From Heliocidaris erythrogramma (lineage: Eukaryota > Echinodermata > Echinoidea > Camarodonta > Echinometridae), in NCBI GenBank assembly GCA_025617745.1, contig CM046853.1:18923698-18987697 (forward strand): DNA of 64,000 nt, read 5' to 3'. The notes under the pieces are model-generated. The model was not told the origin of the DNA, searched no databases, and worked only from the letters and a program-made list of their open reading frames with translations. Position numbers and translations under genes: made by a program. Below are positions 1-64,000 of this stretch, piece after piece. Positions within the stretch are counted from its first letter, which is position 1. Each line of letters begins with the position of its first letter.

Positions 1-1719
1 TAATACATACCGGTACTTGAAATCAAACATTCAGCATAAAAACCTTAATAATATTACTACTGTCATGACATTTCTCACATAATATTCATGTCACATGGAT
101 ATACATGTATCACCTATTTAGATGTTTTCAAACAATCACCAAAATATATTTTGGTCTGTATGTTAGAGGTTCCATGTCATTATACATGTACATGAACTAT
201 GTTCAAAATATGGGCTTCAAATATTACTTCTATAAAGAGATATTGCAAGTTTAATTACACTCTCTATACTTTCTAGTTTCTAGTGATACACAAATTATAA
301 TTTCAGGTGATAGGTACACTTTAAAGGTTTTCATTGACACACCCTTCTGCTCTTTTTTTAAGAAGAAAAAAAAAAAGCTCATGAGTTTTATCTGAGAAAA
401 TAAATATGTAATATGTTTTCCTTTGTTTCTAAAGCCCTGGTTATACCTATACACAGTGGATTTCAAGTAAACAAATTTTTGAAAAACACATGATGCTTTT
501 AAAGCTGCTTAAAGTTCTAATGTTTAGCATGTAGCAATTTTGTCCATTGTCTTCCATAAATCTTGATTCTACATAAACTTTGCTATGTAATTCTGATTGA
601 AAATGTGTTCCTCTAACAGCCACTATATCGTTTTGGTAAAGACAAAAAAAAAATTTTGCGACATTCCTTTGAAGTGACAAATAGCAAGAAATAACAATTC
701 TTAGCGGCTGTAAAGTTTGTTTATTCCTCTTTAAGTCTGAAAATGGATTATTACAGAAATTAAATGTGAAATATATTTTGCATCCTGGGTCAGGATGTTT
801 GACCAGCATGCATAAGACAGACAGGCAGCTGTCTGTACACATCTCTGTAAGATTGCTGGGCAGTGCACTTTGGCACAGACAAAGATAACTGATAGCGTAG
901 ATTTGGAGTTCCTTCTCGACAATTATACAATAATTCATCAAAAATCATGGATGGAACATCAAAATATATCGCACAAGTATCTTTGGATACATATGGAACA
1001 ACATGAGAACATATTTAACAATTTTCATTCAAATATCTTTTTTTGTGTGTTTAACATACTTGATACATACATTTAAACTGATAAAAAAACAAATATTATC
1101 ACCCTGACTATGTGTTACTTGATATCACCGCGTCACATCTGACAGCATATTTAAGCCTATTTTGAGAAATCTAATAAACTAGAAAGTTTGCAGGATGCAC
1201 ATTTCTATTTTAAAAAATCCCAGAAAATGTGCAAGCAAGCAATGCTCAACTGGACACATTTAATCCCAGTTTCATATAAAACTTGTCATTAATAACAACT
1301 GCTACCATGACAGTTCTATAAAAATATGCTTGCAGCTGACCACATGAACAATTGCAGTAGCTTATATCCATCATTGCAAAGTGGTTGCACTACAAAGTTT
1401 AATGAAATAGGGCCATGATCTTTATCTTACTAATTTTCCAACATTTCCAGCCTTCTAACTTAGTTTAGACTTGAAAGAACAAAATACGAAACAGGGTACA
1501 CACAAAGAAAGGCAAGGTGTCATCTTATACCCTGCAAATTACAAAGGATAAATCTAAACTATAATAATAAAAACAAAAGTATCATTATCATTTCGCATAT
1601 TTGTCCCAATTATTCTATCAAAGGTCATTACCCTCTAAACATTTAGGACTATATTTACATCGTGTAACTACTACCTGTATTCTAAAATCATCAATATGCT
1701 CAGCGATAATGCCCATCAC
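1..1719. other. PHF14 3' region or intron, nothing else recognised
   Basis: AT-rich sequence with no family match on either strand. The expected last PHD finger (a CxxC then HFGCLDPP-type motif) was looked for on the minus strand and not found. It is probably further left. Confidence 0.5.
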
Positions 1720-1757
1720 CTTGACTTTCTCCTCGTCTTTGGCTCTGGTTCAGGCTG
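1720..1757 (-). CDS. PHF14: Probable PHF14 exon Q
   Basis: A 38-nt candidate with acceptor TTGTCCTGCAG and donor TCAAG|GTGATG. It enters in phase 0 and reads QPEPEPKTRRKS plus a split Arg. This resembles the basic linker before the last PHD finger, but it is too short for a firm family match. The acceptor is a tandem CAGCAG, so one Gln could be optional. Confidence 0.5.
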
Positions 1758-4700
1758 CTGCAGGACAAAGTAAATACATGAGTATAATTAGAGACTGAAA
1801 TACTACAAGGGCAACGCAAAGCGTAGCATCCCCTCGCCGGGTACAAATGGCCTATATATATATCAGAACAAGTTTCCATTAGACTATACTATTATATTGC
1901 TAGGTAAGGAAGTTACTAATACCTAGGGATTGGATGTACAGAAAGTTTACTACTTTATGGAATGACCCATGAAAAGATCTGAAAATAAACTTTCTCAAGT
2001 ACATAATTAGCTTTTTTTTCATATTTAATGAGCTATGACCTTTGACCTTTGACCTACATACTCCAAAATCAAACTTAGGCTGTATTTTGATACCGTGAAC
2101 CTTCATACCAAATTTAATTAAAATCTGTCAAACATTACTAAAAATCAAACGGAAACAACATTTTCACATATATAATTAGTTATTTTTGCATATTCAATGA
2201 GCTATTACATACTCAAAGATTGAACTTAGGCTATATCTTCATACCATGTACCTTCTTACCAAATTTCATTAAAATCAGTCAAACATTACTAAAGTTATCA
2301 AACGGAAACCAAATTTTTCAGATTTGTGCATATTTAATGAGCTATGTCCTTTGACCCTTGATGTATATACTCTGAAATAGAACTTAGGCTGTATTTTGAT
2401 ACCATGTACCTTCATATCAAATTTCATTAGAATCCGTCGAACATTAAAGTTATCGAACGGAAACCATATTTTCGGATTTTGGCATATTTAATGAGCTTTG
2501 ATTTGACCTTTGACGTACATACTCCGAAATCGATCTTAGGCTCTATTTGCATACCATGTACCTTCATATCAAATTTCATTAAAATCTGTCAAACATTTCT
2601 AAAGTTATCGAACGGAAACCACATTTTCGAATTTTGGCATATTTAATGAGCTATGACCTTTGACGCACATACTCTGAAATCGAACTTAGGCTGTATTTGC
2701 ATACCATGTACCTTCATATTAACTCCTTCATATTGGCTCCTGTATTAAGCCTATGAGAGTTAAAGAATTCAGTAGTCAACAGGTTAAATTTCATTAAATC
2801 CATCAAACATTACTAAAGTTATCGAATGGAAGCCACATTTTCGGATTTTGGCATATTTAATGAGCTATGACCTTTGAAATACATACTCTGAAATCGAACT
2901 TAGAGGCTGTATTTTGATACCATGTACCTTCATATCAAATTTCATTAAGGCCCGTCAAACATTACTAAAGTTATCGAACATAAACCACATATTCGGATTT
3001 TTGCATATTAATGAGCTATGACCTTTGACATTTGACGTACATATTCCGAAATAGAACTTAGGCTGTATCGGAAACCGATTTGTTACGGACGGATGGACGG
3101 ACGGACGGAGGTGTTGCTATATCCCCACCGACTTCGTCGGCGAGGGGATAAAAATGAACATCACACACAACTGATTACAATAATTAGAGACTGAAATACT
3201 AAGATGAACATCACACACAACCGATTACAAGAGGAAGATGATAAATATAGAGTAGCTGAATGTACAGCCCAATACATTGCAGTGATTCCGACAGAAATCT
3301 GAAACAAATTAATCTGCACTGCTTCAACCTTCAATTTCAATATATAGCCTCTTTTTTCCATTTTCACGATTTCGGGATTGAAAAAGAGCAGTGACAAAGG
3401 AGATTTTTAATGAAGATTATATATCAATAATAAACATGCAAAAACTTACCACATCATCAGGGTGATCTGTCTTGGTCTGTTTCCTCTTTGCTGTCATCTT
3501 ACTCCTCCCCTTTCCCTTTGGTTTGGTAACCTAGATTAAGAGGTACAATCATTATAATGACCTCAATACCTTGCATCCATGAATTCAAAAATATTAGAAA
3601 TTTTATTCATACCATTTCTGTCCTTGTTTAAAGCACTCAGACATTCATACTTGTATTATGCATGCATGATGTATCTGTAAATGGAGAACATATGGTGAAT
3701 TTTTTTTAATGCAGAGCTCATGCCCCTCCCTGTGCTCAATCACTAACAAGGCTACCCTGTTTAATCAAATTAAATCAAAGAAAGTATTAGGAAAGCAAAG
3801 GAAAATTAGTTTATAAATCTAGTGACTAAATTAAAGTAAGATAAAGAATTTAAAAAAAAAACACCCCAAAACTTATTGGGAAGCATTACTATTGAATAAA
3901 TTTACAAAAGAAAATGTAACATAGCTATTAAACATAAAACCTATAGTTTCTGGGTAACCATTTTACATTACATTTTAAATTTCTGGATAAATATGAATGT
4001 TTTGGAGAAACTAAATCAAAATCTGTTACAAACTGACCAATATTAATGGGAAATCGGTAACTTTGTAGAGGCTTGATTTAATAAATTGTTGAATTTTGAT
4101 ATCTGTCTTGTATAATGATGTTCAGAAGGAGAAATAAATAGCCAGACATAGAAAGCTTTTCAAATATACAATGTTATCATTAAGATATCTATGACTGAAT
4201 ACTGCCATTTATGAAAGGGTACAGGGGTATGCTTTATTCTAACGCTGCAGTCTATGGGGAAAATGAGTCTGGCATTTCCGGTCATTTGTATATGTTTACT
4301 TCTGTGAAGCACATGATGATTTTGAAGTGCATTTTCTTTTTTCCTGGGCTTCATTTTTACACCATATTACATACACTGATAGCATGTAGGGCCAGGCAGC
4401 TCAGATCTTATCAAGCCTCTAAGAAGTTACCAATTCACTTTAAGAGATGACTTAAGGATGATTCCTCACTCTTTTGGTAGAAGGGAAGTCTGGATACTGT
4501 GTGGTGAACTTGAGTGGTTCTTTGATGATTCGTCTCTTACGTCTTGGTTCCTCCTCTACTTCCTTGCTTTCTTCTGCCTCACTCTCATCACTGCTACTAC
4601 TAACACACTCAGAACATTGCCTGGAGAGATTCAATATCAATCATAATAAGAATAATAATTAATAATAGTAAAAGTAGTAGTACTAGTATAATGATAAATA

Positions 4701-7700
4701 AAACAATTACAACACAATCACCGTCATCATCATTATCATAATTTCAACAGATTCTACTAGTTTTTGAATAATTGCTTTTTAAAGCTTCAGTGCTACTCTG
4801 AATAATTGCAGCTACTACTAACACACTCAGAAAATTGCCTGAAGATACACAAAACCAATCATTATAATAATTGATTAATTAATCAGTTCCTACAAGATTG
4901 TGAATCATTGCTTTAAACCCCTTCCATGCCGTAGGCAGCAAATTAACAGAATTTGAGTGATGAACAACAAGGTCCAAGTTTTTCTTCATGAAACGGAAAT
5001 GGGTACCTTCATAGTGAAGATATTATACATGGAAGGTATTTCATGCCCAAAGTCATCAACATAACAAATCATAAGAATAGCGATGAACAGAGGCACACTA
5101 AAGCTTTTCGTCTTGCACTCATCAGAGTATGCCTCTGTTCAATGCTATTCTCTGATTTTGTAGTACCAAACATCTTTTCAAATCATAAGAAGTAAATGTT
5201 GTACTCTTGAATTCAGTTGAATGTTTAATTATGACAATGTCAGTGCTCTTAGTGGCATAGAAAGGATTAAAGCTTCATGTTCATCACTGCGACCCTCATC
5301 AAAAATTTAATCATTACTATTGTCATCATTGCTACTACGACAGATACAAAATATTGCCTACAGATATTTAACATAAATGATAATAATAATTTCAACCAGA
5401 TCGAGCATGTCTGGAAATAATTGCCTTTTAAAGTTTCACAATTATCACTGCTATTGTTGATAGATGCAGAACATCGCCTGGAGATATAAAGCTCAAATAT
5501 TCATGATTTTTCAATCAGTTTCTACCACTGTTAATCAATGACTGAGTTATTCTGGCTATCATCTTATCACTTCTGCTGCTAATTCACAAAGCACATGGCC
5601 TAGACGTATATTTGTATAAACATCAATAATCATTTCAATCAGTCTCTACAACTACTCCAGTAATTACTTTCTTCAACCTATCTGCATCATAAGTGCTATA
5701 ATTGCTAACACACTTGGAACACTGCTTTGACAAAAAAAAAAAAAAATCAATTAAGATTAATATTTTGAATATATTTTACAAAGAACATTAATGTAAAAGT
5801 AAAATCAAGCCAGAGTTAGAAAATGGGTATGCATATCAAATAAGATGCACATTATGAAAGACTTTGACAGTATACTAGTATACACAGTGCCTTTTCTCTT
5901 GAAATTAATGGTATGGAAATGTTTGAAAATAGGCCTATGAACTTATATTAAAGTGTTAGGTATCTTAATCCTGCCAATACAGGAAATACAAAACTTGATA
6001 CAGTCAAACCTGCTTTAGCGACCACCTGTATAGAAAGACCACCTGTCTATAAAGACCACAATTTTCGTTTCCCTTAAACAATGTTTCTCATTGAAATGTG
6101 TATTAAAGGAACCTGTCCATAAAGACCACCTGCTCTTATAAAGACCGCATTTCTTGTCTCCCTTGAGTGGTCTTTATAGACAGGTTTCACTGTATATCAT
6201 TTACATTATATGCTACTCACCAGACACTGAAAGCACTCTTCTTTGGTAGGCGTGTAAGCGGTGGGTCTAAACAACCCATGTGGTAATACTTCTTACAGAT
6301 ATCACAGAGCACTAGCAGATGCTGGTCATGGGACTGCTCACATATGCCACACCTGTAACATAATAGAACAAATGTGAACGTCAAATTCCGCTATCCGTAA
6401 AAAGCTTCACTGATGGGGAATGTTCATCCTGTCTTCCATTATTATCATGATGACAGCACACATCATCAACCGAAAAAGAGTCATAAACAAAACACAAGAT
6501 GAATGCGACTGCGTCTCCTATATGCCTCCGCCTAAATTCAGTTGATGGCTCAAACTGTTCTTGAAATAATGTGATAACCAGAATAAAAAGCCTCTAACTG
6601 CATATTAACTGACCTATTTGACATTTGACCTTATACCTTATGACCCTAAAGTCTGATCACTTTATCTCCTCCTAGTCAAGAATACAAAATAGTTGAGATA
6701 TGGTGATAACAAAGGTAAATAAGACATTAAATTGATTTGGTAACTTTGTAGAGGCTTGATAAAATCTGAGCTGCCTGGCCTTACATGCTATCAGTATATG
6801 TAATATGGTGTAAAAATGAAGCCCATGAAAAAAAAAAACTTCAAAATCATCATGTGCTTCACAAAAGTAAACATATGCAAGTGACCGGAAATGCCAGACT
6901 CATTTTCCCCATAGACTGCAGCGTTAGAATAAAGCATACCCCTGTACCCTTTCATAAATGGCAGTATTCAGTCATAGATATCTTAATGATAACATTGTAT
7001 ATTTGAAAAACTTTCTATGTCTGGCTATTTATTTCTCCTTCTGAACATCATTATACAAGACAGATATCAAAATTCAACAATTTATTAAATCAAGCCTCCC
7101 CAAAGTTACCGAATCCCTTTAATTTCACACACAAACTGTATAATAGCCCTATGACCTGTCACCTTTGACCTACGTGACCAAAAATCTAATCAGTTCGTCT
7201 CACTATGGTGATGCATACTAGTTCCAAATTTCAAATTAATGGACCAAATGGTTCTTGAGATATCATGTTAACAAGGGTAAAACCTGCAATTTAAGAATTG
7301 ACGTCTATGACCTTTGACCTTTGACCTACGTATCCCAAAATCTCATCAGATTGTCTTTCTATGTTGATACATATTAGTACCAAGTTTGAAGTTCATACCT
7401 CAATTGGTTCTTGAGATATCGTGTTAACAAGGTAACACCTGAAATTTCAGAAATTGGCTCGTGACCTTTGAGCTTTGACCTACGTACCCCAAAATCTAAT
7501 CAGATCCTCTTCCTATGGTGATACATACTAGCACCAAGTTTGAAGTTAATACCTTAAATGGTTCTTGAGTTATTGTGAGAACGAGGCTAACACCTGCAAT
7601 TTCAGAAATTGGCCTCTGTGACCTTGTAGCCCAAAATCTAATCAGATCTTCTTCCTATGGTGATACTGTACATACTAGCACCAAGTTTGAAGTTCATACC

Positions 7701-10700
7701 TCATGTGGTTCTTGAGTTATCGCGAGAACGAGAAAGCGGGACGGACGGATGGAAGGACGGACAACCCGAAAAACATAATGCCTCTGGCACCAACTTCGTT
7801 GGACGAAGGCATAAAAATGTACAACATAAGAACATGTTTCACAAAGTATACCAATAAAGTAATCAAATTCCTTTTATATACCAATAACATGTAGATTTAT
7901 TTTGCACCGAGAATAACTTCATGCAGTCATGAAAGTGACTATGGCAAATAGTTATTTGCTGTGTGAGAGAAGGAAGGGGATAAAGAAAATAGCACAAGAA
8001 GGTAAAATTGAAAGAAGAGTGAGAAAACAAATGGGAAGGATAGAGAGGGCATGACAGATGCGAGTGCTAAAGATGTGAAGAGGTTATACAGTGGAACCTT
8101 GCTATAAAGAACACTGTTCTAACAAACTCTTGTTATAACACGGTTAATTTGCTGGTCCCACTTCTTTGTATTCTATTGTTTTTTAAACCCTGATATAACA
8201 AGGTTTCGATATGAAGGGGTAATTTTCTTGGTCCTAAGGAGTTCGTTATAACAAGGTTCCTCTGTAAATTATAGAAAGAATGTGGAATGAAAGGAATGAC
8301 GGGGACAAGAGTAAACTCTAAAATCAAAGTCATATAATAGACACACGGTAATGAGGTCAAGGTTTCACATGGGTAAAGGTACGTCATTAGAAATGGAAAA
8401 TGAAAAGAAAACATTAGGAATAGTTACAGATGAATGACACCGGGAGACTTCAGCTCTTCTTTTTCTTCCCTCTGGGTTGGTGGTTTCCTAATGCGAGGAA
8501 GGCTGAGAACTTGAGGTTGGTTTAACTTCTTGCCTGCCATCGTGCTCAACATCTTCCACATGGATTCTACTTCTCCACGGCTTGCAGCTTGACTTGATCG
8601 TAACTCTGCTACTTGCACCGATAGCTGATATAAATAGTTACAACAAGATACAGGAAATGAAGAGAATCATATTACCATGAAACTTAGTATTTCAAAAGCT
8701 GGACATTTCACTTAGATAGAAAACATTTTAATTACTCTCCCTCAAACATGACGATTTCAAATCTAACATTTCACTTACATAGAAAACATCTTAATTGAGA
8801 TTCTGAGCTTCTGAGATCTTCCCTAAAGATCTGGATCTACACTATGAACAAATAATAAACTACTAAATTGTTTTGCTTGCTTTTCTGGCTAAATTCACTT
8901 GATATATGGACTATGAGAAGATGACGGTGTAAAAGCAAAAGAAAATACATCAACTTTTATAATTTTTAGTTATAGTATTTTGCTAGACGTGTGTGAATAA
9001 ATTGCCAATTCCACAGAGGTATTAGGCAGATGAATGTTCTAATTCTACACCCACAGAAAACTGCAAGGATACAATCTGCTTGTTGAAACTTGAGGAGGAT
9101 TACAATCTATGTACAAATAGCAGCAATCATGTACTGGTAAACAAAAAGATGCAGGTATAATCTGTATCAAATTTATTTGGTAAGGAAGAGAAATGTGCAA
9201 GGATTAAGTGATGGTATCAATGATACTTACGGCATCGTACTTGCGACGTAGCTGACTTTCAAGTGATTGGAGCTTCTCACTGTGCTTCATCGAATCATTG
9301 AGACGAGACTTCAGAGTATTCATCCTCTCATCTCGATCTAAACATCCAGGAGGAAAAAAAAGATATTCTAGATAGCAAACATGATTTTTCTTGTGTTTCT
9401 AGAAATTGAGGATGGTTACATACCAACTCTTGACAAATTTTTGGAATTGGGTCTCCTCTTTGTGAATGTATCGGCTAGCTCAGCTACAATTACATCTAGA
9501 ATATATCAAATGTATATTTCACCCTTGACCTATATCCAAATCTCTATCAGCCATTCTGTAAAGAGAACCTCTTTCCATTCTGTAGAGATGACTAGTGAAA
9601 TCTAATAGTGAGTAGGTTTGCATTTATGACATGGTATTCCTGCATCAGCAATCTCACATAACAGCCATTTCCCATCAGACATTTAGAAAGCCATGCAAGT
9701 TTTCCTTAAAAACAAATTGACAATACTCGAAAAGTTCATGATACATATGATTTTTCCCTATTAAACTTCAAAGCGCTCTGGCATCCCAAAGTTGACCCTT
9801 ACCTATGCAGTAGTTGACAAACTCGGCTGAGAATGCTGGAGGGATATGCCACTTTCTGCTGACCTGCTGGCTGCTCTTCTGTCTGACATTAGCTGACCTC
9901 ATACCGTCCAGGGTAAAGCCCATCAGCTCAGCCTTACGCATGAGACGTCTGCAAGCCGACGCACTGGTAGTGAGAGCACGTGGTATCTTTTCTGGGGGTA
10001 CCCAGGGGTCTGGTTTCAACCTCCTCATCGCCTTGTACTGATCCTGAAACCTGCTTGGTGGGGGGGGGGGGGGGGTGAAAACAAAAAAAAGCTTGAGGAG
10101 CTGAATGTTGGATGTAGTGAGTACTGATGCAAATAATTATCACCAGAACCCATCAGCCAAAAGAGGAGTTGGGCTACATATGAAATGAATGAAATTTTCA
10201 CCTTACATTACAAGGATTTGCTATGGGCAATGTGTATGAGATATTAAATACTCTGGTAAAACTCAATAAATGTATGAAAACTCGATAACAATAATTTTGT
10301 CTAGGGGTTACAATGTCTGCTTTTACTAAATTATTACTTCAAGATTTTTTGTGGCTATGGTTGTACTAGTTTAACACTGATAGGGAGAAAGACTAATGAA
10401 CATGTATCAAAATGAAATTTCTTTCCATATTTTTGGACAATAAACAATTTTTTGATAATAAGCTTACATGGTAACATCTCAAGTAACATAATATTCATGA
10501 ACTGCAAAGTTCTAACAAAATTACATTAACATTATTGATTTTTCATACAAGAGACAACTAAAAATACTTGGGTGTATCACCTGTGCCAAAACCTGAAATG
10601 GATTATGTAGCTAGAGAAATTTCAAAACACTTGCATGATCAAAAGTTCCACAGGACACTGTCCAATAACTCTTGAAAATGAAAATACTAAACCTTTTCAC

Positions 10701-13700
10701 ACTGAAACACACCTAAGGAACTTTGCATGGACTCTATCTGGCAGGGCAGCTAGACGCTGATTGACAGAGCTCGCCTGCTTCTGATTAGACTGGATAGCCA
10801 GCCAATTCTGACGCTTGTAACGCCGGATACCCTTCTCAACATGAAGTTTGCAGTATGCATAGAATGGATCTGCTATCTCCTGGTGCAAAGAATATAAATG
10901 AGATAATCACACTATAGCAGACTGAAGTGTGATAAAACAAAGTATACATGTGTACTTTTAATCCAACTGCATAAGTATGTCTTTTGTTGTCAAACCAGTT
11001 GAAGAATGGGACATGCAATTTAAAAACAATATCTCATGGTTTGTGTAAATGTACCTGGATGACCGTGCAATATATTCCGTATCTCATGGTTTGGGGTGCG
11101 TGTGTCGCATTAAAAGTGATTATGTGTTTATATACGCAAAGGTTAAGACAATGGATGTATGCGCATATCCCTTGCAAGATGCTTGGGTAAGGATAAAATA
11201 TTGTTTTTTTACCTGTGTTTAAATGTTGAAGTCAACACAAAAACATAAGGAGAAAATTAAGGAACTTGGTTTCATACAATTGATAATAATAATATTGAAT
11301 GGCTTTCTTTCATGGGACACAAGGGTATATCGCACTCGCTTTGAAAATATTTCACTCGTCGTGCTGACTCGTCGACTCGTGAAATATGCTCATAGCTTGT
11401 GTGATATACCCTTGTATCCCACTCAAGTTAATATACATATTCAGTCCTATATACACATTTCTTTAGAAATAAAATTTGTTTAACAGTAAATGGAGCACAT
11501 ACCTCATCGGGTGAAGCTTCTGATAACAGGCCTTCTCTCTGACCACTGAAAGAACATACAATCATAATATTCCTTTTATTAGTTACACAGGAAAAATGTG
11601 ATATGTTATCAAATATCAGATCAATATTAAGAAAAGAATATGTTAGCCACACCATGGTTTCTTAAAGAACATCTGCCAGCATGAATGATCTGAAAATATA
11701 TCCCTAATTTTCTCTTATAATTAAGGCATCATACCTACCTGAGGGAATCTTAATTCATTTCAATTCTTGTGAGCCATTTTTATCACATGACACCAAAAAA
11801 GTTTCATCTGAACATAGTTGAATCAAATGCTTGAAGTAATGCCTTAAAAGGAGAACCCACCATGTGACATGAAAGAAGTTCCTGCACATTCCAGCATCAC
11901 AGCTGATAGCCACTCCTGTCTGACTAAACCTCTCATCTTCACAGTAGCTACATGACTGCAAAAAGTAAATCAGGACAGAATCAATTTAATTTGCCGAGGG
12001 AATAACCAAGAAGTCAAAGGTATTTTCGGCACAAACATGTGTTTATATGGTTTAATACAGACAGTTGCAGTGTAATGCAGAAAGACAACGTTTAGGCTTT
12101 GTAACTTATGGACTTGAGCAAGGGTGCATTAGATATGTCATATCACACTACATTTATATTGTTCTACCACAAAATCAATTACAGTGGGAGAAATGACCTT
12201 AATATTGTATATGGATGACTACATATCTGGGCCCTGTTTCATCAATAAAAACTGCCCAAGTTCTACAACAAATTTGCTCTCAGCCAATCAGAAACAAGGA
12301 TTTCAGGAGCTTATATCAGTTATTGCAACTTTTTATTGATAACAAGCAGGGCCCTGGAAATACATCTCTCATTAAACTGCTCATGGACAATATCATCCAA
12401 GGACATTTATCCCCTGAACAACTACATGTACCCCCACAACCAACCCCAAATGATTACAAGGACACCTGCTACCTCAAAATATAGAGTCAAACCTGCTTTA
12501 GCGACCACCTGTATAGAAAGACCACCTGTCTATAAAGACCATAATTTCTGTTTCCTTTGAAAAGTATTTCTCATTAAAATGTGTATTAAAGTAACCTGTA
12601 CATAAAGACCACCTGCTCATGAAGCCCAATTTTCTTGTCTCCCTTGAGCAGTCTTTATATACAAGTTTCACTTATCTCAAGTACCACTCAACCAACTACC
12701 TAAAGGGTAACTTTCTTAGGTGGTACATGTCTGGGGTAGATTACTGAGGGGGAAGGGGGGGGGGGGGGGGGAGAGACAATGAAATGAAGGATAATACTGT
12801 ATGTCTCTTCAATATAAAAATAAATATCAGCTCTGTGGTTCAATGAATTAGGTACACAGTTTCCTTCAACATGTATTGGATTTTTAAAAAATCTATTGTA
12901 AATCGTAAAATATCTTCTTACTTTTGCTCCCCACTTTGCAGGTGCCATTTCGGACAGAGTGACCCATCTCAGCTTGGCAACATCTGAAAACGCAACTCCT
13001 GGCACATAGAGGGCGCAAACAACATGGACCCACCTAGAGCAAGAGATGTAACAAAGTCAATATTATAAAACAGATCATTTATAAGAAAAGAGTATTGTAT
13101 TTTACAGCTGGGAATAGAATGTCATAAGAAATATGGGCAGCCCACTTTGGCCAGTCAGAGTTGCACAAAGCTACACAAATTAAATGATAGAAAAAGGGCA
13201 TGGCAAAAGAGGCCTTACAATTTACTTTGAGAAGGGCATGTATTGCAGCCTTTACTTCGAAGACTCCATCACAGCAACATAACTTGTAGCCTCTGGATAA
13301 CTGAGGCCTATAGAGCCTATGAAAACTGAATGTGCTTCTGACAAAAACACACACGCTTGTTGTCAAATATGGAATAATATGTGTAACCTCAGAAGCGCTG
13401 GTTTCATCCTCATACAGAACTTAAAGGAGAATTAACACTGGAATATAAATGTACTGATGTTAAAAGGTGTAATATATTCTTAATCATTAGCCTGTATCAC
13501 TTTAGAATTAAAATATCAGAAAAGGGGTTTAAATCAAGACATTCTAGCACACCGTATCATCTGCTAACACTTTACATGGGGGTTGCCATTTTCTTGGTGA
13601 TATGGAGTTGTACCACTGGAAACCGTTCCAGTCAGGAAGATAGTTTTAATCCTCGAGCTAAATTGCTTCTCTTCATTACAAAAAAAATCCCTGTATATGA

Positions 13701-16700
13701 TGGAAATACATAACAGGTGTATACATATATTCTAAAATTTGAAATTTATAGATTTCTTTTTAAATTCTCTGGTTTTGCTAAATAGAAATCGATTTCTTGG
13801 GCTTGCCTGGCAGAGCAGAACATAATTTATACAATGCACATTCTGACTATTGAAGTCCATTATCTCAAAGCAGGTGAATGCATAGTTTGTCACTATTGAC
13901 GCTCGGGAAAGTTATCATCCATAAATTTGAATTAATTTGCTCCGTCGCATACGTCATAGTATCAAGAAAATAGATTTATATTTAGTAAAATAATAATTTT
14001 CAAAGAAATATAAAACACATTTTCGTTTTTAGACTAGAAATATCACTGAAGATGATGATCCACAAGATTTTTCCCTGATTTACTGCCATAAATATGCCAT
14101 TTCCATGGCAACGCAGCTTCCGACACATCCAAAAAATATGTCTTGCCCATCTTCCCACCAAGACCAATGTGTGTACCAAATTTCATGACTTTCGGTCAAA
14201 AACTGAGAAAGTAGTTCGATCCGCAAGGTGTTTCCTTGATTTTCTGCCATAAATATGCCTTTACCATGGCAACGCAAATTCCGACTCATCCGAAAAATAT
14301 GTCTTGCACATCTTCCCACCAAGACCAATGTGTGTACCAAATTTCATGACTTTCGGTCAAAAACTGAGGAAGTAGTTCGATCCGCAAGGTGTTTCCTTGA
14401 TTTTCTGCCATAAATATGCCGTTACCATGGCAACGCAGATTCCGACTCATCCGAAAAATATGTCTTGCACATCTTCCCACCAAGACCAATGTGTGTACCT
14501 AATTTCATGAGCTTTGGTCGAAAACTGAGAAAGTAGTTCGATCCGCAAGATTTGCAACGGACCGACCGACCGACCGACCGACCGACCGACCGACCGACCG
14601 ACCGACCGACCGACCGACCACCCGACCGCCCAACCGTTGACTGATTCCTATATAACCCCTTCAAACTTCGTTTGGCGGGGGTATAAATATATGTATATAT
14701 CTGTTAAATATTTTAAGTCTCAAATGGAATTTTGTATCAGGAAGAAAGACAATTTTGCATTTGGATTAAAAATATCTTTATGTACACATCAAGAAAATGG
14801 CAGCCCCCAGGTATTGCTAGCAGACGATAAATTTTGCTGAGAAAATCTTGATTTATACCCATCTCGTATACTTTAATGCAAAACTACGGAGGACAACAAG
14901 AAGGAACAGATTACATCTATGAATATAAGCACATATATATTTTGAGGTTAATTCCCCTTTAACGAAAGTGGATTCAGTAATATGTAAAAGTCCCATATGT
15001 TATTCATTTTATTCTCCTACAAATCAACACTACCTACAAAAACAATGTAAAACTTTTTGCATAGTACCATAGGCATAACAAAGGAAATGTATCACAAATA
15101 TAAAAGCAATATTAAATAATTTTTGGACTTCACAAACAATGTTAGCTAATCTCACCTGCCAGCATCTGTCTCCTTGAATGCACCCCCAAGATTGGGACAT
15201 AACTCACATGTCTGGTAACAAAAAGAAAAATAATACTTACTTTAAATTTGAAGGAATACATCAAATAGAAAACCTAAATTTGCAAAGATATCAATGATTC
15301 AACGATTTATTATGAGACAAAAAAACTCTGGAGAAGAAGCAGACAGGCACAATAGAACAGCACTGAATGGCAAATAAAAACTAATTCAGAAAAAAGGTTT
15401 GCGGTACAACCATGTGAGTTGGAATAACTCCACGTTCCGGTCAGAATGCTCTGGCCCTGACGACGGCCAGAGCATTCTGACCGGAACGTGGAGTTATTCC
15501 AACTCACATGGTTGTACCGCAAACCTTTTTTCTGAATTACAACTTCACCATGCAAACCTTCAAATCCTATAAAAACTAATTCCTCTTTCATCCCGATTAC
15601 GGAAGCCAAAGTTATACATCTTACTATGAAAAGTATATTTAAAGATCACATTGCAAGAAAATTCCATCAAAATAAATATTGGCTTAATACTTATTATTGC
15701 ATAGATGGCATAAATTAAACAAGGTTATCCAAATTCAACGCTTGGAAACATTTGAATTAATGATTATTATCAATTATAAAACGGTAAAATACAGCCCCCG
15801 ATATAGCAGCTGAAGAGCTCCTTGAACGCTGCTGAGATGTGTGACGACACACGAAGGACCAGTCCTGTCTAAGCAGACGATGTCCCATAACATCTTACAC
15901 ATTTTTCAGTGCCTGTTTTGTCATCTCCTCTTCACTTATTTCTCTTACTTGACTAGCGTCAGTCTTAATGTTAGTCTGTTGCCTCACTCTTAACTTCGTG
16001 TATGGTATTATTTTGATGAAAAATGCAGCGTTAAAAAAATAAAGGAATCAGTCACTTGTAAACAAAATAAGACGCCATTGTATTTTCAGCTGCTTGCACC
16101 GGGGCATGTTCGGCGTTTCAAGAGGGAACGAATACAATCTGTGATATTATTCGGAGGGCTTTTCAATTTGAAAGTGGGGTTTATTTCATTGATCATTGAA
16201 CCTTCTCCTGTGTATTTACTATCAAACGGTTTTAGTTATCAGAATCGGTTCACTTTCCCTTATAGAATGGTGTGAAATAAGGTCATGTTTAAATGTACCA
16301 AACTCTTTATAATTTGATAAATAATTGCATTGCAGTTACGTTTATTCATTATAGGACGTCGTCTGCTTAAGCATGATTGTTCCCTAGTGTGACGACATCA
16401 AAACTTCGCTATATTTCTGGCGAATCCTCGGATATTCCAGATGCTGAGAAGAGCTTTTATTTGTGTTGTTTTTATAATCATCATATATGCAGTTGACATA
16501 AAACTTATACGATTGCCATCTGTAAGCTTCCCAGTTTCTAGTGATACATTAATTGCCATATTTGTGATTTTCTTTGGATAGCTACTTTAAAGTAATTTAA
16601 GTAGACTGATTAACCTGTTGAGTACTAAGCCAGAGCTAGCTCGGGTTGGAGTCAATGGAAAATGGGTGTTATACCAAAATCACATCATATACTGAATTGT

Positions 16701-19700
16701 GTAATATCCACAGAAGACAAAGAAGTAAAATTACACTGAATGTTTTGTATACATTTGCAAGGCTTTTGATATACCTTTCACTCACATATATCTAAACGAT
16801 CAATATCCTGCTCTCACAATCATATAAATCATTTGCAATGAATTATAATATTGAATTAACAAAAAAAGAGAATATAAAATGAGTTCTTTTTCTTTATGCA
16901 ATAAGGTATACAGTCAAACCTATATGTCTATTAAGGCCACCCAAGGGAAACAGAAAAAGTGGCCACTGTAGACAGGTGGCCTTTATAGACAGGTTCTAAG
17001 ACACATATTTCTTGCTATAGGGTGGCAATATAAGTGACCACTATACACAGGTGGCCACTAAGACAGGTTTGCATGACATATGAACTCAATTAAGCTGTTC
17101 CTGCACGTCCATAGGATAATTAATCGTAACAAAAGTGGGTATACCTTATGATACAATCTTTTGAATTCACGTTTTCTTGAATAGAGAGATAACATTATGT
17201 TTCTGTAAATTCTTAAAGGTTACAACTTACAGGATTGAGGACACCAGCTTTACATGGGTCACAGAACCAAGGCTCTGTGGAGCTAGCAGTTTGATTACTG
17301 GATGTCGAGTCCGCATCACTCTGATTCTCACCATAGCAACCTAGTAGTAAAATAAGAGTTAATGTTATGGTCATTATGGTCAGGTTCCTTCTCCTTGTGA
17401 ACTGTGCATGAATACTCACGTGCCTAATAGCAAGTATATCATCTTAAAGATTTTATGTTTATAAAGGGTCAAACCAATAATCCTTATACATAGGCTAAAC
17501 TAGAATGACAAAATTAGTCCATCGCCTGTTGTGAGCCAGAAGGGCATTAACTCTGCATCAGAGTACATGATTTAACGCCCTTCTGGCTCTCAGCAGACAA
17601 GCACTTATTAATTATTGGCTCAAAGTGATGTGCAGGGACTCTATTTATATTTTACAGACACCTCATGGGATCCAGGACAATTTCACTCACTGCCACAGAA
17701 AGTGAATTATGGTAACCTGATGTACTGACATTTCAAACACCAAAGAAACTGGTCATGTTCACATAAAAGAGACAAAATGTTACAGAATTAGATGTTCCAA
17801 CAAATTAGAAAGCAACAAGCCCAAAAGATGATGATGAATTTGTTCCTAGATTACACTAACCTTCATGTACTGGGACTCCACACATGTCACACTCAACAAT
17901 CTCATCTGTGTCTTCGCTAATAGTGGGTACAAATGAAAGAAAGTAATACTTGTATGTTAATTCATAACTACAATATCACTGAAGGTGATTAATACCCCGC
18001 CCCAATGTGGTTTGCCAAATTTCCTGAGCATTGCTCCAAATATGAGGAAGTGGTTTGATCTGCAATATTTTCCCAATTTATTGCCATATGTCGTTACCAT
18101 GGCAAAGCAGTTTGCGACACATTCCAAAAATATGTCTCGCACATCTTCATCTCAAGACAAATGTGTGTGCCAAATTTCAAAAGCATTGCTCGAAAAATGA
18201 GCAAGTATTTCGATCCGCAAAATTTCCCACTGATTTATTGCCATATGCCGTTGCCATGGTGTTGCCATGGCAACGCAGTTTCAAAAACATTCCAAAAATA
18301 TGTCTTGCACATCTTCATCCCAAGACAAATATGTGTGCCAAATTTCATGAGCATTGCTCTAAAAATGAGGAAGAAGTTAGATCCGCAAGCTTTCCCACTG
18401 ATTTATTGACATAATAGGCCGTTGCCATGCCATTACCATGGCAATGCATTTCCGACACATTAATAAAATATGTCTTGCTCATCTTCATCCCAAGACAATG
18501 TGTGTGGCGAATTTCACAAGCATTGCTCAAAAAATGAGGAAGTAGTTTGATGCGCAAGATTTGCAACGGACCAACCGCCCGCCCGACCGTACGCTGAATC
18601 CTATATACCCCCAAAATCAACAAAATAGTGATGAATATTCGTATGTATAATTTCTAACATATGAAGATTTTATTAAAAAAGTATGAAGTATATACTTCCA
18701 TGATATACATTATGTTTTGCCATATAACCTACACACACGGTTCTGCTCCCCAATATAATATCTCTTTAATTCAAAATTACACCCCCGCGAGATCTTTGCG
18801 CTCATCCACTTCCAGTTCTCTTGTGATCCCTAAAGTGGCAAGATCTTGGGGGGAAAGATCATTTGCCCATGCGTGTCCTAAATTATGGAATAGCCTTCCT
18901 CAAGACATCAAAAAGTGCATAACATCTGATTCTTTTAAAAATCATGTAAAAACATTTGTTTAATTCTTAATTAATTTCTACATGCGCCTTGAGCACTCCA
19001 CAGAGTGGATTTGGCGCTATATAAGTTACATTTATTATTATTATTATTATTATTATTATACATGTACATGCACTAATATTACCAAAATTGTTATAAAACC
19101 TTAATGGTATTCGGTAACTTTGTGGAGGCCTGATTTAATAAATTGTTGAATTTTGATATCTGTCTTGTATAATAATGGTTTTGATATATATAATGCTATT
19201 ATTAAGATATCTATGACTGAATACTCCCATTTACGAAAGCGTATGGCCATACGCTTTATATTAACACGGAGTCTATGGGGGAAAATGAGTCTGGCAATCC
19301 GGTCACTTGCATATGTTTACTTTTGTGAAGCACATGATGATTTTGAAGTGCTTTTTTTTTCCTGGGCTTCATTTTTACACTATATTACATACACTGATAG
19401 CATGTAAGGCCAGGCAGCTCAGATTTTATCAAGCCTCTACAAAGTTACCAAATCACTTTAACATGAATGAAATAATTTTGCCTACAAACAATTTTGTAAG
19501 AATCATATAAAACATGAACAAGCTCAAATTGCTGTATATAAGTACAGAGAAATAGCTGATAATTCTACAAGCACTGTGAGAAAATCAATGTCTCTAAAAT
19601 CAATTTCTGCATGGCTGGACAGTACATAGGAATAATTTGTATTCAAGCCAACAACTGCTAATAAATGGAAGTTAACACATAAACTAGAATGTTTTTATGA

Positions 19701-22700
19701 AATAAATAAAGCAAAAGAAAATTATAGAAAGTGTCGATTTCAAAACATCGTCATTCTCATCACATGATAATTGACTTACCTGACTTCCCCCAGACAAACA
19801 CAACAAATCACTATCTTCAATTTGTCTACAGATCTGTTCTCTGAGTTGGGCTGGAAACAAAAAAAACGGGGGAAAGGGACATGATAATATGACGAAAGTT
19901 TTACACAAACATTATTTTATCAGTTGTGATCAAATACTGTTTTAACTTAGCATTATAAGACGTGTAGTATTCAGGAGCAAATGGCTTTATTTCAGATACA
20001 CCTAAAAAGTCTTGAACATAAAATGTTTTCTTTGGAATGTATACATTCTTGAGTTAATCACACACATACAAATATTGTGTCATTGTTATTTTGCTTCCTA
20101 TTTCATACATTATACAGATCGAATTGTTTCTGAGCTTACAATGCACTAAATTTCACTCATATTCATCATTCATAAAAAAAACAAGATGAATGCGACTGCG
20201 TCTCCTATATGCCTCCGCCTAAATTCAGTTGATGGCTCAAACTGTTCTTGAAATATTGTGATAACCAGAATAAAAAGCCTCTAAGTACATGTTAATTGAC
20301 CTCTTTGACATTTGACAAAAAGTACAAAAGTAGTTGAGATACACATGTATGGTGATAACAAAGGTAAAAAAACATTAATTTCACATACACCTGTATTTTG
20401 ACCTTTATGACCTGTCGTCTTGGACCTATGTGAACAAATCAGTTCGTCTGATTATGGTGATGCATACTAGTTCCAAGTTTGAAATTAATGGATCAAATGG
20501 TTCTTGAGATATCACGTTAAGGCTAAAACCTGCAATGTCAGAATTGACCTCTATGACATTTGACCTTTGACCTACGTATCCCAAAATCTCATCAGATCGT
20601 CTTTCTATGGTGATACATACTAGTACCAAGTTTGAAGTTCATACCTCAAATGGTTCTTGAGATATCGTGTTAACAAGGCTAACACCTGCAATTTCAGAAA
20701 TTAACCTGTGACCTTTGACCTACATACCCCAAAATCTAATCAGATCCTCTTCCTATGGTGATATACTAGCATCAAGTTTAATGTTCATACCTCAAATGGT
20801 TCTTGAGTTATCGCGAGAACAAGGCTAACACCTGAAATTTCAGAAATTGGCCTCTGTGACCTTGACCTTTGACCTATGTACCCCAAAATCTAATCAGATC
20901 GTCTTCCTATGGTGATACATACCGGTACTAGCATCAAGTTTGAAGTTCATACCTCATGCGGTTCTTGAGTTGATTGAGCTGATACTGACAGAGGAAGGGA
21001 AAGAGAGAGGGAGAGAGAGGTGGAATGGAGGGAGAGAGAGGTGGAATAGAGGGAGAGAGAGGTGGAATGGAGGGAGAGAGAGGTGGAATGGAGGGAGAGA
21101 GAGGTGGAATGGAGGGAGAGAGAGGTGGAATGGAGGGAGAGAGAGGTGGAATGGAGGGAGAGAGAGGTGGAATGGAGGGAGAGAGAGGTGGAATGGAGGG
21201 AGAGAGAGGTGGAATGGAGGGAGAGAGAGGTAAAATGGAGGGAGAGAGAGGTGGAATGGAGGGAGAGAGAGGTGAAATGGAGGGAGAGAGAGGTGGAATG
21301 GAGGGAGAGAGAGGTGGAATGGAGGGAGAGAGAGGTGGAATGGAGGGAGAGAGAGGTGGAATGGAGGGAGAGAGAGGTGGAATGGAGGGAGAGAGAGGTG
21401 GAATGGAGGGAGAGAGAGGTGGAATGGAGGGAGAGAGAGGTGGAATGGAGGGAGAGAGAGGTGGAATGGAGGGAGAGAGAGGTGGAATGGAGGGAGAGAG
21501 AGGTGGAATGGAGGGAGAGAGAGGTGGAATGGAGGGAGAGAGAGGTGAAATGGAGGGAGAGAGAGGTGGAATGGAGGGAGAGAGAGGTGGAATGGAGGGA
21601 GAGAGAGGTGGAATGGAGGGAGAGAGAGGTGGAATGGAGGGAGAGAGAGGTGGAATGGAGGGAGAGAGAGGTGGAATGGAGGGAGAGAGAGAGGTGAAAT
21701 GGAGGGAGAGAGAGGTGGAATGGAGGGAGAGAGAGGTGGAATGGAGGGAGAGAGAGGTGGAATGGAGGGAGAGAGAGGTGGAATGGAGGGAGAGAGAGGT
21801 GGAATGGAGGGAGAGAGAGGTGGAATGGAGGGAGAGAGAGGTGGAATGGAGGGAGAGAGAGGTGGAATGGAGGGAGAGAGAGGTGGAATGGAGGGAGAGA
21901 GAGGTGGAATGGAGGGAGAGAGAGGTGGAATGGAGGGAGAGAGAGGTGGAATGGAGGGAGAGAGAGGTGGAATGGAGGGAGAGAGAGGTGGGATGGAGGG
22001 AGAGAGAGGAAGAGAGAGAGATACACACACACACACACACACACACAGAGCTACATGTAACTCTGAGAGATAGAGACAGAGACAGGGAGAGACAGAGACA
22101 GACAGAGGGAACAATAGAAAAAACAGGGTAATAAACTTACTGACTGACTATACCCCTTCACTCTCTTAGCTCTAGCAATCATCTGATTAACTGTTAGCTT
22201 ATCCTCAGTCCCACTATCTGATGATCCCTTGTCAAGGTCGCTGCTACCCTCATCACTTTCATCTTCATCACCATCATCATTATCTTCATCACTACTACCA
22301 CCACCTCCATCTCCATGTGATCCTCCTGAATCTAAGAGAAAAGAATAAAAACCATACAATATTAGAAATTTTATACATCTTGTTCCTTTTTTGCAAGATA
22401 TATGTTCAGTGTAGACCTTTGGCGACATAAGTAAAACATGTTGTCCCATATTTTCATTCCACTGTGTTAAAAAAAATCATGTATTTCAGGGATTAGAAAT
22501 AAAAGACTCACCCCACGGAGTACAAAGTGATTTCTCTAACCATCAGGAAATAGATACATGTATGTCTTGAAATGTGAAGAGGTCAAGAGGTCTTCTTCTG
22601 ATTCTAGGACAACATCCCCCTGCATAACTACCACGGACAACTACCCCTTGGACAACTACCCCCCAGACAATTACCCCCAGGTCAACTACCCCCCAGGACA

Positions 22701-23160
22701 ACTACCCCCAGGACAACTACCCCCATGACAATTACCCCCCCCCCCCCCCCCCCCAGAATCCAGGGGGTAATTGTCCAGGGGGTAGTTATCCTGAGGGTAA
22801 TTTTAATTGTCCTGGGGGTAATTGTCCAGGGGGGTAGTTGTCCAGGGGAGGTAGTTGTCCAGGGGGGGGGGGTAGTTGTCCAGGGGGGGGTAGTTGTCAT
22901 GGGGGGTAGTTGTCATGGGGGGTAGTTGTCATGGGGGGTAGTTGTCATGGGGGGTAGTTGACTAGGGGTAGTTGTCCGGATACGCTTCTTCTCACTCTTC
23001 TTCACATGCATGCAGATAAAAACTAACACATATTTACCACTTTCATGATCTGCCTTCACTTCAAAGTCACTATCACTGTCACTGTCACTTAAGCCAAAGT
23101 CTAACTGAAGAAGATGATGATCAACTGGTTTCACTCTCCTCTTCTGCGGATCTCTTTGAT
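1720..23160 (-). CDS. PHF14: PHF14 gene, 17 coding exons, partial at both ends
   Basis: This span holds a PHD finger protein 14 orthologue, a nuclear chromatin reader. The assembled exons give about 659 codons. In order: a basic/acidic start (KRRVKPVDHHLLQLDF, then SDSDSDSDFEV), an acidic Gly/Ser/Asp stretch, PHD1 (ICCVCLGE to PWFCDPCKAG), a zinc knuckle and extended PHD (CELCPN, WVHVVCALYVPGV, CSYCEDERF, ISCDAGMCRNFFHVTC), a basic helical part, WVPPEKIPRALTTSASA, a Lys/Glu-rich coiled-coil-like segment, another PHD (CGICEQSHDQ to WQCSEC) and a basic tail. PHD plus knuckle plus extended PHD is the PZP module, known in PHF14 to bind the histone H3 tail. All 16 junctions have GT-AG ends and compatible phase. 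The N-terminal acidic part is much shorter than in human, the start codon exon is unresolved, and the last PHD finger of the family is not seen, so it probably lies beyond position 1. Confidence 0.95.
1828..3149. mobile_element. Modular element A (HINE/pearl/Tsp-like)
   Basis: The ends carry a perfect 12-bp inverted repeat, ATCCCCTCGCCG at 1828-1839 and its complement at 3138-3149. The right end forms a hairpin around ACCGACTTCGTCGG. Inside are about seven diverged modules of 140-200 bp, each with a variant of CATATTTAATGAGCT, then (near 2020, 2190, 2330, 2487, 2638, 2846 and 3005) a TGACCTTTGAC-type motif. A GGACGGACGG tract at about 3090-3110 sits next to the hairpin. Core tandem repeats, microsatellite and terminal hairpin are the published layout of Helentron-associated elements such as DINE-1, pearl and Tsp. 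Confidence 0.75.
3151..3231. repeat. Short target-flank duplication beside element A
   Basis: The phrase ATAATTAGAGACTGAAATAC occurs left of element A (about 1784-1803) and again at about 3178-3197. AACATCACACACAAC occurs at about 3157 and 3206. The right flank therefore carries an extra copy of about 50 bp of target sequence. Confidence 0.6.
3450..3530 (-). CDS. PHF14: PHF14 exon P (basic linker)
   Basis: The acceptor is TTAATCTAG and the donor is GATGTG|GTAAGT. Phase is 0 in and out, 27 codons. It reads VTKPKGKGRSKMTAKRKQTK then TDHPDDV, a Lys/Arg-rich linker like RNTRTRGRKR of vertebrate PHF14. Support comes from position, splice sites and composition. Confidence 0.8.
4043..4443. mobile_element. 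TTAA MITE family 1, copy 1
   Basis: A non-coding element of about 400 bp, bounded by TTAA on both sides, with inverted ends containing GGTAACTTTGTAGAGGC. Two other copies are in the window (6727-7122 and 19101-19461). It lies in the PHF14 intron between exons O and P, ending 26 bp from the exon O donor. Confidence 0.85.
4470..4620 (-). CDS. PHF14: PHF14 exon O
   Basis: The acceptor is ATCTCTCCAG and the donor is AAAAGA|GTGAGG. It starts (W)QCSECVSSSSDESEAEESK, closing the PHD finger, then gives a basic stretch with RRIIKEPLKFTTQYPDFP (vertebrate RRQIKEPVKF). Reading past the donor reaches TAA after a few codons, so splicing here is needed. A TTAA MITE ends 26 bp beyond the donor, and decayed copies of the acceptor edge lie upstream. 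Confidence 0.93.
4780..5735. repeat. Decayed ~120-bp tandem copies of the exon O acceptor edge
   Basis: The plus-strand phrase CTACTACTAACACACTCAGAA then ATTGCCTG marks the exon O acceptor at 4590-4622. Degenerate forms recur near 4840, 5360, 5480, 5602 and 5725; the last four are spaced 120-123 bp apart. The copy at about 4811-4843 keeps AG plus about 30 bases of exon O almost unchanged, but with TGT (Cys) turned to TTT. Confidence 0.7.
5999..6194. mobile_element. MITE with TACAGTCAAACCTG ends, copy 1
   Basis: About 196 bp with imperfect inverted ends TACAGTCAAACCTG and CAGGTTTCACTGTA, and internal repeats of AAAGACCACCTGTC. Related copies are at 12484-12672 and 16909-17076. No coding capacity. 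Confidence 0.7.
6221..6352 (-). CDS. PHF14: PHF14 exon N (third PHD finger)
   Basis: The acceptor is ATGTTACAG and the donor is GTCTG|GTGAGT. It reads CGICEQSHDQHLLVLCDICK then KYYHMGCLDPPLTRLPKK, with five of the zinc ligands of a PHD finger. The family sequence CGICKKNHDQHLLLLCDTCK is nearly the same. The finger is completed by WQCSEC in exon O. Confidence 0.96.
6494..7812. mobile_element. Modular element B copy 1 (split by a MITE)
   Basis: The left end contains ATGCCTCCGCC at 6522. The right end is the hairpin GGCACCAACTTCGTTGGAC to 7812, preceded by ACGGACGGATGG. Internal modules of about 150 bp contain GACCTTTGACCTACG, CCCAAAATCTAATCAG and GGTTCTTGAG. A TTAA MITE (6727-7122) is inserted inside it. 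Related copies are at 20180-20970 and, inverted, at 60088-60450. Confidence 0.75.
6727..7122. mobile_element. TTAA MITE family 1, copy 2 (inverted, nested)
   Basis: Reverse orientation to the copy at 4043, same inverted ends, TTAA on both sides. It sits inside element B. The matching place in the second element B copy (about 20371-20390, ACATTAATTTCACA) has a single TTAA and no insert, which fixes the borders. Confidence 0.9.
8087..8266. mobile_element. MITE with TACAGTGGAACCTTG ends
   Basis: About 180 bp with inverted ends TACAGTGGAACCTTG and CAAGGTTCCTCTGTA, and internal TTATAACAAGG-type repeats. Similar but more decayed sequence with CGTTATA units lies at 50205-50395 and 51590-51780. Confidence 0.65.
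8428..8624 (-). CDS. PHF14: PHF14 exon M
   Basis: The acceptor is TTTATATCAG and the donor is CATCT|GTAACT. It reads VESMWKMLSTMAGKKLNQPQ then SLPRIRKPPTQREEKEE, aligning with GQGIWALLGRITGQKLNIP and APKERKPSKKE. The donor was placed so that CT plus the first base of exon N gives Leu. Reading through would hit TAA at 8424-8426. Confidence 0.9.
8625..9230. other. PHF14: PHF14 intron L-M, no feature seen
   Basis: AT-rich intron sequence. A phrase with TTTCACTTAGATAGAAAAC and its near repeat at about 8768 suggest a local 60-bp duplication; otherwise nothing. Confidence 0.5.
9231..9337 (-). CDS. PHF14: PHF14 exon L (coiled-coil-like)
   Basis: The acceptor is GGATGTTTAG and the donor is GATGCC|GTAAGT. 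It encodes a charged helical segment (MNTLKSRLNDSMKHSEKLQS) at the place of the predicted coiled coil in vertebrate PHF14. Sequence identity is low here; the assignment rests on position, phase and composition. Confidence 0.88.
9803..10050 (-). CDS. PHF14: PHF14 exon K
   Basis: The acceptor is ACCAAGCAG, preceded by a run of 16 C on the coding strand. The donor is ATAG|GTAAGG. After the split Arg codon it reads FQDQYKAMRRLKPDPWVPPE, then LTTSASACRRLMRKAELMGF, then FSAEFVNYC. These match AWVPREKLPRPLTSSASAIRK and TADFVNYYF. A downstream AG (GTTTCAG) gives the wrong frame and was not chosen. Confidence 0.95.
10060..10075. repeat. G16 homopolymer at exon K acceptor
   Basis: Sixteen G on the plus strand, C on the transcript, ending about 9 nt from the exon K acceptor AG. 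It serves as the pyrimidine tract. Confidence 0.8.
10713..10879 (-). CDS. PHF14: PHF14 exon J
   Basis: The acceptor is TTTGCACCAG and the donor is CTTAG|GTGTGT. It starts EIADPFYAYCKLHVEKGI and continues RRYKRQNWLAIQSNQK, matching IADPFFAYCKQHADR and KRKNYLALQS of vertebrate PHF14. The segment is basic and probably helical. Confidence 0.94.
11312..11421. mobile_element. Short foldback element
   Basis: Inverted arms TGGGACACAAGGGTATATC and its near complement GATATACCCTTGTATCCCA, about 110 bp in all, with further complementarity around GAAATATTTCACTCG. It lies in the PHF14 intron I-J. Confidence 0.65.
11503..11545 (-). CDS. PHF14: PHF14 exon I (microexon-like, 43 nt)
   Basis: The acceptor is GTTCTTTCAG and the donor is GATGAG|GTATGT. 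It encodes (C)GQREGLLSEASPDE, matching CAQKEGLLSEA of the family. Although only 43 nt, its phase is required to join exons H and J. Confidence 0.92.
11861..11955 (-). CDS. PHF14: PHF14 exon H (extended PHD core)
   Basis: The acceptor is CTTTTTGCAG and the donor is CACATG|GTGGGT. It reads CSYCEDERFSQTGVAISCDA then GMCRNFFHVT, with four zinc-ligand Cys and the His. The family sequence is CSFCEDPRFARTGVCISCDAG. Its last two bases plus the first base of exon I restore the conserved Cys. Confidence 0.95.
12484..12672. mobile_element. MITE with AGTCAAACCTG ends, copy 2
   Basis: About 80% similar by eye to the copy at 5999, with the same GCGACCACCTGTATAGAAAG opening and a decayed right end. Confidence 0.65.
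12922..13033 (-). CDS. PHF14: PHF14 exon G (knuckle to extended PHD)
   Basis: The acceptor is TGCTCTAG and the donor is GCAAAA|GTAAGA. It reads WVHVVCALYVPGVAFSDVAK and continues LRWVTLSEMAPAKWGAK. The WVHxxCALY-PGV signature is diagnostic of the PHF14/BRPF/AF10 type PZP module, and the flanking residues match PHF14 best. Confidence 0.95.
13421..14962. mobile_element. TTAA MITE family 2, copy 1 (interrupted)
   Basis: Inverted ends TTAAAGGAGAATTAAC and GGTTAATTCCCCTTTAA, bounded by TTAA. Relatives are at 52437-53348 and, inverted, at 53985-54800. This copy is about 600 bp longer because a modular element (about 14033-14686) is inserted in it; the copy at 53985 shows the uninterrupted sequence around TTTTTAGA and ATATATGTATATAT. 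Confidence 0.8.
14033..14686. mobile_element. Modular element C copy 1 with (CCGA)n
   Basis: Modules of about 150 bp repeat ATTTTCTGCCATAAATATGC, CCATGGCAACGCA and AAAAATATGTCTTGC. A (CCGA)n run at about 14561-14619 precedes the end, CTTCGTTTGGCGGGGGTAT. A second copy is at 17970-18612. Same layout as elements A and B but unrelated module sequence. Confidence 0.75.
15156..15211 (-). CDS. PHF14: PHF14 exon F (zinc knuckle)
   Basis: The acceptor is TTGTTACCAG and the donor is GGCAG|GTGAGA. It reads TCELCPNLGGAFKETDAG, the Cys pair and linker that open the zinc knuckle between the two PHD units. A 75-bp perfect palindrome lies 170 bp upstream of its acceptor. Confidence 0.93.
15382..15539. repeat. 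Perfect 75-bp palindrome, 8-nt loop
   Basis: The left arm 15382-15456 and right arm 15465-15539 are exact reverse complements, read base by base. The loop is CTGACGAC. It lies in the PHF14 intron E-F, 170 bp from exon F. Confidence 0.95.
15796..16430. mobile_element. Decayed inverted-repeat element
   Basis: TAAGCAGACGATGTCCCATAA near 15870-15890 matches the reverse complement of the stretch near 16350-16375 (TAAGCAGACGACGTCCTATAA). TGACGACA/TGTCGTCA lies on the outer side. Borders are approximate. Confidence 0.5.
16909..17076. mobile_element. MITE with TACAGTCAAACCT ends, copy 3
   Basis: Same family type as 5999-6194, with GTGGCCACT and TTTATAGACAGGTT units and a right end of AGACAGGTTTGCATG. 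Confidence 0.6.
17231..17340 (-). CDS. PHF14: PHF14 exon E (PHD1 end)
   Basis: The acceptor is TTTACTACTAG and the donor is AATCCT|GTAAGT. It begins GCYGENQSDADS and ends SSTEPWFCDPCKAGVLNP, the last Cys pair of PHD1. STEPWFCDACK is near-identical in vertebrates. Confidence 0.95.
17530..17592. repeat. Short palindrome in PHF14 intron D-E
   Basis: GAGCCAGAAGGGCATTAA pairs with TTAACGCCCTTCTGGCTC across a 21-nt loop. Confidence 0.7.
17861..17916 (-). CDS. PHF14: PHF14 exon D (PHD1 core)
   Basis: A short exon with acceptor CCACTATTAG and donor GAAG|GTTAGT. It reads SEDTDEIVECDMCGVPVHEG across its split codons, the second Cys pair and His of PHD1 (vertebrate DEIIQCDNCGITVHEG). Confidence 0.93.
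17970..18612. mobile_element. Modular element C copy 2
   Basis: Four modules with CCATGGCAA, CCAAAAATATGTCT and AAGACAAATGTGTGTGCCAA. The left end is AATACCCCGCC and the right end is GCAACGGACC then CTATATACCCCC. Inserted between PHF14 exons C and D. Confidence 0.7.
18661..19060 (+). mobile_element. 3' end of a CR1/L2-type LINE
   Basis: The reading frame to 18963 ends with ARSLRSSTSSSLVIP, then GERSFAHACPKLWNSLPQDI and SFKNHVKTFV. This is the typical C-terminal tail of a non-LTR retrotransposon polyprotein, downstream of reverse transcriptase. It is followed by GGATTTGGCGCTATATAAG and an (ATT)n tail at about 19031-19058, as in CR1/L2-type elements. 5' truncated; no reverse transcriptase core present. 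Confidence 0.85.
19101..19461. mobile_element. TTAA MITE family 1, copy 3
   Basis: Same orientation and ends as the copy at 4043, TTAA on both sides. It begins about 40 bp after the LINE (ATT)n tail. Confidence 0.85.
19780..19850 (-). CDS. PHF14: PHF14 exon C (start of PHD1)
   Basis: The acceptor is TGTTTCCAG and the donor is GTCAG|GTAAGT. In phase 0 it reads NSENRSVDKLKIVICCVCLG, the first zinc-binding Cys pair of PHD1, matching HILICCVCLGD of vertebrate PHF14. The other frame of this stretch is open further but has no family match. Confidence 0.92.
20180..20970. mobile_element. Modular element B copy 2, right end lost
   Basis: Starts with the same ACAAGATGAATGCGACTGCG as copy 1 and keeps about five modules. 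It stops after GCGGTTCTTGAGTT, where sequence leading into the minisatellite begins. It carries the empty site for the MITE at 6727. Confidence 0.75.
21003..22019. repeat. 21-bp purine-rich minisatellite, about 47 copies
   Basis: The unit is GGTGGAATGGAGGGAGAGAGA. Few variants occur (GTGAAATGG, GTAAAATGG), plus one 2-bp expansion near 21690. As the unit is divisible by 3, long open frames appear on both strands; these are not genes. It ends about 120 bp from PHF14 exon B. Confidence 0.98.
22022..22047. repeat. (AC)n microsatellite
   Basis: Thirteen AC units directly after the minisatellite, followed by a GAGACAGAGACAG-rich stretch to about 22110. Confidence 0.95.
22141..22331 (-). CDS. PHF14: PHF14 exon B (acidic linker)
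   Basis: The acceptor is TTCTCTTAG and the donor is CAGTCA|GTAAGT. Phase is 2 in and 0 out, and the split codon with exon A makes Asp. It encodes a Gly/Ser/Asp/Glu-rich linker followed by LTVNQMIARAKRVKGYSQS just before PHD1. A purine-rich minisatellite ends about 100 bp beyond its donor. Confidence 0.85.
22609..22978. repeat. Bipolar minisatellite, GGGGGTAGTTGTC units
   Basis: The left half repeats GGACAACTACCCCC. After a C18 run at about 22737-22754 the right half repeats the complement, GGGGGTAGTTGTC. The whole block is an imperfect inverted repeat in the PHF14 intron A-B, ending about 60 bp from exon A. Confidence 0.9.
23038..23160 (-). CDS. PHF14: PHF14 exon A (most 5' exon found)
   Basis: The acceptor is TTCAAACAG and the donor is AGTG|GTAAAT. 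The exon enters with two bases of a split codon (AT) and leaves with one. It reads QRDPQKRRVKPVDHHLLQLD, then an SDSDSDSDFEVKADHES run. This aligns with the extreme N terminus of vertebrate PHF14, where KRRQVKP is followed by an acidic DSDFKV. The upstream exon must therefore supply little more than a start codon plus one base. Confidence 0.88.
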
Positions 23161-23519
23161 CTGTTTGAATTGAATAAATTCACATTAGTGCCCAAGTCTG
23201 CACAGCGCCCTTGTATGTGCACTCATGTAACTGTACGATTCTGATAACAAAACATGCAACAACAAAATTCTTTGTCTTTGGCAATTTGCTGGCACATTGG
23301 TTCTGTATAACGAATGGTGGTACTGATCGTCATAACTTTCTTATTCTATGTCTGATTTCTTTCAATTTTTCACCAAGCTGTTTCTCTTATTTTTCTATTT
23401 TCACACAAATCAGCTTGTTACAAAGGTTGGATTGCCCTCATTTTTGGGCCCTTCCCTCCAATTCAGACCATCGACAAATAGGTCCATGGTGTGTCAGTAA
23501 ACACTACTGATTATTAACA

Positions 23520-23665
23520 AATAAGTTGAATATACTCACCATCACTATCACTCACTCAAAAGAATCATTCATCATTCGCTTATAATACCTTGAATTATGA
23601 TAAAAAATCATAATTCAAATTATAAGTTGAAGTTACTCACCATCACTATTACTCACTCAAAAGAA
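23520..23665. repeat. Tandem pair with ACTCACCATCACTAT
   Basis: The phrase ACTCACCATCACTAT then CTCACTCAAAAGAA occurs at about 23537 and 23635. On the minus strand it contains strong donor-like GATG|GTGAGT, but stops close all useful frames upstream, so no exon is called. Confidence 0.5.
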
Positions 23666-23704
23666 CCTTGAACTATAAATGTCCATTGCCACGCAATGCG
23701 AAAT

Positions 23705-24382
23705 GTATCCCCCGGCACTGGCAGCAATTCGAAGGAGGGACAAAGAACCTCCCCAAAATTCGAAAGAAATCTGTCAAGAAATGTGATCTCAGAGCGCAAA
23801 CAAGATATCCACTAAAATATGACCTTTGACCCTATGAAAAACGGAACACTGAGGGCAGCATCACCAAGACGGGACACTGGTGGCAGCATCACCAAAAACT
23901 ATAGGTGTGTAGATTTTACCAAGATACACTTCCATACAAAATTTGAACGAAATCCTTTGAGAAATGTGACCGCCAGAGCGCACACAAGAGTGCACAAGAC
24001 ATCTATCAAAATGTGACCTTTGACCCTACAAAAGACGGAACACTGAGGGCAGCATCACCGAAATCTATAGGTTTCTAGTACCAAGATACACCTCCATACA
24101 AAGTTTGAAAGAAATCTGTCAAGAAATGTGACCGCTAGTACGTCCACAAACTATCCCCCAAAATATGGCCTTTTACCCTATAAAAGATGGAACACTGGGG
24201 GCAGCATCACAGAAATTATCGGTTTCCAGATTTTACCAAGATACACCTCCATACAAAGTTTGAAAGAAATCCGTCGAAAAATGTGACCGCTAGTGCGTAC
24301 ACAAGAATGTGACGCGGCGGCGGTGGCGGCAGCAGAACGCTGCTGAATCCAAAGTATCCTCCGGCATACTGCCGGCGGATAC
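23705..24382. mobile_element. Modular element D copy 1
   Basis: Inverted ends GTATCCCCCGGCA (23705) and TGCCGGCGGATAC (to 24382), a GGCGGCGGTGGCGGC tract beside the right end, and four modules of about 150 bp with GGAACACTGRGGGCAGCATC and TGTGACCGC. It is the reverse-orientation relative of 43048-45417. Confidence 0.8.
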
Positions 24383-24949
24383 AATTATGATAAAAAATGT
24401 TGAAAAGTGTATTTTGTACGCCTTTTTCTCTCACCTCACCTGTATACCGCAGTGAGGACTGGGCCAAGTTAAATTCATCTATGCACAATGACCTAACAAC
24501 AAAAGGCCTTTGACCTGAAGCAGATTATAAATGCGAAGAGTGCTCAGCCCGCTACTAAGCACGCAAGCATATTGAATTGCACTCGTATGGCTCGTACACA
24601 ACCAGATGACATCATAAACGATTACGGTATGCATGTTATGGCAGATGACCTTTTTGGGGCCTAAAGCATGGTAGACCCTGTGATTCATGGGGGGGGGGGG
24701 TCTCTTCCACTTTTTGGGCCATTATGTCAGAGTCTGAAATAACATGTAAGTCACATTAAAAAAGTAATACCAGGTGAACTGCAATCATTCTAAAAAGTCC
24801 TGTTTTAAAGGGGTTTGGGAAAGTCCACCTTGGTATTAAGTTGATTTGAATAAAATAAGAAAAATGAGAGAAACAGATTAGTGAAAGTTAGTATGAGTAA
24901 AATCCGATAAGAAATAAGAAAGTTATGAATTTTTGAAATCAAACAAATT

Positions 24950-24998
24950 GGCAACCGGATCCTCCAGTTACGAGACCACTGCTCTACCACGGAGCCAC
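24950..24998 (-). repeat. tRNA-Thr-like relic
   Basis: The minus strand reads GGCTCCGTGGTAGAGCAGTG then GTCTCGTAACTGGAGGATCC, with the look of acceptor, D and anticodon arms (loop with CGT). The T arm is missing, so it is a truncated tRNA-derived repeat rather than a gene. Confidence 0.4.
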
Positions 24999-24999
24999 G

Positions 25000-27900
25000 A
25001 TTGGAAATTAATGGAAAGTAATGATTTTTAACCCTAGACGTTTCTCGCGATATGTCCGCAATGCGCAAAGCATTTCATGACTTTTTTCTTTCAAATCTCA
25101 CGCATCTTTTGAGACCAAATTCGCGATGTAAGAGCATGCGGTTCCGAAGTGACGCAACATTTCGTACTTGCACGTCAGACCAAAAATTGCTCAAAAACGT
25201 GATTTCATGTATAATTTCAATACAAACTGTGTTTTCAGCCAAAATTTAGAAATCTATGAATATTTTTACATTTGCTGATTAAAATTAATTTATTTTATGC
25301 TCTTCATATTAGTGAAAGTGTCCCTGACAAATTTCATCCAAAAAACAATAATAAACAAAAGGTAAAACAAAGAAATTTTAAATACAATAAAATACATAAG
25401 AAATCAATTTTGATACCGAATTTTTGTCAAGTATATTTGCTAAGAATACTGGAAAGTAAGCCTGAGTCATATCGAATATTTCATAATCCGGGATTCGACG
25501 GCTTTGATTCGATCGAATACCGGTGCATCGATAAATGATGGGCGGTGAAAACAGAGTTGCACACAGTTGCACGCAGTGCATGCACCATGCACCGGTGACC
25601 GGTCCGCTGGCATCACGGGCATATGTATGGGCTCTCGCTGCTCGACATTAACGATAGCCCGCTAGCCAATGGCTAGTAAAAATCACAGCGGACGAGCCAA
25701 AATCTTAAAGTTTCTAGTCCGTATGGCTAGCCAAAATATCACTCTAGTGTCGCACGAAGCGATGCTCATTGTCGACACACCCGACAACGATTCAAATTCA
25801 AAGAATTAATAATCTTACTTTGTCTTTGGAGACCTGAATGGAACACGTTTGTTCGATGCAAAAAAAAAAAACAACAGCTTCAGATATAGATCAATCAGAA
25901 GTAATTGCCAATTTGATGAGAGTGTGATATTAGTTATTGCGAATTAAGTAGGAACACTCGTACTCATGCCAGTATTTATCATGTTCAATTATACAATTGT
26001 CAAATTGACAATGCTGAGAGAGTCAAGAATATTATCGTAAACTTCAGTTCGTAGCGACAAAAAGATTTAGAGAAAGCACAGGTAAAGCGCGACGTCCTCC
26101 GCGAGCGAAATAGCGAAAGTTAGCCAACAGTTTGAACTTTGAAGTCGCCTTCACGTTCTCTGCTAGTATATATGCTGTACGTTACGGAGTTTCTTTTTTT
26201 ATTTGCTTTTTTCATGGTGGCTACGGTAGTCAAAAATCTGGCTGACTACAAATCGATGCACCGGATTTGCCAAAACGAATTCGGGATTCGATGTCTTCAA
26301 TCGAACACCGGCTAACCAATCGATTCGACTCAGGCTTACTGGAAAGATTGTCTAGACCCAAAATTAGCATTTTTAGCTTTATTTAATGATTTAGAGCAAA
26401 TTTTTTTATTTCATGCATAAATTTGCATAATTAATGTGAAATTTTTTCCGAGCATTTAACTACATTGTATACAGTTTTGTTGATTACGTTGTGGACGACG
26501 TGTGTGCCGATTTTCGGCGAGATCGCGCGGTCGACAGTCAAGATCTCGGGGGGGGGCAGGTGGATTCCACCAGTCATATATCCTGCAAAAGGATGGAAAA
26601 AGTAGAAACCCTTGGAAAAGCAAAGGGGTGATATTGTATTACTGACTACTAAAATCTACAGTATAACATGGGTGGAGTACTAAGTTATCTTAAGATAACT
26701 GGACGCATAGACGGCAGTCTATCCGCGTCAAAGATATTAGCACAATTAAATTTAGCATGCTGCGCCGCATCGGATCTGCTCATCGTTGCACTGGCTTGTA
26801 CTCCGTTCATCTACAGTGCACATTCCGTGCCGATCTCATTGTCTTTGTAATGCCAATCGCACAGCGAAAGCTACACATGATCGGCAAGTAAATTCACATC
26901 AATGTCACCATAAATTATAATTTTTTCAAGGTTCTCATGATCCAATCGTTGGAGTCGTCGGATGGGTTCCAATCGCTGAAGTGGCTGAGTGGTCGAAGGG
27001 TTCACCGTACATGGAAATGGATGAATCTTGCCGGCTATATCGTGGTTGAGGAAACCACTTGTTCGTTAGCATGCAAAAATAAAGTGCAGAGGCCAGAGTC
27101 TACGAACGGGGAATGAGGAAAGCAATGCGCGTAACGCAATGAAATTGAACTCCGAAGCGCTTCCGTGCGGAGTGAATGGTCATGGTGGTTTCTTCAAAAG
27201 TTTGTGGTGTGATTATAGACGATTTCTATGGATTAGATTTAGATTAGATTTTGCGCCCACAATTTCTTCCGCCATTTTTTTTTTCTTCCTCAAATGGTTT
27301 ATTTCAGGTGCTAAACACGAAGGAGTTTTCCCAGTGTTAATAGCTTCTTAGGGGTAAATATTAGCTTGTAATTTGTGTCATATGATTTGCGGGTAACTGG
27401 CAACCCGCCCGAAAAATAGTTGGGTTCCCGAATTGAAAAAATACCCGAAACTCCCACCCCTAGTTCGTTCTTTCTGCTGAGACTAATTGATCCCTCCGTA
27501 CTGCTTCCCTCTCTATGTGGAGGAAGGAAATCTGCATTTATTTATCGCTGCTGGCAGTAGTACAGCAGTAGAGGGCAGCCCTTATGTGTTTTCACCATGA
27601 CCAAATTGGTTTTGGAGGACAAGGTTATATTACAACCTTGTTCATTGGATAAGTGAGGTGTATGACTGCCTAGCTTAGTAGATTCTACACACGAAGTAAG
27701 GTAATGCCGCTTAACTATACACAGCGCTGTACGAGCTGCCCATTCTCTAGCATTGCGAACCGCGACTACATGCTTTTTCGCTGAAATAACATATATAATA
27801 ATAACATATATCTTAAAATTAAACTAAATAAAACTTCAACTATTGATTGATTGCATTCATTAAGTTAAATTTAGTTAACCAACTTACAACTTACCCAAAA

Positions 27901-28340
27901 CGATGATTTATTGCGTCATCTGCCCACAGTCGAATGGCAGAATGTAATCGCGCTGCACTTTTTGTAAGGTCACCTGTGCGTAACTATACACAGTGCTGTC
28001 ACGAAGCGGTACCGCGATGGACAGGTTTTGGCAGTCAAAAGTTGAAATTTTATACCCTGTGGACATTGCCTGATCATGCTGATGGTTCGCTGGGGATTGA
28101 ACTTCAACAAATCCATCCAAGCAATCGATTTCATGTGAGTATAACGTAAAATTGGAAGTTTAACATACATTTTAAATTGATTTTGTACGTTGTTTTTAGC
28201 GACAATGAGGGGTGTTGCAATGAAAGTCTATGACTATGTGATACTATGTGTGGTCAGGCTAATGCCGCTATGAGTGCTCCACACAAAGTATATGCATCCC
28301 ATTGTAAGCTCTGTGTGCCAGTTAGCAAATAATTACCGTT
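25000..28340. other. Region between the genes, CpG-richer, no confident gene
   Basis: More CpG than the introns (for example near 25100, 26100 and 26520). Possible place for the PHF14 promoter and start exon. Short open frames such as 26668-26850 (+) and 27908-28120 (-) have no recognisable domain. A foldback with GGTTGAGGAAACCAC is at 27040-27197. Confidence 0.35.
27040..27197. mobile_element. Foldback MITE with GTGGTTGAGGAAACCA, copy 1
   Basis: Shares GTTAGCATGCAAAA, AAAGTGCAGAG and GTGCGGAGTGAATGG with the better copy at 48675-48863, whose ends are inverted repeats. Confidence 0.6.
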
Positions 28341-28343
28341 GGT

Positions 28344-28461
28344 GAAGGTGATGGGACAAACTATCACTTCCGAGGCGATCTGGATGTCTCAGCTTCGCTT
28401 CGGAAAGATAGCGTTATACATTCAGATCGCAGAGGAAGTGATAGTACGTCTCATCGCCTGA
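28344..28461. repeat. Palindrome near 28.4 kb
   Basis: GGTGATGGGACAAACTATCA then CTTCCGAGGCGATCTG pairs with CAGATCGCAGAGGAAGTGAT then AGTACGTCTCATCGCC, about 118 bp in total. Confidence 0.7.
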
Positions 28462-28710
28462 AATCAAAAGGTGATTATTTGCTTTATATTCCACATCTGA
28501 AACATTTAACTGGTACGAGAAAGGCAATTATTGTCTACTTCTCAAAAAAGACATTTATGATTTAGGCCCGAATAAATTCACAAAAGATGTTAAAACCACC
28601 ATAAACCCCCCATAAACCGTACCCTATACCCGGGTGCGCACAATTGTTTTATCATTTTAAGCGCGTGATTGGGCAATGCACGCTTATTTTAGTACGCCTA
28701 TGGAGCTATT

Positions 28711-28830
28711 CGTAAAGGTCACACACTTTTCATTTTGACTATTTGTAGAGGTCACACACTTTTCAATTGACTATTCGTAGAGGCCACGCACTTTCATTTC
28801 GCGCGTACCCAAAATAATATTGATAACGGC
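28711..28830. repeat. Three ~38-bp tandem units
   Basis: Units contain TTCGTAAAGGTCACACACTT, GTAGAGGTCACACACTT and GTAGAGGCCACGCACTT. Confidence 0.65.
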
Positions 28831-29112
28831 ATTGTGACTCTGTAATGGACTGAAGAGATCAGCGAAACACATAAGTACTATTCCGTCAAGGTCACGAACT
28901 TTTCTTCTCGGGTCGATTGATATGGGGAAAACTACGTTTTATCACATGATTACCTTTTGACATGTTTGACCAATCTAACAGCAAGATTCTTAGTATGTGG
29001 AATATAATACCAGATAAGCCACAGAGCTCGTAGAGCTGGGCTTGATGTACTTCAAATTCAATGTCATATTAAAACACTGCGGATATGTGTATGACTATTT
29101 CTATGTCATGAC

Positions 29113-29714
29113 TAGCCAGGATTAGCTTCGCGAGTGTAAAAAAAAAAAAAAAAATTGGCTATACGCCTTTTACATCACGAAGCCAGGCGTCCATCCCCAG
29201 CAATCAAATTGCGCACGGGTTAGCAGGACATGAAAATGCCCTGAAATCACACTTTTCTGATAACTCCCGCGACCGACAGGCCATTCCCCGACAGCGCGCG
29301 ATACAGCCATAATTGAAACTATACGTCGCCGACAGCGCGCGCCGTCGCACGCAGCCGCCATTTTATCTGCATGACCATGATGACAAGAGGAGGCATGGAT
29401 ACACAAACACTGGTGAGTTCTCTGAAATTTCTTATGATCTTTTTTTGCATTTTTTGGTAAAAATACGTTCAATCAAAAAGAGATTCTAATTCCAAACGTT
29501 TCCCTAGGACTGGAGGAAACGCTGTGGCCTGTGCTGTGGGGAATGGCCTGTCGGTCGCGGGAATATCAGAAAAGTGTGATTTCAGGGCATTTTCATGTCC
29601 TGCTAACCCGTGTGCAATTTGACTGCTGGGGATGAACGCCTGGCTTCGTGATGTACTAAAAGGCGTATAGCCAATTTTTTTTTTTTTTTACACTCACGAA
29701 GCCAATCCTGGCTA
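29113..29714. mobile_element. Foldback transposon FB, copy 1
   Basis: Begins TAGCCAGGATTAGCTTCG and ends with the complement CGAAGCCAATCCTGGCTA. An exact 8-bp target duplication GTCATGAC lies at 29105-29112 and 29715-29722. The arms of about 170 bp are near perfect. The loop carries GCCGCCATTTTATCTGCATG, then ATGGATACACAAACACTG followed by GTGAGT. No transposase. The 8-bp duplication suggests a hAT-type mobiliser. Confidence 0.9.
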
Positions 29715-29746
29715 GTCATGACTATGATGAGTGGCCAGCGCCCGTG

Positions 29747-30476
29747 TAGCCAGGATTAGCTTCGTGAATGTAGAAAAAAAAAATGGCTATACGCCTTCTA
29801 CATCACGAAGCCAGGCGTTATTACCCAGCAATCAGATTCCGCACGGGGTAGTACGCAATTTCCATAATATTTGATATATAATGAATTTGTGAAATCATTA
29901 TTTATAAATAATGGAAACTGCAAAATTCATTATTTATATATGATGAATATTGTAAAATCATTATTTAAAAAAAATGGAAATTGCAAAATTCATTATTTAT
30001 AAAACATTGTATCCTTTATGTCAGTTTATCGTATAATAATCGTAGAAAAGAGCTAAATAGTGAATTATATGTAAATAATTGAGCTAAATAATAAATTTAC
30101 AAACGGCGCCTAATAGTTTTCATGATTTCGATTACGGCGATCGTGCCGCCATTTTGATCTGCATGACCTCGGAGGCATGGATACGCAAACGCTGGTGAGT
30201 TTTCTGAAATTTTTATCATCATTTTATTGATTTTTTACCAAAAATAGAGTCGATCAAAACAAAATCGTCATTGCAATCGTTTCCCTAGGAGGAAACGCTG
30301 TGGGGAAGGGCCTGTGGGGCGCGGAAATTATCAGAAAAGTGTGATTTCAGGGCATTTTTCATGTCGTACTACCCCGTGCGGAATCTGATTGCTGGGTAAT
30401 AACGCCTGGCTTCGTGATGTAGAAGGCGTATAGCCATTTTTTTTTTTTTCTACATTCACGAAGCTAATCCTGGCTA
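29747..30476. mobile_element. Foldback transposon FB, copy 2
   Basis: Same ends as copy 1 with an exact 8-bp duplication CGCCCGTG at 29739-29746 and 30477-30484. It lies 24 bp from the copy 1 duplication. The inner part again has GCCGCCATTTTGATCTGCAT and GCATGGATACGCAAACGCTG followed by GTGAGT. Confidence 0.92.
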
Positions 30477-30796
30477 CGCCCGTGTGGCTCCCATGAGCCA
30501 CCTACTGACCTAGCCCTGCCGCTGATTGATCCCACTCACGCATATGCGACTATTGCGAGGTTATTTATTTAACCTAAACTGGTCACTGGAGTTATATTTA
30601 TATATCTACAAGGTTATAGAAATTTGGTGTCTCAAGACTTACACATTGTCTTGTACAGAAACTGCACTTGCTCTGGTTCTTCGTTTGATCCATTTGTCTC
30701 AGCATCTTCCATCTTTCTCTCTAACTACATGTAAGCAAAGAGTTTAAATACGAAGCTTCAGTGCCGAAACAAAGAGTTTAAATACGAAGAGTGCTC

Positions 30797-32068
30797 AGTG
30801 CCGAAATAAAGCACGCGTATATATTGTGGTACATGTCGATCGGCCCAGAGGGAAAGGTTATAGTCTTAATCAAGATGTTTTTATTTTTTTCCTTCTTTTT
30901 CTGGACAGCGCTTAAATTGCCGTTTGGTAAAGCCCTAACTAAAGGGCATAATCTTGATATTGTCCCTTGAAATACAAACTTATGTCCCAAAACAGATAGG
31001 AATCAACTCTAACTGCACCAGGGAGGAGACTCAGAGGGAGAGAGTTGGGAGGGGGGGGGGGGGGGGCTCGGACTAGATGTTTGTTTTTTTGTTAAAGTTA
31101 TTTGCTATGAAATTTCTATTAATATTTATGTGATGATAGGGGGGGGGGTCCAAACATGTTCCCTGATATTAAGCTCTATATGAGCAAACACTGCGATATT
31201 TGACGGGAATGTCGAGAGAAGTTATTTAAAAATAATAATGTGCTATCTTTATTTTTCTATTAAATCAGAATATTTCATTTGATATGATTTATGGAAGTTA
31301 TAGGGATTATAGACCTGCAATGTAATTTTATTAGCCTTATTCTTTTTAAATTCAAGACAGAAAAAGGCTTTAATTAAATGAGATTGTGTGCGAGCAATTC
31401 CTTATATAAATGTAAAGATTACATTAAGAGTGGCGTATCCAAGATTATCCAGGAATGTACATGCCCCTATGTGCCAGCCAAAACAAAATATAACATAATA
31501 TGAAAGGAAATGTGTACCCCCCCCCCCCCCCGCACAGAAAGAATATAACCAACCAATATAACCAACTTATGGTAAGTTATTTGTAATATTCCGCTGTAGA
31601 AAATATGAGACGACGGGCGAAGAAAACAGTAAAGGGGCTTGCTCCGAAGCCATCACCAACGCAATAGGGCCTTTACCGATTGTACGAAAAGGGGGATGGC
31701 CTCCGTGTTTTGAATTGAATTAACAAGTAACCAACAATATAGCAGCTGATGATATATATGATGATATATTTATTTATTACCAGTCCTATTTTGTCTTTGT
31801 AGGAATATCCCATTACTTTTGCCCCATCTCTCTTTGTCTCCCCCCCCCCCTCATTTTTCTCATACTCTCTTTTCTCTCTTACAATGCAGATCTGTAAAAC
31901 ATGACTCCAATAGAATTGAGGAAAAAATAATGATCTCTCATTTTTTTAATTTGTGTTTTTATTTATAGGAAATCAACAAAAATCACAACAATTACAAGTG
32001 ATTTACATGATTAAAAACAAAATCACTGAACAAAAACAAAATAAAGCAACTGGAACAAAATATTAAAA
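30797..32068 (+). repeat. 1.3-kb direct repeat G, copy 1
   Basis: Starts at GTGCCGAAATAAAGCACGCG and ends near AAAGCAACTGGAACAAAAT. Nearly the whole length matches 34201-35612 in the same orientation, including C-rich and G-rich runs and TAGGGCCTTTACCGATTGT. A short related piece is at about 24525-24570. LTR-like in layout, but no primer-binding site or gag/pol is visible between the copies. Confidence 0.85.
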
Positions 32069-32214
32069 AAACTGGAGTAATAATATCTGATACCCTACAC
32101 CCCTCCTTTGACAGCCCTGCATCAATTTTGTGCCCCCACCCTACTACCTCCCGCATTCGCCCTTGTCATAGAATGTCAGTGTCAGACTCATCTCCATAAC
32201 AGGGTTCAGAAGCC

Positions 32215-32246
<32 letters not shown>

Positions 32247-32764
32247 ACATTGTCGGTCTCTCGGTACCAAGGACAACCAAACAACGAACAGCAAGCAAAA
32301 AAACCTGAATTAGCCAAGTTTTGGCAAACTGACATATCATCGGCAAAGCCAACGGCAACGCCACCACCTTTAACGGGATCGCAGAGGGTAGACCAAGCCT
32401 AGATAGTGCTAGACACCTATCATGTCCATGCACCTATTCCGCTCGGCTATTCCATGCTGCTTGCATGAACATCAGCCATTAGGCTAGGCGTAATGCGGTG
32501 ATAGAAAATTGATTATACGAATTTATGAATTTAACACATTGAATTTTGCCTCTGGTACATTAGAAATATAGTAGGGAACTGGAATTTAGTTAGATTTTCT
32601 TCTAACCGGCTAGGCTGGGTTTGCTTTCGGGCGGACGGACGTCTGCTACATGGTCGTCTGCTAGTGCACGATCTAATTGGATGTCGTCACTCACGTGATC
32701 GGTACACGCCCATTTACATTAGGTCATCGATAACAAATTTGAAGGCACGTGTAGTATGGCAAAT
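32069..32764. other. Spacer between direct repeat G and the satellite
   Basis: Unique-looking sequence with a C-run followed by (CA)n at about 32214-32245. No gene recognised. Confidence 0.5.
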
Positions 32765-33960
32765 TATTTTTTTTGGTCGAAAGCATGCATATTCCCGGGG
32801 ATTTGTGCGGGGTTTATTGGACTCACCGAGCCTCAATTATACCCTTCCATAGCTTTAAATTTCATATAAATCACATTTTTCCTAATTTCAAATAAATACT
32901 AGGGGAATTAAAATCATTTCAAAACCCCTGTTTTTATGTGTTAACCAATGGGAGCTGGAAGCCAAAAGCATGCATATTCCCGGGGATTTATGGGGGGTTT
33001 ATTGGACTCATCGATCCTCAATTATACCCTTTCAGGGCTTTAAATTTCATGTAAATCACATTTTTCATAATTTCAAATAAATACTAGGGGAATTAAAATC
33101 ATTTCAAAACCCCCGTTTTCATGTGTTAGCCTATGGGAGCTGGAAGGCCAAAAGCATGCATATTCCCGGGATTTATGGGGGGTTTACTGGACTCACCAAG
33201 CCTTCATTATACCTTATTAGAGCTTCAAATTTCATGCAAATCACATTTTTTACATTTTCAAAGAAAAATTATGGGAATTATAATCACCCTAAAATTCCTT
33301 GTTTTTGCGTGTTAACCTATGGCAGGCGAGACGTTTTTGGTCAAAAGCATGCATATTCCCGGGGATTTATGGGCGGTTTACTGAACTCATCAAGCCTTAA
33401 TTATACCTTTTCAGAGCTTTAAATTTTATGTAAATCACGTTTTTTATATTTTCAAATAAAAATTATGGGAATTATAATCATCCTAAAATTCCTTGTTTTC
33501 GCGTGTAAACCTATGGCAGGAGAGACTTTTGGGGGGTAAAAAGCATGCATATTCCCGGGGATTTATGCGGGGTCTATTCAACTAGTTGAGTCTTAATCAT
33601 ACATTTTCAGAGCTTTAAATTTTATTCAAGGCACATTTTTCAAAATTTTGATTTAATTCTGCGGGAATTATAATCATTCAAAAATTCCCCTTTTTGCGTG
33701 CTAACCTATGGGAGATGGAAGGCCAAAAGCATGCATATTCCCGGGGATTTATGCGGGGTCCCTTGCACCTTTTGAGCCTTCATTAAGCCTATACAGATTC
33801 TCAAATTACATGTAAGCCACATTTGCACTAAATTCAAGGTAATACTAGAGGAACTATAATCATTTTTAAAATCCATGTTTTCACGTGTTAACCCTATGGC
33901 AGATGACTCTGTCAAAAAGCAGGCATGATCCAAGGGATTCATATCGGCATTTATTGACAA
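32765..33960 (+). repeat. ~190-bp satellite block, six to seven units
   Basis: Units carry AAGCATGCATATTCCCGGGG at about 32780, 32965, 33152, 33345, 33542 and 33725, with a decayed one near 33917. Each also has a GTGTTAACCTATGG-like phrase. Divergence rises to the right. Confidence 0.9.
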
Positions 33961-34200
33961 AAAAGGTTCAAGTAATGTTTTTTCAACTATCCATCCTTTT
34001 TCTCGTGCAAAAATCAGACTTGAAAAAGATAGAGTAAGATATGAAATATCAAGAAAAAGTGAGACATATTTTCACGTGTTATACCTATGGAGAACGTATT
34101 TTTCCGAGTCTGTTTTTAACACAGCAAAGTATGCCTCCAAAATGTACTACGGAAGTAGGTCAGAGTAATCTGTCTTGATACTATTTAAAGTCTTTGGCTT

Positions 34201-35612
34201 CAGTGCCGAAATAAAGCACGCGCATATATTGTGGTACGTACATGTCCATATCGGCCCAGAGGGAAAGGTTATAGTCTTAATCAAGATGTTTGTATTTTTT
34301 TATTTTCTTTATTTTTCTTCTTTTTCTGGACAGCGCTTTTACCTTTTGGTAAAGCCGTAACTAAAGGGCATAATCTTGATATTGTCCCTTCAAATACAAA
34401 CTTATGTCCCCAAACAGATAGGAATCAACTCTAAGTGCACCAGGGAGGAGAGGGTGAGAGTTGGGAGGGGGGCTTCGGACTAGATGTTTGTATTTTTGTT
34501 AAAGTTATTTGCTATGAAATTTCTATTAATATTTATGTGATGATGGGGGGGGGGGGGGGGGGTCCAAACATGTTCCCTGTTATTAAGCTCTATATGAGCA
34601 AACACTGCGATATCGATTCAAGAAATTGTCATTCAAAAATAATAATGTGCTATCTTTATTTTTCTATTAAATCAGAATATATCATTTGATATGATTTATG
34701 GAAATTATAGGGATTATAGACCTGCAATATAATTTTATTAGCCTTATTCTTTTAAAATTCAAGACAGAAAAGGCTTTAATAAAATGAGATTGCATGCGAG
34801 CAATTCCTTATATAAATATAAAGATTACATTAAGAGTGGCGTATCCAAGATTATCCAGGAATGTACATGCCCCTATGTGCCAGCCAAAACAAAATCTGAC
34901 ATAATATGAAAGGAAATGTGTACCCCCCCCCCCCCCCCCCCGCACAGAAAGAATCTGAAAACTGTGATAATTTTTTTCCTTGCTTGTCCTAAAATTCAAA
35001 ATAGAATGCATCTGATGATTTTTTTTTGTTCGTCAGGCGTGAGCCTCCCCCTCTCCCTGCATTCCTGGATACGCCTCCAATATAACCAACTTACGGTAAG
35101 TTATTTGTAATATTCTGCTGTAGAAATGTAAGACGACAGGCGAAGAAAACAGTATAGGGCTTGCTCCGAAGCCATCACCAACGCAATAGGGCCTTTACCG
35201 ATTGTTCGAAAAGGGGGATGGCCTCCGTGTTTTGAATTGAATTAACTAGTAAACAATATAGCAGCTGATGATATAATTTATTTATTACCAGTCCTATTCT
35301 GTCTTTGTAGGAATATCCCATTTACTTTTGCCCCAGCTCTCTTTGTCTCTCTCTCCTCCCCCCTCTCATTTTTCTCATACTCATACTTTTCTCTCTTACC
35401 ACCGATCTGTACAAAATGACTCCAATAGAATTGAGGAAAAAATAATGATCTCTTATTTGTTTTATTTGTGTTTTTATTAGGAAATCAACAGAAATCACAA
35501 CAATTACAAGTGATTTACATGATTAAAAACAAAATAACTGAGCAAAACAAACAAACAAACAAACAAACCCCAAAACAAACAGTAAAAATAAAGCAATTGG
35601 AACAAAATTTAT
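34201..35612 (+). repeat. 1.3-kb direct repeat G, copy 2
   Basis: Second copy of 30797-32068. It has an extra stretch with AAACTGTGATAATTTTTTTC then GTGAGCCTCCCCCTCTC at about 34957-35075 that copy 1 lacks. Confidence 0.85.
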
Positions 35613-35727
35613 AAAAAAAAATAAATAAATAAAAATGATCTCTTATTGCTCCCCCAATCTTTCAATTTAATGAGATCGACAACCAACACTATGCAATCAT
35701 ATTCTTCACATCCATGACGGAATAGCA

Positions 35728-35952
35728 GGGGCGGATCAAGAGGGGGCAAATCGGTCGCGGCCCCTAAGCTTCTTGAAACCCAGGGGGGGGGGGGGGCGCA
35801 AGGGGCGTGCGCCACCCGTTTTGTCTGACAAAGTATGCACCCGGACCGCAGATGGCCGTTTGGCTTCGTCAAACGGAGGGTTCCTCAGTGTGCGCCCCCC
35901 CCCCCCATTCTGAAATGCGCCCCCCTTTCTGAAAATCCTATATCCACCCCTG
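35728..35952. mobile_element. MITE with CAGGGGCGGAT ends
   Basis: Ends CAGGGGCGGATCAAG and ATATCCACCCCTG, 225 bp, with long G and C runs inside. Confidence 0.65.
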
Positions 35953-36850
35953 TAGTATGCTGCCATCATACACATACTAGTTTGGAGCCCGTCCCGTAAT
36001 AGTCACCCCATTTTACCCATAAGATTTGACCATGTAAATTTACTAACATCATCTAAGTGATTGACAAAAAAGTTGTCAGCGTGACCGTAGCCGTTGGGTT
36101 TTGTCCTGCAACTTCATAATAAGGCCTAGTCCATATACGTCTTTGACCATTCATTTTCGGAATTTGTTTTCATTTTGCTATCGATTTTGTCAAAGACTGA
36201 AAGAGTTCAAAGAGTTAATCAAAATCGTCAACCGCTCGTTGTAAGGTCTTGTCTATGTGACGAATTTGAATGACAATTTCTTGAATCGACTTCCCAAAGA
36301 TGGATTTGATGATAAAATCTTGCAGCGGATTGCCAGGACGAATTCGATTGAAATCTGACGAAAATGAATGGAGATATATGTTGAAGTTGATTGACCATTG
36401 AAACTGTTGAATGACATTGTAATTATTAAACTATCTTTGACATCTGACATTTGGATGATTGTTGATTCCTATCAGCCTATATAGGACGAAATTGAATAGC
36501 ATTTTGATCTTTCAAAAGTGTTAGATTGGACAGGAAATCCTGACTATGACCCTCTAGATAATCCAGCCTCTTTAACCGGAGTGCCAAGAGAGTATTTTAT
36601 AAAACATCGACTTCTTGAACTATAATCAGAAATAACAAGATGCTCTGATATAACACTTGGGGTGTTTTGGAAATAACATTTGGGAGATAGAAAAGTGCGT
36701 TTTCCGTCGCTCGCTTCGCTCATTCACAAAACTTTGAAATGAGATAGTTTCAGGCAGAGCGCGTTGATAGAAAGTGGTGACACGCGCATAATAAGCCTAC
36801 GCGTACGCGGTCTTTGTTTGAAACATCATGGAGCTCCCAATAGTATACCA

Positions 36851-37012
36851 TTAATACATGGTTGGGAGTGCGTTGGTGCGATCTGGCAACACAAAGGATT
36901 TTATCGTGGTGTACTCTACGCACGAGGCGCAAGCCGAGTGTGATTGACACCACGATAAAAACCTGCGTGTTGCCAGATCGCACTAACGCACGAACTCACA
37001 ACCATGTATTAA
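36851..37012. mobile_element. TTAA-ended foldback, 162 bp
   Basis: Arms TTAATACATGGTTG and CAACCATGTATTAA, then GATCTGGCAACAC paired with GTGTTGCCAGATC and ATCGTGGTGT paired with ACACCACGAT. Nested in element H. Confidence 0.85.
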
Positions 37013-37470
37013 TAGTTTTATAAAACGGGTCGGCAATATGATTATGAAGTCTATAAAAATGGTTACGAACCCAATAGAAACGCCAAGAGTCGCACAGTCA
37101 TGGATGCTGCCATTTGCTTTCCTGGATGACATCATAGAAGCGTAGCCAACAAAAGTCATGCGCGTTTCAGTGCGCGCATGTAATCCCTGCGCTAAAATGA
37201 CAATTAAACTACGCGATTTCATTGCGTTTTAAGTTTGCACGCACCAGAGGTACGCGTACGCGCAGCTCATCCGTGCTTTAGAGCCTTTTTGCACGGTCAC
37301 GTGGCGGTTATTTGACCAATCAGGATGGCTACATTCTTGAACCCGTTTTATAATTCCCTTTAACGGCTTTCACGTACATTCTCTGTGCGAGTGAACTTTT
37401 TGAAGCTCCATTAATGACTGACCAATCAAAAGCGACCTCCAGTGTCAGGACTCTCTGTATGGATATAGGT

Positions 37471-38040
37471 CTGGTTTCAGGCAGCGAGGGCCATGAATAG
37501 TATGGCCATGAATAGTATGTCCATGAATATTCAATGTTATGACAATTTTCGGGCACGTCACTGCCTTATCGCCATGGCGCCGAGAAATTAGGGTTACCTT
37601 ACTTTTTATACTGAAATGAGCAACAACGAATTAAAGTCCTTCGCTCGCTCGCAAATCTTAGAAATACTAGTTTCAGGCAGCGAGGTCCATGAATATTTCC
37701 ATAAGGATGTTATTGCAATATCCAGGCAGGTCGCCGCCCTATCGCCATAGCATCCGAAAACTTGTTAGGTCCACTTTCTATATTGAAATGAGCAACAGCA
37801 AAGTAAAGTGCATTTTTCCTCGCTCGCTTCGCTCGCTCGCACACCTTATAAACGAGATAGTTTCATGCAGCGTGGCCATGAATATTCAATGTTACGACAA
37901 TTTCGGCACGTCACTGCCCTATCGCCATGGCGCGCAGATATTAGGGTTACTTTCTATAAAAGAACAACAGCAAAGTGCCCCCCCCCCCCGTTCGCTTTAC
38001 TTCCTAAAAACTTTATACATATGAATGATTCTTGCATATG
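37471..38040 (+). repeat. Three ~190-bp tandem units in element H
   Basis: Units start near 37476, 37668 and 37858 with AGTTTCAGGCAGCGAGG or a close variant. They share TATCGCCATGGCG and TGAAATGAGCAACA. Confidence 0.8.
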
Positions 38041-39354
38041 ATAACAAGATGACCGGAGATATAGCTTTACATTTCACCTATTGGTGACTATAATGAACTA
38101 AAATTTTGCCATTTAAAAGTACATTTTTATTTTTCTCTGGATTGCTTTGTTCGCTCGCAGTATTTGGAATTCTACACAGTGGTATAGCATAATTATGTTC
38201 GGGCTTCACATTTGACCCACCCCCTGTCACATAATTCTGACTACGCTCGTGCCCAAACCCTTTGAGGGGCACGCCCCCTGACCCCCACCCGCCACCCCTA
38301 CTCGGTCGCTTCGCTCCCTCAGAAAGGTCCACTTTCTCCAGTGTTGAACCCCCCCCCCCCCCCCAGCAAAAATCCTAGTTACGGGCCTGCCCATGCACCA
38401 AACTTTGTCAGTATATTAGTATGAGTATGAGTCAATATATTAGTATATTAGTATGACTGGACATTACAAAATACAAAAAATTGACAAAAAAATCCGTCGG
38501 GATGGGGATTCAGACTGCCCCTAAAAATCGGGGTAATTTTTTCCACTGGAAGCTAGCCCAGGGACAAAATCTTGCCAGAAGGAAGAGCCATGGATGTAGC
38601 CTACATTCCAAAAATATAAACTGATAAAATTGCCCATTGGGAAGGGAGTGTCTAACCCTATGAAATGCAAACCAAAAGTGCCCTTTGACAGCATCCCCCC
38701 AATGCTCAGTATGTAAAGGAAAAACATTGTTTTACTTTCTGACTATGCCTAACTCAAAAGTGCTTTTTTCAATTCAATTCAAATTTACATAATGATATTT
38801 TGAGTATAATAATTTTCTTGAGGTGCAATTTGGTGTTAATTGGTTTTTTTGATTAATAAGTTATTATATTGTGAAAACGTATTACTTTCTAAAAATTAGG
38901 CATAAAATATTGTTAGGATTATACACACCCATTGTCCATCTCACTGTTTGACAAGGCATAACAGAAGAGCTTTTCAGGTATCTGTGGTATGTGACTGTAG
39001 TCATGTGTTAATTGCACAGATACTCAAGCTCCTCTATTATGCCTTGTCAGATGGTCTTTTGGGGGCTCTGGGGGCTAAACCCGACGGCTACGGTCAGGCT
39101 GACAATGACTTAGATAGTCTAAGTAACTTTAAATGGTCAAATCTTATGGATAAAATGGGGTGACTATGTCGGGACAGGCTCCTGGCCTAACAATACAAAG
39201 TATATCATCATCTTCAATACATATCATGATTATAATGCATGTTCCATGCAATCCATTTATTTTAATGTTCCATTTTATTATATTTGATTATTATATAAAA
39301 TTACATTTTCACTGAAAGTGTTCACGTTCTTGCTTGCTGACTTCCCTCCCAAAC

Positions 39355-40645
39355 ATGGGGTAACCTCGATAGTCATAAGGACCGCTATTCATAAGGACCA
39401 CTCATTCATAAGGACCGCTATCCATAACGCGTGACTATAGCGTTTTTGTATGAATAGCGGTCCTTCTAAATAGCGAGCAAACCATATACAAATTACCTCG
39501 CTATTCATAAGGACCGCTATTCATAACGCATGTTCAGTTAACAGCGGTTTTCTATAGCGGACCCCTATATTATTCAGCCTTATGTCATAAAGTTGTTGAA
39601 GTATACCTGATTCTATATGTACATGCATCTTGAGTTGAATCGAGTTGATTTATTGACTCTGTTCGACCCCCTATTCAATTTTTTATAATTCCATAGCATA
39701 CTCATCCTTTTTTCACCTCAAGTTTTGGTTGTTTGTCAGAAATTTTTAGATTGAGAAATTGTATATAGGCTACCAGCTACAAGTGGGCACAGGGAGGGGG
39801 GGGGGGGGGGGGAGGGGTTTCCCATCCCGCGACAACTTTTGACCAAAAGAAAGGTTATCAGGCAGTGGCGGATTTTTTTTTTTTTTTTTTTTTTTTTGGG
39901 GGGGGGGGGCAATTCCAGCCCGTGCCCTTTTGAAAGAAAAGTTTACATTTTGCCCCCCCCCCCCCGCCTTTAGAACTGATAACTAGAATTAAATAATAAC
40001 GTGCACATATCCGAATGTTTCGATCATTCGATCAAGGCGCGACAACAAATATAATATTATGCAGGTTACATAAAAATAGTAGATAATCTACATCTAATTA
40101 TTCAATTCAATTCAATTCTCATTTATTTCATTTTCAATTAAAAAGTACGTAAGTGATAAACGATATTAGAAAATGAAATGGGGAACTATAATATATAGGC
40201 CTACATAAATAATTATTAAAACTAAGATTTCAGACAAACAGTTATGTTTTCAGTTGTCTTGAATTGTTCTATTGAATCTGATTGCCTCAATAATAGCGGC
40301 CATAATGACGGCTATTCATAAGGACCGCTATTCATAACAGAGTGCCTATACCTGAAGGTCCACTATTCATAAAACGGAAAGGGGGGTCACTATTCATAGA
40401 GTCATAAGGACCGCTCTTCATAATGTGAGATGAGAGTCGCTATTCCTAATTCACATTGAGGGTATACCCCTGATTACTCATAAGGACCACTCATAATACG
40501 GATTGAGGGTCGCTATTCAGTAATAGGAGAAGAGGGTTGCTATTCATAATACGAAAACAGTGAGGGTCGCTATTCATATTATTATGGATTGAGGATCGCT
40601 AATCGTAATAGGAGAAGAGGGTTGCTATTCATATACCCTCAATAA
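39355..40645. repeat. CATAAGGACCGCTATTCATA repeat clusters
   Basis: Two clusters (39355-39560 and 40265-40645) of the unit CATAAGGACCGCTATTCATA in both orientations. Between them lie G, T and C homopolymers (39790-39970) and ordinary AT-rich sequence. It ends about 450 bp before the NDUFA4 start codon. Confidence 0.7.
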
Positions 40646-40964
40646 TTGCTTTCTTCAATTTCTTGCTTTCTTTTGTTTTATTTTGTTATTAGCATTTTAG
40701 TCGATATGCTCCCAGTGAAGTAAGTCTACACGGCGCGCGCGGCAGAGTGCAGTGAAAAATGTTGCTAGCCTCAATTCAGTTCTTAAAAAAAATAATCACA
40801 AAATAATCGATCTTACGTACATAAAACATGAGTGGAAGAATTTAAAATCATTCTTTTGTACATTGTATTTCCATAATAATGATTCGTTTCAAAAATCAAA
40901 ACTGTTTTTATTATCAAACAGGGAAATGTAGACATTAAACAAACTTCCATATACCGTAATGATA

Positions 40965-41101
40965 TATCGACGACTGGTATCATAATTTAGCAAAACCGTC
41001 GCCATTTTCATTGCGGTCGACGGCTGTAACTGTAGTGTAAGCGCTCACTCCTGCTGAAATTTCTCCTTTTCCACTGGAGTTAGTCCATTTAATCTACCAA
41101 A
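40965..41101 (+). promoter_or_regulatory. NDUFA4: Presumed NDUFA4 promoter / 5' leader
   Basis: The 137 bp before the NDUFA4 ATG are richer in CpG than the surroundings and contain GTCGCCATTTTC at 40999-41009. This resembles the YY1 site often found just downstream of start sites of mitochondrial genes. A pyrimidine-rich leader (TTTCTCCTTTTCC) follows. No TATA box is evident. The transcription start is not known. Confidence 0.4.
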
Positions 41102-41146
41102 ATGATGCAAGGTTTGACATGGACGAGCTTAAAGCACCATAAAGCG
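41102..41146 (+). CDS. NDUFA4: NDUFA4 exon 1 with start codon
   Basis: The context is CTACCAAAATGATG, then MMQGLTWTSLKHHKA, then donor GCG|GTAATT in phase 0. The length (15 codons) and basic end fit the human start MLRQIIGQAKKHPS, and exon 2 begins exactly at LIPLF. Two ATGs are adjacent; the first is taken as the start. Confidence 0.82.
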
Positions 41147-43094
41147 GTAATTTTATAAGATGAAATTGAATCATTAAGTGTTATAATTGGGCGAAAACAT
41201 CTGCCCTTCGGCTTTGGCTTTGCCCTTGGCGTGTGTGTGTGGGTGTGTAATTGGGTTTTTACAGACGTGTATCAATCAGATAGGCCCCTATGATTATTTA
41301 CGTGAGTTCTCAATCTCAGATATATGGGTGTAGATTTATAGCTGTACGACTACGAGCTCCTTGGCTTATCAATCTGGGGGTCGTTTCAACAAATCAACTC
41401 CATTACTGTTGTCGGCGATCTACAGAAATGTCATGGACCTGAAAAACTGTTTCACGAAGACATGATAAACGACAACTCAATGATATCGATACTCATCGGC
41501 GAAAAAACATAGGCCTAGTCTGTATCACAGTCCATTGGAATTATCGTCAGTTACCTAAACAGATTTTGAGGCTCAGTTTTCCCCAAACACTTCCAAAATG
41601 TAAAAAATGGCAGCGAAGATGAATGCCTGTGATACAAACATCCCGTTTACATGAAAAGATGTGTTTCTTATGGCATCTTAGAATTTATAAAATTGAGAAA
41701 ACTCGAAGAGGCTTTTGCGATGTACGAATCTAGATTTGTAGGTAAGAGGATACCGTAATTGACTAATTACGGAAAGAAGACCCAAATCGTGTTCATTTTA
41801 GAGAAAATGATTAAATTAAGATATCTTATGGCCCAATTTTAAATATTTATTCATTAAAAGATACATAGGGTGCGCGCCCCGGTATTCGGTCACTTAAAAA
41901 GAAATCGCCGCTGATATAAATACCTATCTCTTTAAATTGACAATCTACCATCAAAAGAACCGCAAAATTGTCCTTTAAATAATTATCAAAATAATTTAAA
42001 ACATGGAAACTTACCCCAAAAAATATCGCCGACAGAAGAAGGAGAAGTTTTCCGCCCAGTATTCGGTCGGCGCCGCCCACAATTCGGTCACGCGATGGTG
42101 CGCTGCATCTCGGGAGAGTTATATAACCATTTTTGTCATATTTCTGCGTTTTTAGGCAATTTCTGTGGCTTCTATATATTCATACTTAAATGTATGAGAA
42201 TTTTTATCCATTAAAATCCACAAATCGAAGATCTAGGGTCAGAAATAATGAACAAAATGTATTTCTAAAAAGAGCAAAGCGCGTCAGCAAAGCGCAAAGC
42301 GCGTCGGCAAAGCGCAAAGCGACAAGTTGCACACAAAGCGCGTTGGCGCAAGGCACTCAATGTTGCCTGACCGAATACTGGAAGAGCGCCATCTCACTGG
42401 CAGGGGTGAGGTATATATTCTCTTGCTCATCGCTGAGATCGCCATTTGCAAATTCGCTGCGATAGAGGGAAGACCCGGAAGCTCCTCTTCACACATACTA
42501 AATTCATTGCACCTGCACACATAGTTATTTCACCATAGGCGTCTACATATGGTTATGCGTGTTAACTCACGCGCTAACGGAACCCGGAAGTGCGGAAACT
42601 TGGGTAACACTGACCAGTTTCGAGGGTATTTGGAGATCTTTTCCAGGGCGTCTGACCTGAATTTCTTTCAACATTAGAGGTACCTTGTTCATGTGTCTGT
42701 TATGTACAGGTTTCGAGCCTCAAAAATTATTCATGAGTTCTTCACAGCTGTTCAAAGAGCTGCGTGACCGAATTCTGGAAAGTGACCGAATACCGGGGCG
42801 CGCACCCTAGGCCTATAATATAATTCATATCGAGGCATTGCGTGAAAACGGGGAAAAAGGCGAAAATACATACATGATAAATTGTCGTCGTTCACATGGG
42901 TCTGTATATACAGACTGTTCCGTTTTCAATGCTGATTCTATGGTAGACGGATGTGGGTATTTTTAATATTAATCTCATTTACTTGTTGGGGGTCAAGAAG
43001 CCATAAGCAGCCAATCCGCAGGTCCCCAAAAAGCGCGCTATTTTATTGTATCCCCCGGCAGAATGCCGGAGGATACTTTGGATTCAGCAGCGTT

Positions 43095-43146
<52 letters not shown>

Positions 43147-46100
43147 GTCACATTCTTGTGTGCGCTCTAGCGGTCACATTTCTCGACGAATTTTTTTCAG
43201 ACTTCCTGTGGACGTGTATCTTGGTAAAATCTGGACCCCTATAGTTTCTGGTGATGCTGCCCCCAGTGTTCCGTCTTTTATAGGGTAAAAGGCCATATTT
43301 TTGGGATAGTTTGTGTGCGCTCTAGCGGTCACATTTCTCAACGGATTTTGTTCAAATTTTGTATGAAGGTGTCTCTTGGTAAAATCTGGAACCCTATAGA
43401 TTTTGGTCATGCTGCCCCCAGTGTTCCGTCTTTTATAGGGTCAAAGGTCATATTTTGATAGATGTCTTGTGTGTACTCTTGTGTGCGCTCTGGCGGTCAC
43501 ATTTCTCAACGGATTTCGTTCAAATTTTGCATGAAGGTGTCTCTTGGTGTAATTTAAAAACCTATAGTGTTTGGTGATGCTGCCACCAGTGTTCCGTCTT
43601 TTATAGGGTCAAAGGTCATACTTCAGGGCATGGCGTGAGTGCACTCTGCAGGCCACATTTCTCAACGGATTTTGTTCAAATTTTGGATGGAGATGTATCT
43701 TGGTATAATCGACACATGTTTAATTTTTGGTGATGCTGCCCTCGTTGTTCCGTCCTTTATAGGGTCAAAGGTCATTTTTCCATTTCTTGCACTCTTACTT
43801 CTGCATTTCTCAACGGATTTCGTTCAAATTTTGCATGAAGGTGTCCCTTGGTGTAATCTAAAAATCTGTACTTTTTGGTGATGCTGCCACCAGTGTCCCG
43901 TCTTTTATAGGGTCAAAGGTCATACTTCAAGGGATGGCGTGAGTTCACTCTGCAGGCCACATTTCTTGATGGATTTCTTTCAAATTTTGTATGGAGATGT
44001 ATCTTGGTATAATCTACACATCTTTACTGTTTGGTGATGCTGCCCTCATTGTTCCGTCCTTTATAGGGTCAAAGGTCATTTTTCCATTTCTTGCACTCTT
44101 ACTTCTGCATTTCTTGACGGATTTCGTTCAAATTTCGCATGAAGGTGTCTCTTGGTGTAATCTAAAAACCTATAGTTTTTGGTGATGCTGCCACCAGTGT
44201 TCCGTCTTTTATAGGGTCAAAGGTCATACTTCAGGGCATGGCGTGAGTGCACTCTGCACGCCACATTTCTTGATGGATTTCTTTCAAATTTTGTATGGAG
44301 ATGTATCTTGGTATAATCTACACATCTTTACTGTTTGGTGATGCTGCCCTCATTGTTCCGTCCTTTATAGGGTCAAAGCTCATTTGTCCCTTTTGTGCAC
44401 TCTTACTTCTGCATTTCTTGACGGATTTCATTCAAATTTTGTATGGAGATGTATCTTGGTATAATCTACACATATTTAATTTTTGGTGATGCTGCCCTCA
44501 TTGTTCCATCCTTTATAGGGTCAAAGGTCATTTTTCCATTTCTTGCACTCTTCTGCATTTCTTGACGGATTTCGTTCAAATTTCGCATGAAGGTGTCTCT
44601 TGGGGTAATCTAAAAACCTATAGTTTTTGGTGATGCTGCCACCAGTGTTCCGTCTTTTATAGGGTCAAAGGTCATACTTCAGGGCATGGCGTGAGTGCAC
44701 TCTGCACGCCACATTTCTTGATGGATTTCTTTCAAATTTTGTATGGAGATGTATCTTGGTATAATCTACACATCTTTACTGTTTGGTGATGCTGCCCTCA
44801 TTGTTCCGTCCTTTATAGGGTCAAAGCTCATTTGTCCCTTTTGTGCACTCTTACTTCTGCATTTCTTGACGGATTTCATTCAAATTTTGTATGGAGATGT
44901 ATCTTGGTATAATCTACACATATTTAATTTTTGGTGATGCTGCCCTCATTGTTCCATCCTTTATAGGGTCAAAGGTCATTTTTCCATTTCTTGCACTCTT
45001 CTGCATTTCTTGACGGATTTCGTTCAAATTTTGCATGATGGTGTCTCTTGGTGTAATCTAAAAACCTATAGTATTTGGTGATGCTGCCACCAGTGTTCCG
45101 TCTTTTATAGGGTCAAAGGTCATACTTCAGGGCATGGCGTGAGTGCACTCTGCAGGCCACATTTCTTGATGGATTTCTTTCAAATTTTGTATGGAGATGT
45201 ATCTTGGTATAATCTACACATCTTTACTGTTTGGTGATGCTGCCCTCATTGTTCCGTCCTTTATAAGGTCTCTCAACACATTTCTTTCAAATTTTATATG
45301 AAGATGTGTCTTAGTGAAACCTACACATCTAATTTCTACACCATCCTTTTGTTTGAGGGAGGGGATGGGGGAGGGTCTTTGTCCCTCCTTCAAATCGCTG
45401 CCAGTGCCGGGGGATACATTTAGCATTGCGCGGCCCCAGCAATGCACATTTCTAGTTTCCAGTTCTGCCTGACTATGAATACATAATGAGCAAGAACAGC
45501 CAGGAACATCTTATTTGCAAACTATTGAATGGACTACTTATCATTCACCAATTGCCATGAGTTATGCATCAAATAAAAGAAGAGGGATCAGAGATTTGTG
45601 ACATGCTTTTGTTGTTTTCAAAATAAAAGACGAAATTGGTAAAAAAATGGTGTTCCTTTTATGACAAAAAATGGAAATGAAATGAAATATAAATCTGGCC
45701 AAAACTACCATAGTTTTATTGTGAGCCAGGGCAAATTTGACATGAGCGTAAAGGGCATTTTCTGTACTTTCCAAAGATCGAAATAACATTAATGTGCACT
45801 TCATGACAGGGTCAGGATCCAGCAATATGTAACCAATGTACACACTTTGTCTTTAAAAAAGTCAATTCCAGCTTTCCTATTGGTTACCACCACGCAAGAT
45901 GTTTTCTCACAGCCTGGCAACAGCTATGCGCATGTTTGCGCAAGGATGAAGCAACAGGTTGCGCATTGTTTCATTCAACGCGCACTTGGTTACAGATGGC
46001 TTGCTTGCCAATCACAGGGCTAAGATTCTATGGTCTTGACCTTGGTCTTGACAACGGATGATCTGCGGCTGAATATTGCTGGATCCTGACTCTGTCATAA

Positions 46101-49100
46101 ATCTATGGATGTTTTGAATGTAACGATGAAAAAGATGAGATTCCAGCGCTTCCATACATATGTGTCTTGATGGCGGCTCATATACTTTTTATATGTCTTT
46201 TAACAACTTGAAATCTTGTGAAAAAAAGGCTTTTGTATGACTATTTCATCAGTTATTTTAAACAACTTATTTCTAAAATTCTGACTAAAACAAAATATCC
46301 CTGTGTTGGTAAACTATTCATTTATTTTTGCAGAAAGTCTAATGAGCATAGCATTTATATATATTTAGGAACATAACTTTAAAGATGACCATGCGATACA
46401 GCCGACTGGGTGCAGGGAGAGAGTCCATTTCGTGCACTGGAAATAAAATGCGCAATTTTTGCTCATTTGCATACGACCTGCGGTCTGACTGTAAGAACAT
46501 ATTGTTCGTCTGTACAATATTATAATACGGACATTAGTAATACTATCTGGTAAAGGAATGATAAAGGATAGTGCTTGGAGATCAGGAAATAAATGTTCTC
46601 TTAATTTACATTTGTTATTTTTTCGCAGCCCATAGACTAACTAAAAGCTGACTTGTGATGGCGTTCTAAAAAGATATGACAGGTCTGGAGTATCGACAAG
46701 TCACTTGTCAGCGAAGCTGTCGCTGGTCTTGGCAAAGACGGCTTTGTGAAACACTTAGCGGACAAGTTGAGCGACAGTGTCGAGATGTCTCTGATCTTGT
46801 CGTTATGACGGTTTGATGAAACGACCCCATGGTACTTGCCTACGGAGCTGTACATGGGATCCATATACCTTGTGTGTTGGAAGGCATCACCACAAAAAAA
46901 CTAGATCTAAATATCACCATTTCTCACATAATTTGACCCATGCAACCCACCCTCGGAATTTGCTATAGGGGTTACCTTCCAGGATCAACTAAGATTGTAA
47001 AAATTGAATGACTAAAAAAGAGAAAAAAAAGACAAAAATCGGCAGATTTTTTTACCTTGCATTTGTAACTTATATATATATGGGACTACACAATACTTAC
47101 AATGCATTGTAGTCCCATCCATACAAATTACAAGTACATGTCGAGTTAAAAAAACCCCTGATTTTTGTCTTTTTTTCTCTTTAGAGTCATTCAATTTTTA
47201 CAATCTTAGTTGATCCTGGAAGGTAACCCCTATAGCAAATTCCGAGGGTGGGTTGCATGGGTCAAATTATGTGAGAAATGATGATATTTAGATCCAATTT
47301 TTTGGGGTGATGCCTTCCAACACACAAGGTATATGCACTCATAGCTACATTCCTATACTTCGTGTGTAGAATCTAGGCAGAAATCGGGCTGTAAATCCCC
47401 ATGAAAATCCCTGAAAATATCAGAAAATGTCCCATTTACATATTGGTGCCAAAGTGAAAAATATACCCCCTAAACGCGTTCGGCCAGATTAGTCAAAAGC
47501 ACCCCTTTTTGTTGGAAATCAGCGTTTTGGACCCCTTACGCGTTCCACCTGAAAAAGGACCCCTTTTACGCGTTTTCTTGGACGTGCATGTGTACACCCA
47601 TATATCTGAGTAGCCCCCCCGGGGCTATACGCCTTTTACATCACGAAGCTAGGTGTTTTATTCCGCCATTCTAATTGATTCTAACTGCGCACGGTTAGCA
47701 GGTCATGAAAAATGCCCTGGAAGTGGAATATCACTTTCCTGAAAACTCCCGCAACCGACAGGTTCTTCACCACCTGACCACAGCATCTCCTCCTAAAAGT
47801 CCTAGGGAAACTTTTGGAATGTATGTTTTCGAATTTTTAAAAGTATTTATTTCAAAAAAATTTAAAAAATAGGATAAGAAATTTGCGAGAACTCACCAGT
47901 GTTTGTGTATCCATGCCTCCTCTTGTCATGCAGATTTAAAATGGCGGCTGCGTGCGAAGGCGATACAACCATAATCAAAACTATACGATGCGGTGCAGTG
48001 GTGGAGATTTCCATTAATGCTAAACGTTGGCTTAGTGCCATCTACGTTGACTTTTTATTTAGCATTAATAACATGATTAATGGAAATTTCGTCAGACATT
48101 TCCACCACCATGACCACCATGACCACTGTACCATGTATAGTTTCGATTATGGTTGTATCGCCGACAGCGTACGCGCCGTCGCAGCAGCCGCCATTTATTA
48201 CAAATCTGCATGACAAGAGTCAAGAGGAGGCATGGATACACAAACCCTAGTGAGTTCTGGCAAATTTCTTATCCTATAATATATTTTTAATTTTTTTGAA
48301 ATAAATACTAAAAAAAAAAAACCAAAAGCAAACATTCCAAAAGTTTCCCTAGGACGAGGAGCTGCTGTGGTGAAGAACCTGTCGGTTGCGGGAGTTATCA
48401 GGAAAGTGATATTCCAGGGTATTTTTCATGACCTGCTAACCGTGCGCAGTTAGAATGGCGGAATAAAACACCTAGCTTCGTGATGTAAAAGGCGTATAGC
48501 CCATTTTTTTTTTTTTTACACTCTGGAAGCTAGTCCTGGCTAGTCGTGTGGAGTGTCGCTCTCTTGTCTTGACTGGAGTCTCCATTGACATTGCATTGCC
48601 ATTGTGATAACTTCTGGACCTTGGATGTTGATGGGGAGCCCTATGTCTGTGCACCTAAGATTTTGAGGCTGTATTGTGGTTGAGGAAACCAATCGCTTGT
48701 TAGCATGCAAAAGTAAAATTAAAGTGCAGAGTGTTGACTTTGTCTTTGGACGGGGAATAAGGAAACAATGCGTGTAAACATGGTAATATTGTTAAACGCA
48801 ATGAACTTTTAAGTTTTATGAAGCGCTTCTGTGCGGAGTGAATGGTGGTTTCCTCAACCACAATAATGCTGATTTTGACCTGAAAATAAACAAGGATTTC
48901 TTTACTAATTAGTATTCCAATGGCAGTAGTCTAATGCCTAATTTTATATTAATTGTTATTCTTGATATTCTAAACTAAAGAGCTAAGTTTGCAAAAAATC
49001 TCATCAAAATTAGACTAGAGCAAGAACAATACCATTTAAGGAAGAAAAAAAACCGGCTGCCGTGTCATTTCAAGTTTTCAGCATTGAAAAAACAATGGTG

Positions 49101-52100
49101 CCCATGTCTGTGTACTCAATTCATTTTACACGCAATTCATTTTGAGGCTTGTAAATAAAATGTTCTGAAATAAGACTGTTTTTCAATATTTTGACTCGTT
49201 TTTTGCATGAATACACATCGCTATGATAAAGATGAAAGTTTTGTTTGATTAGAATTGCTCAGTTACGCGGTGCGCACCATGAAAAGAGGCTTGTATTACT
49301 CATAGCTACATAATAATAATAATCCAATTAAAGTCCACTCCAAATTTTATTAACCGAAATGGAAATTCTTTTTGCCCAATTGATCGTGGGCCCGGCAGCT
49401 ACTGTGCAGCACCAGATCGACGTTGCTCTATCCCTTCAATTGTTGAACGCCAAACAAGGTAGCAGCAACTCCCATCTTTTAACGTCTTTCGGTATGACGC
49501 GGCCGAGGTTCGAACCCACGACCTCCCGATTGTGAGGCGGACGCTCTACTGACTGAGCCAACACATGATTGTGTGTAGAATCTAGGCAGTCATACACCAA
49601 CTTTTTCAAACACCACTGCACAAAAGTCACCTACATTCACTCAAAATCGGCATTTAATTTACAAAAACCGGCCCCAACATATTCAATAAATACAATAAAT
49701 TCAACTCACGATGTTGGAAAAGATATTTTCCCCCTTTTTCGCCAAAACGAGACATAATTTGGACAATCGATTGGCAGATTCGTGATTAGAAGGCCAAACT
49801 ACATGGAAAGAGCACCCATTTTCTCTCTAATTTAGTCAACTTTTAAAGATTTGGTCCCTATCGCGTACACGGAAAGTCCCAAATTTCTTTGTGCGCGATC
49901 GTAGAGATCGATGTGCGCTTGCGATCCTGAGTTGGTTTTTTTTCTTCGTGGACAAAAGTTTTATTGGCCGATTTTAGTCTAAGACATCGGCGGTATGTAA
50001 ACAACACGCGATCACGAAACAAATCGGCGGGGATTTCTTCGGTTTTGGACATGATTTTGACTTTGGATTTTGCTGGAAATATCAAAAGTGCTTCCTAACG
50101 GCCATTTGAGGTAGGAGTGAGATTTTTAAGGCTGAATTTGAAAGCAAGTATTTAAAATATTTTATCTTATTTTCCCCCATACCTTTAGTACATGCGACAG
50201 AAAATACCAAATATTTTTGCATGCATATATCGTAGTGGTCAATATGACTGCTATTCGTGGTGTGGCTTGAATCCGGAATCTCGTTATATCAGGGTAAAAA
50301 AACAAAACAACATGAACACCTGGGACCAGCAAAATTACCTTGTTATATCAGGAATCTTCTTATATCAGAACTCTTTATAGCGAGTTTCCACTGTACTTAC
50401 TTGCGGTATGTAACCCTGTAAGTTAGAGCTAATATCGGATCGGATGATCGATTTGGGAGGTTAGCTCCCGATATTGGTATCGGTAGGGAAATCAAACTAA
50501 AAAAATGCACTTAAATACATGTACCTAAAATCATACCTACTATAGATTCTCTTCTCATATGAAGTTTTTATAGTCCATATTTGTTGATGTTTAATGATCT
50601 AACCATGCCTCTGAAAATTTGAAATGGGTGTAAAAGTAGAGAGAGAATATATGGCCGCCATTTTGGATTATAAATAACATCATTTTTTCAGGCTCGTCCA
50701 ACATCAGTAATGCTAGAAAAAATTAAACGGCTTTCTAAAATTTTTATTTTCAAAGTTTGCTTTTAGAGTATTTTTTTTTCATGTCAAGGAATAATTTATT
50801 TTACTTCCAACACTTGGATGGGGGGTTGCATTTCCGGACACTTAACAAAAATTAGCCTGTCAAGTTTGCTGTCAGATTTTTACGAAAAACGTGCATCAAG
50901 TAACAATAAAACGAATATTTGCAGTTCACATGATTTTCAACCTATCCTGTGAAAGATTTGTGACAATTTGCATGAAAAGTTGTTCGATTTACTGTTTAAA
51001 AATGACCTGTCCAGAATTACATCTGGGTATACATTCTTAATTTTTAAAGCTAATATTCAGGCACCAAAGATAAACATTGCACACTACACCTGTGAAGAAT
51101 ACATGTTGTATGCATACACTCATATGCCTGCACACTGTCTATCCTCGTGTAAGAATCTTGTAATGATTACAAAGTAAATAGATTTATCAGCTTTAGAATG
51201 TGGTGTTATATGAGTACAAGAAAATATTGAATGACTTTAAAAAATATATTATAATGGCATACTTTGAAAAATAAAATTTTAGAAAGCCATTTGATTTTTT
51301 CCAACATTGTTGATGTTGGGAGAGCCAAGAAAATGATGTCATCTTAAAATGATATAATCCAAAATGGCGGCTCGCATATTCTCTCTCCACTTATAGACCA
51401 ATTTTTGACTTTCAGAGGCAAGATAAGAGCAAATGAACAAATAGAATCTATAACAACTTCAAATAGAGAATAACCCAAGGTATGGACATTTTTAGAAGTA
51501 TTTACGGATTAAAACTTCTGCATTTGAAGCCTTTTTTTTGGTGGCAACTAATGTTTTGAAATTTGATGTGAAATTTGCTTGCTCGTTATAATGGGAATGA
51601 TTACCAATCTTTTTCTTTGTTTTAGAGGCATGAGATTTAGCTCGTTATAGCCGATCTCGCTCTAAAGGTTCATGCTGCCATAGAATTACATGCAAGTGAA
51701 ATTGGGACCGTGATAATATCCTTGTTATAACTGTTACCTCGTTATAGCTGACCACGTTATGTTGAGTTTTTCCCTGTAATAAAATGAAAAATAAAAGAAT
51801 TTTTAAGAAAGGAAAAATACAACGAATTACCTGTTTCTACAAAATGAATATAAACTTTGACCATGAATTATTCCTAGAGCTGAGGACTGGGATGGACTCA
51901 TGTGTATAATAATATGTAGATGGTCGCTGAGATGAGTGTCTTTTTCAGCAATATCTTGCTTTAACATGAAAGACTGGTCTGAACATGGGATGGATCCCCT
52001 TTTCAGATAACTGGACCTGTCCTAGCTTTTTGTACTCCAAACATTGTGAATTTTGCCAGTGAAAGCTTCAAATTTTCTGCTTGTATATTAGCACTGCGAC

Positions 52101-55100
52101 TGCAAGCTAGCTAGCTGTGAGGCTAGGCTATTTAGGTGGCTCAGTTCCACGGGAATCTCAAAAATAATTTAGCTCTTGGAAATTCCATATCTAATCGTAT
52201 TTCATTTAATTCAAAAATCCAGGTATGGTTGGGTCATACATGTAACATAAGGTGTATGATGGCCTATATGCATGATGTTGGACTTTGTAGACTTGGGTAG
52301 AGATGTTATGCTCCTCATCTTGATCTTATAAAAGTATAACAAAATATCAATCTTGCACATCTTGATTTGATCATTTTCTTTGTCCCTCAAGTAATTTTAT
52401 CATATGGGGAGGGGGGGGGGGTGACCTAGTGCTCTCTTAAAGGAGAATTAACCCCTGAGTACAAATTTACTTATATTGAAAGGTGTAATATATTCCTACT
52501 TATTGGCCTAAATCATTTTCTAATAAGATATTAGAAAAGGGTATAAATAAAGATATTCCAACACCCGGTATCGTCTCCTACTCATTTACATGGGGGCTGC
52601 CATTTTCTTGCTGATTTGGATTTGTACATGAACCATTGAGAAATGTTCCGGTCAGGAAGATATTTTGAATCCAAGACCTAAATTGATTTTCTTCATTACC
52701 TAAAATCCCATATGTGACGAAAAATATAAAGTGGGTGTTTACATGATTTATAAAAATTAAATCTTTATAATGATACTTTTAAATTGTCTGGTTTTGCTTA
52801 ACAAAAATCTATTTTCTTGGGTTTGCCAAACAGAGCAGAACATAATATATGCAGCATGCATTCTGACTTTTGAAGTCCCATTATCCGAAAGCAGGTGAAT
52901 GCATAGTTTGCCGCTATAGATGCTCAGGGAAGAAGCATTCATAAAATTTGAATTAATTTGCTCCGTCCATTGCGTCACAGTATCTAGAAAATAGATTTAT
53001 ATTAAGCGAATATCGATTTTCAACAGAAATATATAAGGAAATCTTCAGTTTAAAAATAAATTGACATATCTATTCTATATTTTTAATCTCAAATGGGTTT
53101 TTAATTTTGAAAAAGGCAATTGGGCATTTGGATTAAGAAAATCTTCTTGTACACATAAAAAAATGGCAGCCCCCATGTATTGCTAGCAGACGATACATAT
53201 TGCTAGCAGATGATAAATTTTGCTCAGAAAATCTTGATTCGTATCGATCTCGTATATTTTGACGCGAAGCCATATAGTCTAACAAGTGGGAATAAATAAC
53301 ACCTTTGATCACTATCGTCTTTATTGTTTGAGGTTAATTCTCCTTTAATCAGATCATGTTGAGTTGTTTGCAGTAGTCATTGTCTACACATATGTATGAC
53401 ATGCATTTGTGCTGTTGTACATGTATGGGTGGTTGGGTCATTTTGGTGGGTAAAGTTTTGTTTCATTCGTTGAGCATCTTTTTTTTTTTTCTGTTTGTAT
53501 CAGAACTCAATTTTCCTTTCATATCCCACATTCTACGTCCCGGTGCCTATTAGTCCTTTTCTTAGAGATTTACATATTTTCTTCGAATAACACCCACTCT
53601 TTCCTCATCTCCTTTTTCATCCCTGACCATATTTAAATTAAAAATATGTCATAAATGTGATTTACATGAAGCAACAAAAATTAAATATGTAAAAATACAA
53701 TGTACGCATAGTCTCATACAAATTTTGATGTCCATGTATTTGTTTGTTTTTTTTTCTTTTCTCTGAAGCTGATTCCACTGTTTGTGGCAGTCGCAGGAGG
53801 AGCAGCATTTGCAGCTTTCTATGTAGCTAGGTTGGCAATCAAGAACCCGGATGCAACGTAAGTTTAGAATAGATTGTTGTAATGTATCTTATGGATGGTA
53901 CTAGGTGTTTAAAAAATAAACTTCGTACACTTTTTATTGTTAACTCAAAAATCACACCTCTATCAGACTGAGGTTTTTACATTGTTAAAGGGGAATTAAC
54001 CTCAAAGTATAAATGTGCTTATATTCAAAGATGTAATCTATTCCTTCTTGTTGTCCTACCTAGTTTTGCATTAAAATATACGAGATGGGTATAAATCAAG
54101 ATTTTCTCAGCAAAATTTATCGCCTGCTAGCAATACCTTGGGGCTGCCACATTTTGAATGTGTAGATAAAGATATTTTTAATCCGAATGCAAAATTGTCT
54201 TTCTTCCTGATACAAAATCCCATTTGAGATTTAAAATATTTAACAGATATATACATATATTCTAAAAACGAAAATGTGTTTTATATTTCTTTGAAAATTA
54301 CTATTTTACTAAGTAGAAATCTTATTTCTTATTAATTCAAATTTATGGATGATAACTTTCCCGAGCGTTAATAGTGACAAACTATGCATTCACCTCCTTT
54401 GAGATAATGGAATTCAATAGTCAGAATGCGCGTTGTATAAATTATGCTCTGCTCTGCCAGGCAATCCCAAGAAATCGATTTCTATTTAGCAAAACCAGAG
54501 AATTTAAAAAGAAATCTAAAAATTTCAAATTTTAGAATATATGTATGGGAATACATATATGGGGATTTTTTTGTAATGAAGAGAAGCAATTTAGGTCTAG
54601 GATTAAAAATACATGTATCTTCCTGACCGGAACGGTTTCCAATGGTTCATGTACAACTCCATATCATCAAGAAAATGGCATCCCCCATGTAAAGTGTTAG
54701 CAGATGATACTGTGTGCGCCTAGAATGTCTTGATTTAAACCCTTTTCTGATATTTTATTTCTAGAGTGATACAGGCCAGTGATTAAGAACATATTAACGA
54801 CATCTGACAAGCAATAAGAAAATAATGAATTTTTAGCTCATCCGGCCCGAATGGGCCAGATGAGCTTATGCCGTGGGGAGGCATCCGTCGTCCGTCCACA
54901 ATTTCAAAATGCTTCTTCTTCGCCATTTCTTACCCGATTTTAATTCCGTTTGCTTTGTATGATAGCACTAGGTGGGGGATTCGAAACTTCTACACAGAAT
55001 TTTGAAACTCATTAAATATGCTAATTTATGCGCATTTCTCAAAATCACAAAAATTGCTTCTCCTTCATTTATTGACCGATTTCAATTTTTTTTGTTCCAT

Positions 55101-58100
55101 CTGAAAGACTTTCATGAGGTTCATTGAACATGTACACAGAATTTTGAAATTTTGTCTACAAAATTAATTATGCTAATTTATGCGATATTTATTCAAAAAT
55201 CACAAAAATTGCTTCTTCTTCCTCATTTATTGAGCGATTTCAATTTTTTTTTTCCATCTGAAAGACTTTCATGAGGTTCATTGAACTTCTCCTCGGAATT
55301 TTGAAATTTTGTCTAGAAAATTATTTATGATAATTAATGCGAAATTTATTAAAAAGGTCACAAAAATGGCTTATGCACTCTTTATTGTATTATACAATAA
55401 TGAGGTTTGGCATAGCACCCATCTGTGTGTGTGTGGACGTGGTACTACTCCTGAGTTCTACAGAGAACTAGTTCACCCTTTCGGCCCTAGTTTTCAAGGT
55501 GAAATGCTGTTAGTGATGTAAGAAAATTGTTGAAAGAAGTCCATTATGTGTATTTTGTAAAGTAACCTCTATATTTTGAATTTTTTTTTCAACATTTCAT
55601 GTTGCAATAGGCACTTCATCATGTACATGTACATTTCATGTATTCATTACAGTAGTTATGTTCACACGTAGTACATAGCATCGATGCTATGTAAGTTTCA
55701 AAAATATTTCCAGTACGTTCAACAGGCCGTGATCGACTTGCTTCTATCACCCACTCGTAATTACTGCGCCACACAGAGTGACCCGAGTATAATTGGTATG
55801 CATGGTCAAACACGCGAAAGTTTGTGTACAGGGGTCATATGATGCGAAGCTTTTGTTTTGAATAATATTTTATTTGTCTTCATAAATCAACATAATAACA
55901 CAATAACAATTCATTTGTAATATCGATAATACAATCAAGTAGCAAATACATGTTTTATAATACTTAATTTAAAATAAACCTTGTACATGTCAAAATTGAC
56001 TGATCTCCAATCTTATGCCAAAATAAAACACATGCATGCACACTATATTCTCTGGTAAGCACATGTAAATCAATATCTAAAGACCACATCATACTTTAGT
56101 TAAGGTCTGATTCTGAAAGAGCAGATTCTTAGCTTTAAAATGATATATAACTCATTGGATGTTCATAACTCAATGTACAAAGAGAAGAATGCGCAGTCCC
56201 TCATAATGTTACTTCTTAATAAGGGTTTAAAGTTTGCAGTCTATTGAAGCACTCTGACTTGCAAAGTGTTGTGCTAAGGTGACAAATGGAGGATTAGAAC
56301 TCAATGAAAATTTCTATGAAGGGATTATCAGATTGTCCTAAAACTTGGCATACTACATAGACATTTCCTGTTTATCATAGTGCACAAGTATTAATGCAAA
56401 AACTTACTCCGGGAGATTTATGGGAGATTAAAATGAGACAAGTATTCAGGGTCGTGAAAAAGAAAAGTAATACAACAAAATCCAGAGAAGACACACATAA
56501 GTCTGATAAAAAGCTGTCAAAAATACCACTTCTAGATTGTTTGGTGCCTCCACATTTTAGATTACTTAGAAAAAAGTATACTCTTTCAGGAAATGCCCAA
56601 AACTAAAATTTGACCATGCATGCAAACCAAAACACATTGATTGAGCTCTAACTGAAAATCACACAGTGCGACTTTTGGGTGGTTTTGTGGTGCCTGGTCG
56701 TAATATATAAAAAAGAAAAAGATAAAAAGAAGGAACCCCCCAAAAAACAAACAACAAAACAACCCCCTTCCTTACCACACAGTATACACATTAGCCTACG
56801 TACCCCTATATACATCACATTACATTACAATACCAGATGAAACAGACAGAATGATAATAGAAAAAAGTAGGGAAGAGGGTACATCACATGAATACATACA
56901 TTGCATTATATTATAGCACCACATGAAACAGACAGAATTACAATAGCAGCGAGTGAAGATAGCAGCGATTGCGCTCACATTACAAATAGTCACAAGCGCG
57001 GTGGGTGGTCTACCGCAAAGCGTCGATGCTATGTCGCTGGATCCTGAGATTTACTCCTGCTAAACTCGCTGCAAGAATAGTTTGGAAACTCGCTTCTATC
57101 TCGTGACTATCTGCGTTCAGACAGCGTTTGGTCTCGACACTATCTGGTCTTCACCAAAATAGCATCGACACCTCGATAGCATCGATGCTATCGCTCTACG
57201 TGTGAACGTACCTAGTGTCTACTCTGTTCAAAGTACAAATTGCTTGAATTTCTTTGCTGGATGCCGGATGAGCGCCACATCATTGATGTGCTAGTTGAAA
57301 GTTGTAATCACTATACATGTGGGAATTTCCAATTGGCCAAATACACCTGTAGGTAATGTCACTGTGATGTACATGTAGTTGTGGACAACTCCCCCATTTG
57401 CTCCAAAACACAAAATGACTAAAATGTCATATTTTTCAAAATGTATTACTCGGGATCTTTTTCTTTCATGAGGACCTATAAAAATATGCCATCTCCAATA
57501 TATTTTGAGTACTGCCCCGAGGGTAAAGGCGCTTCGGAGAAAATCGCAAATTAATGATATTTTTGTGTACGAGAAACAGGAGAGTTGTCCACAAGTATGT
57601 CACAATTGACTCACCTAATTGCCAATTTGAAATTCGCATATATGTAGTGATCTCATTTTTCAAACATCCATAACTTTCTTATTCCTTGTCCGATTTCTTT
57701 CAGACTTTCACTATCCTTTTTTCTTATTTTTGTGCTTTCACACAAATTAGCTGGGTTATTTAGGGTCAAAATTATTGTGACACAGCAGACAGAAGCACCA
57801 ATTTTGGTGTGAAGCTTCCTTAGGGTATATAAAATGATGTCCGTGACCATGGCAACAGGTAAATATCCAAGTAGACAGAAAAATCTGTCTGTTTGGAGGT
57901 TTTATAACATTTTTTGACTTTCGAGGCTCTCCTCCAAGACAGACGGAAGCATCCCGTAGTCAAGTACCTCTCCGCGGGCCTTAAGCACTAGGTCTATGGC
58001 CCAAAAGTATGAGGTCCCTCACCCTACACGTTTATTACTAATTAGAAGTCTTAGATCGACATAAATTAACTTATATAGTAAAAATAATGTATACTAAATA

Positions 58101-61100
58101 TACCTGTACATGTAGTGCGCCCACCTGATTTTTGAAATAATCCAAAATTAACCCTGTTTTGACATGTTGTCAGCGGGGTTATCGCAAATTCCTGAACTCC
58201 TTTTTAACCCAGAGACATGAATCATTAATGAGTAATGACACTGGATAGCAAAATGGTGGCAGAAATGACAGGTGCAACACACAATGTTGTCTTCTGAATT
58301 AATTACTGATACACCAGATTTTATTGTCTTGGTTTTCCAAAAAGTGAAAAATCTAGAATTAAATATTTAGAGCATTATTTAAAGAAAAGTATTCAGAGAA
58401 ATGTCATAAAACTTGCACCCGATAAATTTTACACCCTTCAACGTTACAATGTAAAAACCTCAATTTGATACAAGGTATAATGTTTGAGTTATTAACAATC
58501 AAAAGTGTCAACAGTTCTTTTTAAACACCTAGTACAAAATGAGCAAGGAGTTGCCAATTTGTGTGGCACAGTACCTTAAAAATTTGCAGTGAAGAAAGCT
58601 CAGATCTGTCAACAATTTCCATGTATTATGATATTAATTTGATCCTTTATATCACAATCCACTTTCAAGAAAGTCCTGAATACACCATGCTTCATCAACT
58701 GTTTCTTCTTTTATGTTGTAATCAGCTGTCATGCGTTTTGTTTCAATTGTGGCATGAAGATGCACCCACAGAGTGATTGGGGAGGGGGGGGGGGGGTAAT
58801 AATATGCTGGTGTTATGGGCGTAGATTCTATAGATTATATTAAGCTAATTCTAATTCTGTTTTCCCATGTAGCCATGTAGAATTGATTACTTTGAATGTT
58901 TTCCACTTTCACTCCATATCTGAAACCATTTTGTAGGTGGAGGAGGGGCAGCAACCCATACCCTTGGCAGAACATCAAACCAGACCAAAACATAAAGGTA
59001 ATAATCACTACATCCAACTTTCTCTTTCAGTCTGCTCTTTGAGACGTGACAAATAAGTCATGCAGATTCTTGACAATTACACTTTAAAAAAGTGAGATGT
59101 GTGATGTTCATTTTAGGGTAAAAGATACATGTCTGGATGACTGGCCAGGCATACTGAGCTGAATCAGACATTGAAACAGACCACTTACATGTATGTGATG
59201 ATTTAGCTACGATGAGAAACCATATATTTTAGGGAAATCAATAAATGAATTTCAAAGTAGATGGTTTAAAACCACAAACCATTATCTAAACATTGCAGTT
59301 TTGTTCCACTTGATGTGACAAAAAGAATTACAGGTATAATATCAAATTTCTTAACTTCATTCTTCAAATGGTCTGTAAAATATCTGAATATGCTTAGTGT
59401 TGAGACAAACACAGCAAAAAGGCTGGACACACTGGATGTGGAAACCCCTGCATTTGACATATTCAGTTCTCTTCATGATTGGATCACAGTCTCACATGGC
59501 TGAACCCATTCAGACTGATAATAACAAAATGTAACTCGTACAGTGTTTTCACCCCAACAGAGAATTGGCCTGTGTTTGAAGATAAAGTTGAGTGCTGTTC
59601 ATGAAATTACATGAAATTACCTTGTGGAAGAAACTATCTTATAAACCAATTAGGAATGGTTGGTCATGTCTGCATAAGAATTGGTGTATAGTGTGAGGTC
59701 TTGGAATCACCAAAATGATAAGAAATTGACCCAATCTCACTGAAAAGCAGATGCACTGCACACAGAAATGGGTGTATGGGTCTGCACACACATGTGGCAT
59801 GAATGTTCGGCACTGAAAACTTATATTATAATATTCTAGTCATACTTCAAATATGAGGGCATTTGAAGAGCATTCCTTTTCAGAGGACATTGCTACTATG
59901 TATGATACATGTATTCTTCCAAACTGACATAAAGGGAATGAGAAAGCTCAAAAATTATTTACCCTTAGAGCTCAACTTTCTCTTTAATCATTTGAAAATT
60001 GCAGCCATGAATTTAATATTTTATTTAATACTTTGTAAGTTGATTTTTTTTTGCTGGTCTTTATTGAAACAGCCCAAGCATGTTTTTATGCCTCCGCCCA
60101 CCGTAGGTGGTGCCGGAGGCATTATGTTTTCGGGTCGTCCGTACGTCCCCTTTTCGTTCTCGCAATAACTTCAAAACCGTTTATGAATGAGTTTGTAACT
60201 TGGCCCATGTATGCATATGGGAGGGACGATGAACTGATTAGATTTTGGGGTCTCAAGGTCAAAGGTCATAGAGGTCATTATATACATAAAAATGGTTCGT
60301 TCTTGTGATAACTTAGGAACCGTTTCGCGGATCAGCTTCTAACTTGGCCCATGTATTCATATGGGAGGGACGATGAACTGATTAGATTTTGGGGTCTCAA
60401 GGTCAAAGGTCAAAGGTCACAGAGGTAATTATATACATAAAAATGGTTTGTGATATACATGTATGGAGTCTAGGCCTACCTGTTTTAGAAATTTAAAGGG
60501 GACAGTGGTCTATTTGCTATAAAATATCTATTTCCTTGGTGTATTTGATGATTGTAAGTCATCAATGGTAAGTTTTTTATTTGAAAATGAAATGAAATAA
60601 ATTTTCTGTCTCCTGTGCTTTTTAAGTGAAAAGATTTGTAATTTTGTTGGACCAATCCTTTTTAGAGTGTACATTTCGACCGTGCGCGGTCGAAGATTCA
60701 TCTAGTTTAGCCATTGGCATTGAGGTGGACTAAATGGTTTATTCCAGTATTGTAGTCAAGGCCCAAAACCTCAAGGCCAAGGAATTGACCGCTCAAAGCC
60801 AGGGCCAAGCCATTAATAAAGAAAGCAGGAGGAAATGGAACATACAAAAATGTACTAAGACAGGTTGACACACACAGAAAAAGATAAAAAAATATCAAAT
60901 TTCATAACCCCTCTTTTCATGACCCCTCTTTTCATGACCTACTGTATTGTTACATGTATTTTCCTGGACATTAGCTGGTTATTTATTTGTGAGCAAGCAA
61001 AGTGAGCTAAGTAATAAAGAGGGACTTCATTTCTTTTATAGTGATCTTGCCTCAAATATCAGGACTTTATCTTTAACATTTAGCTTGATCGGGAGCTTGC

Positions 61101-64000
61101 AATGTATTAATAAGTCATGCAAGGCACTGTATGTATCTTATTATGACTTTAACAGTCCTATAATTCACTGCTCTCAGATCCACAATGCCCCTTTTCTCCA
61201 GTTGATTGTCCTGTGAATGTGAGGTGTCATTCAAGATTGCATAGCAACTAGTGCTCAAGTCATGTATCTTGGGATTACGGCGCTCAGAGCAAACAATGAA
61301 ATTCTCCCCCCCCCCCCAAAAAAAAACAAAAAAAAAAAAAAAAAAAAACAAAACAAAACAAAACAAAAAAAACACACAAAAAAAAAAAAAAAAAAAAAAA
61401 CAACTTTGCAAGTGAGGGAACAAAGCAACCAAGCAGTAGATTTTTATCACTTTTAATCCTCAAAAATGTATTTTTTATGCAATTTACCCAAGAAAATTCA
61501 GGGGGCTTCTTGTCGAGCAATTTAAACAGGCAAACAAAAGTTAAGATTTCTTTCAAATGTTAAAACCTTTTCAAGTGCTTATTTTAGCTTTATCCTATAT
61601 TCAGGGCAAAATGCTTAATGGGAAGGTTGAGTTCTGGGGAAAGGTAAAAAATAATTTGTGAGCATTCTCATTCATTTTATGTCAGTTTGGGAGAATATTA
61701 TAGTAGAAATGTTCCCTGAAAAGGAGAAACGGCTGAAATGTTCATGCAGAACATGTGTATGTAGTCCTATATACACATTTCTGTGTGCAGTGCCTGTGAC
61801 TCTCAGCAGGATTGAGTCAATTTCTTCTTGTTTTGGTGACTCCAAAACCTTACAGCATACACCAATTCTTATGTACTACATGTATATAATCAACCTTTCC
61901 CAATTGCTTTCAGTTTCTTTCACAATGTTATCACATGACCAGAAATCAACTGTACATAGCTTTAAAAAGAGGCAGATGAAACTTTAACAGGTCTACATGT
62001 ATATTAGGGAACAAAGCAGTGAGAATTACATTTATTTTCTTGTTTAAAATTTTGAAACCTTTAAAATTACATTTCTTGACTATAATTTATCCACATGTAT
62101 ACTAGGGCGTGAAATTACATGTACATGTACAAGATCCTAATGCAACGTTATATTTTATACCCTATAAAGTCTAATTTGAAATTTCCAAAATTATTAATTG
62201 CAATCGTGAAATCCAATTTAACCTGCATATTTGGGCGAATGTAATCCACAATATACAGCCCTGGAAAAAAATTATTAGACCTAGCTCCAATTATAGGGGT
62301 GATGTATTATGCATACAAACAAACAAAAATGACATTTTCATTGTACCTCCTTGAATAAATAACATATCATTTAAAGTTAAATTTTAAGTTCCTATTGTTC
62401 ATATTTTGTTTCCTTCTAACTACAGAAATAACATCAGTCTTGGTCTATTAATTTTTTTTCCATGGCTGTTATCATAATTACATGTATATTCTCCCTTTCT
62501 CTTTCTCAAATTATTTTGTTTTCACCCCAATCAAGTGGCCCCTTGCCAAACAGAGCACACAAAAACACACGTAGGCCTGAACAAACTTATTATCTAACAA
62601 CGAAATGAATAATATAGCAGAAGCCTACATGTATGATAAAATTCACCAAAATTTGCAAATACTTTGGTTCAAACTTAGAAAATATTCACAGAAAGATAAG
62701 AAATGCAAGTACATTTGTTCCAATCTGCACCTGTATTTCATATGGGTTTACTGTTATCAGCATCATCATCATAATTATAATAATGATTATGATGATAATG
62801 ACAATGATAATAAACATCATCATCATAATAATACTCATCATCATCTAAAACTTTGTAAAACATGAATTAATTTCCTAAGATTATTACGATTACCTAGATC
62901 TTGTATTAGCTAGATGATACATCTATAGTACATGTATTACTGCACAAAGCGAAAACATTTATAAATTTTACTTGAGAAAATAGCAAATTTCCATATGCAT
63001 TGAAATGCCTTCAATTTTCTGGAGATAATCAAGGCTTGGAACCGTCAAGGCCAAGGCATGCCAAAGGCAAAGGCATCCAAGTCCAAGTCCAAGGCCAAGG
63101 CATTGAAAAAAACTGGCCTTGAGTCGCCTTAACCACTTAACTGCTATTGGGCTTATTACACATTGATAGCCTGCCCTCTGTGCTACAGCACTTTTTTTGT
63201 ATTACAGTATTTTCACATTTTTTATGTTTTGGAGTTTTATCATAAAAATTTGGTTATTTATTGGTTATAACATTAACAATTGTTCTAGCTATTGTTCAAA
63301 CCCTGTATATCATAACAGCAGTGCTACTGGCGTAAGGGGGCAAATCAGTCGGCAGTGCTATCATTCTGAAAGTGCAATAGCCTAAAGCACGTACATGTAC
63401 GTGGCACGCACCGTGGGGTGAGATTGAGAGCACGTACATGTACGTGGCACGCAGTCAAGTGGTTAAGGCCAAGGTCGAGCATCAAGGCACTACAGTGCTG
63501 GTTTACTCTTCCTTTGATATTTTGCAATATATATAAACAATAGACCGTTCGGTAATGTATTCAAATTTTATACATACCTTTCAAACAAAGGTTGTTCTTA
63601 GCAACCTGAAAGCTTGACGGATATAGCAACAAATAATGTATGCAAATTGATTCCAAGCATTGAGGCTCATTTATAAAAAGCAGGTTAATTGAATAGCTCG
63701 TCACTAGGTGCTCAGAGAAAAAAAAATGGGCATAAATGTGAATACATTACAGAACCGGTCTATTGCATTGAATGTACAGCCCTCATGTTTATTATATTAG
63801 AAAAAAACAATTCATTTTTAAATTTATTATTGTCTTGCATAATTCTATTGAGACATGTACATTTTTATTTGTCATCCAACATCCACATTATATACATATT
63901 TTAAAATGTGTCTTTTTCATTTTCTTTTTTTTCTTCTTCTCTCCTTTCCTTTCCAGTTCTACTCAGCAGGCAAGATCGACTTTCAGAAACTTAAAAAGAA
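41102..64000 (+). CDS. NDUFA4: NDUFA4 gene, four coding exons, 3' end beyond window
   Basis: An orthologue of NDUFA4 (COXFA4), a small inner-membrane subunit first assigned to complex I and now known to belong to cytochrome c oxidase. The four exons give about 79 codons to the window edge; the human protein is 81 aa. The order is a short polar N terminus, one membrane helix (LIPLFVAVAGGAAFAAFYVA), the RLAIKNPD motif, WRRGSNPYPWQNIKPDQNIK and FYSAGKIDFQKLKK. Human has LIPLFVFIG, RLALFNPDV, NNPEPWN and FYSVNVDYSKLKKERPDF at the same places. Exon phases 0, 2 and 0 agree. Introns are about 12.6, 5.1 and 5.0 kb and full of repeats. The gene diverges from PHF14, its neighbour in vertebrates too. 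Confidence 0.95.
41866..42809. mobile_element. TIR element J in NDUFA4 intron 1
   Basis: Ends TAGGGTGCGCGCCCCGGTAT and the exact complement at 42790-42809, then TTCGGTCACTT and its complement. The flanking TA on both sides would fit a TA-targeting (Tc1/mariner-like) mobiliser. The interior repeats CAAAGCGCGTCGG. No transposase. Confidence 0.85.
43048..45417. mobile_element. Modular element D copy 2, about 14 modules
   Basis: Ends GTATCCCCCGGCA (with a hairpin to GGATAC at 43076) and TGCCGGGGGATAC. A (CGC)17 run at about 43096-43146 sits by the left end. Inside are about 14 modules of about 150 bp, marked by TTTGGTGATGCTGCC, TTTATAGGGTCAAAGGTCAT and CAAATTTTGTATGGAGATG. A block is repeated exactly 448 bp on (for example 44193 and 44641). 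Open frames of 64 codons recur with the modules and are not genes. Confidence 0.85.
45803..46098. mobile_element. MITE with GTCAGGATCCAGCAATAT ends
   Basis: ATGACAGGGTCAGGATCCAG at the left and CTGGATCCTGACTCTGTCAT at the right, 296 bp, with further short complementarity inside. Confidence 0.7.
46099..46863. other. NDUFA4: NDUFA4 intron 1, no feature seen
   Basis: AT-rich sequence, with a short piece at 46700-46830 rich in TTGTCGCT/AGCGACA-like complementarity. No gene recognised. Confidence 0.4.
46864..47333. mobile_element. 470-bp near-perfect foldback
   Basis: Outer arms TATACCTTGTGTGTTGGAAG and its complement. Pairing continues through CATCACC, TTTCTCACATAATTTGACCC and TAGGGGTTACCTTCCAGGAT to an inner GGGACTACA/TGTAGTCCC stem. 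No coding capacity. Confidence 0.85.
47611..48542. mobile_element. Foldback transposon FB, copy 3 (both arms with cassette)
   Basis: Arms share GCTATACGCCTTTTACATCA then CGAAGC with copies 1 and 2. The right end is AGTCCTGGCTA; the left end is damaged and no target duplication is seen. The cassette with GAGGCATGGATACACAAAC is present in both arms, minus at about 47897-47945 and plus at about 48185-48260, around a central palindrome with ATTAATGGAAATTTC. Confidence 0.8.
48675..48863. mobile_element. Foldback MITE with TTGTGGTTGAGGAAACC, copy 2
   Basis: Inverted ends ATTGTGGTTGAGGAAACC and GGTTTCCTCAACCACAAT, 189 bp. It begins about 130 bp from FB copy 3. Confidence 0.8.
49310..49566 (-). mobile_element. 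tRNA-derived SINE
   Basis: On the minus strand the head reads TTGGCTCAGTCAGTAGAGC (A box) and GTCGTGGGTTCGAACCTCGG (B box) with an anticodon-like CTCACAA loop. A body follows with ATACCGAAAGACGTTAAAAG and GCAACGTCGATCTGGTGCTG, to the end near TTGGGCAAAAAG. Pol III promoter boxes are intact. Confidence 0.88.
50205..50395. mobile_element. Decayed MITE with CGTTATATCAGG units
   Basis: Ends near GAGTTTCCACTGTAC and contains CTCGTTATATCAGG and CTTGTTATATCAGG. Related in style to 8087-8266 and to sequence at 51590-51780. Confidence 0.5.
50575..51425. mobile_element. Inverted-repeat element with YY1-like sites in both arms
   Basis: The left arm reads GGCCGCCATTTTGGATTATA then GGCTCGTCCAACATCA; the right arm has TATAATCCAAAATGGCGGC preceded by TGTTGATGTTGGGAGAGCC. 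Outer parts also pair (CCTCTGAAAATTTG with TTTTTGACTTTCAGAGGC). Unique loop of about 440 bp. Confidence 0.75.
51590..51780. mobile_element. Decayed MITE with CTCGTTATA units
   Basis: Contains GCTCGTTATAATGGG, GCTCGTTATAGCCGA and CCTCGTTATAGCTGA. Borders uncertain. Confidence 0.45.
52437..53348. mobile_element. TTAA MITE family 2, copy 2
   Basis: Inverted ends TTAAAGGAGAATTAACC and GGTTAATTCTCCTTTAA, TTAA on both sides, 912 bp. Same orientation as 13421. It ends 420 bp before NDUFA4 exon 2. Confidence 0.88.
53769..53857 (+). CDS. NDUFA4: NDUFA4 exon 2 (membrane helix)
   Basis: The acceptor is TTTTCTCTGAAG after a long T-rich tract, and the donor is GCAAC|GTAAGT. It reads LIPLFVAVAGGAAFAAFYVA then RLAIKNPDA, the single hydrophobic helix and following motif of NDUFA4. 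Confidence 0.96.
53985..54800. mobile_element. TTAA MITE family 2, copy 3 (inverted)
   Basis: Starts TTAAAGGGGAATTAACCTC 127 bp after NDUFA4 exon 2, in reverse orientation to copies 1 and 2. The far end has lost roughly 60 bp. Without the insert seen in copy 1. Confidence 0.82.
54834..55340. mobile_element. Modular element F
   Basis: The terminal hairpin AGCTCATCCGGCCC/GGGCCAGATGAGCT is followed by CCGTCGTCCGTCC. About three modules of 125-150 bp follow, with AAATTGCTTCTTCTT, CATCTGAAAGACTTTCATGA and ATTATGCTAATTTATGC. The other end is not clear. Confidence 0.65.
55656..57213. mobile_element. 1.56-kb element K with TTCACACGTAG ends
   Basis: The left end GTTATGTTCACACGTAG then GCATCGATGCTATG pairs with the right end ATAGCATCGATGCTAT then CTACGTGTGAACGTAC. 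Palindromic ATCGATGCTAT motifs repeat inside. No transposase seen. Confidence 0.75.
57214..58936. other. NDUFA4: NDUFA4 intron 2, no confident feature
   Basis: AT-rich intron sequence with a G-run at about 58780-58795. No coding match on either strand. Confidence 0.4.
58937..58997 (+). CDS. NDUFA4: NDUFA4 exon 3
   Basis: The acceptor is CATTTTGTAG and the donor is ATAAAG|GTAATA. The split codon makes Thr, then WRRGSNPYPWQNIKPDQNIK. Human has WDRNNPEPWNKLGPNDQYK in this place. Confidence 0.93.
60088..60450. mobile_element. Modular element B copy 3 (inverted)
   Basis: The hairpin ATGCCTCCGCCCACCG/CGGTGGTGCCGGAGGCAT-like end at 60088-60122, then TTCGGGTCGTCCGTACG, then two modules with TAACTTGGCCCATGTAT and TCTCAAGGTCAAAGGTCA. 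The hairpin and GACG tract match the right end of element B at 7740-7812 in reverse. Confidence 0.75.
61303..61401. repeat. Poly-C / poly-A low-complexity tract
   Basis: A C run followed by about 85 bases of A broken by single C. Long open frames here are artefacts. Confidence 0.9.
62756..62850. repeat. (CAT)n/(AAT)n microsatellite
   Basis: Mixed ATCATCATC, AATAATGAT and GATGATAATG units, about 95 bp. Confidence 0.8.
63129..63466. mobile_element. TTAA MITE family 4
   Basis: Inverted ends TTAACCACTTAACTGC and GCAGTCAAGTGGTTAA bounded by TTAA, 338 bp, inserted in a run of AAGGCCAAGGC-like repeats. It contains two copies of CACGTACATGTACGTGGCAC near the right end. Confidence 0.8.
63957..64000 (+). 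CDS. NDUFA4: NDUFA4 exon 4, cut by window end
   Basis: The acceptor is CCTTTCCAG after a 40-bp pyrimidine tract. It reads FYSAGKIDFQKLKK and runs off the window. Human FYSVNVDYSKLKKERPDF implies only a few codons are missing. Confidence 0.93.

What the first reader, a model, noticed from the sequence alone, without database searches (positions are those of the whole stretch)
29113..48542. Foldback transposons carrying a first-exon-like cassette
Three FB elements (29113-29714, 29747-30476, 47611-48542) all contain GCCGCCATTTT (YY1-like) and ATCTGCATGAC, then GAGGCATGGATAC(A/G)CAAAC followed by a G/A-TGAGT donor-like site. In copy 3 it is in both arms, facing outward both ways. A start-site motif, an ATG (reading MDTQTL) and a splice donor at fixed spacing look like a captured or evolved promoter plus first exon. 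It could start chimeric transcripts into nearby genes, so the family may act as a mobile promoter trap.
Basis: partly seen in the sequence, partly recalled or inferred. Interest (0 to 1): 0.72.

Follow-up and report, generated by a model that had tools for sequence, protein, structure and literature searches.

The report
Foldback transposons with YY1-like promoter motif
Three copies of a small non-autonomous foldback transposon in an animal genome share a conserved stretch that looks like a promoter and first exon, but it is most probably a piece of the transposon's own control region and not a captured host exon that hijacks neighbouring genes.

Summary
The sequence observation is largely right; the promoter-trap interpretation is mostly not supported. 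Three foldback elements are present; copies 1 and 2 are intact with perfect 8-bp target duplications, copy 3 lacks its left tip. GGAGGCATGGATAC(A/G)CAAAC occurs exactly 4 times (0.01 expected): once in copies 1 and 2, in both arms of copy 3. ATG-to-donor spacing is constant (18 nt); start-motif-to-ATG spacing is not (32-45 nt). A conserved, weak acceptor-like TTTCCCTAG ends 94-103 nt after the donor. ATG-to-donor is more conserved than the putative intron (p=0.0003) but not significantly more than the terminal repeat (p=0.13). Its three variable sites are all synonymous, a weak signal (p 0.011-0.057). Copy 1 keeps a remnant of the opposite inner arm, so its ancestor was palindromic like copy 3. 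Read in the orientation published for TISU/YY1 start-site elements, the motif faces inward, against the proposed exon. Two unrelated long-repeat families in the window also have YY1-like cores in their arms; lancelet ProtoRAG is a published parallel. Best reading (0.48): arms made from the transposon's own control region. The own-genome search did not complete (16 of 16 requests), so master element, host source gene and transcripts are untested.

The parts
29105..29112 (.). 8-bp target duplication GTCATGAC, left of copy 1
   Evidence: identical to 29715-29722
29113..29289 (+). copy 1 left terminal inverted repeat (starts TAGCCAGGATTAGC)
   Evidence: 97% complementary to the right arm over a gap-free 92-nt stretch; 93% over 194 aligned columns including flanks and indels; alignment
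29298..29325 (+). remnant of the inner left arm of copy 1, in the orientation of copy 3's left arm
   Evidence: GCGATACAGCCATAATTGAAACTATACG; alignment scores 41 and 44 against the two copy 3 arms, maxima of 1,000 shuffles 24 and 21; implies a palindromic ancestor
29354..29364 (+). GCCGCCATTTT (reverse strand AAAATGGCGGC, YY1/TISU-like), copy 1
29395..29412 (+). ATG..CTG, MDTQTL, copy 1; GTGAGT follows at 29413
29413..29507 (+). 95-nt AT-rich intron-like segment GTGAGT...TTTCCCTAG, copy 1
29538..29714 (-). copy 1 right terminal inverted repeat
29715..29722 (.). 8-bp target duplication GTCATGAC, right of copy 1
29739..29746 (.). 8-bp target duplication CGCCCGTG, left of copy 2
   Evidence: identical to 30477-30484
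29747..30476 (+). copy 2, whole element; its outer ~110-bp terminal repeats are identical apart from poly-A length
30145..30288 (+). copy 2 cassette: GCCGCCATTTT (30145), ATG (30177), GTGAGT (30195), acceptor-like TTTCCCTAG (ends 30288)
30477..30484 (.). 8-bp target duplication CGCCCGTG, right of copy 2
47622..48542 (.). copy 3, long inverted arms, left terminus truncated, no matching target duplication
47802..47948 (-). copy 3 left-arm cassette, facing left (outward)
48187..48352 (+). copy 3 right-arm cassette, facing right (outward)

Best explanation
A small non-autonomous foldback (long-inverted-repeat) DNA transposon family, moved by a transposase made elsewhere that makes 8-bp target duplications. 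Each arm of the ancestor carried, from the tip inward, terminal repeat, AT-rich segment, conserved block and YY1-like motif, so the element looks like an inverted dimer of one transposon end. The conserved stretch is most likely the 5' control region of the parent transposon's own gene: a core promoter with a YY1/TISU-type AAAATGGCGGC reading inward, away from the tip. The outward MDTQTL-plus-donor reading is then a by-product of the opposite strand, not a captured first exon. Shown: the arms, the target duplications in 2 of 3 copies, the palindromic ancestor of copy 1, the shared blocks. Inferred: the inverted-dimer origin, the inward promoter, YY1 binding, the trans-acting transposase.
For: Perfect 8-bp TSDs and near-identical arms in copies 1 and 2. 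Copy 1 retains an inner left-arm remnant matching copy 3, so the cassette-bearing palindrome is ancestral for these two; an inverted dimer of a transposon end explains why the block sits in both arms. ATGGCGGC in sense faces inward in 4 of 4 cassettes; PMC2518114 passages say that the start-site YY1 element (TISU) occurs downstream of the start of transcription in one orientation only, with an ATG that is the start codon in 64% of its genes. PMC7481187 passages: lancelet ProtoRAG has a YY1 site (GCCATCTTG) in its TIRs, and its full TIRs activate reporter transcription. Two unrelated long-repeat families in this window also have YY1-like cores in well-kept arm blocks. Young insertions (copy 2 arms identical bar poly-A) of lineages whose aligned arms differ by 25-36% fit long-lived transposon lineages that keep what their own expression and mobility need.
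Against: Inward reading frames from ATGGCGGC are not conserved: copy 2 stops after 6 codons and copy 3 right arm after 15; copy 1 and copy 3 left arm share only MAAAC before they diverge. The two stop-to-stop frames inside the elements that I scanned (100 and 111 aa) match no Pfam family. The inward acceptor-like site TCATGCAG|AT is mediocre (top 2-20% of AGs), no better than the outward one. The outward reading has the strong donor and the all-synonymous pattern. The match to the recalled TISU consensus is imperfect (1-2 mismatches in 3 cassettes, more in the fourth). PMC2518114 also says that most functional YY1 sites occur at variable positions and orientations. In ProtoRAG the lancelet YY1 represses transcription and transposition, although mutating its sites also lowers activity. 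In the two other families the motif faces the other way relative to the tip. No autonomous relative was found, because the own genome could not be searched.
Confidence: 0.48

Rival explanations
1. Captured host promoter and first exon (Pack-type capture): a host gene's promoter, first exon MDTQTL, intron 1 and the start of exon 2 were picked up by the transposon once, then inverted and spread.
For: Ordered YY1-like motif, ATG, strong donor, ~95-nt AT-rich intron-like segment and TTTCCCTAG in 4 of 4 arms; variable sites in MDTQTL all synonymous.
Against: After one capture, dead fragments should not keep exon ends while the intron diverges; the four arms share the same passage from exon 2 into the terminal repeat; frames after the acceptor-like site differ between arms. 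A composite 35-aa peptide matched nothing in the PDB up to E=10, which is weak evidence. The Pack-TYPE paper, seen in passages, speaks of plants (no occurrence of 'animal').
Confidence: 0.2
2. Non-coding binding block: the conserved stretch is a docking site in the arm for transposase and/or a YY1-like factor, as for ProtoRAG TR5; exon and promoter readings in both directions are accidental.
For: ProtoRAG precedent; YY1-like cores in arms of two other families; conservation not significantly different from the inner terminal repeat (p=0.13).
Against: Does not predict the constant 18-nt ATG-to-donor spacing, the conserved TTTCCCTAG or the synonymous pattern.
Confidence: 0.2
3. Mobile promoter trap: an outward promoter and first exon, kept by selection, that splices into neighbouring genes.
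For: Outward cassettes in both arms are ancestral for copies 1 and 3; donor very strong; lowest-variation 31-column window of the arm; the element's own acceptor-like site is weak and could be skipped.
Against: TISU orientation argues for inward transcription; an acceptor-like site lies inside the element; spacing from motif to ATG varies. Three of the four cassettes point away from the PHF14-like gene; the one that points toward it (copy 3 left arm) would enter the exon at 23160 out of frame and stop after 9 further codons (read by eye).
Confidence: 0.1

Closest known systems
ProtoRAG of lancelet (PMC7481187; abstract and passages seen)
   Same: DNA transposon whose terminal repeats hold a YY1 site and activate transcription
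   Different: ProtoRAG encodes RAG1-like and RAG2-like proteins; none seen here; termini not compared; its YY1 acts mainly as a repressor
Galileo, foldback-like P-superfamily elements of Drosophila (PMC4168063; passages seen)
   Same: long terminal repeats that can be extended, copies without transposase, 7- or 8-bp target duplications
   Different: assigned by its transposase; none is available here; termini not compared
hAT-type non-autonomous elements with 8-bp target duplications
   Same: 8-bp duplications (PMC8903248 passage: all identified hAT elements in the two plant species had 8 nt)
   Different: termini TAGCC do not fit the (C/T)A(A/G)NG start that I recall for hAT; no transposase seen
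TU foldback elements of sea urchin (recalled, nothing read)
   Same: modular inverted-repeat elements with 8-bp duplications (recalled)
   Different: sequence not compared; host of this window unknown; one search with 'TU elements', 'sea urchin' and 'inverted repeat' found no paper
Pack-TYPE transposons (PMC8903248; passages seen)
   Same: non-autonomous TIR elements carrying gene-like pieces
   Different: described there for plants; no host source gene shown here

Membership tests
Non-autonomous foldback / long-TIR DNA transposon | long inverted terminal arms | tested here: met
   copy 1 ~177 nt, copy 2 ~112 nt, copy 3 ~380 nt arms
Non-autonomous foldback / long-TIR DNA transposon | target-site duplication of constant length | tested here: met
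   8 bp, perfect, in 2 of 3 copies; copy 3 is truncated and its flanks do not match
Non-autonomous foldback / long-TIR DNA transposon | no transposase inside | tested here: met
   elements of 602, 730 and 921 nt; the two frames of 100 and 111 aa inside copies 1 and 3 match no Pfam family up to E=0.1; cassette frames are short
hAT superfamily | 8-bp duplication | tested here: met
hAT superfamily | hAT transposase in the parent element | not testable with these tools
   own-genome search unanswered in 16 of 16 requests
hAT superfamily | terminal consensus (C/T)A(A/G)NG (recalled) | tested here: not met
   termini TAGCC
P superfamily (Galileo-like) | P-type transposase in the parent element | not testable with these tools
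   no parent found
Pack-type captured gene | internal piece derived from an identifiable host gene | tested here: inconclusive
   no further copy of the cassette in the window; PDB search with a composite peptide negative; host genome not searched
Outward promoter trap | promoter oriented outward | tested here: inconclusive
   motif orientation fits inward transcription better; not decisive
Outward promoter trap | splice donor without a competing acceptor in the element | tested here: not met
   TTTCCCTAG, ending 94-103 nt downstream in 4 of 4, though scored weak, top 5-22% of AGs
Outward promoter trap | chimeric transcripts | not testable with these tools
   no RNA data available
TISU/YY1 start-site element | match to SAASATGGCGGC (recalled consensus; not in the passages seen) | tested here: inconclusive
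   3 of the 4 cassettes are listed, with 1-2 mismatches; copy 3 right arm is not within 2; 12 matches in the window against 6.75 expected, 3 of 100 shuffles reach 12

The most novel reading that the evidence does not exclude
The family carries a real outward-facing promoter, coding first exon (MDTQTL) and donor in both arms, kept under protein-level selection in its source lineages, so that each insertion can start chimeric transcripts in both directions: a mobile, two-way promoter and first exon.
Probability: 0.09. Interest if true: 0.7.

Novelty: new member of a known kind. Interest (0 to 1): 0.33.

Why it matters
If the control-region reading holds, the window adds another kind of DNA transposon, besides lancelet ProtoRAG, with a YY1-type site in its terminal arms, and two further families in the same window suggest that this may be a recurrent solution. 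That can be tested by a genome-wide count of YY1-like sites in terminal repeats.

Tried and rejected
Considered and set aside: (1) Simple inward gene with internal deletion (left repeat, promoter, exon 1, intron, right repeat), because copy 1 keeps a piece of the opposite inner arm and copy 3 has the block in both arms. (2) A conserved protein running through the acceptor-like site into the terminal repeat: frames differ between arms, and a composite peptide had no PDB match up to E=10. (3) A spliced-leader-like gene (exon, donor, Sm-like T-run): the T-run motif is inconsistent between copies, 3 of 4 by the pattern used, and I saw no common fold, by eye only. (4) The synonymous pattern as proof of coding: a CpG-aware simulation on a single lineage gives only p 0.011-0.057, and three or four changes are too few. 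(5) A four-block conservation score, 3 of 61 variable columns against a mean of 27 and a minimum of 7 for 369 circular shifts: I chose the blocks after seeing the alignment, so it is descriptive only; for the pre-stated ATG-to-donor segment 6 of 369 shifts were as low. (6) Relatives elsewhere, exact matches only: none for the 20-mer or the terminal-repeat 24-mer in viral contigs, none for the 24-mer in genome contigs; an animal family is not expected in these collections. (7) Literature: 10 searches; I saw no title or abstract start that named this family, but five of the listings were cut (20 of 3,429 papers, 8 of 617, 8 of 48, 8 of 12, 8 of 17) and the library is open-access only. Papers looked into: PMC7481187, PMC4168063, PMC2518114 and PMC8903248, each in found passages only.

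Full report
What was checked. The window is animal DNA: a gene on the minus strand reads as PHF14. ORF 12703-13056 matches PHD finger protein 14 in the PDB at E=4.8e-13 and, below the curated cut-off, Pfam zf-HC5HC2H_2. Further PHF14-like exons at 8427-8666, 9768-10136, 22051-22476 and 22916-23160 are assigned only by recall of the protein (ORFs); none had a convincing Pfam match, and the one tried against the PDB, 9768-10136, had none. The species is not known to me. Three elements of one foldback family are present.

Anatomy. Copy 1 (29113-29714) and copy 2 (29747-30476) start TAGCCAGGATTAGC, end with its complement or a near-complement, and are flanked by perfect 8-bp duplications, GTCATGAC and CGCCCGTG; 16 bp separate the two pairs. 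Copy 2's outer ~110-bp arms are identical apart from poly-A length; copy 1's are 97% alike over a gap-free 92-nt stretch and 93% over 194 aligned columns. Both look like young insertions, although the right arms of copies 1 and 2 differ by 25% of aligned columns and arms of different elements by up to 36%. Copy 3 (47622-48542) lacks its left tip and a matching duplication.

Is it more than chance? Yes, as shared descent: 4 exact matches of the 20-mer against 0.01 expected. The pattern GCCGCCATTT..ATG..GTGAGT was seen 4 times and never in 200 mononucleotide shuffles. Spacing is constant only from ATG to donor (18 nt); GCCGCCATTT-to-ATG varies over 32-45 nt and ATCTGCATGAC-to-ATG over 20-30 nt.

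Conservation. On four aligned arms (three elements; two arms are from copy 3), ATG-to-donor has 3 of 25 variable columns, the intron-like body 41 of 77 ungapped, the inner terminal repeat 36 of 131 ungapped (9 and 22 gapped columns were dropped from the last two). Fisher: p=0.0003 against the body, p=0.13 against the repeat. The 31-column window from GGAGGC to GAGTT is the least variable of the arm (3 variable columns, next non-overlapping window 5). All three variable sites are synonymous third positions of MDTQTL; simulated probabilities, for changes piled on one lineage, run from 0.011 to 0.057 with the root, the CpG bias and whether three or four changes are counted.

Splice signals. With a recalled human-like matrix, the donor is in the top 0.2% of 6,595 GTs for three cassettes and the top 1.9% for copy 3 right arm; TTTCCCTAG|G is only in the top 5-22% of 6,895 AGs. 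The acceptor-like site is conserved but weak. If used, it would keep splicing inside the element, which works against a trap; being weak, it might be skipped. Frames after it are not shared.

The ancestor was a palindrome. Between its left terminal repeat and its cassette, copy 1 holds GCGATACAGCCATAATTGAAACTATACG, which matches the inner left arm of copy 3 on the same strand and the inner right arm on the opposite strand (scores 41 and 44; maxima of 1,000 shuffles 24 and 21; wrong-strand controls 10 and 15). Copy 1 thus seems to have lost the left cassette from a two-cassette ancestor. For copy 2 this could not be told, because its middle is a different AT-rich sequence with tandem repeats. 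This makes the two-way arrangement old, and it makes the element look like an inverted dimer of one transposon end.

Direction. GCCGCCATTTT on the other strand is AAAATGGCGGC. PMC2518114 (abstract and passages seen) describes a YY1-binding start-site element up to +30 after the start of transcription, present in one orientation only, with an invariable ATG that is the start codon in 64% of its genes; it also says that most functional YY1 sites occur at variable positions and orientations. In the published orientation the promoter would lie in the conserved block and face inward. Against this, the inward frames are not conserved (copy 2 and copy 3 right arm stop after 6 and 15 codons), the frames of 100 and 111 aa inside copies 1 and 3 match no Pfam family, and the match to the recalled consensus is moderate, 1-2 mismatches in three of four cassettes. 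PMC7481187 (abstract and passages seen) gives a parallel: a YY1 site in the terminal repeats of lancelet ProtoRAG, repeats that activate transcription; there YY1 itself represses, while mutated sites also lower activity.

A wider pattern. GCCGCCATNTT with up to one mismatch occurs 13 times in the window, 2.46 expected, 0 of 100 shuffles as many. Nine of 13 lie in foldback arms: 4 in this family, 2 in an unrelated element (arms within 50512-51504) whose arms share a perfect 19-nt block GCCGCCATTTTGGATTATA, and 3 in a family of TTAA-bounded elements (13421-14962 and 52430-53356). The other four lie at 27268, 40998, 41604 and 58250. In those two families the motif has the opposite orientation relative to the tip, so no common direction is shown. 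The arms of the present family gave no blast match to either of them at E up to 1e-3.

Conclusion. The most economical account is a non-autonomous foldback transposon whose arms retain the parent's own control region. Capture of a host exon and a pure binding site remain open, each at about 0.2; a selected outward promoter trap is least likely. The decisive search, of the own genome, could not be done: 16 of 16 requests were unanswered.

Noticed in passing
50512-51504: A second, older foldback element (arms 74-80% alike) with GCCGCCATTTTGGATTATA perfectly kept in both arms, facing the centre.
   Followed up: partly
13421-14962, 52430-53356, 53984-54805: A third family of long-repeat elements; the first two copies begin and end with TTAAAGGRGAATTAAC-type ends (TTAA target by inspection) and have a YY1-like GGGGYTGCCATTTT in conserved arm blocks, imperfect in the third copy; the first copy contains a 161-bp tandem array.
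   Followed up: partly
8427-23160 minus strand: PHF14-like host gene; the exon that starts at 23160 after CAAACAG begins inside a codon, so by analogy with the recalled protein the first exon should end in ATGG; ATGGGTRAGT is not found in the window.
   Followed up: partly
21007-22009: About 48 copies of a 21-bp minisatellite, 98% matches, next to a PHF14-like exon.
   Followed up: no
43155-45270, 23753-24385: Tandem array of a 156-bp unit with an AGGTCA-type half site, also present in inverse orientation near 24 kb.
   Followed up: no
27033-27180 and 48667-48846: A dispersed repeat (68% alike) that lies beside copy 3 and some 2 kb before copy 1; TCCGCCATTTT lies 88 bp after the first.
   Followed up: no
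18658-18960: ORF that resembles, from recall, the C-terminal part of LINE reverse transcriptases; no Pfam match up to E=0.1.
   Followed up: no
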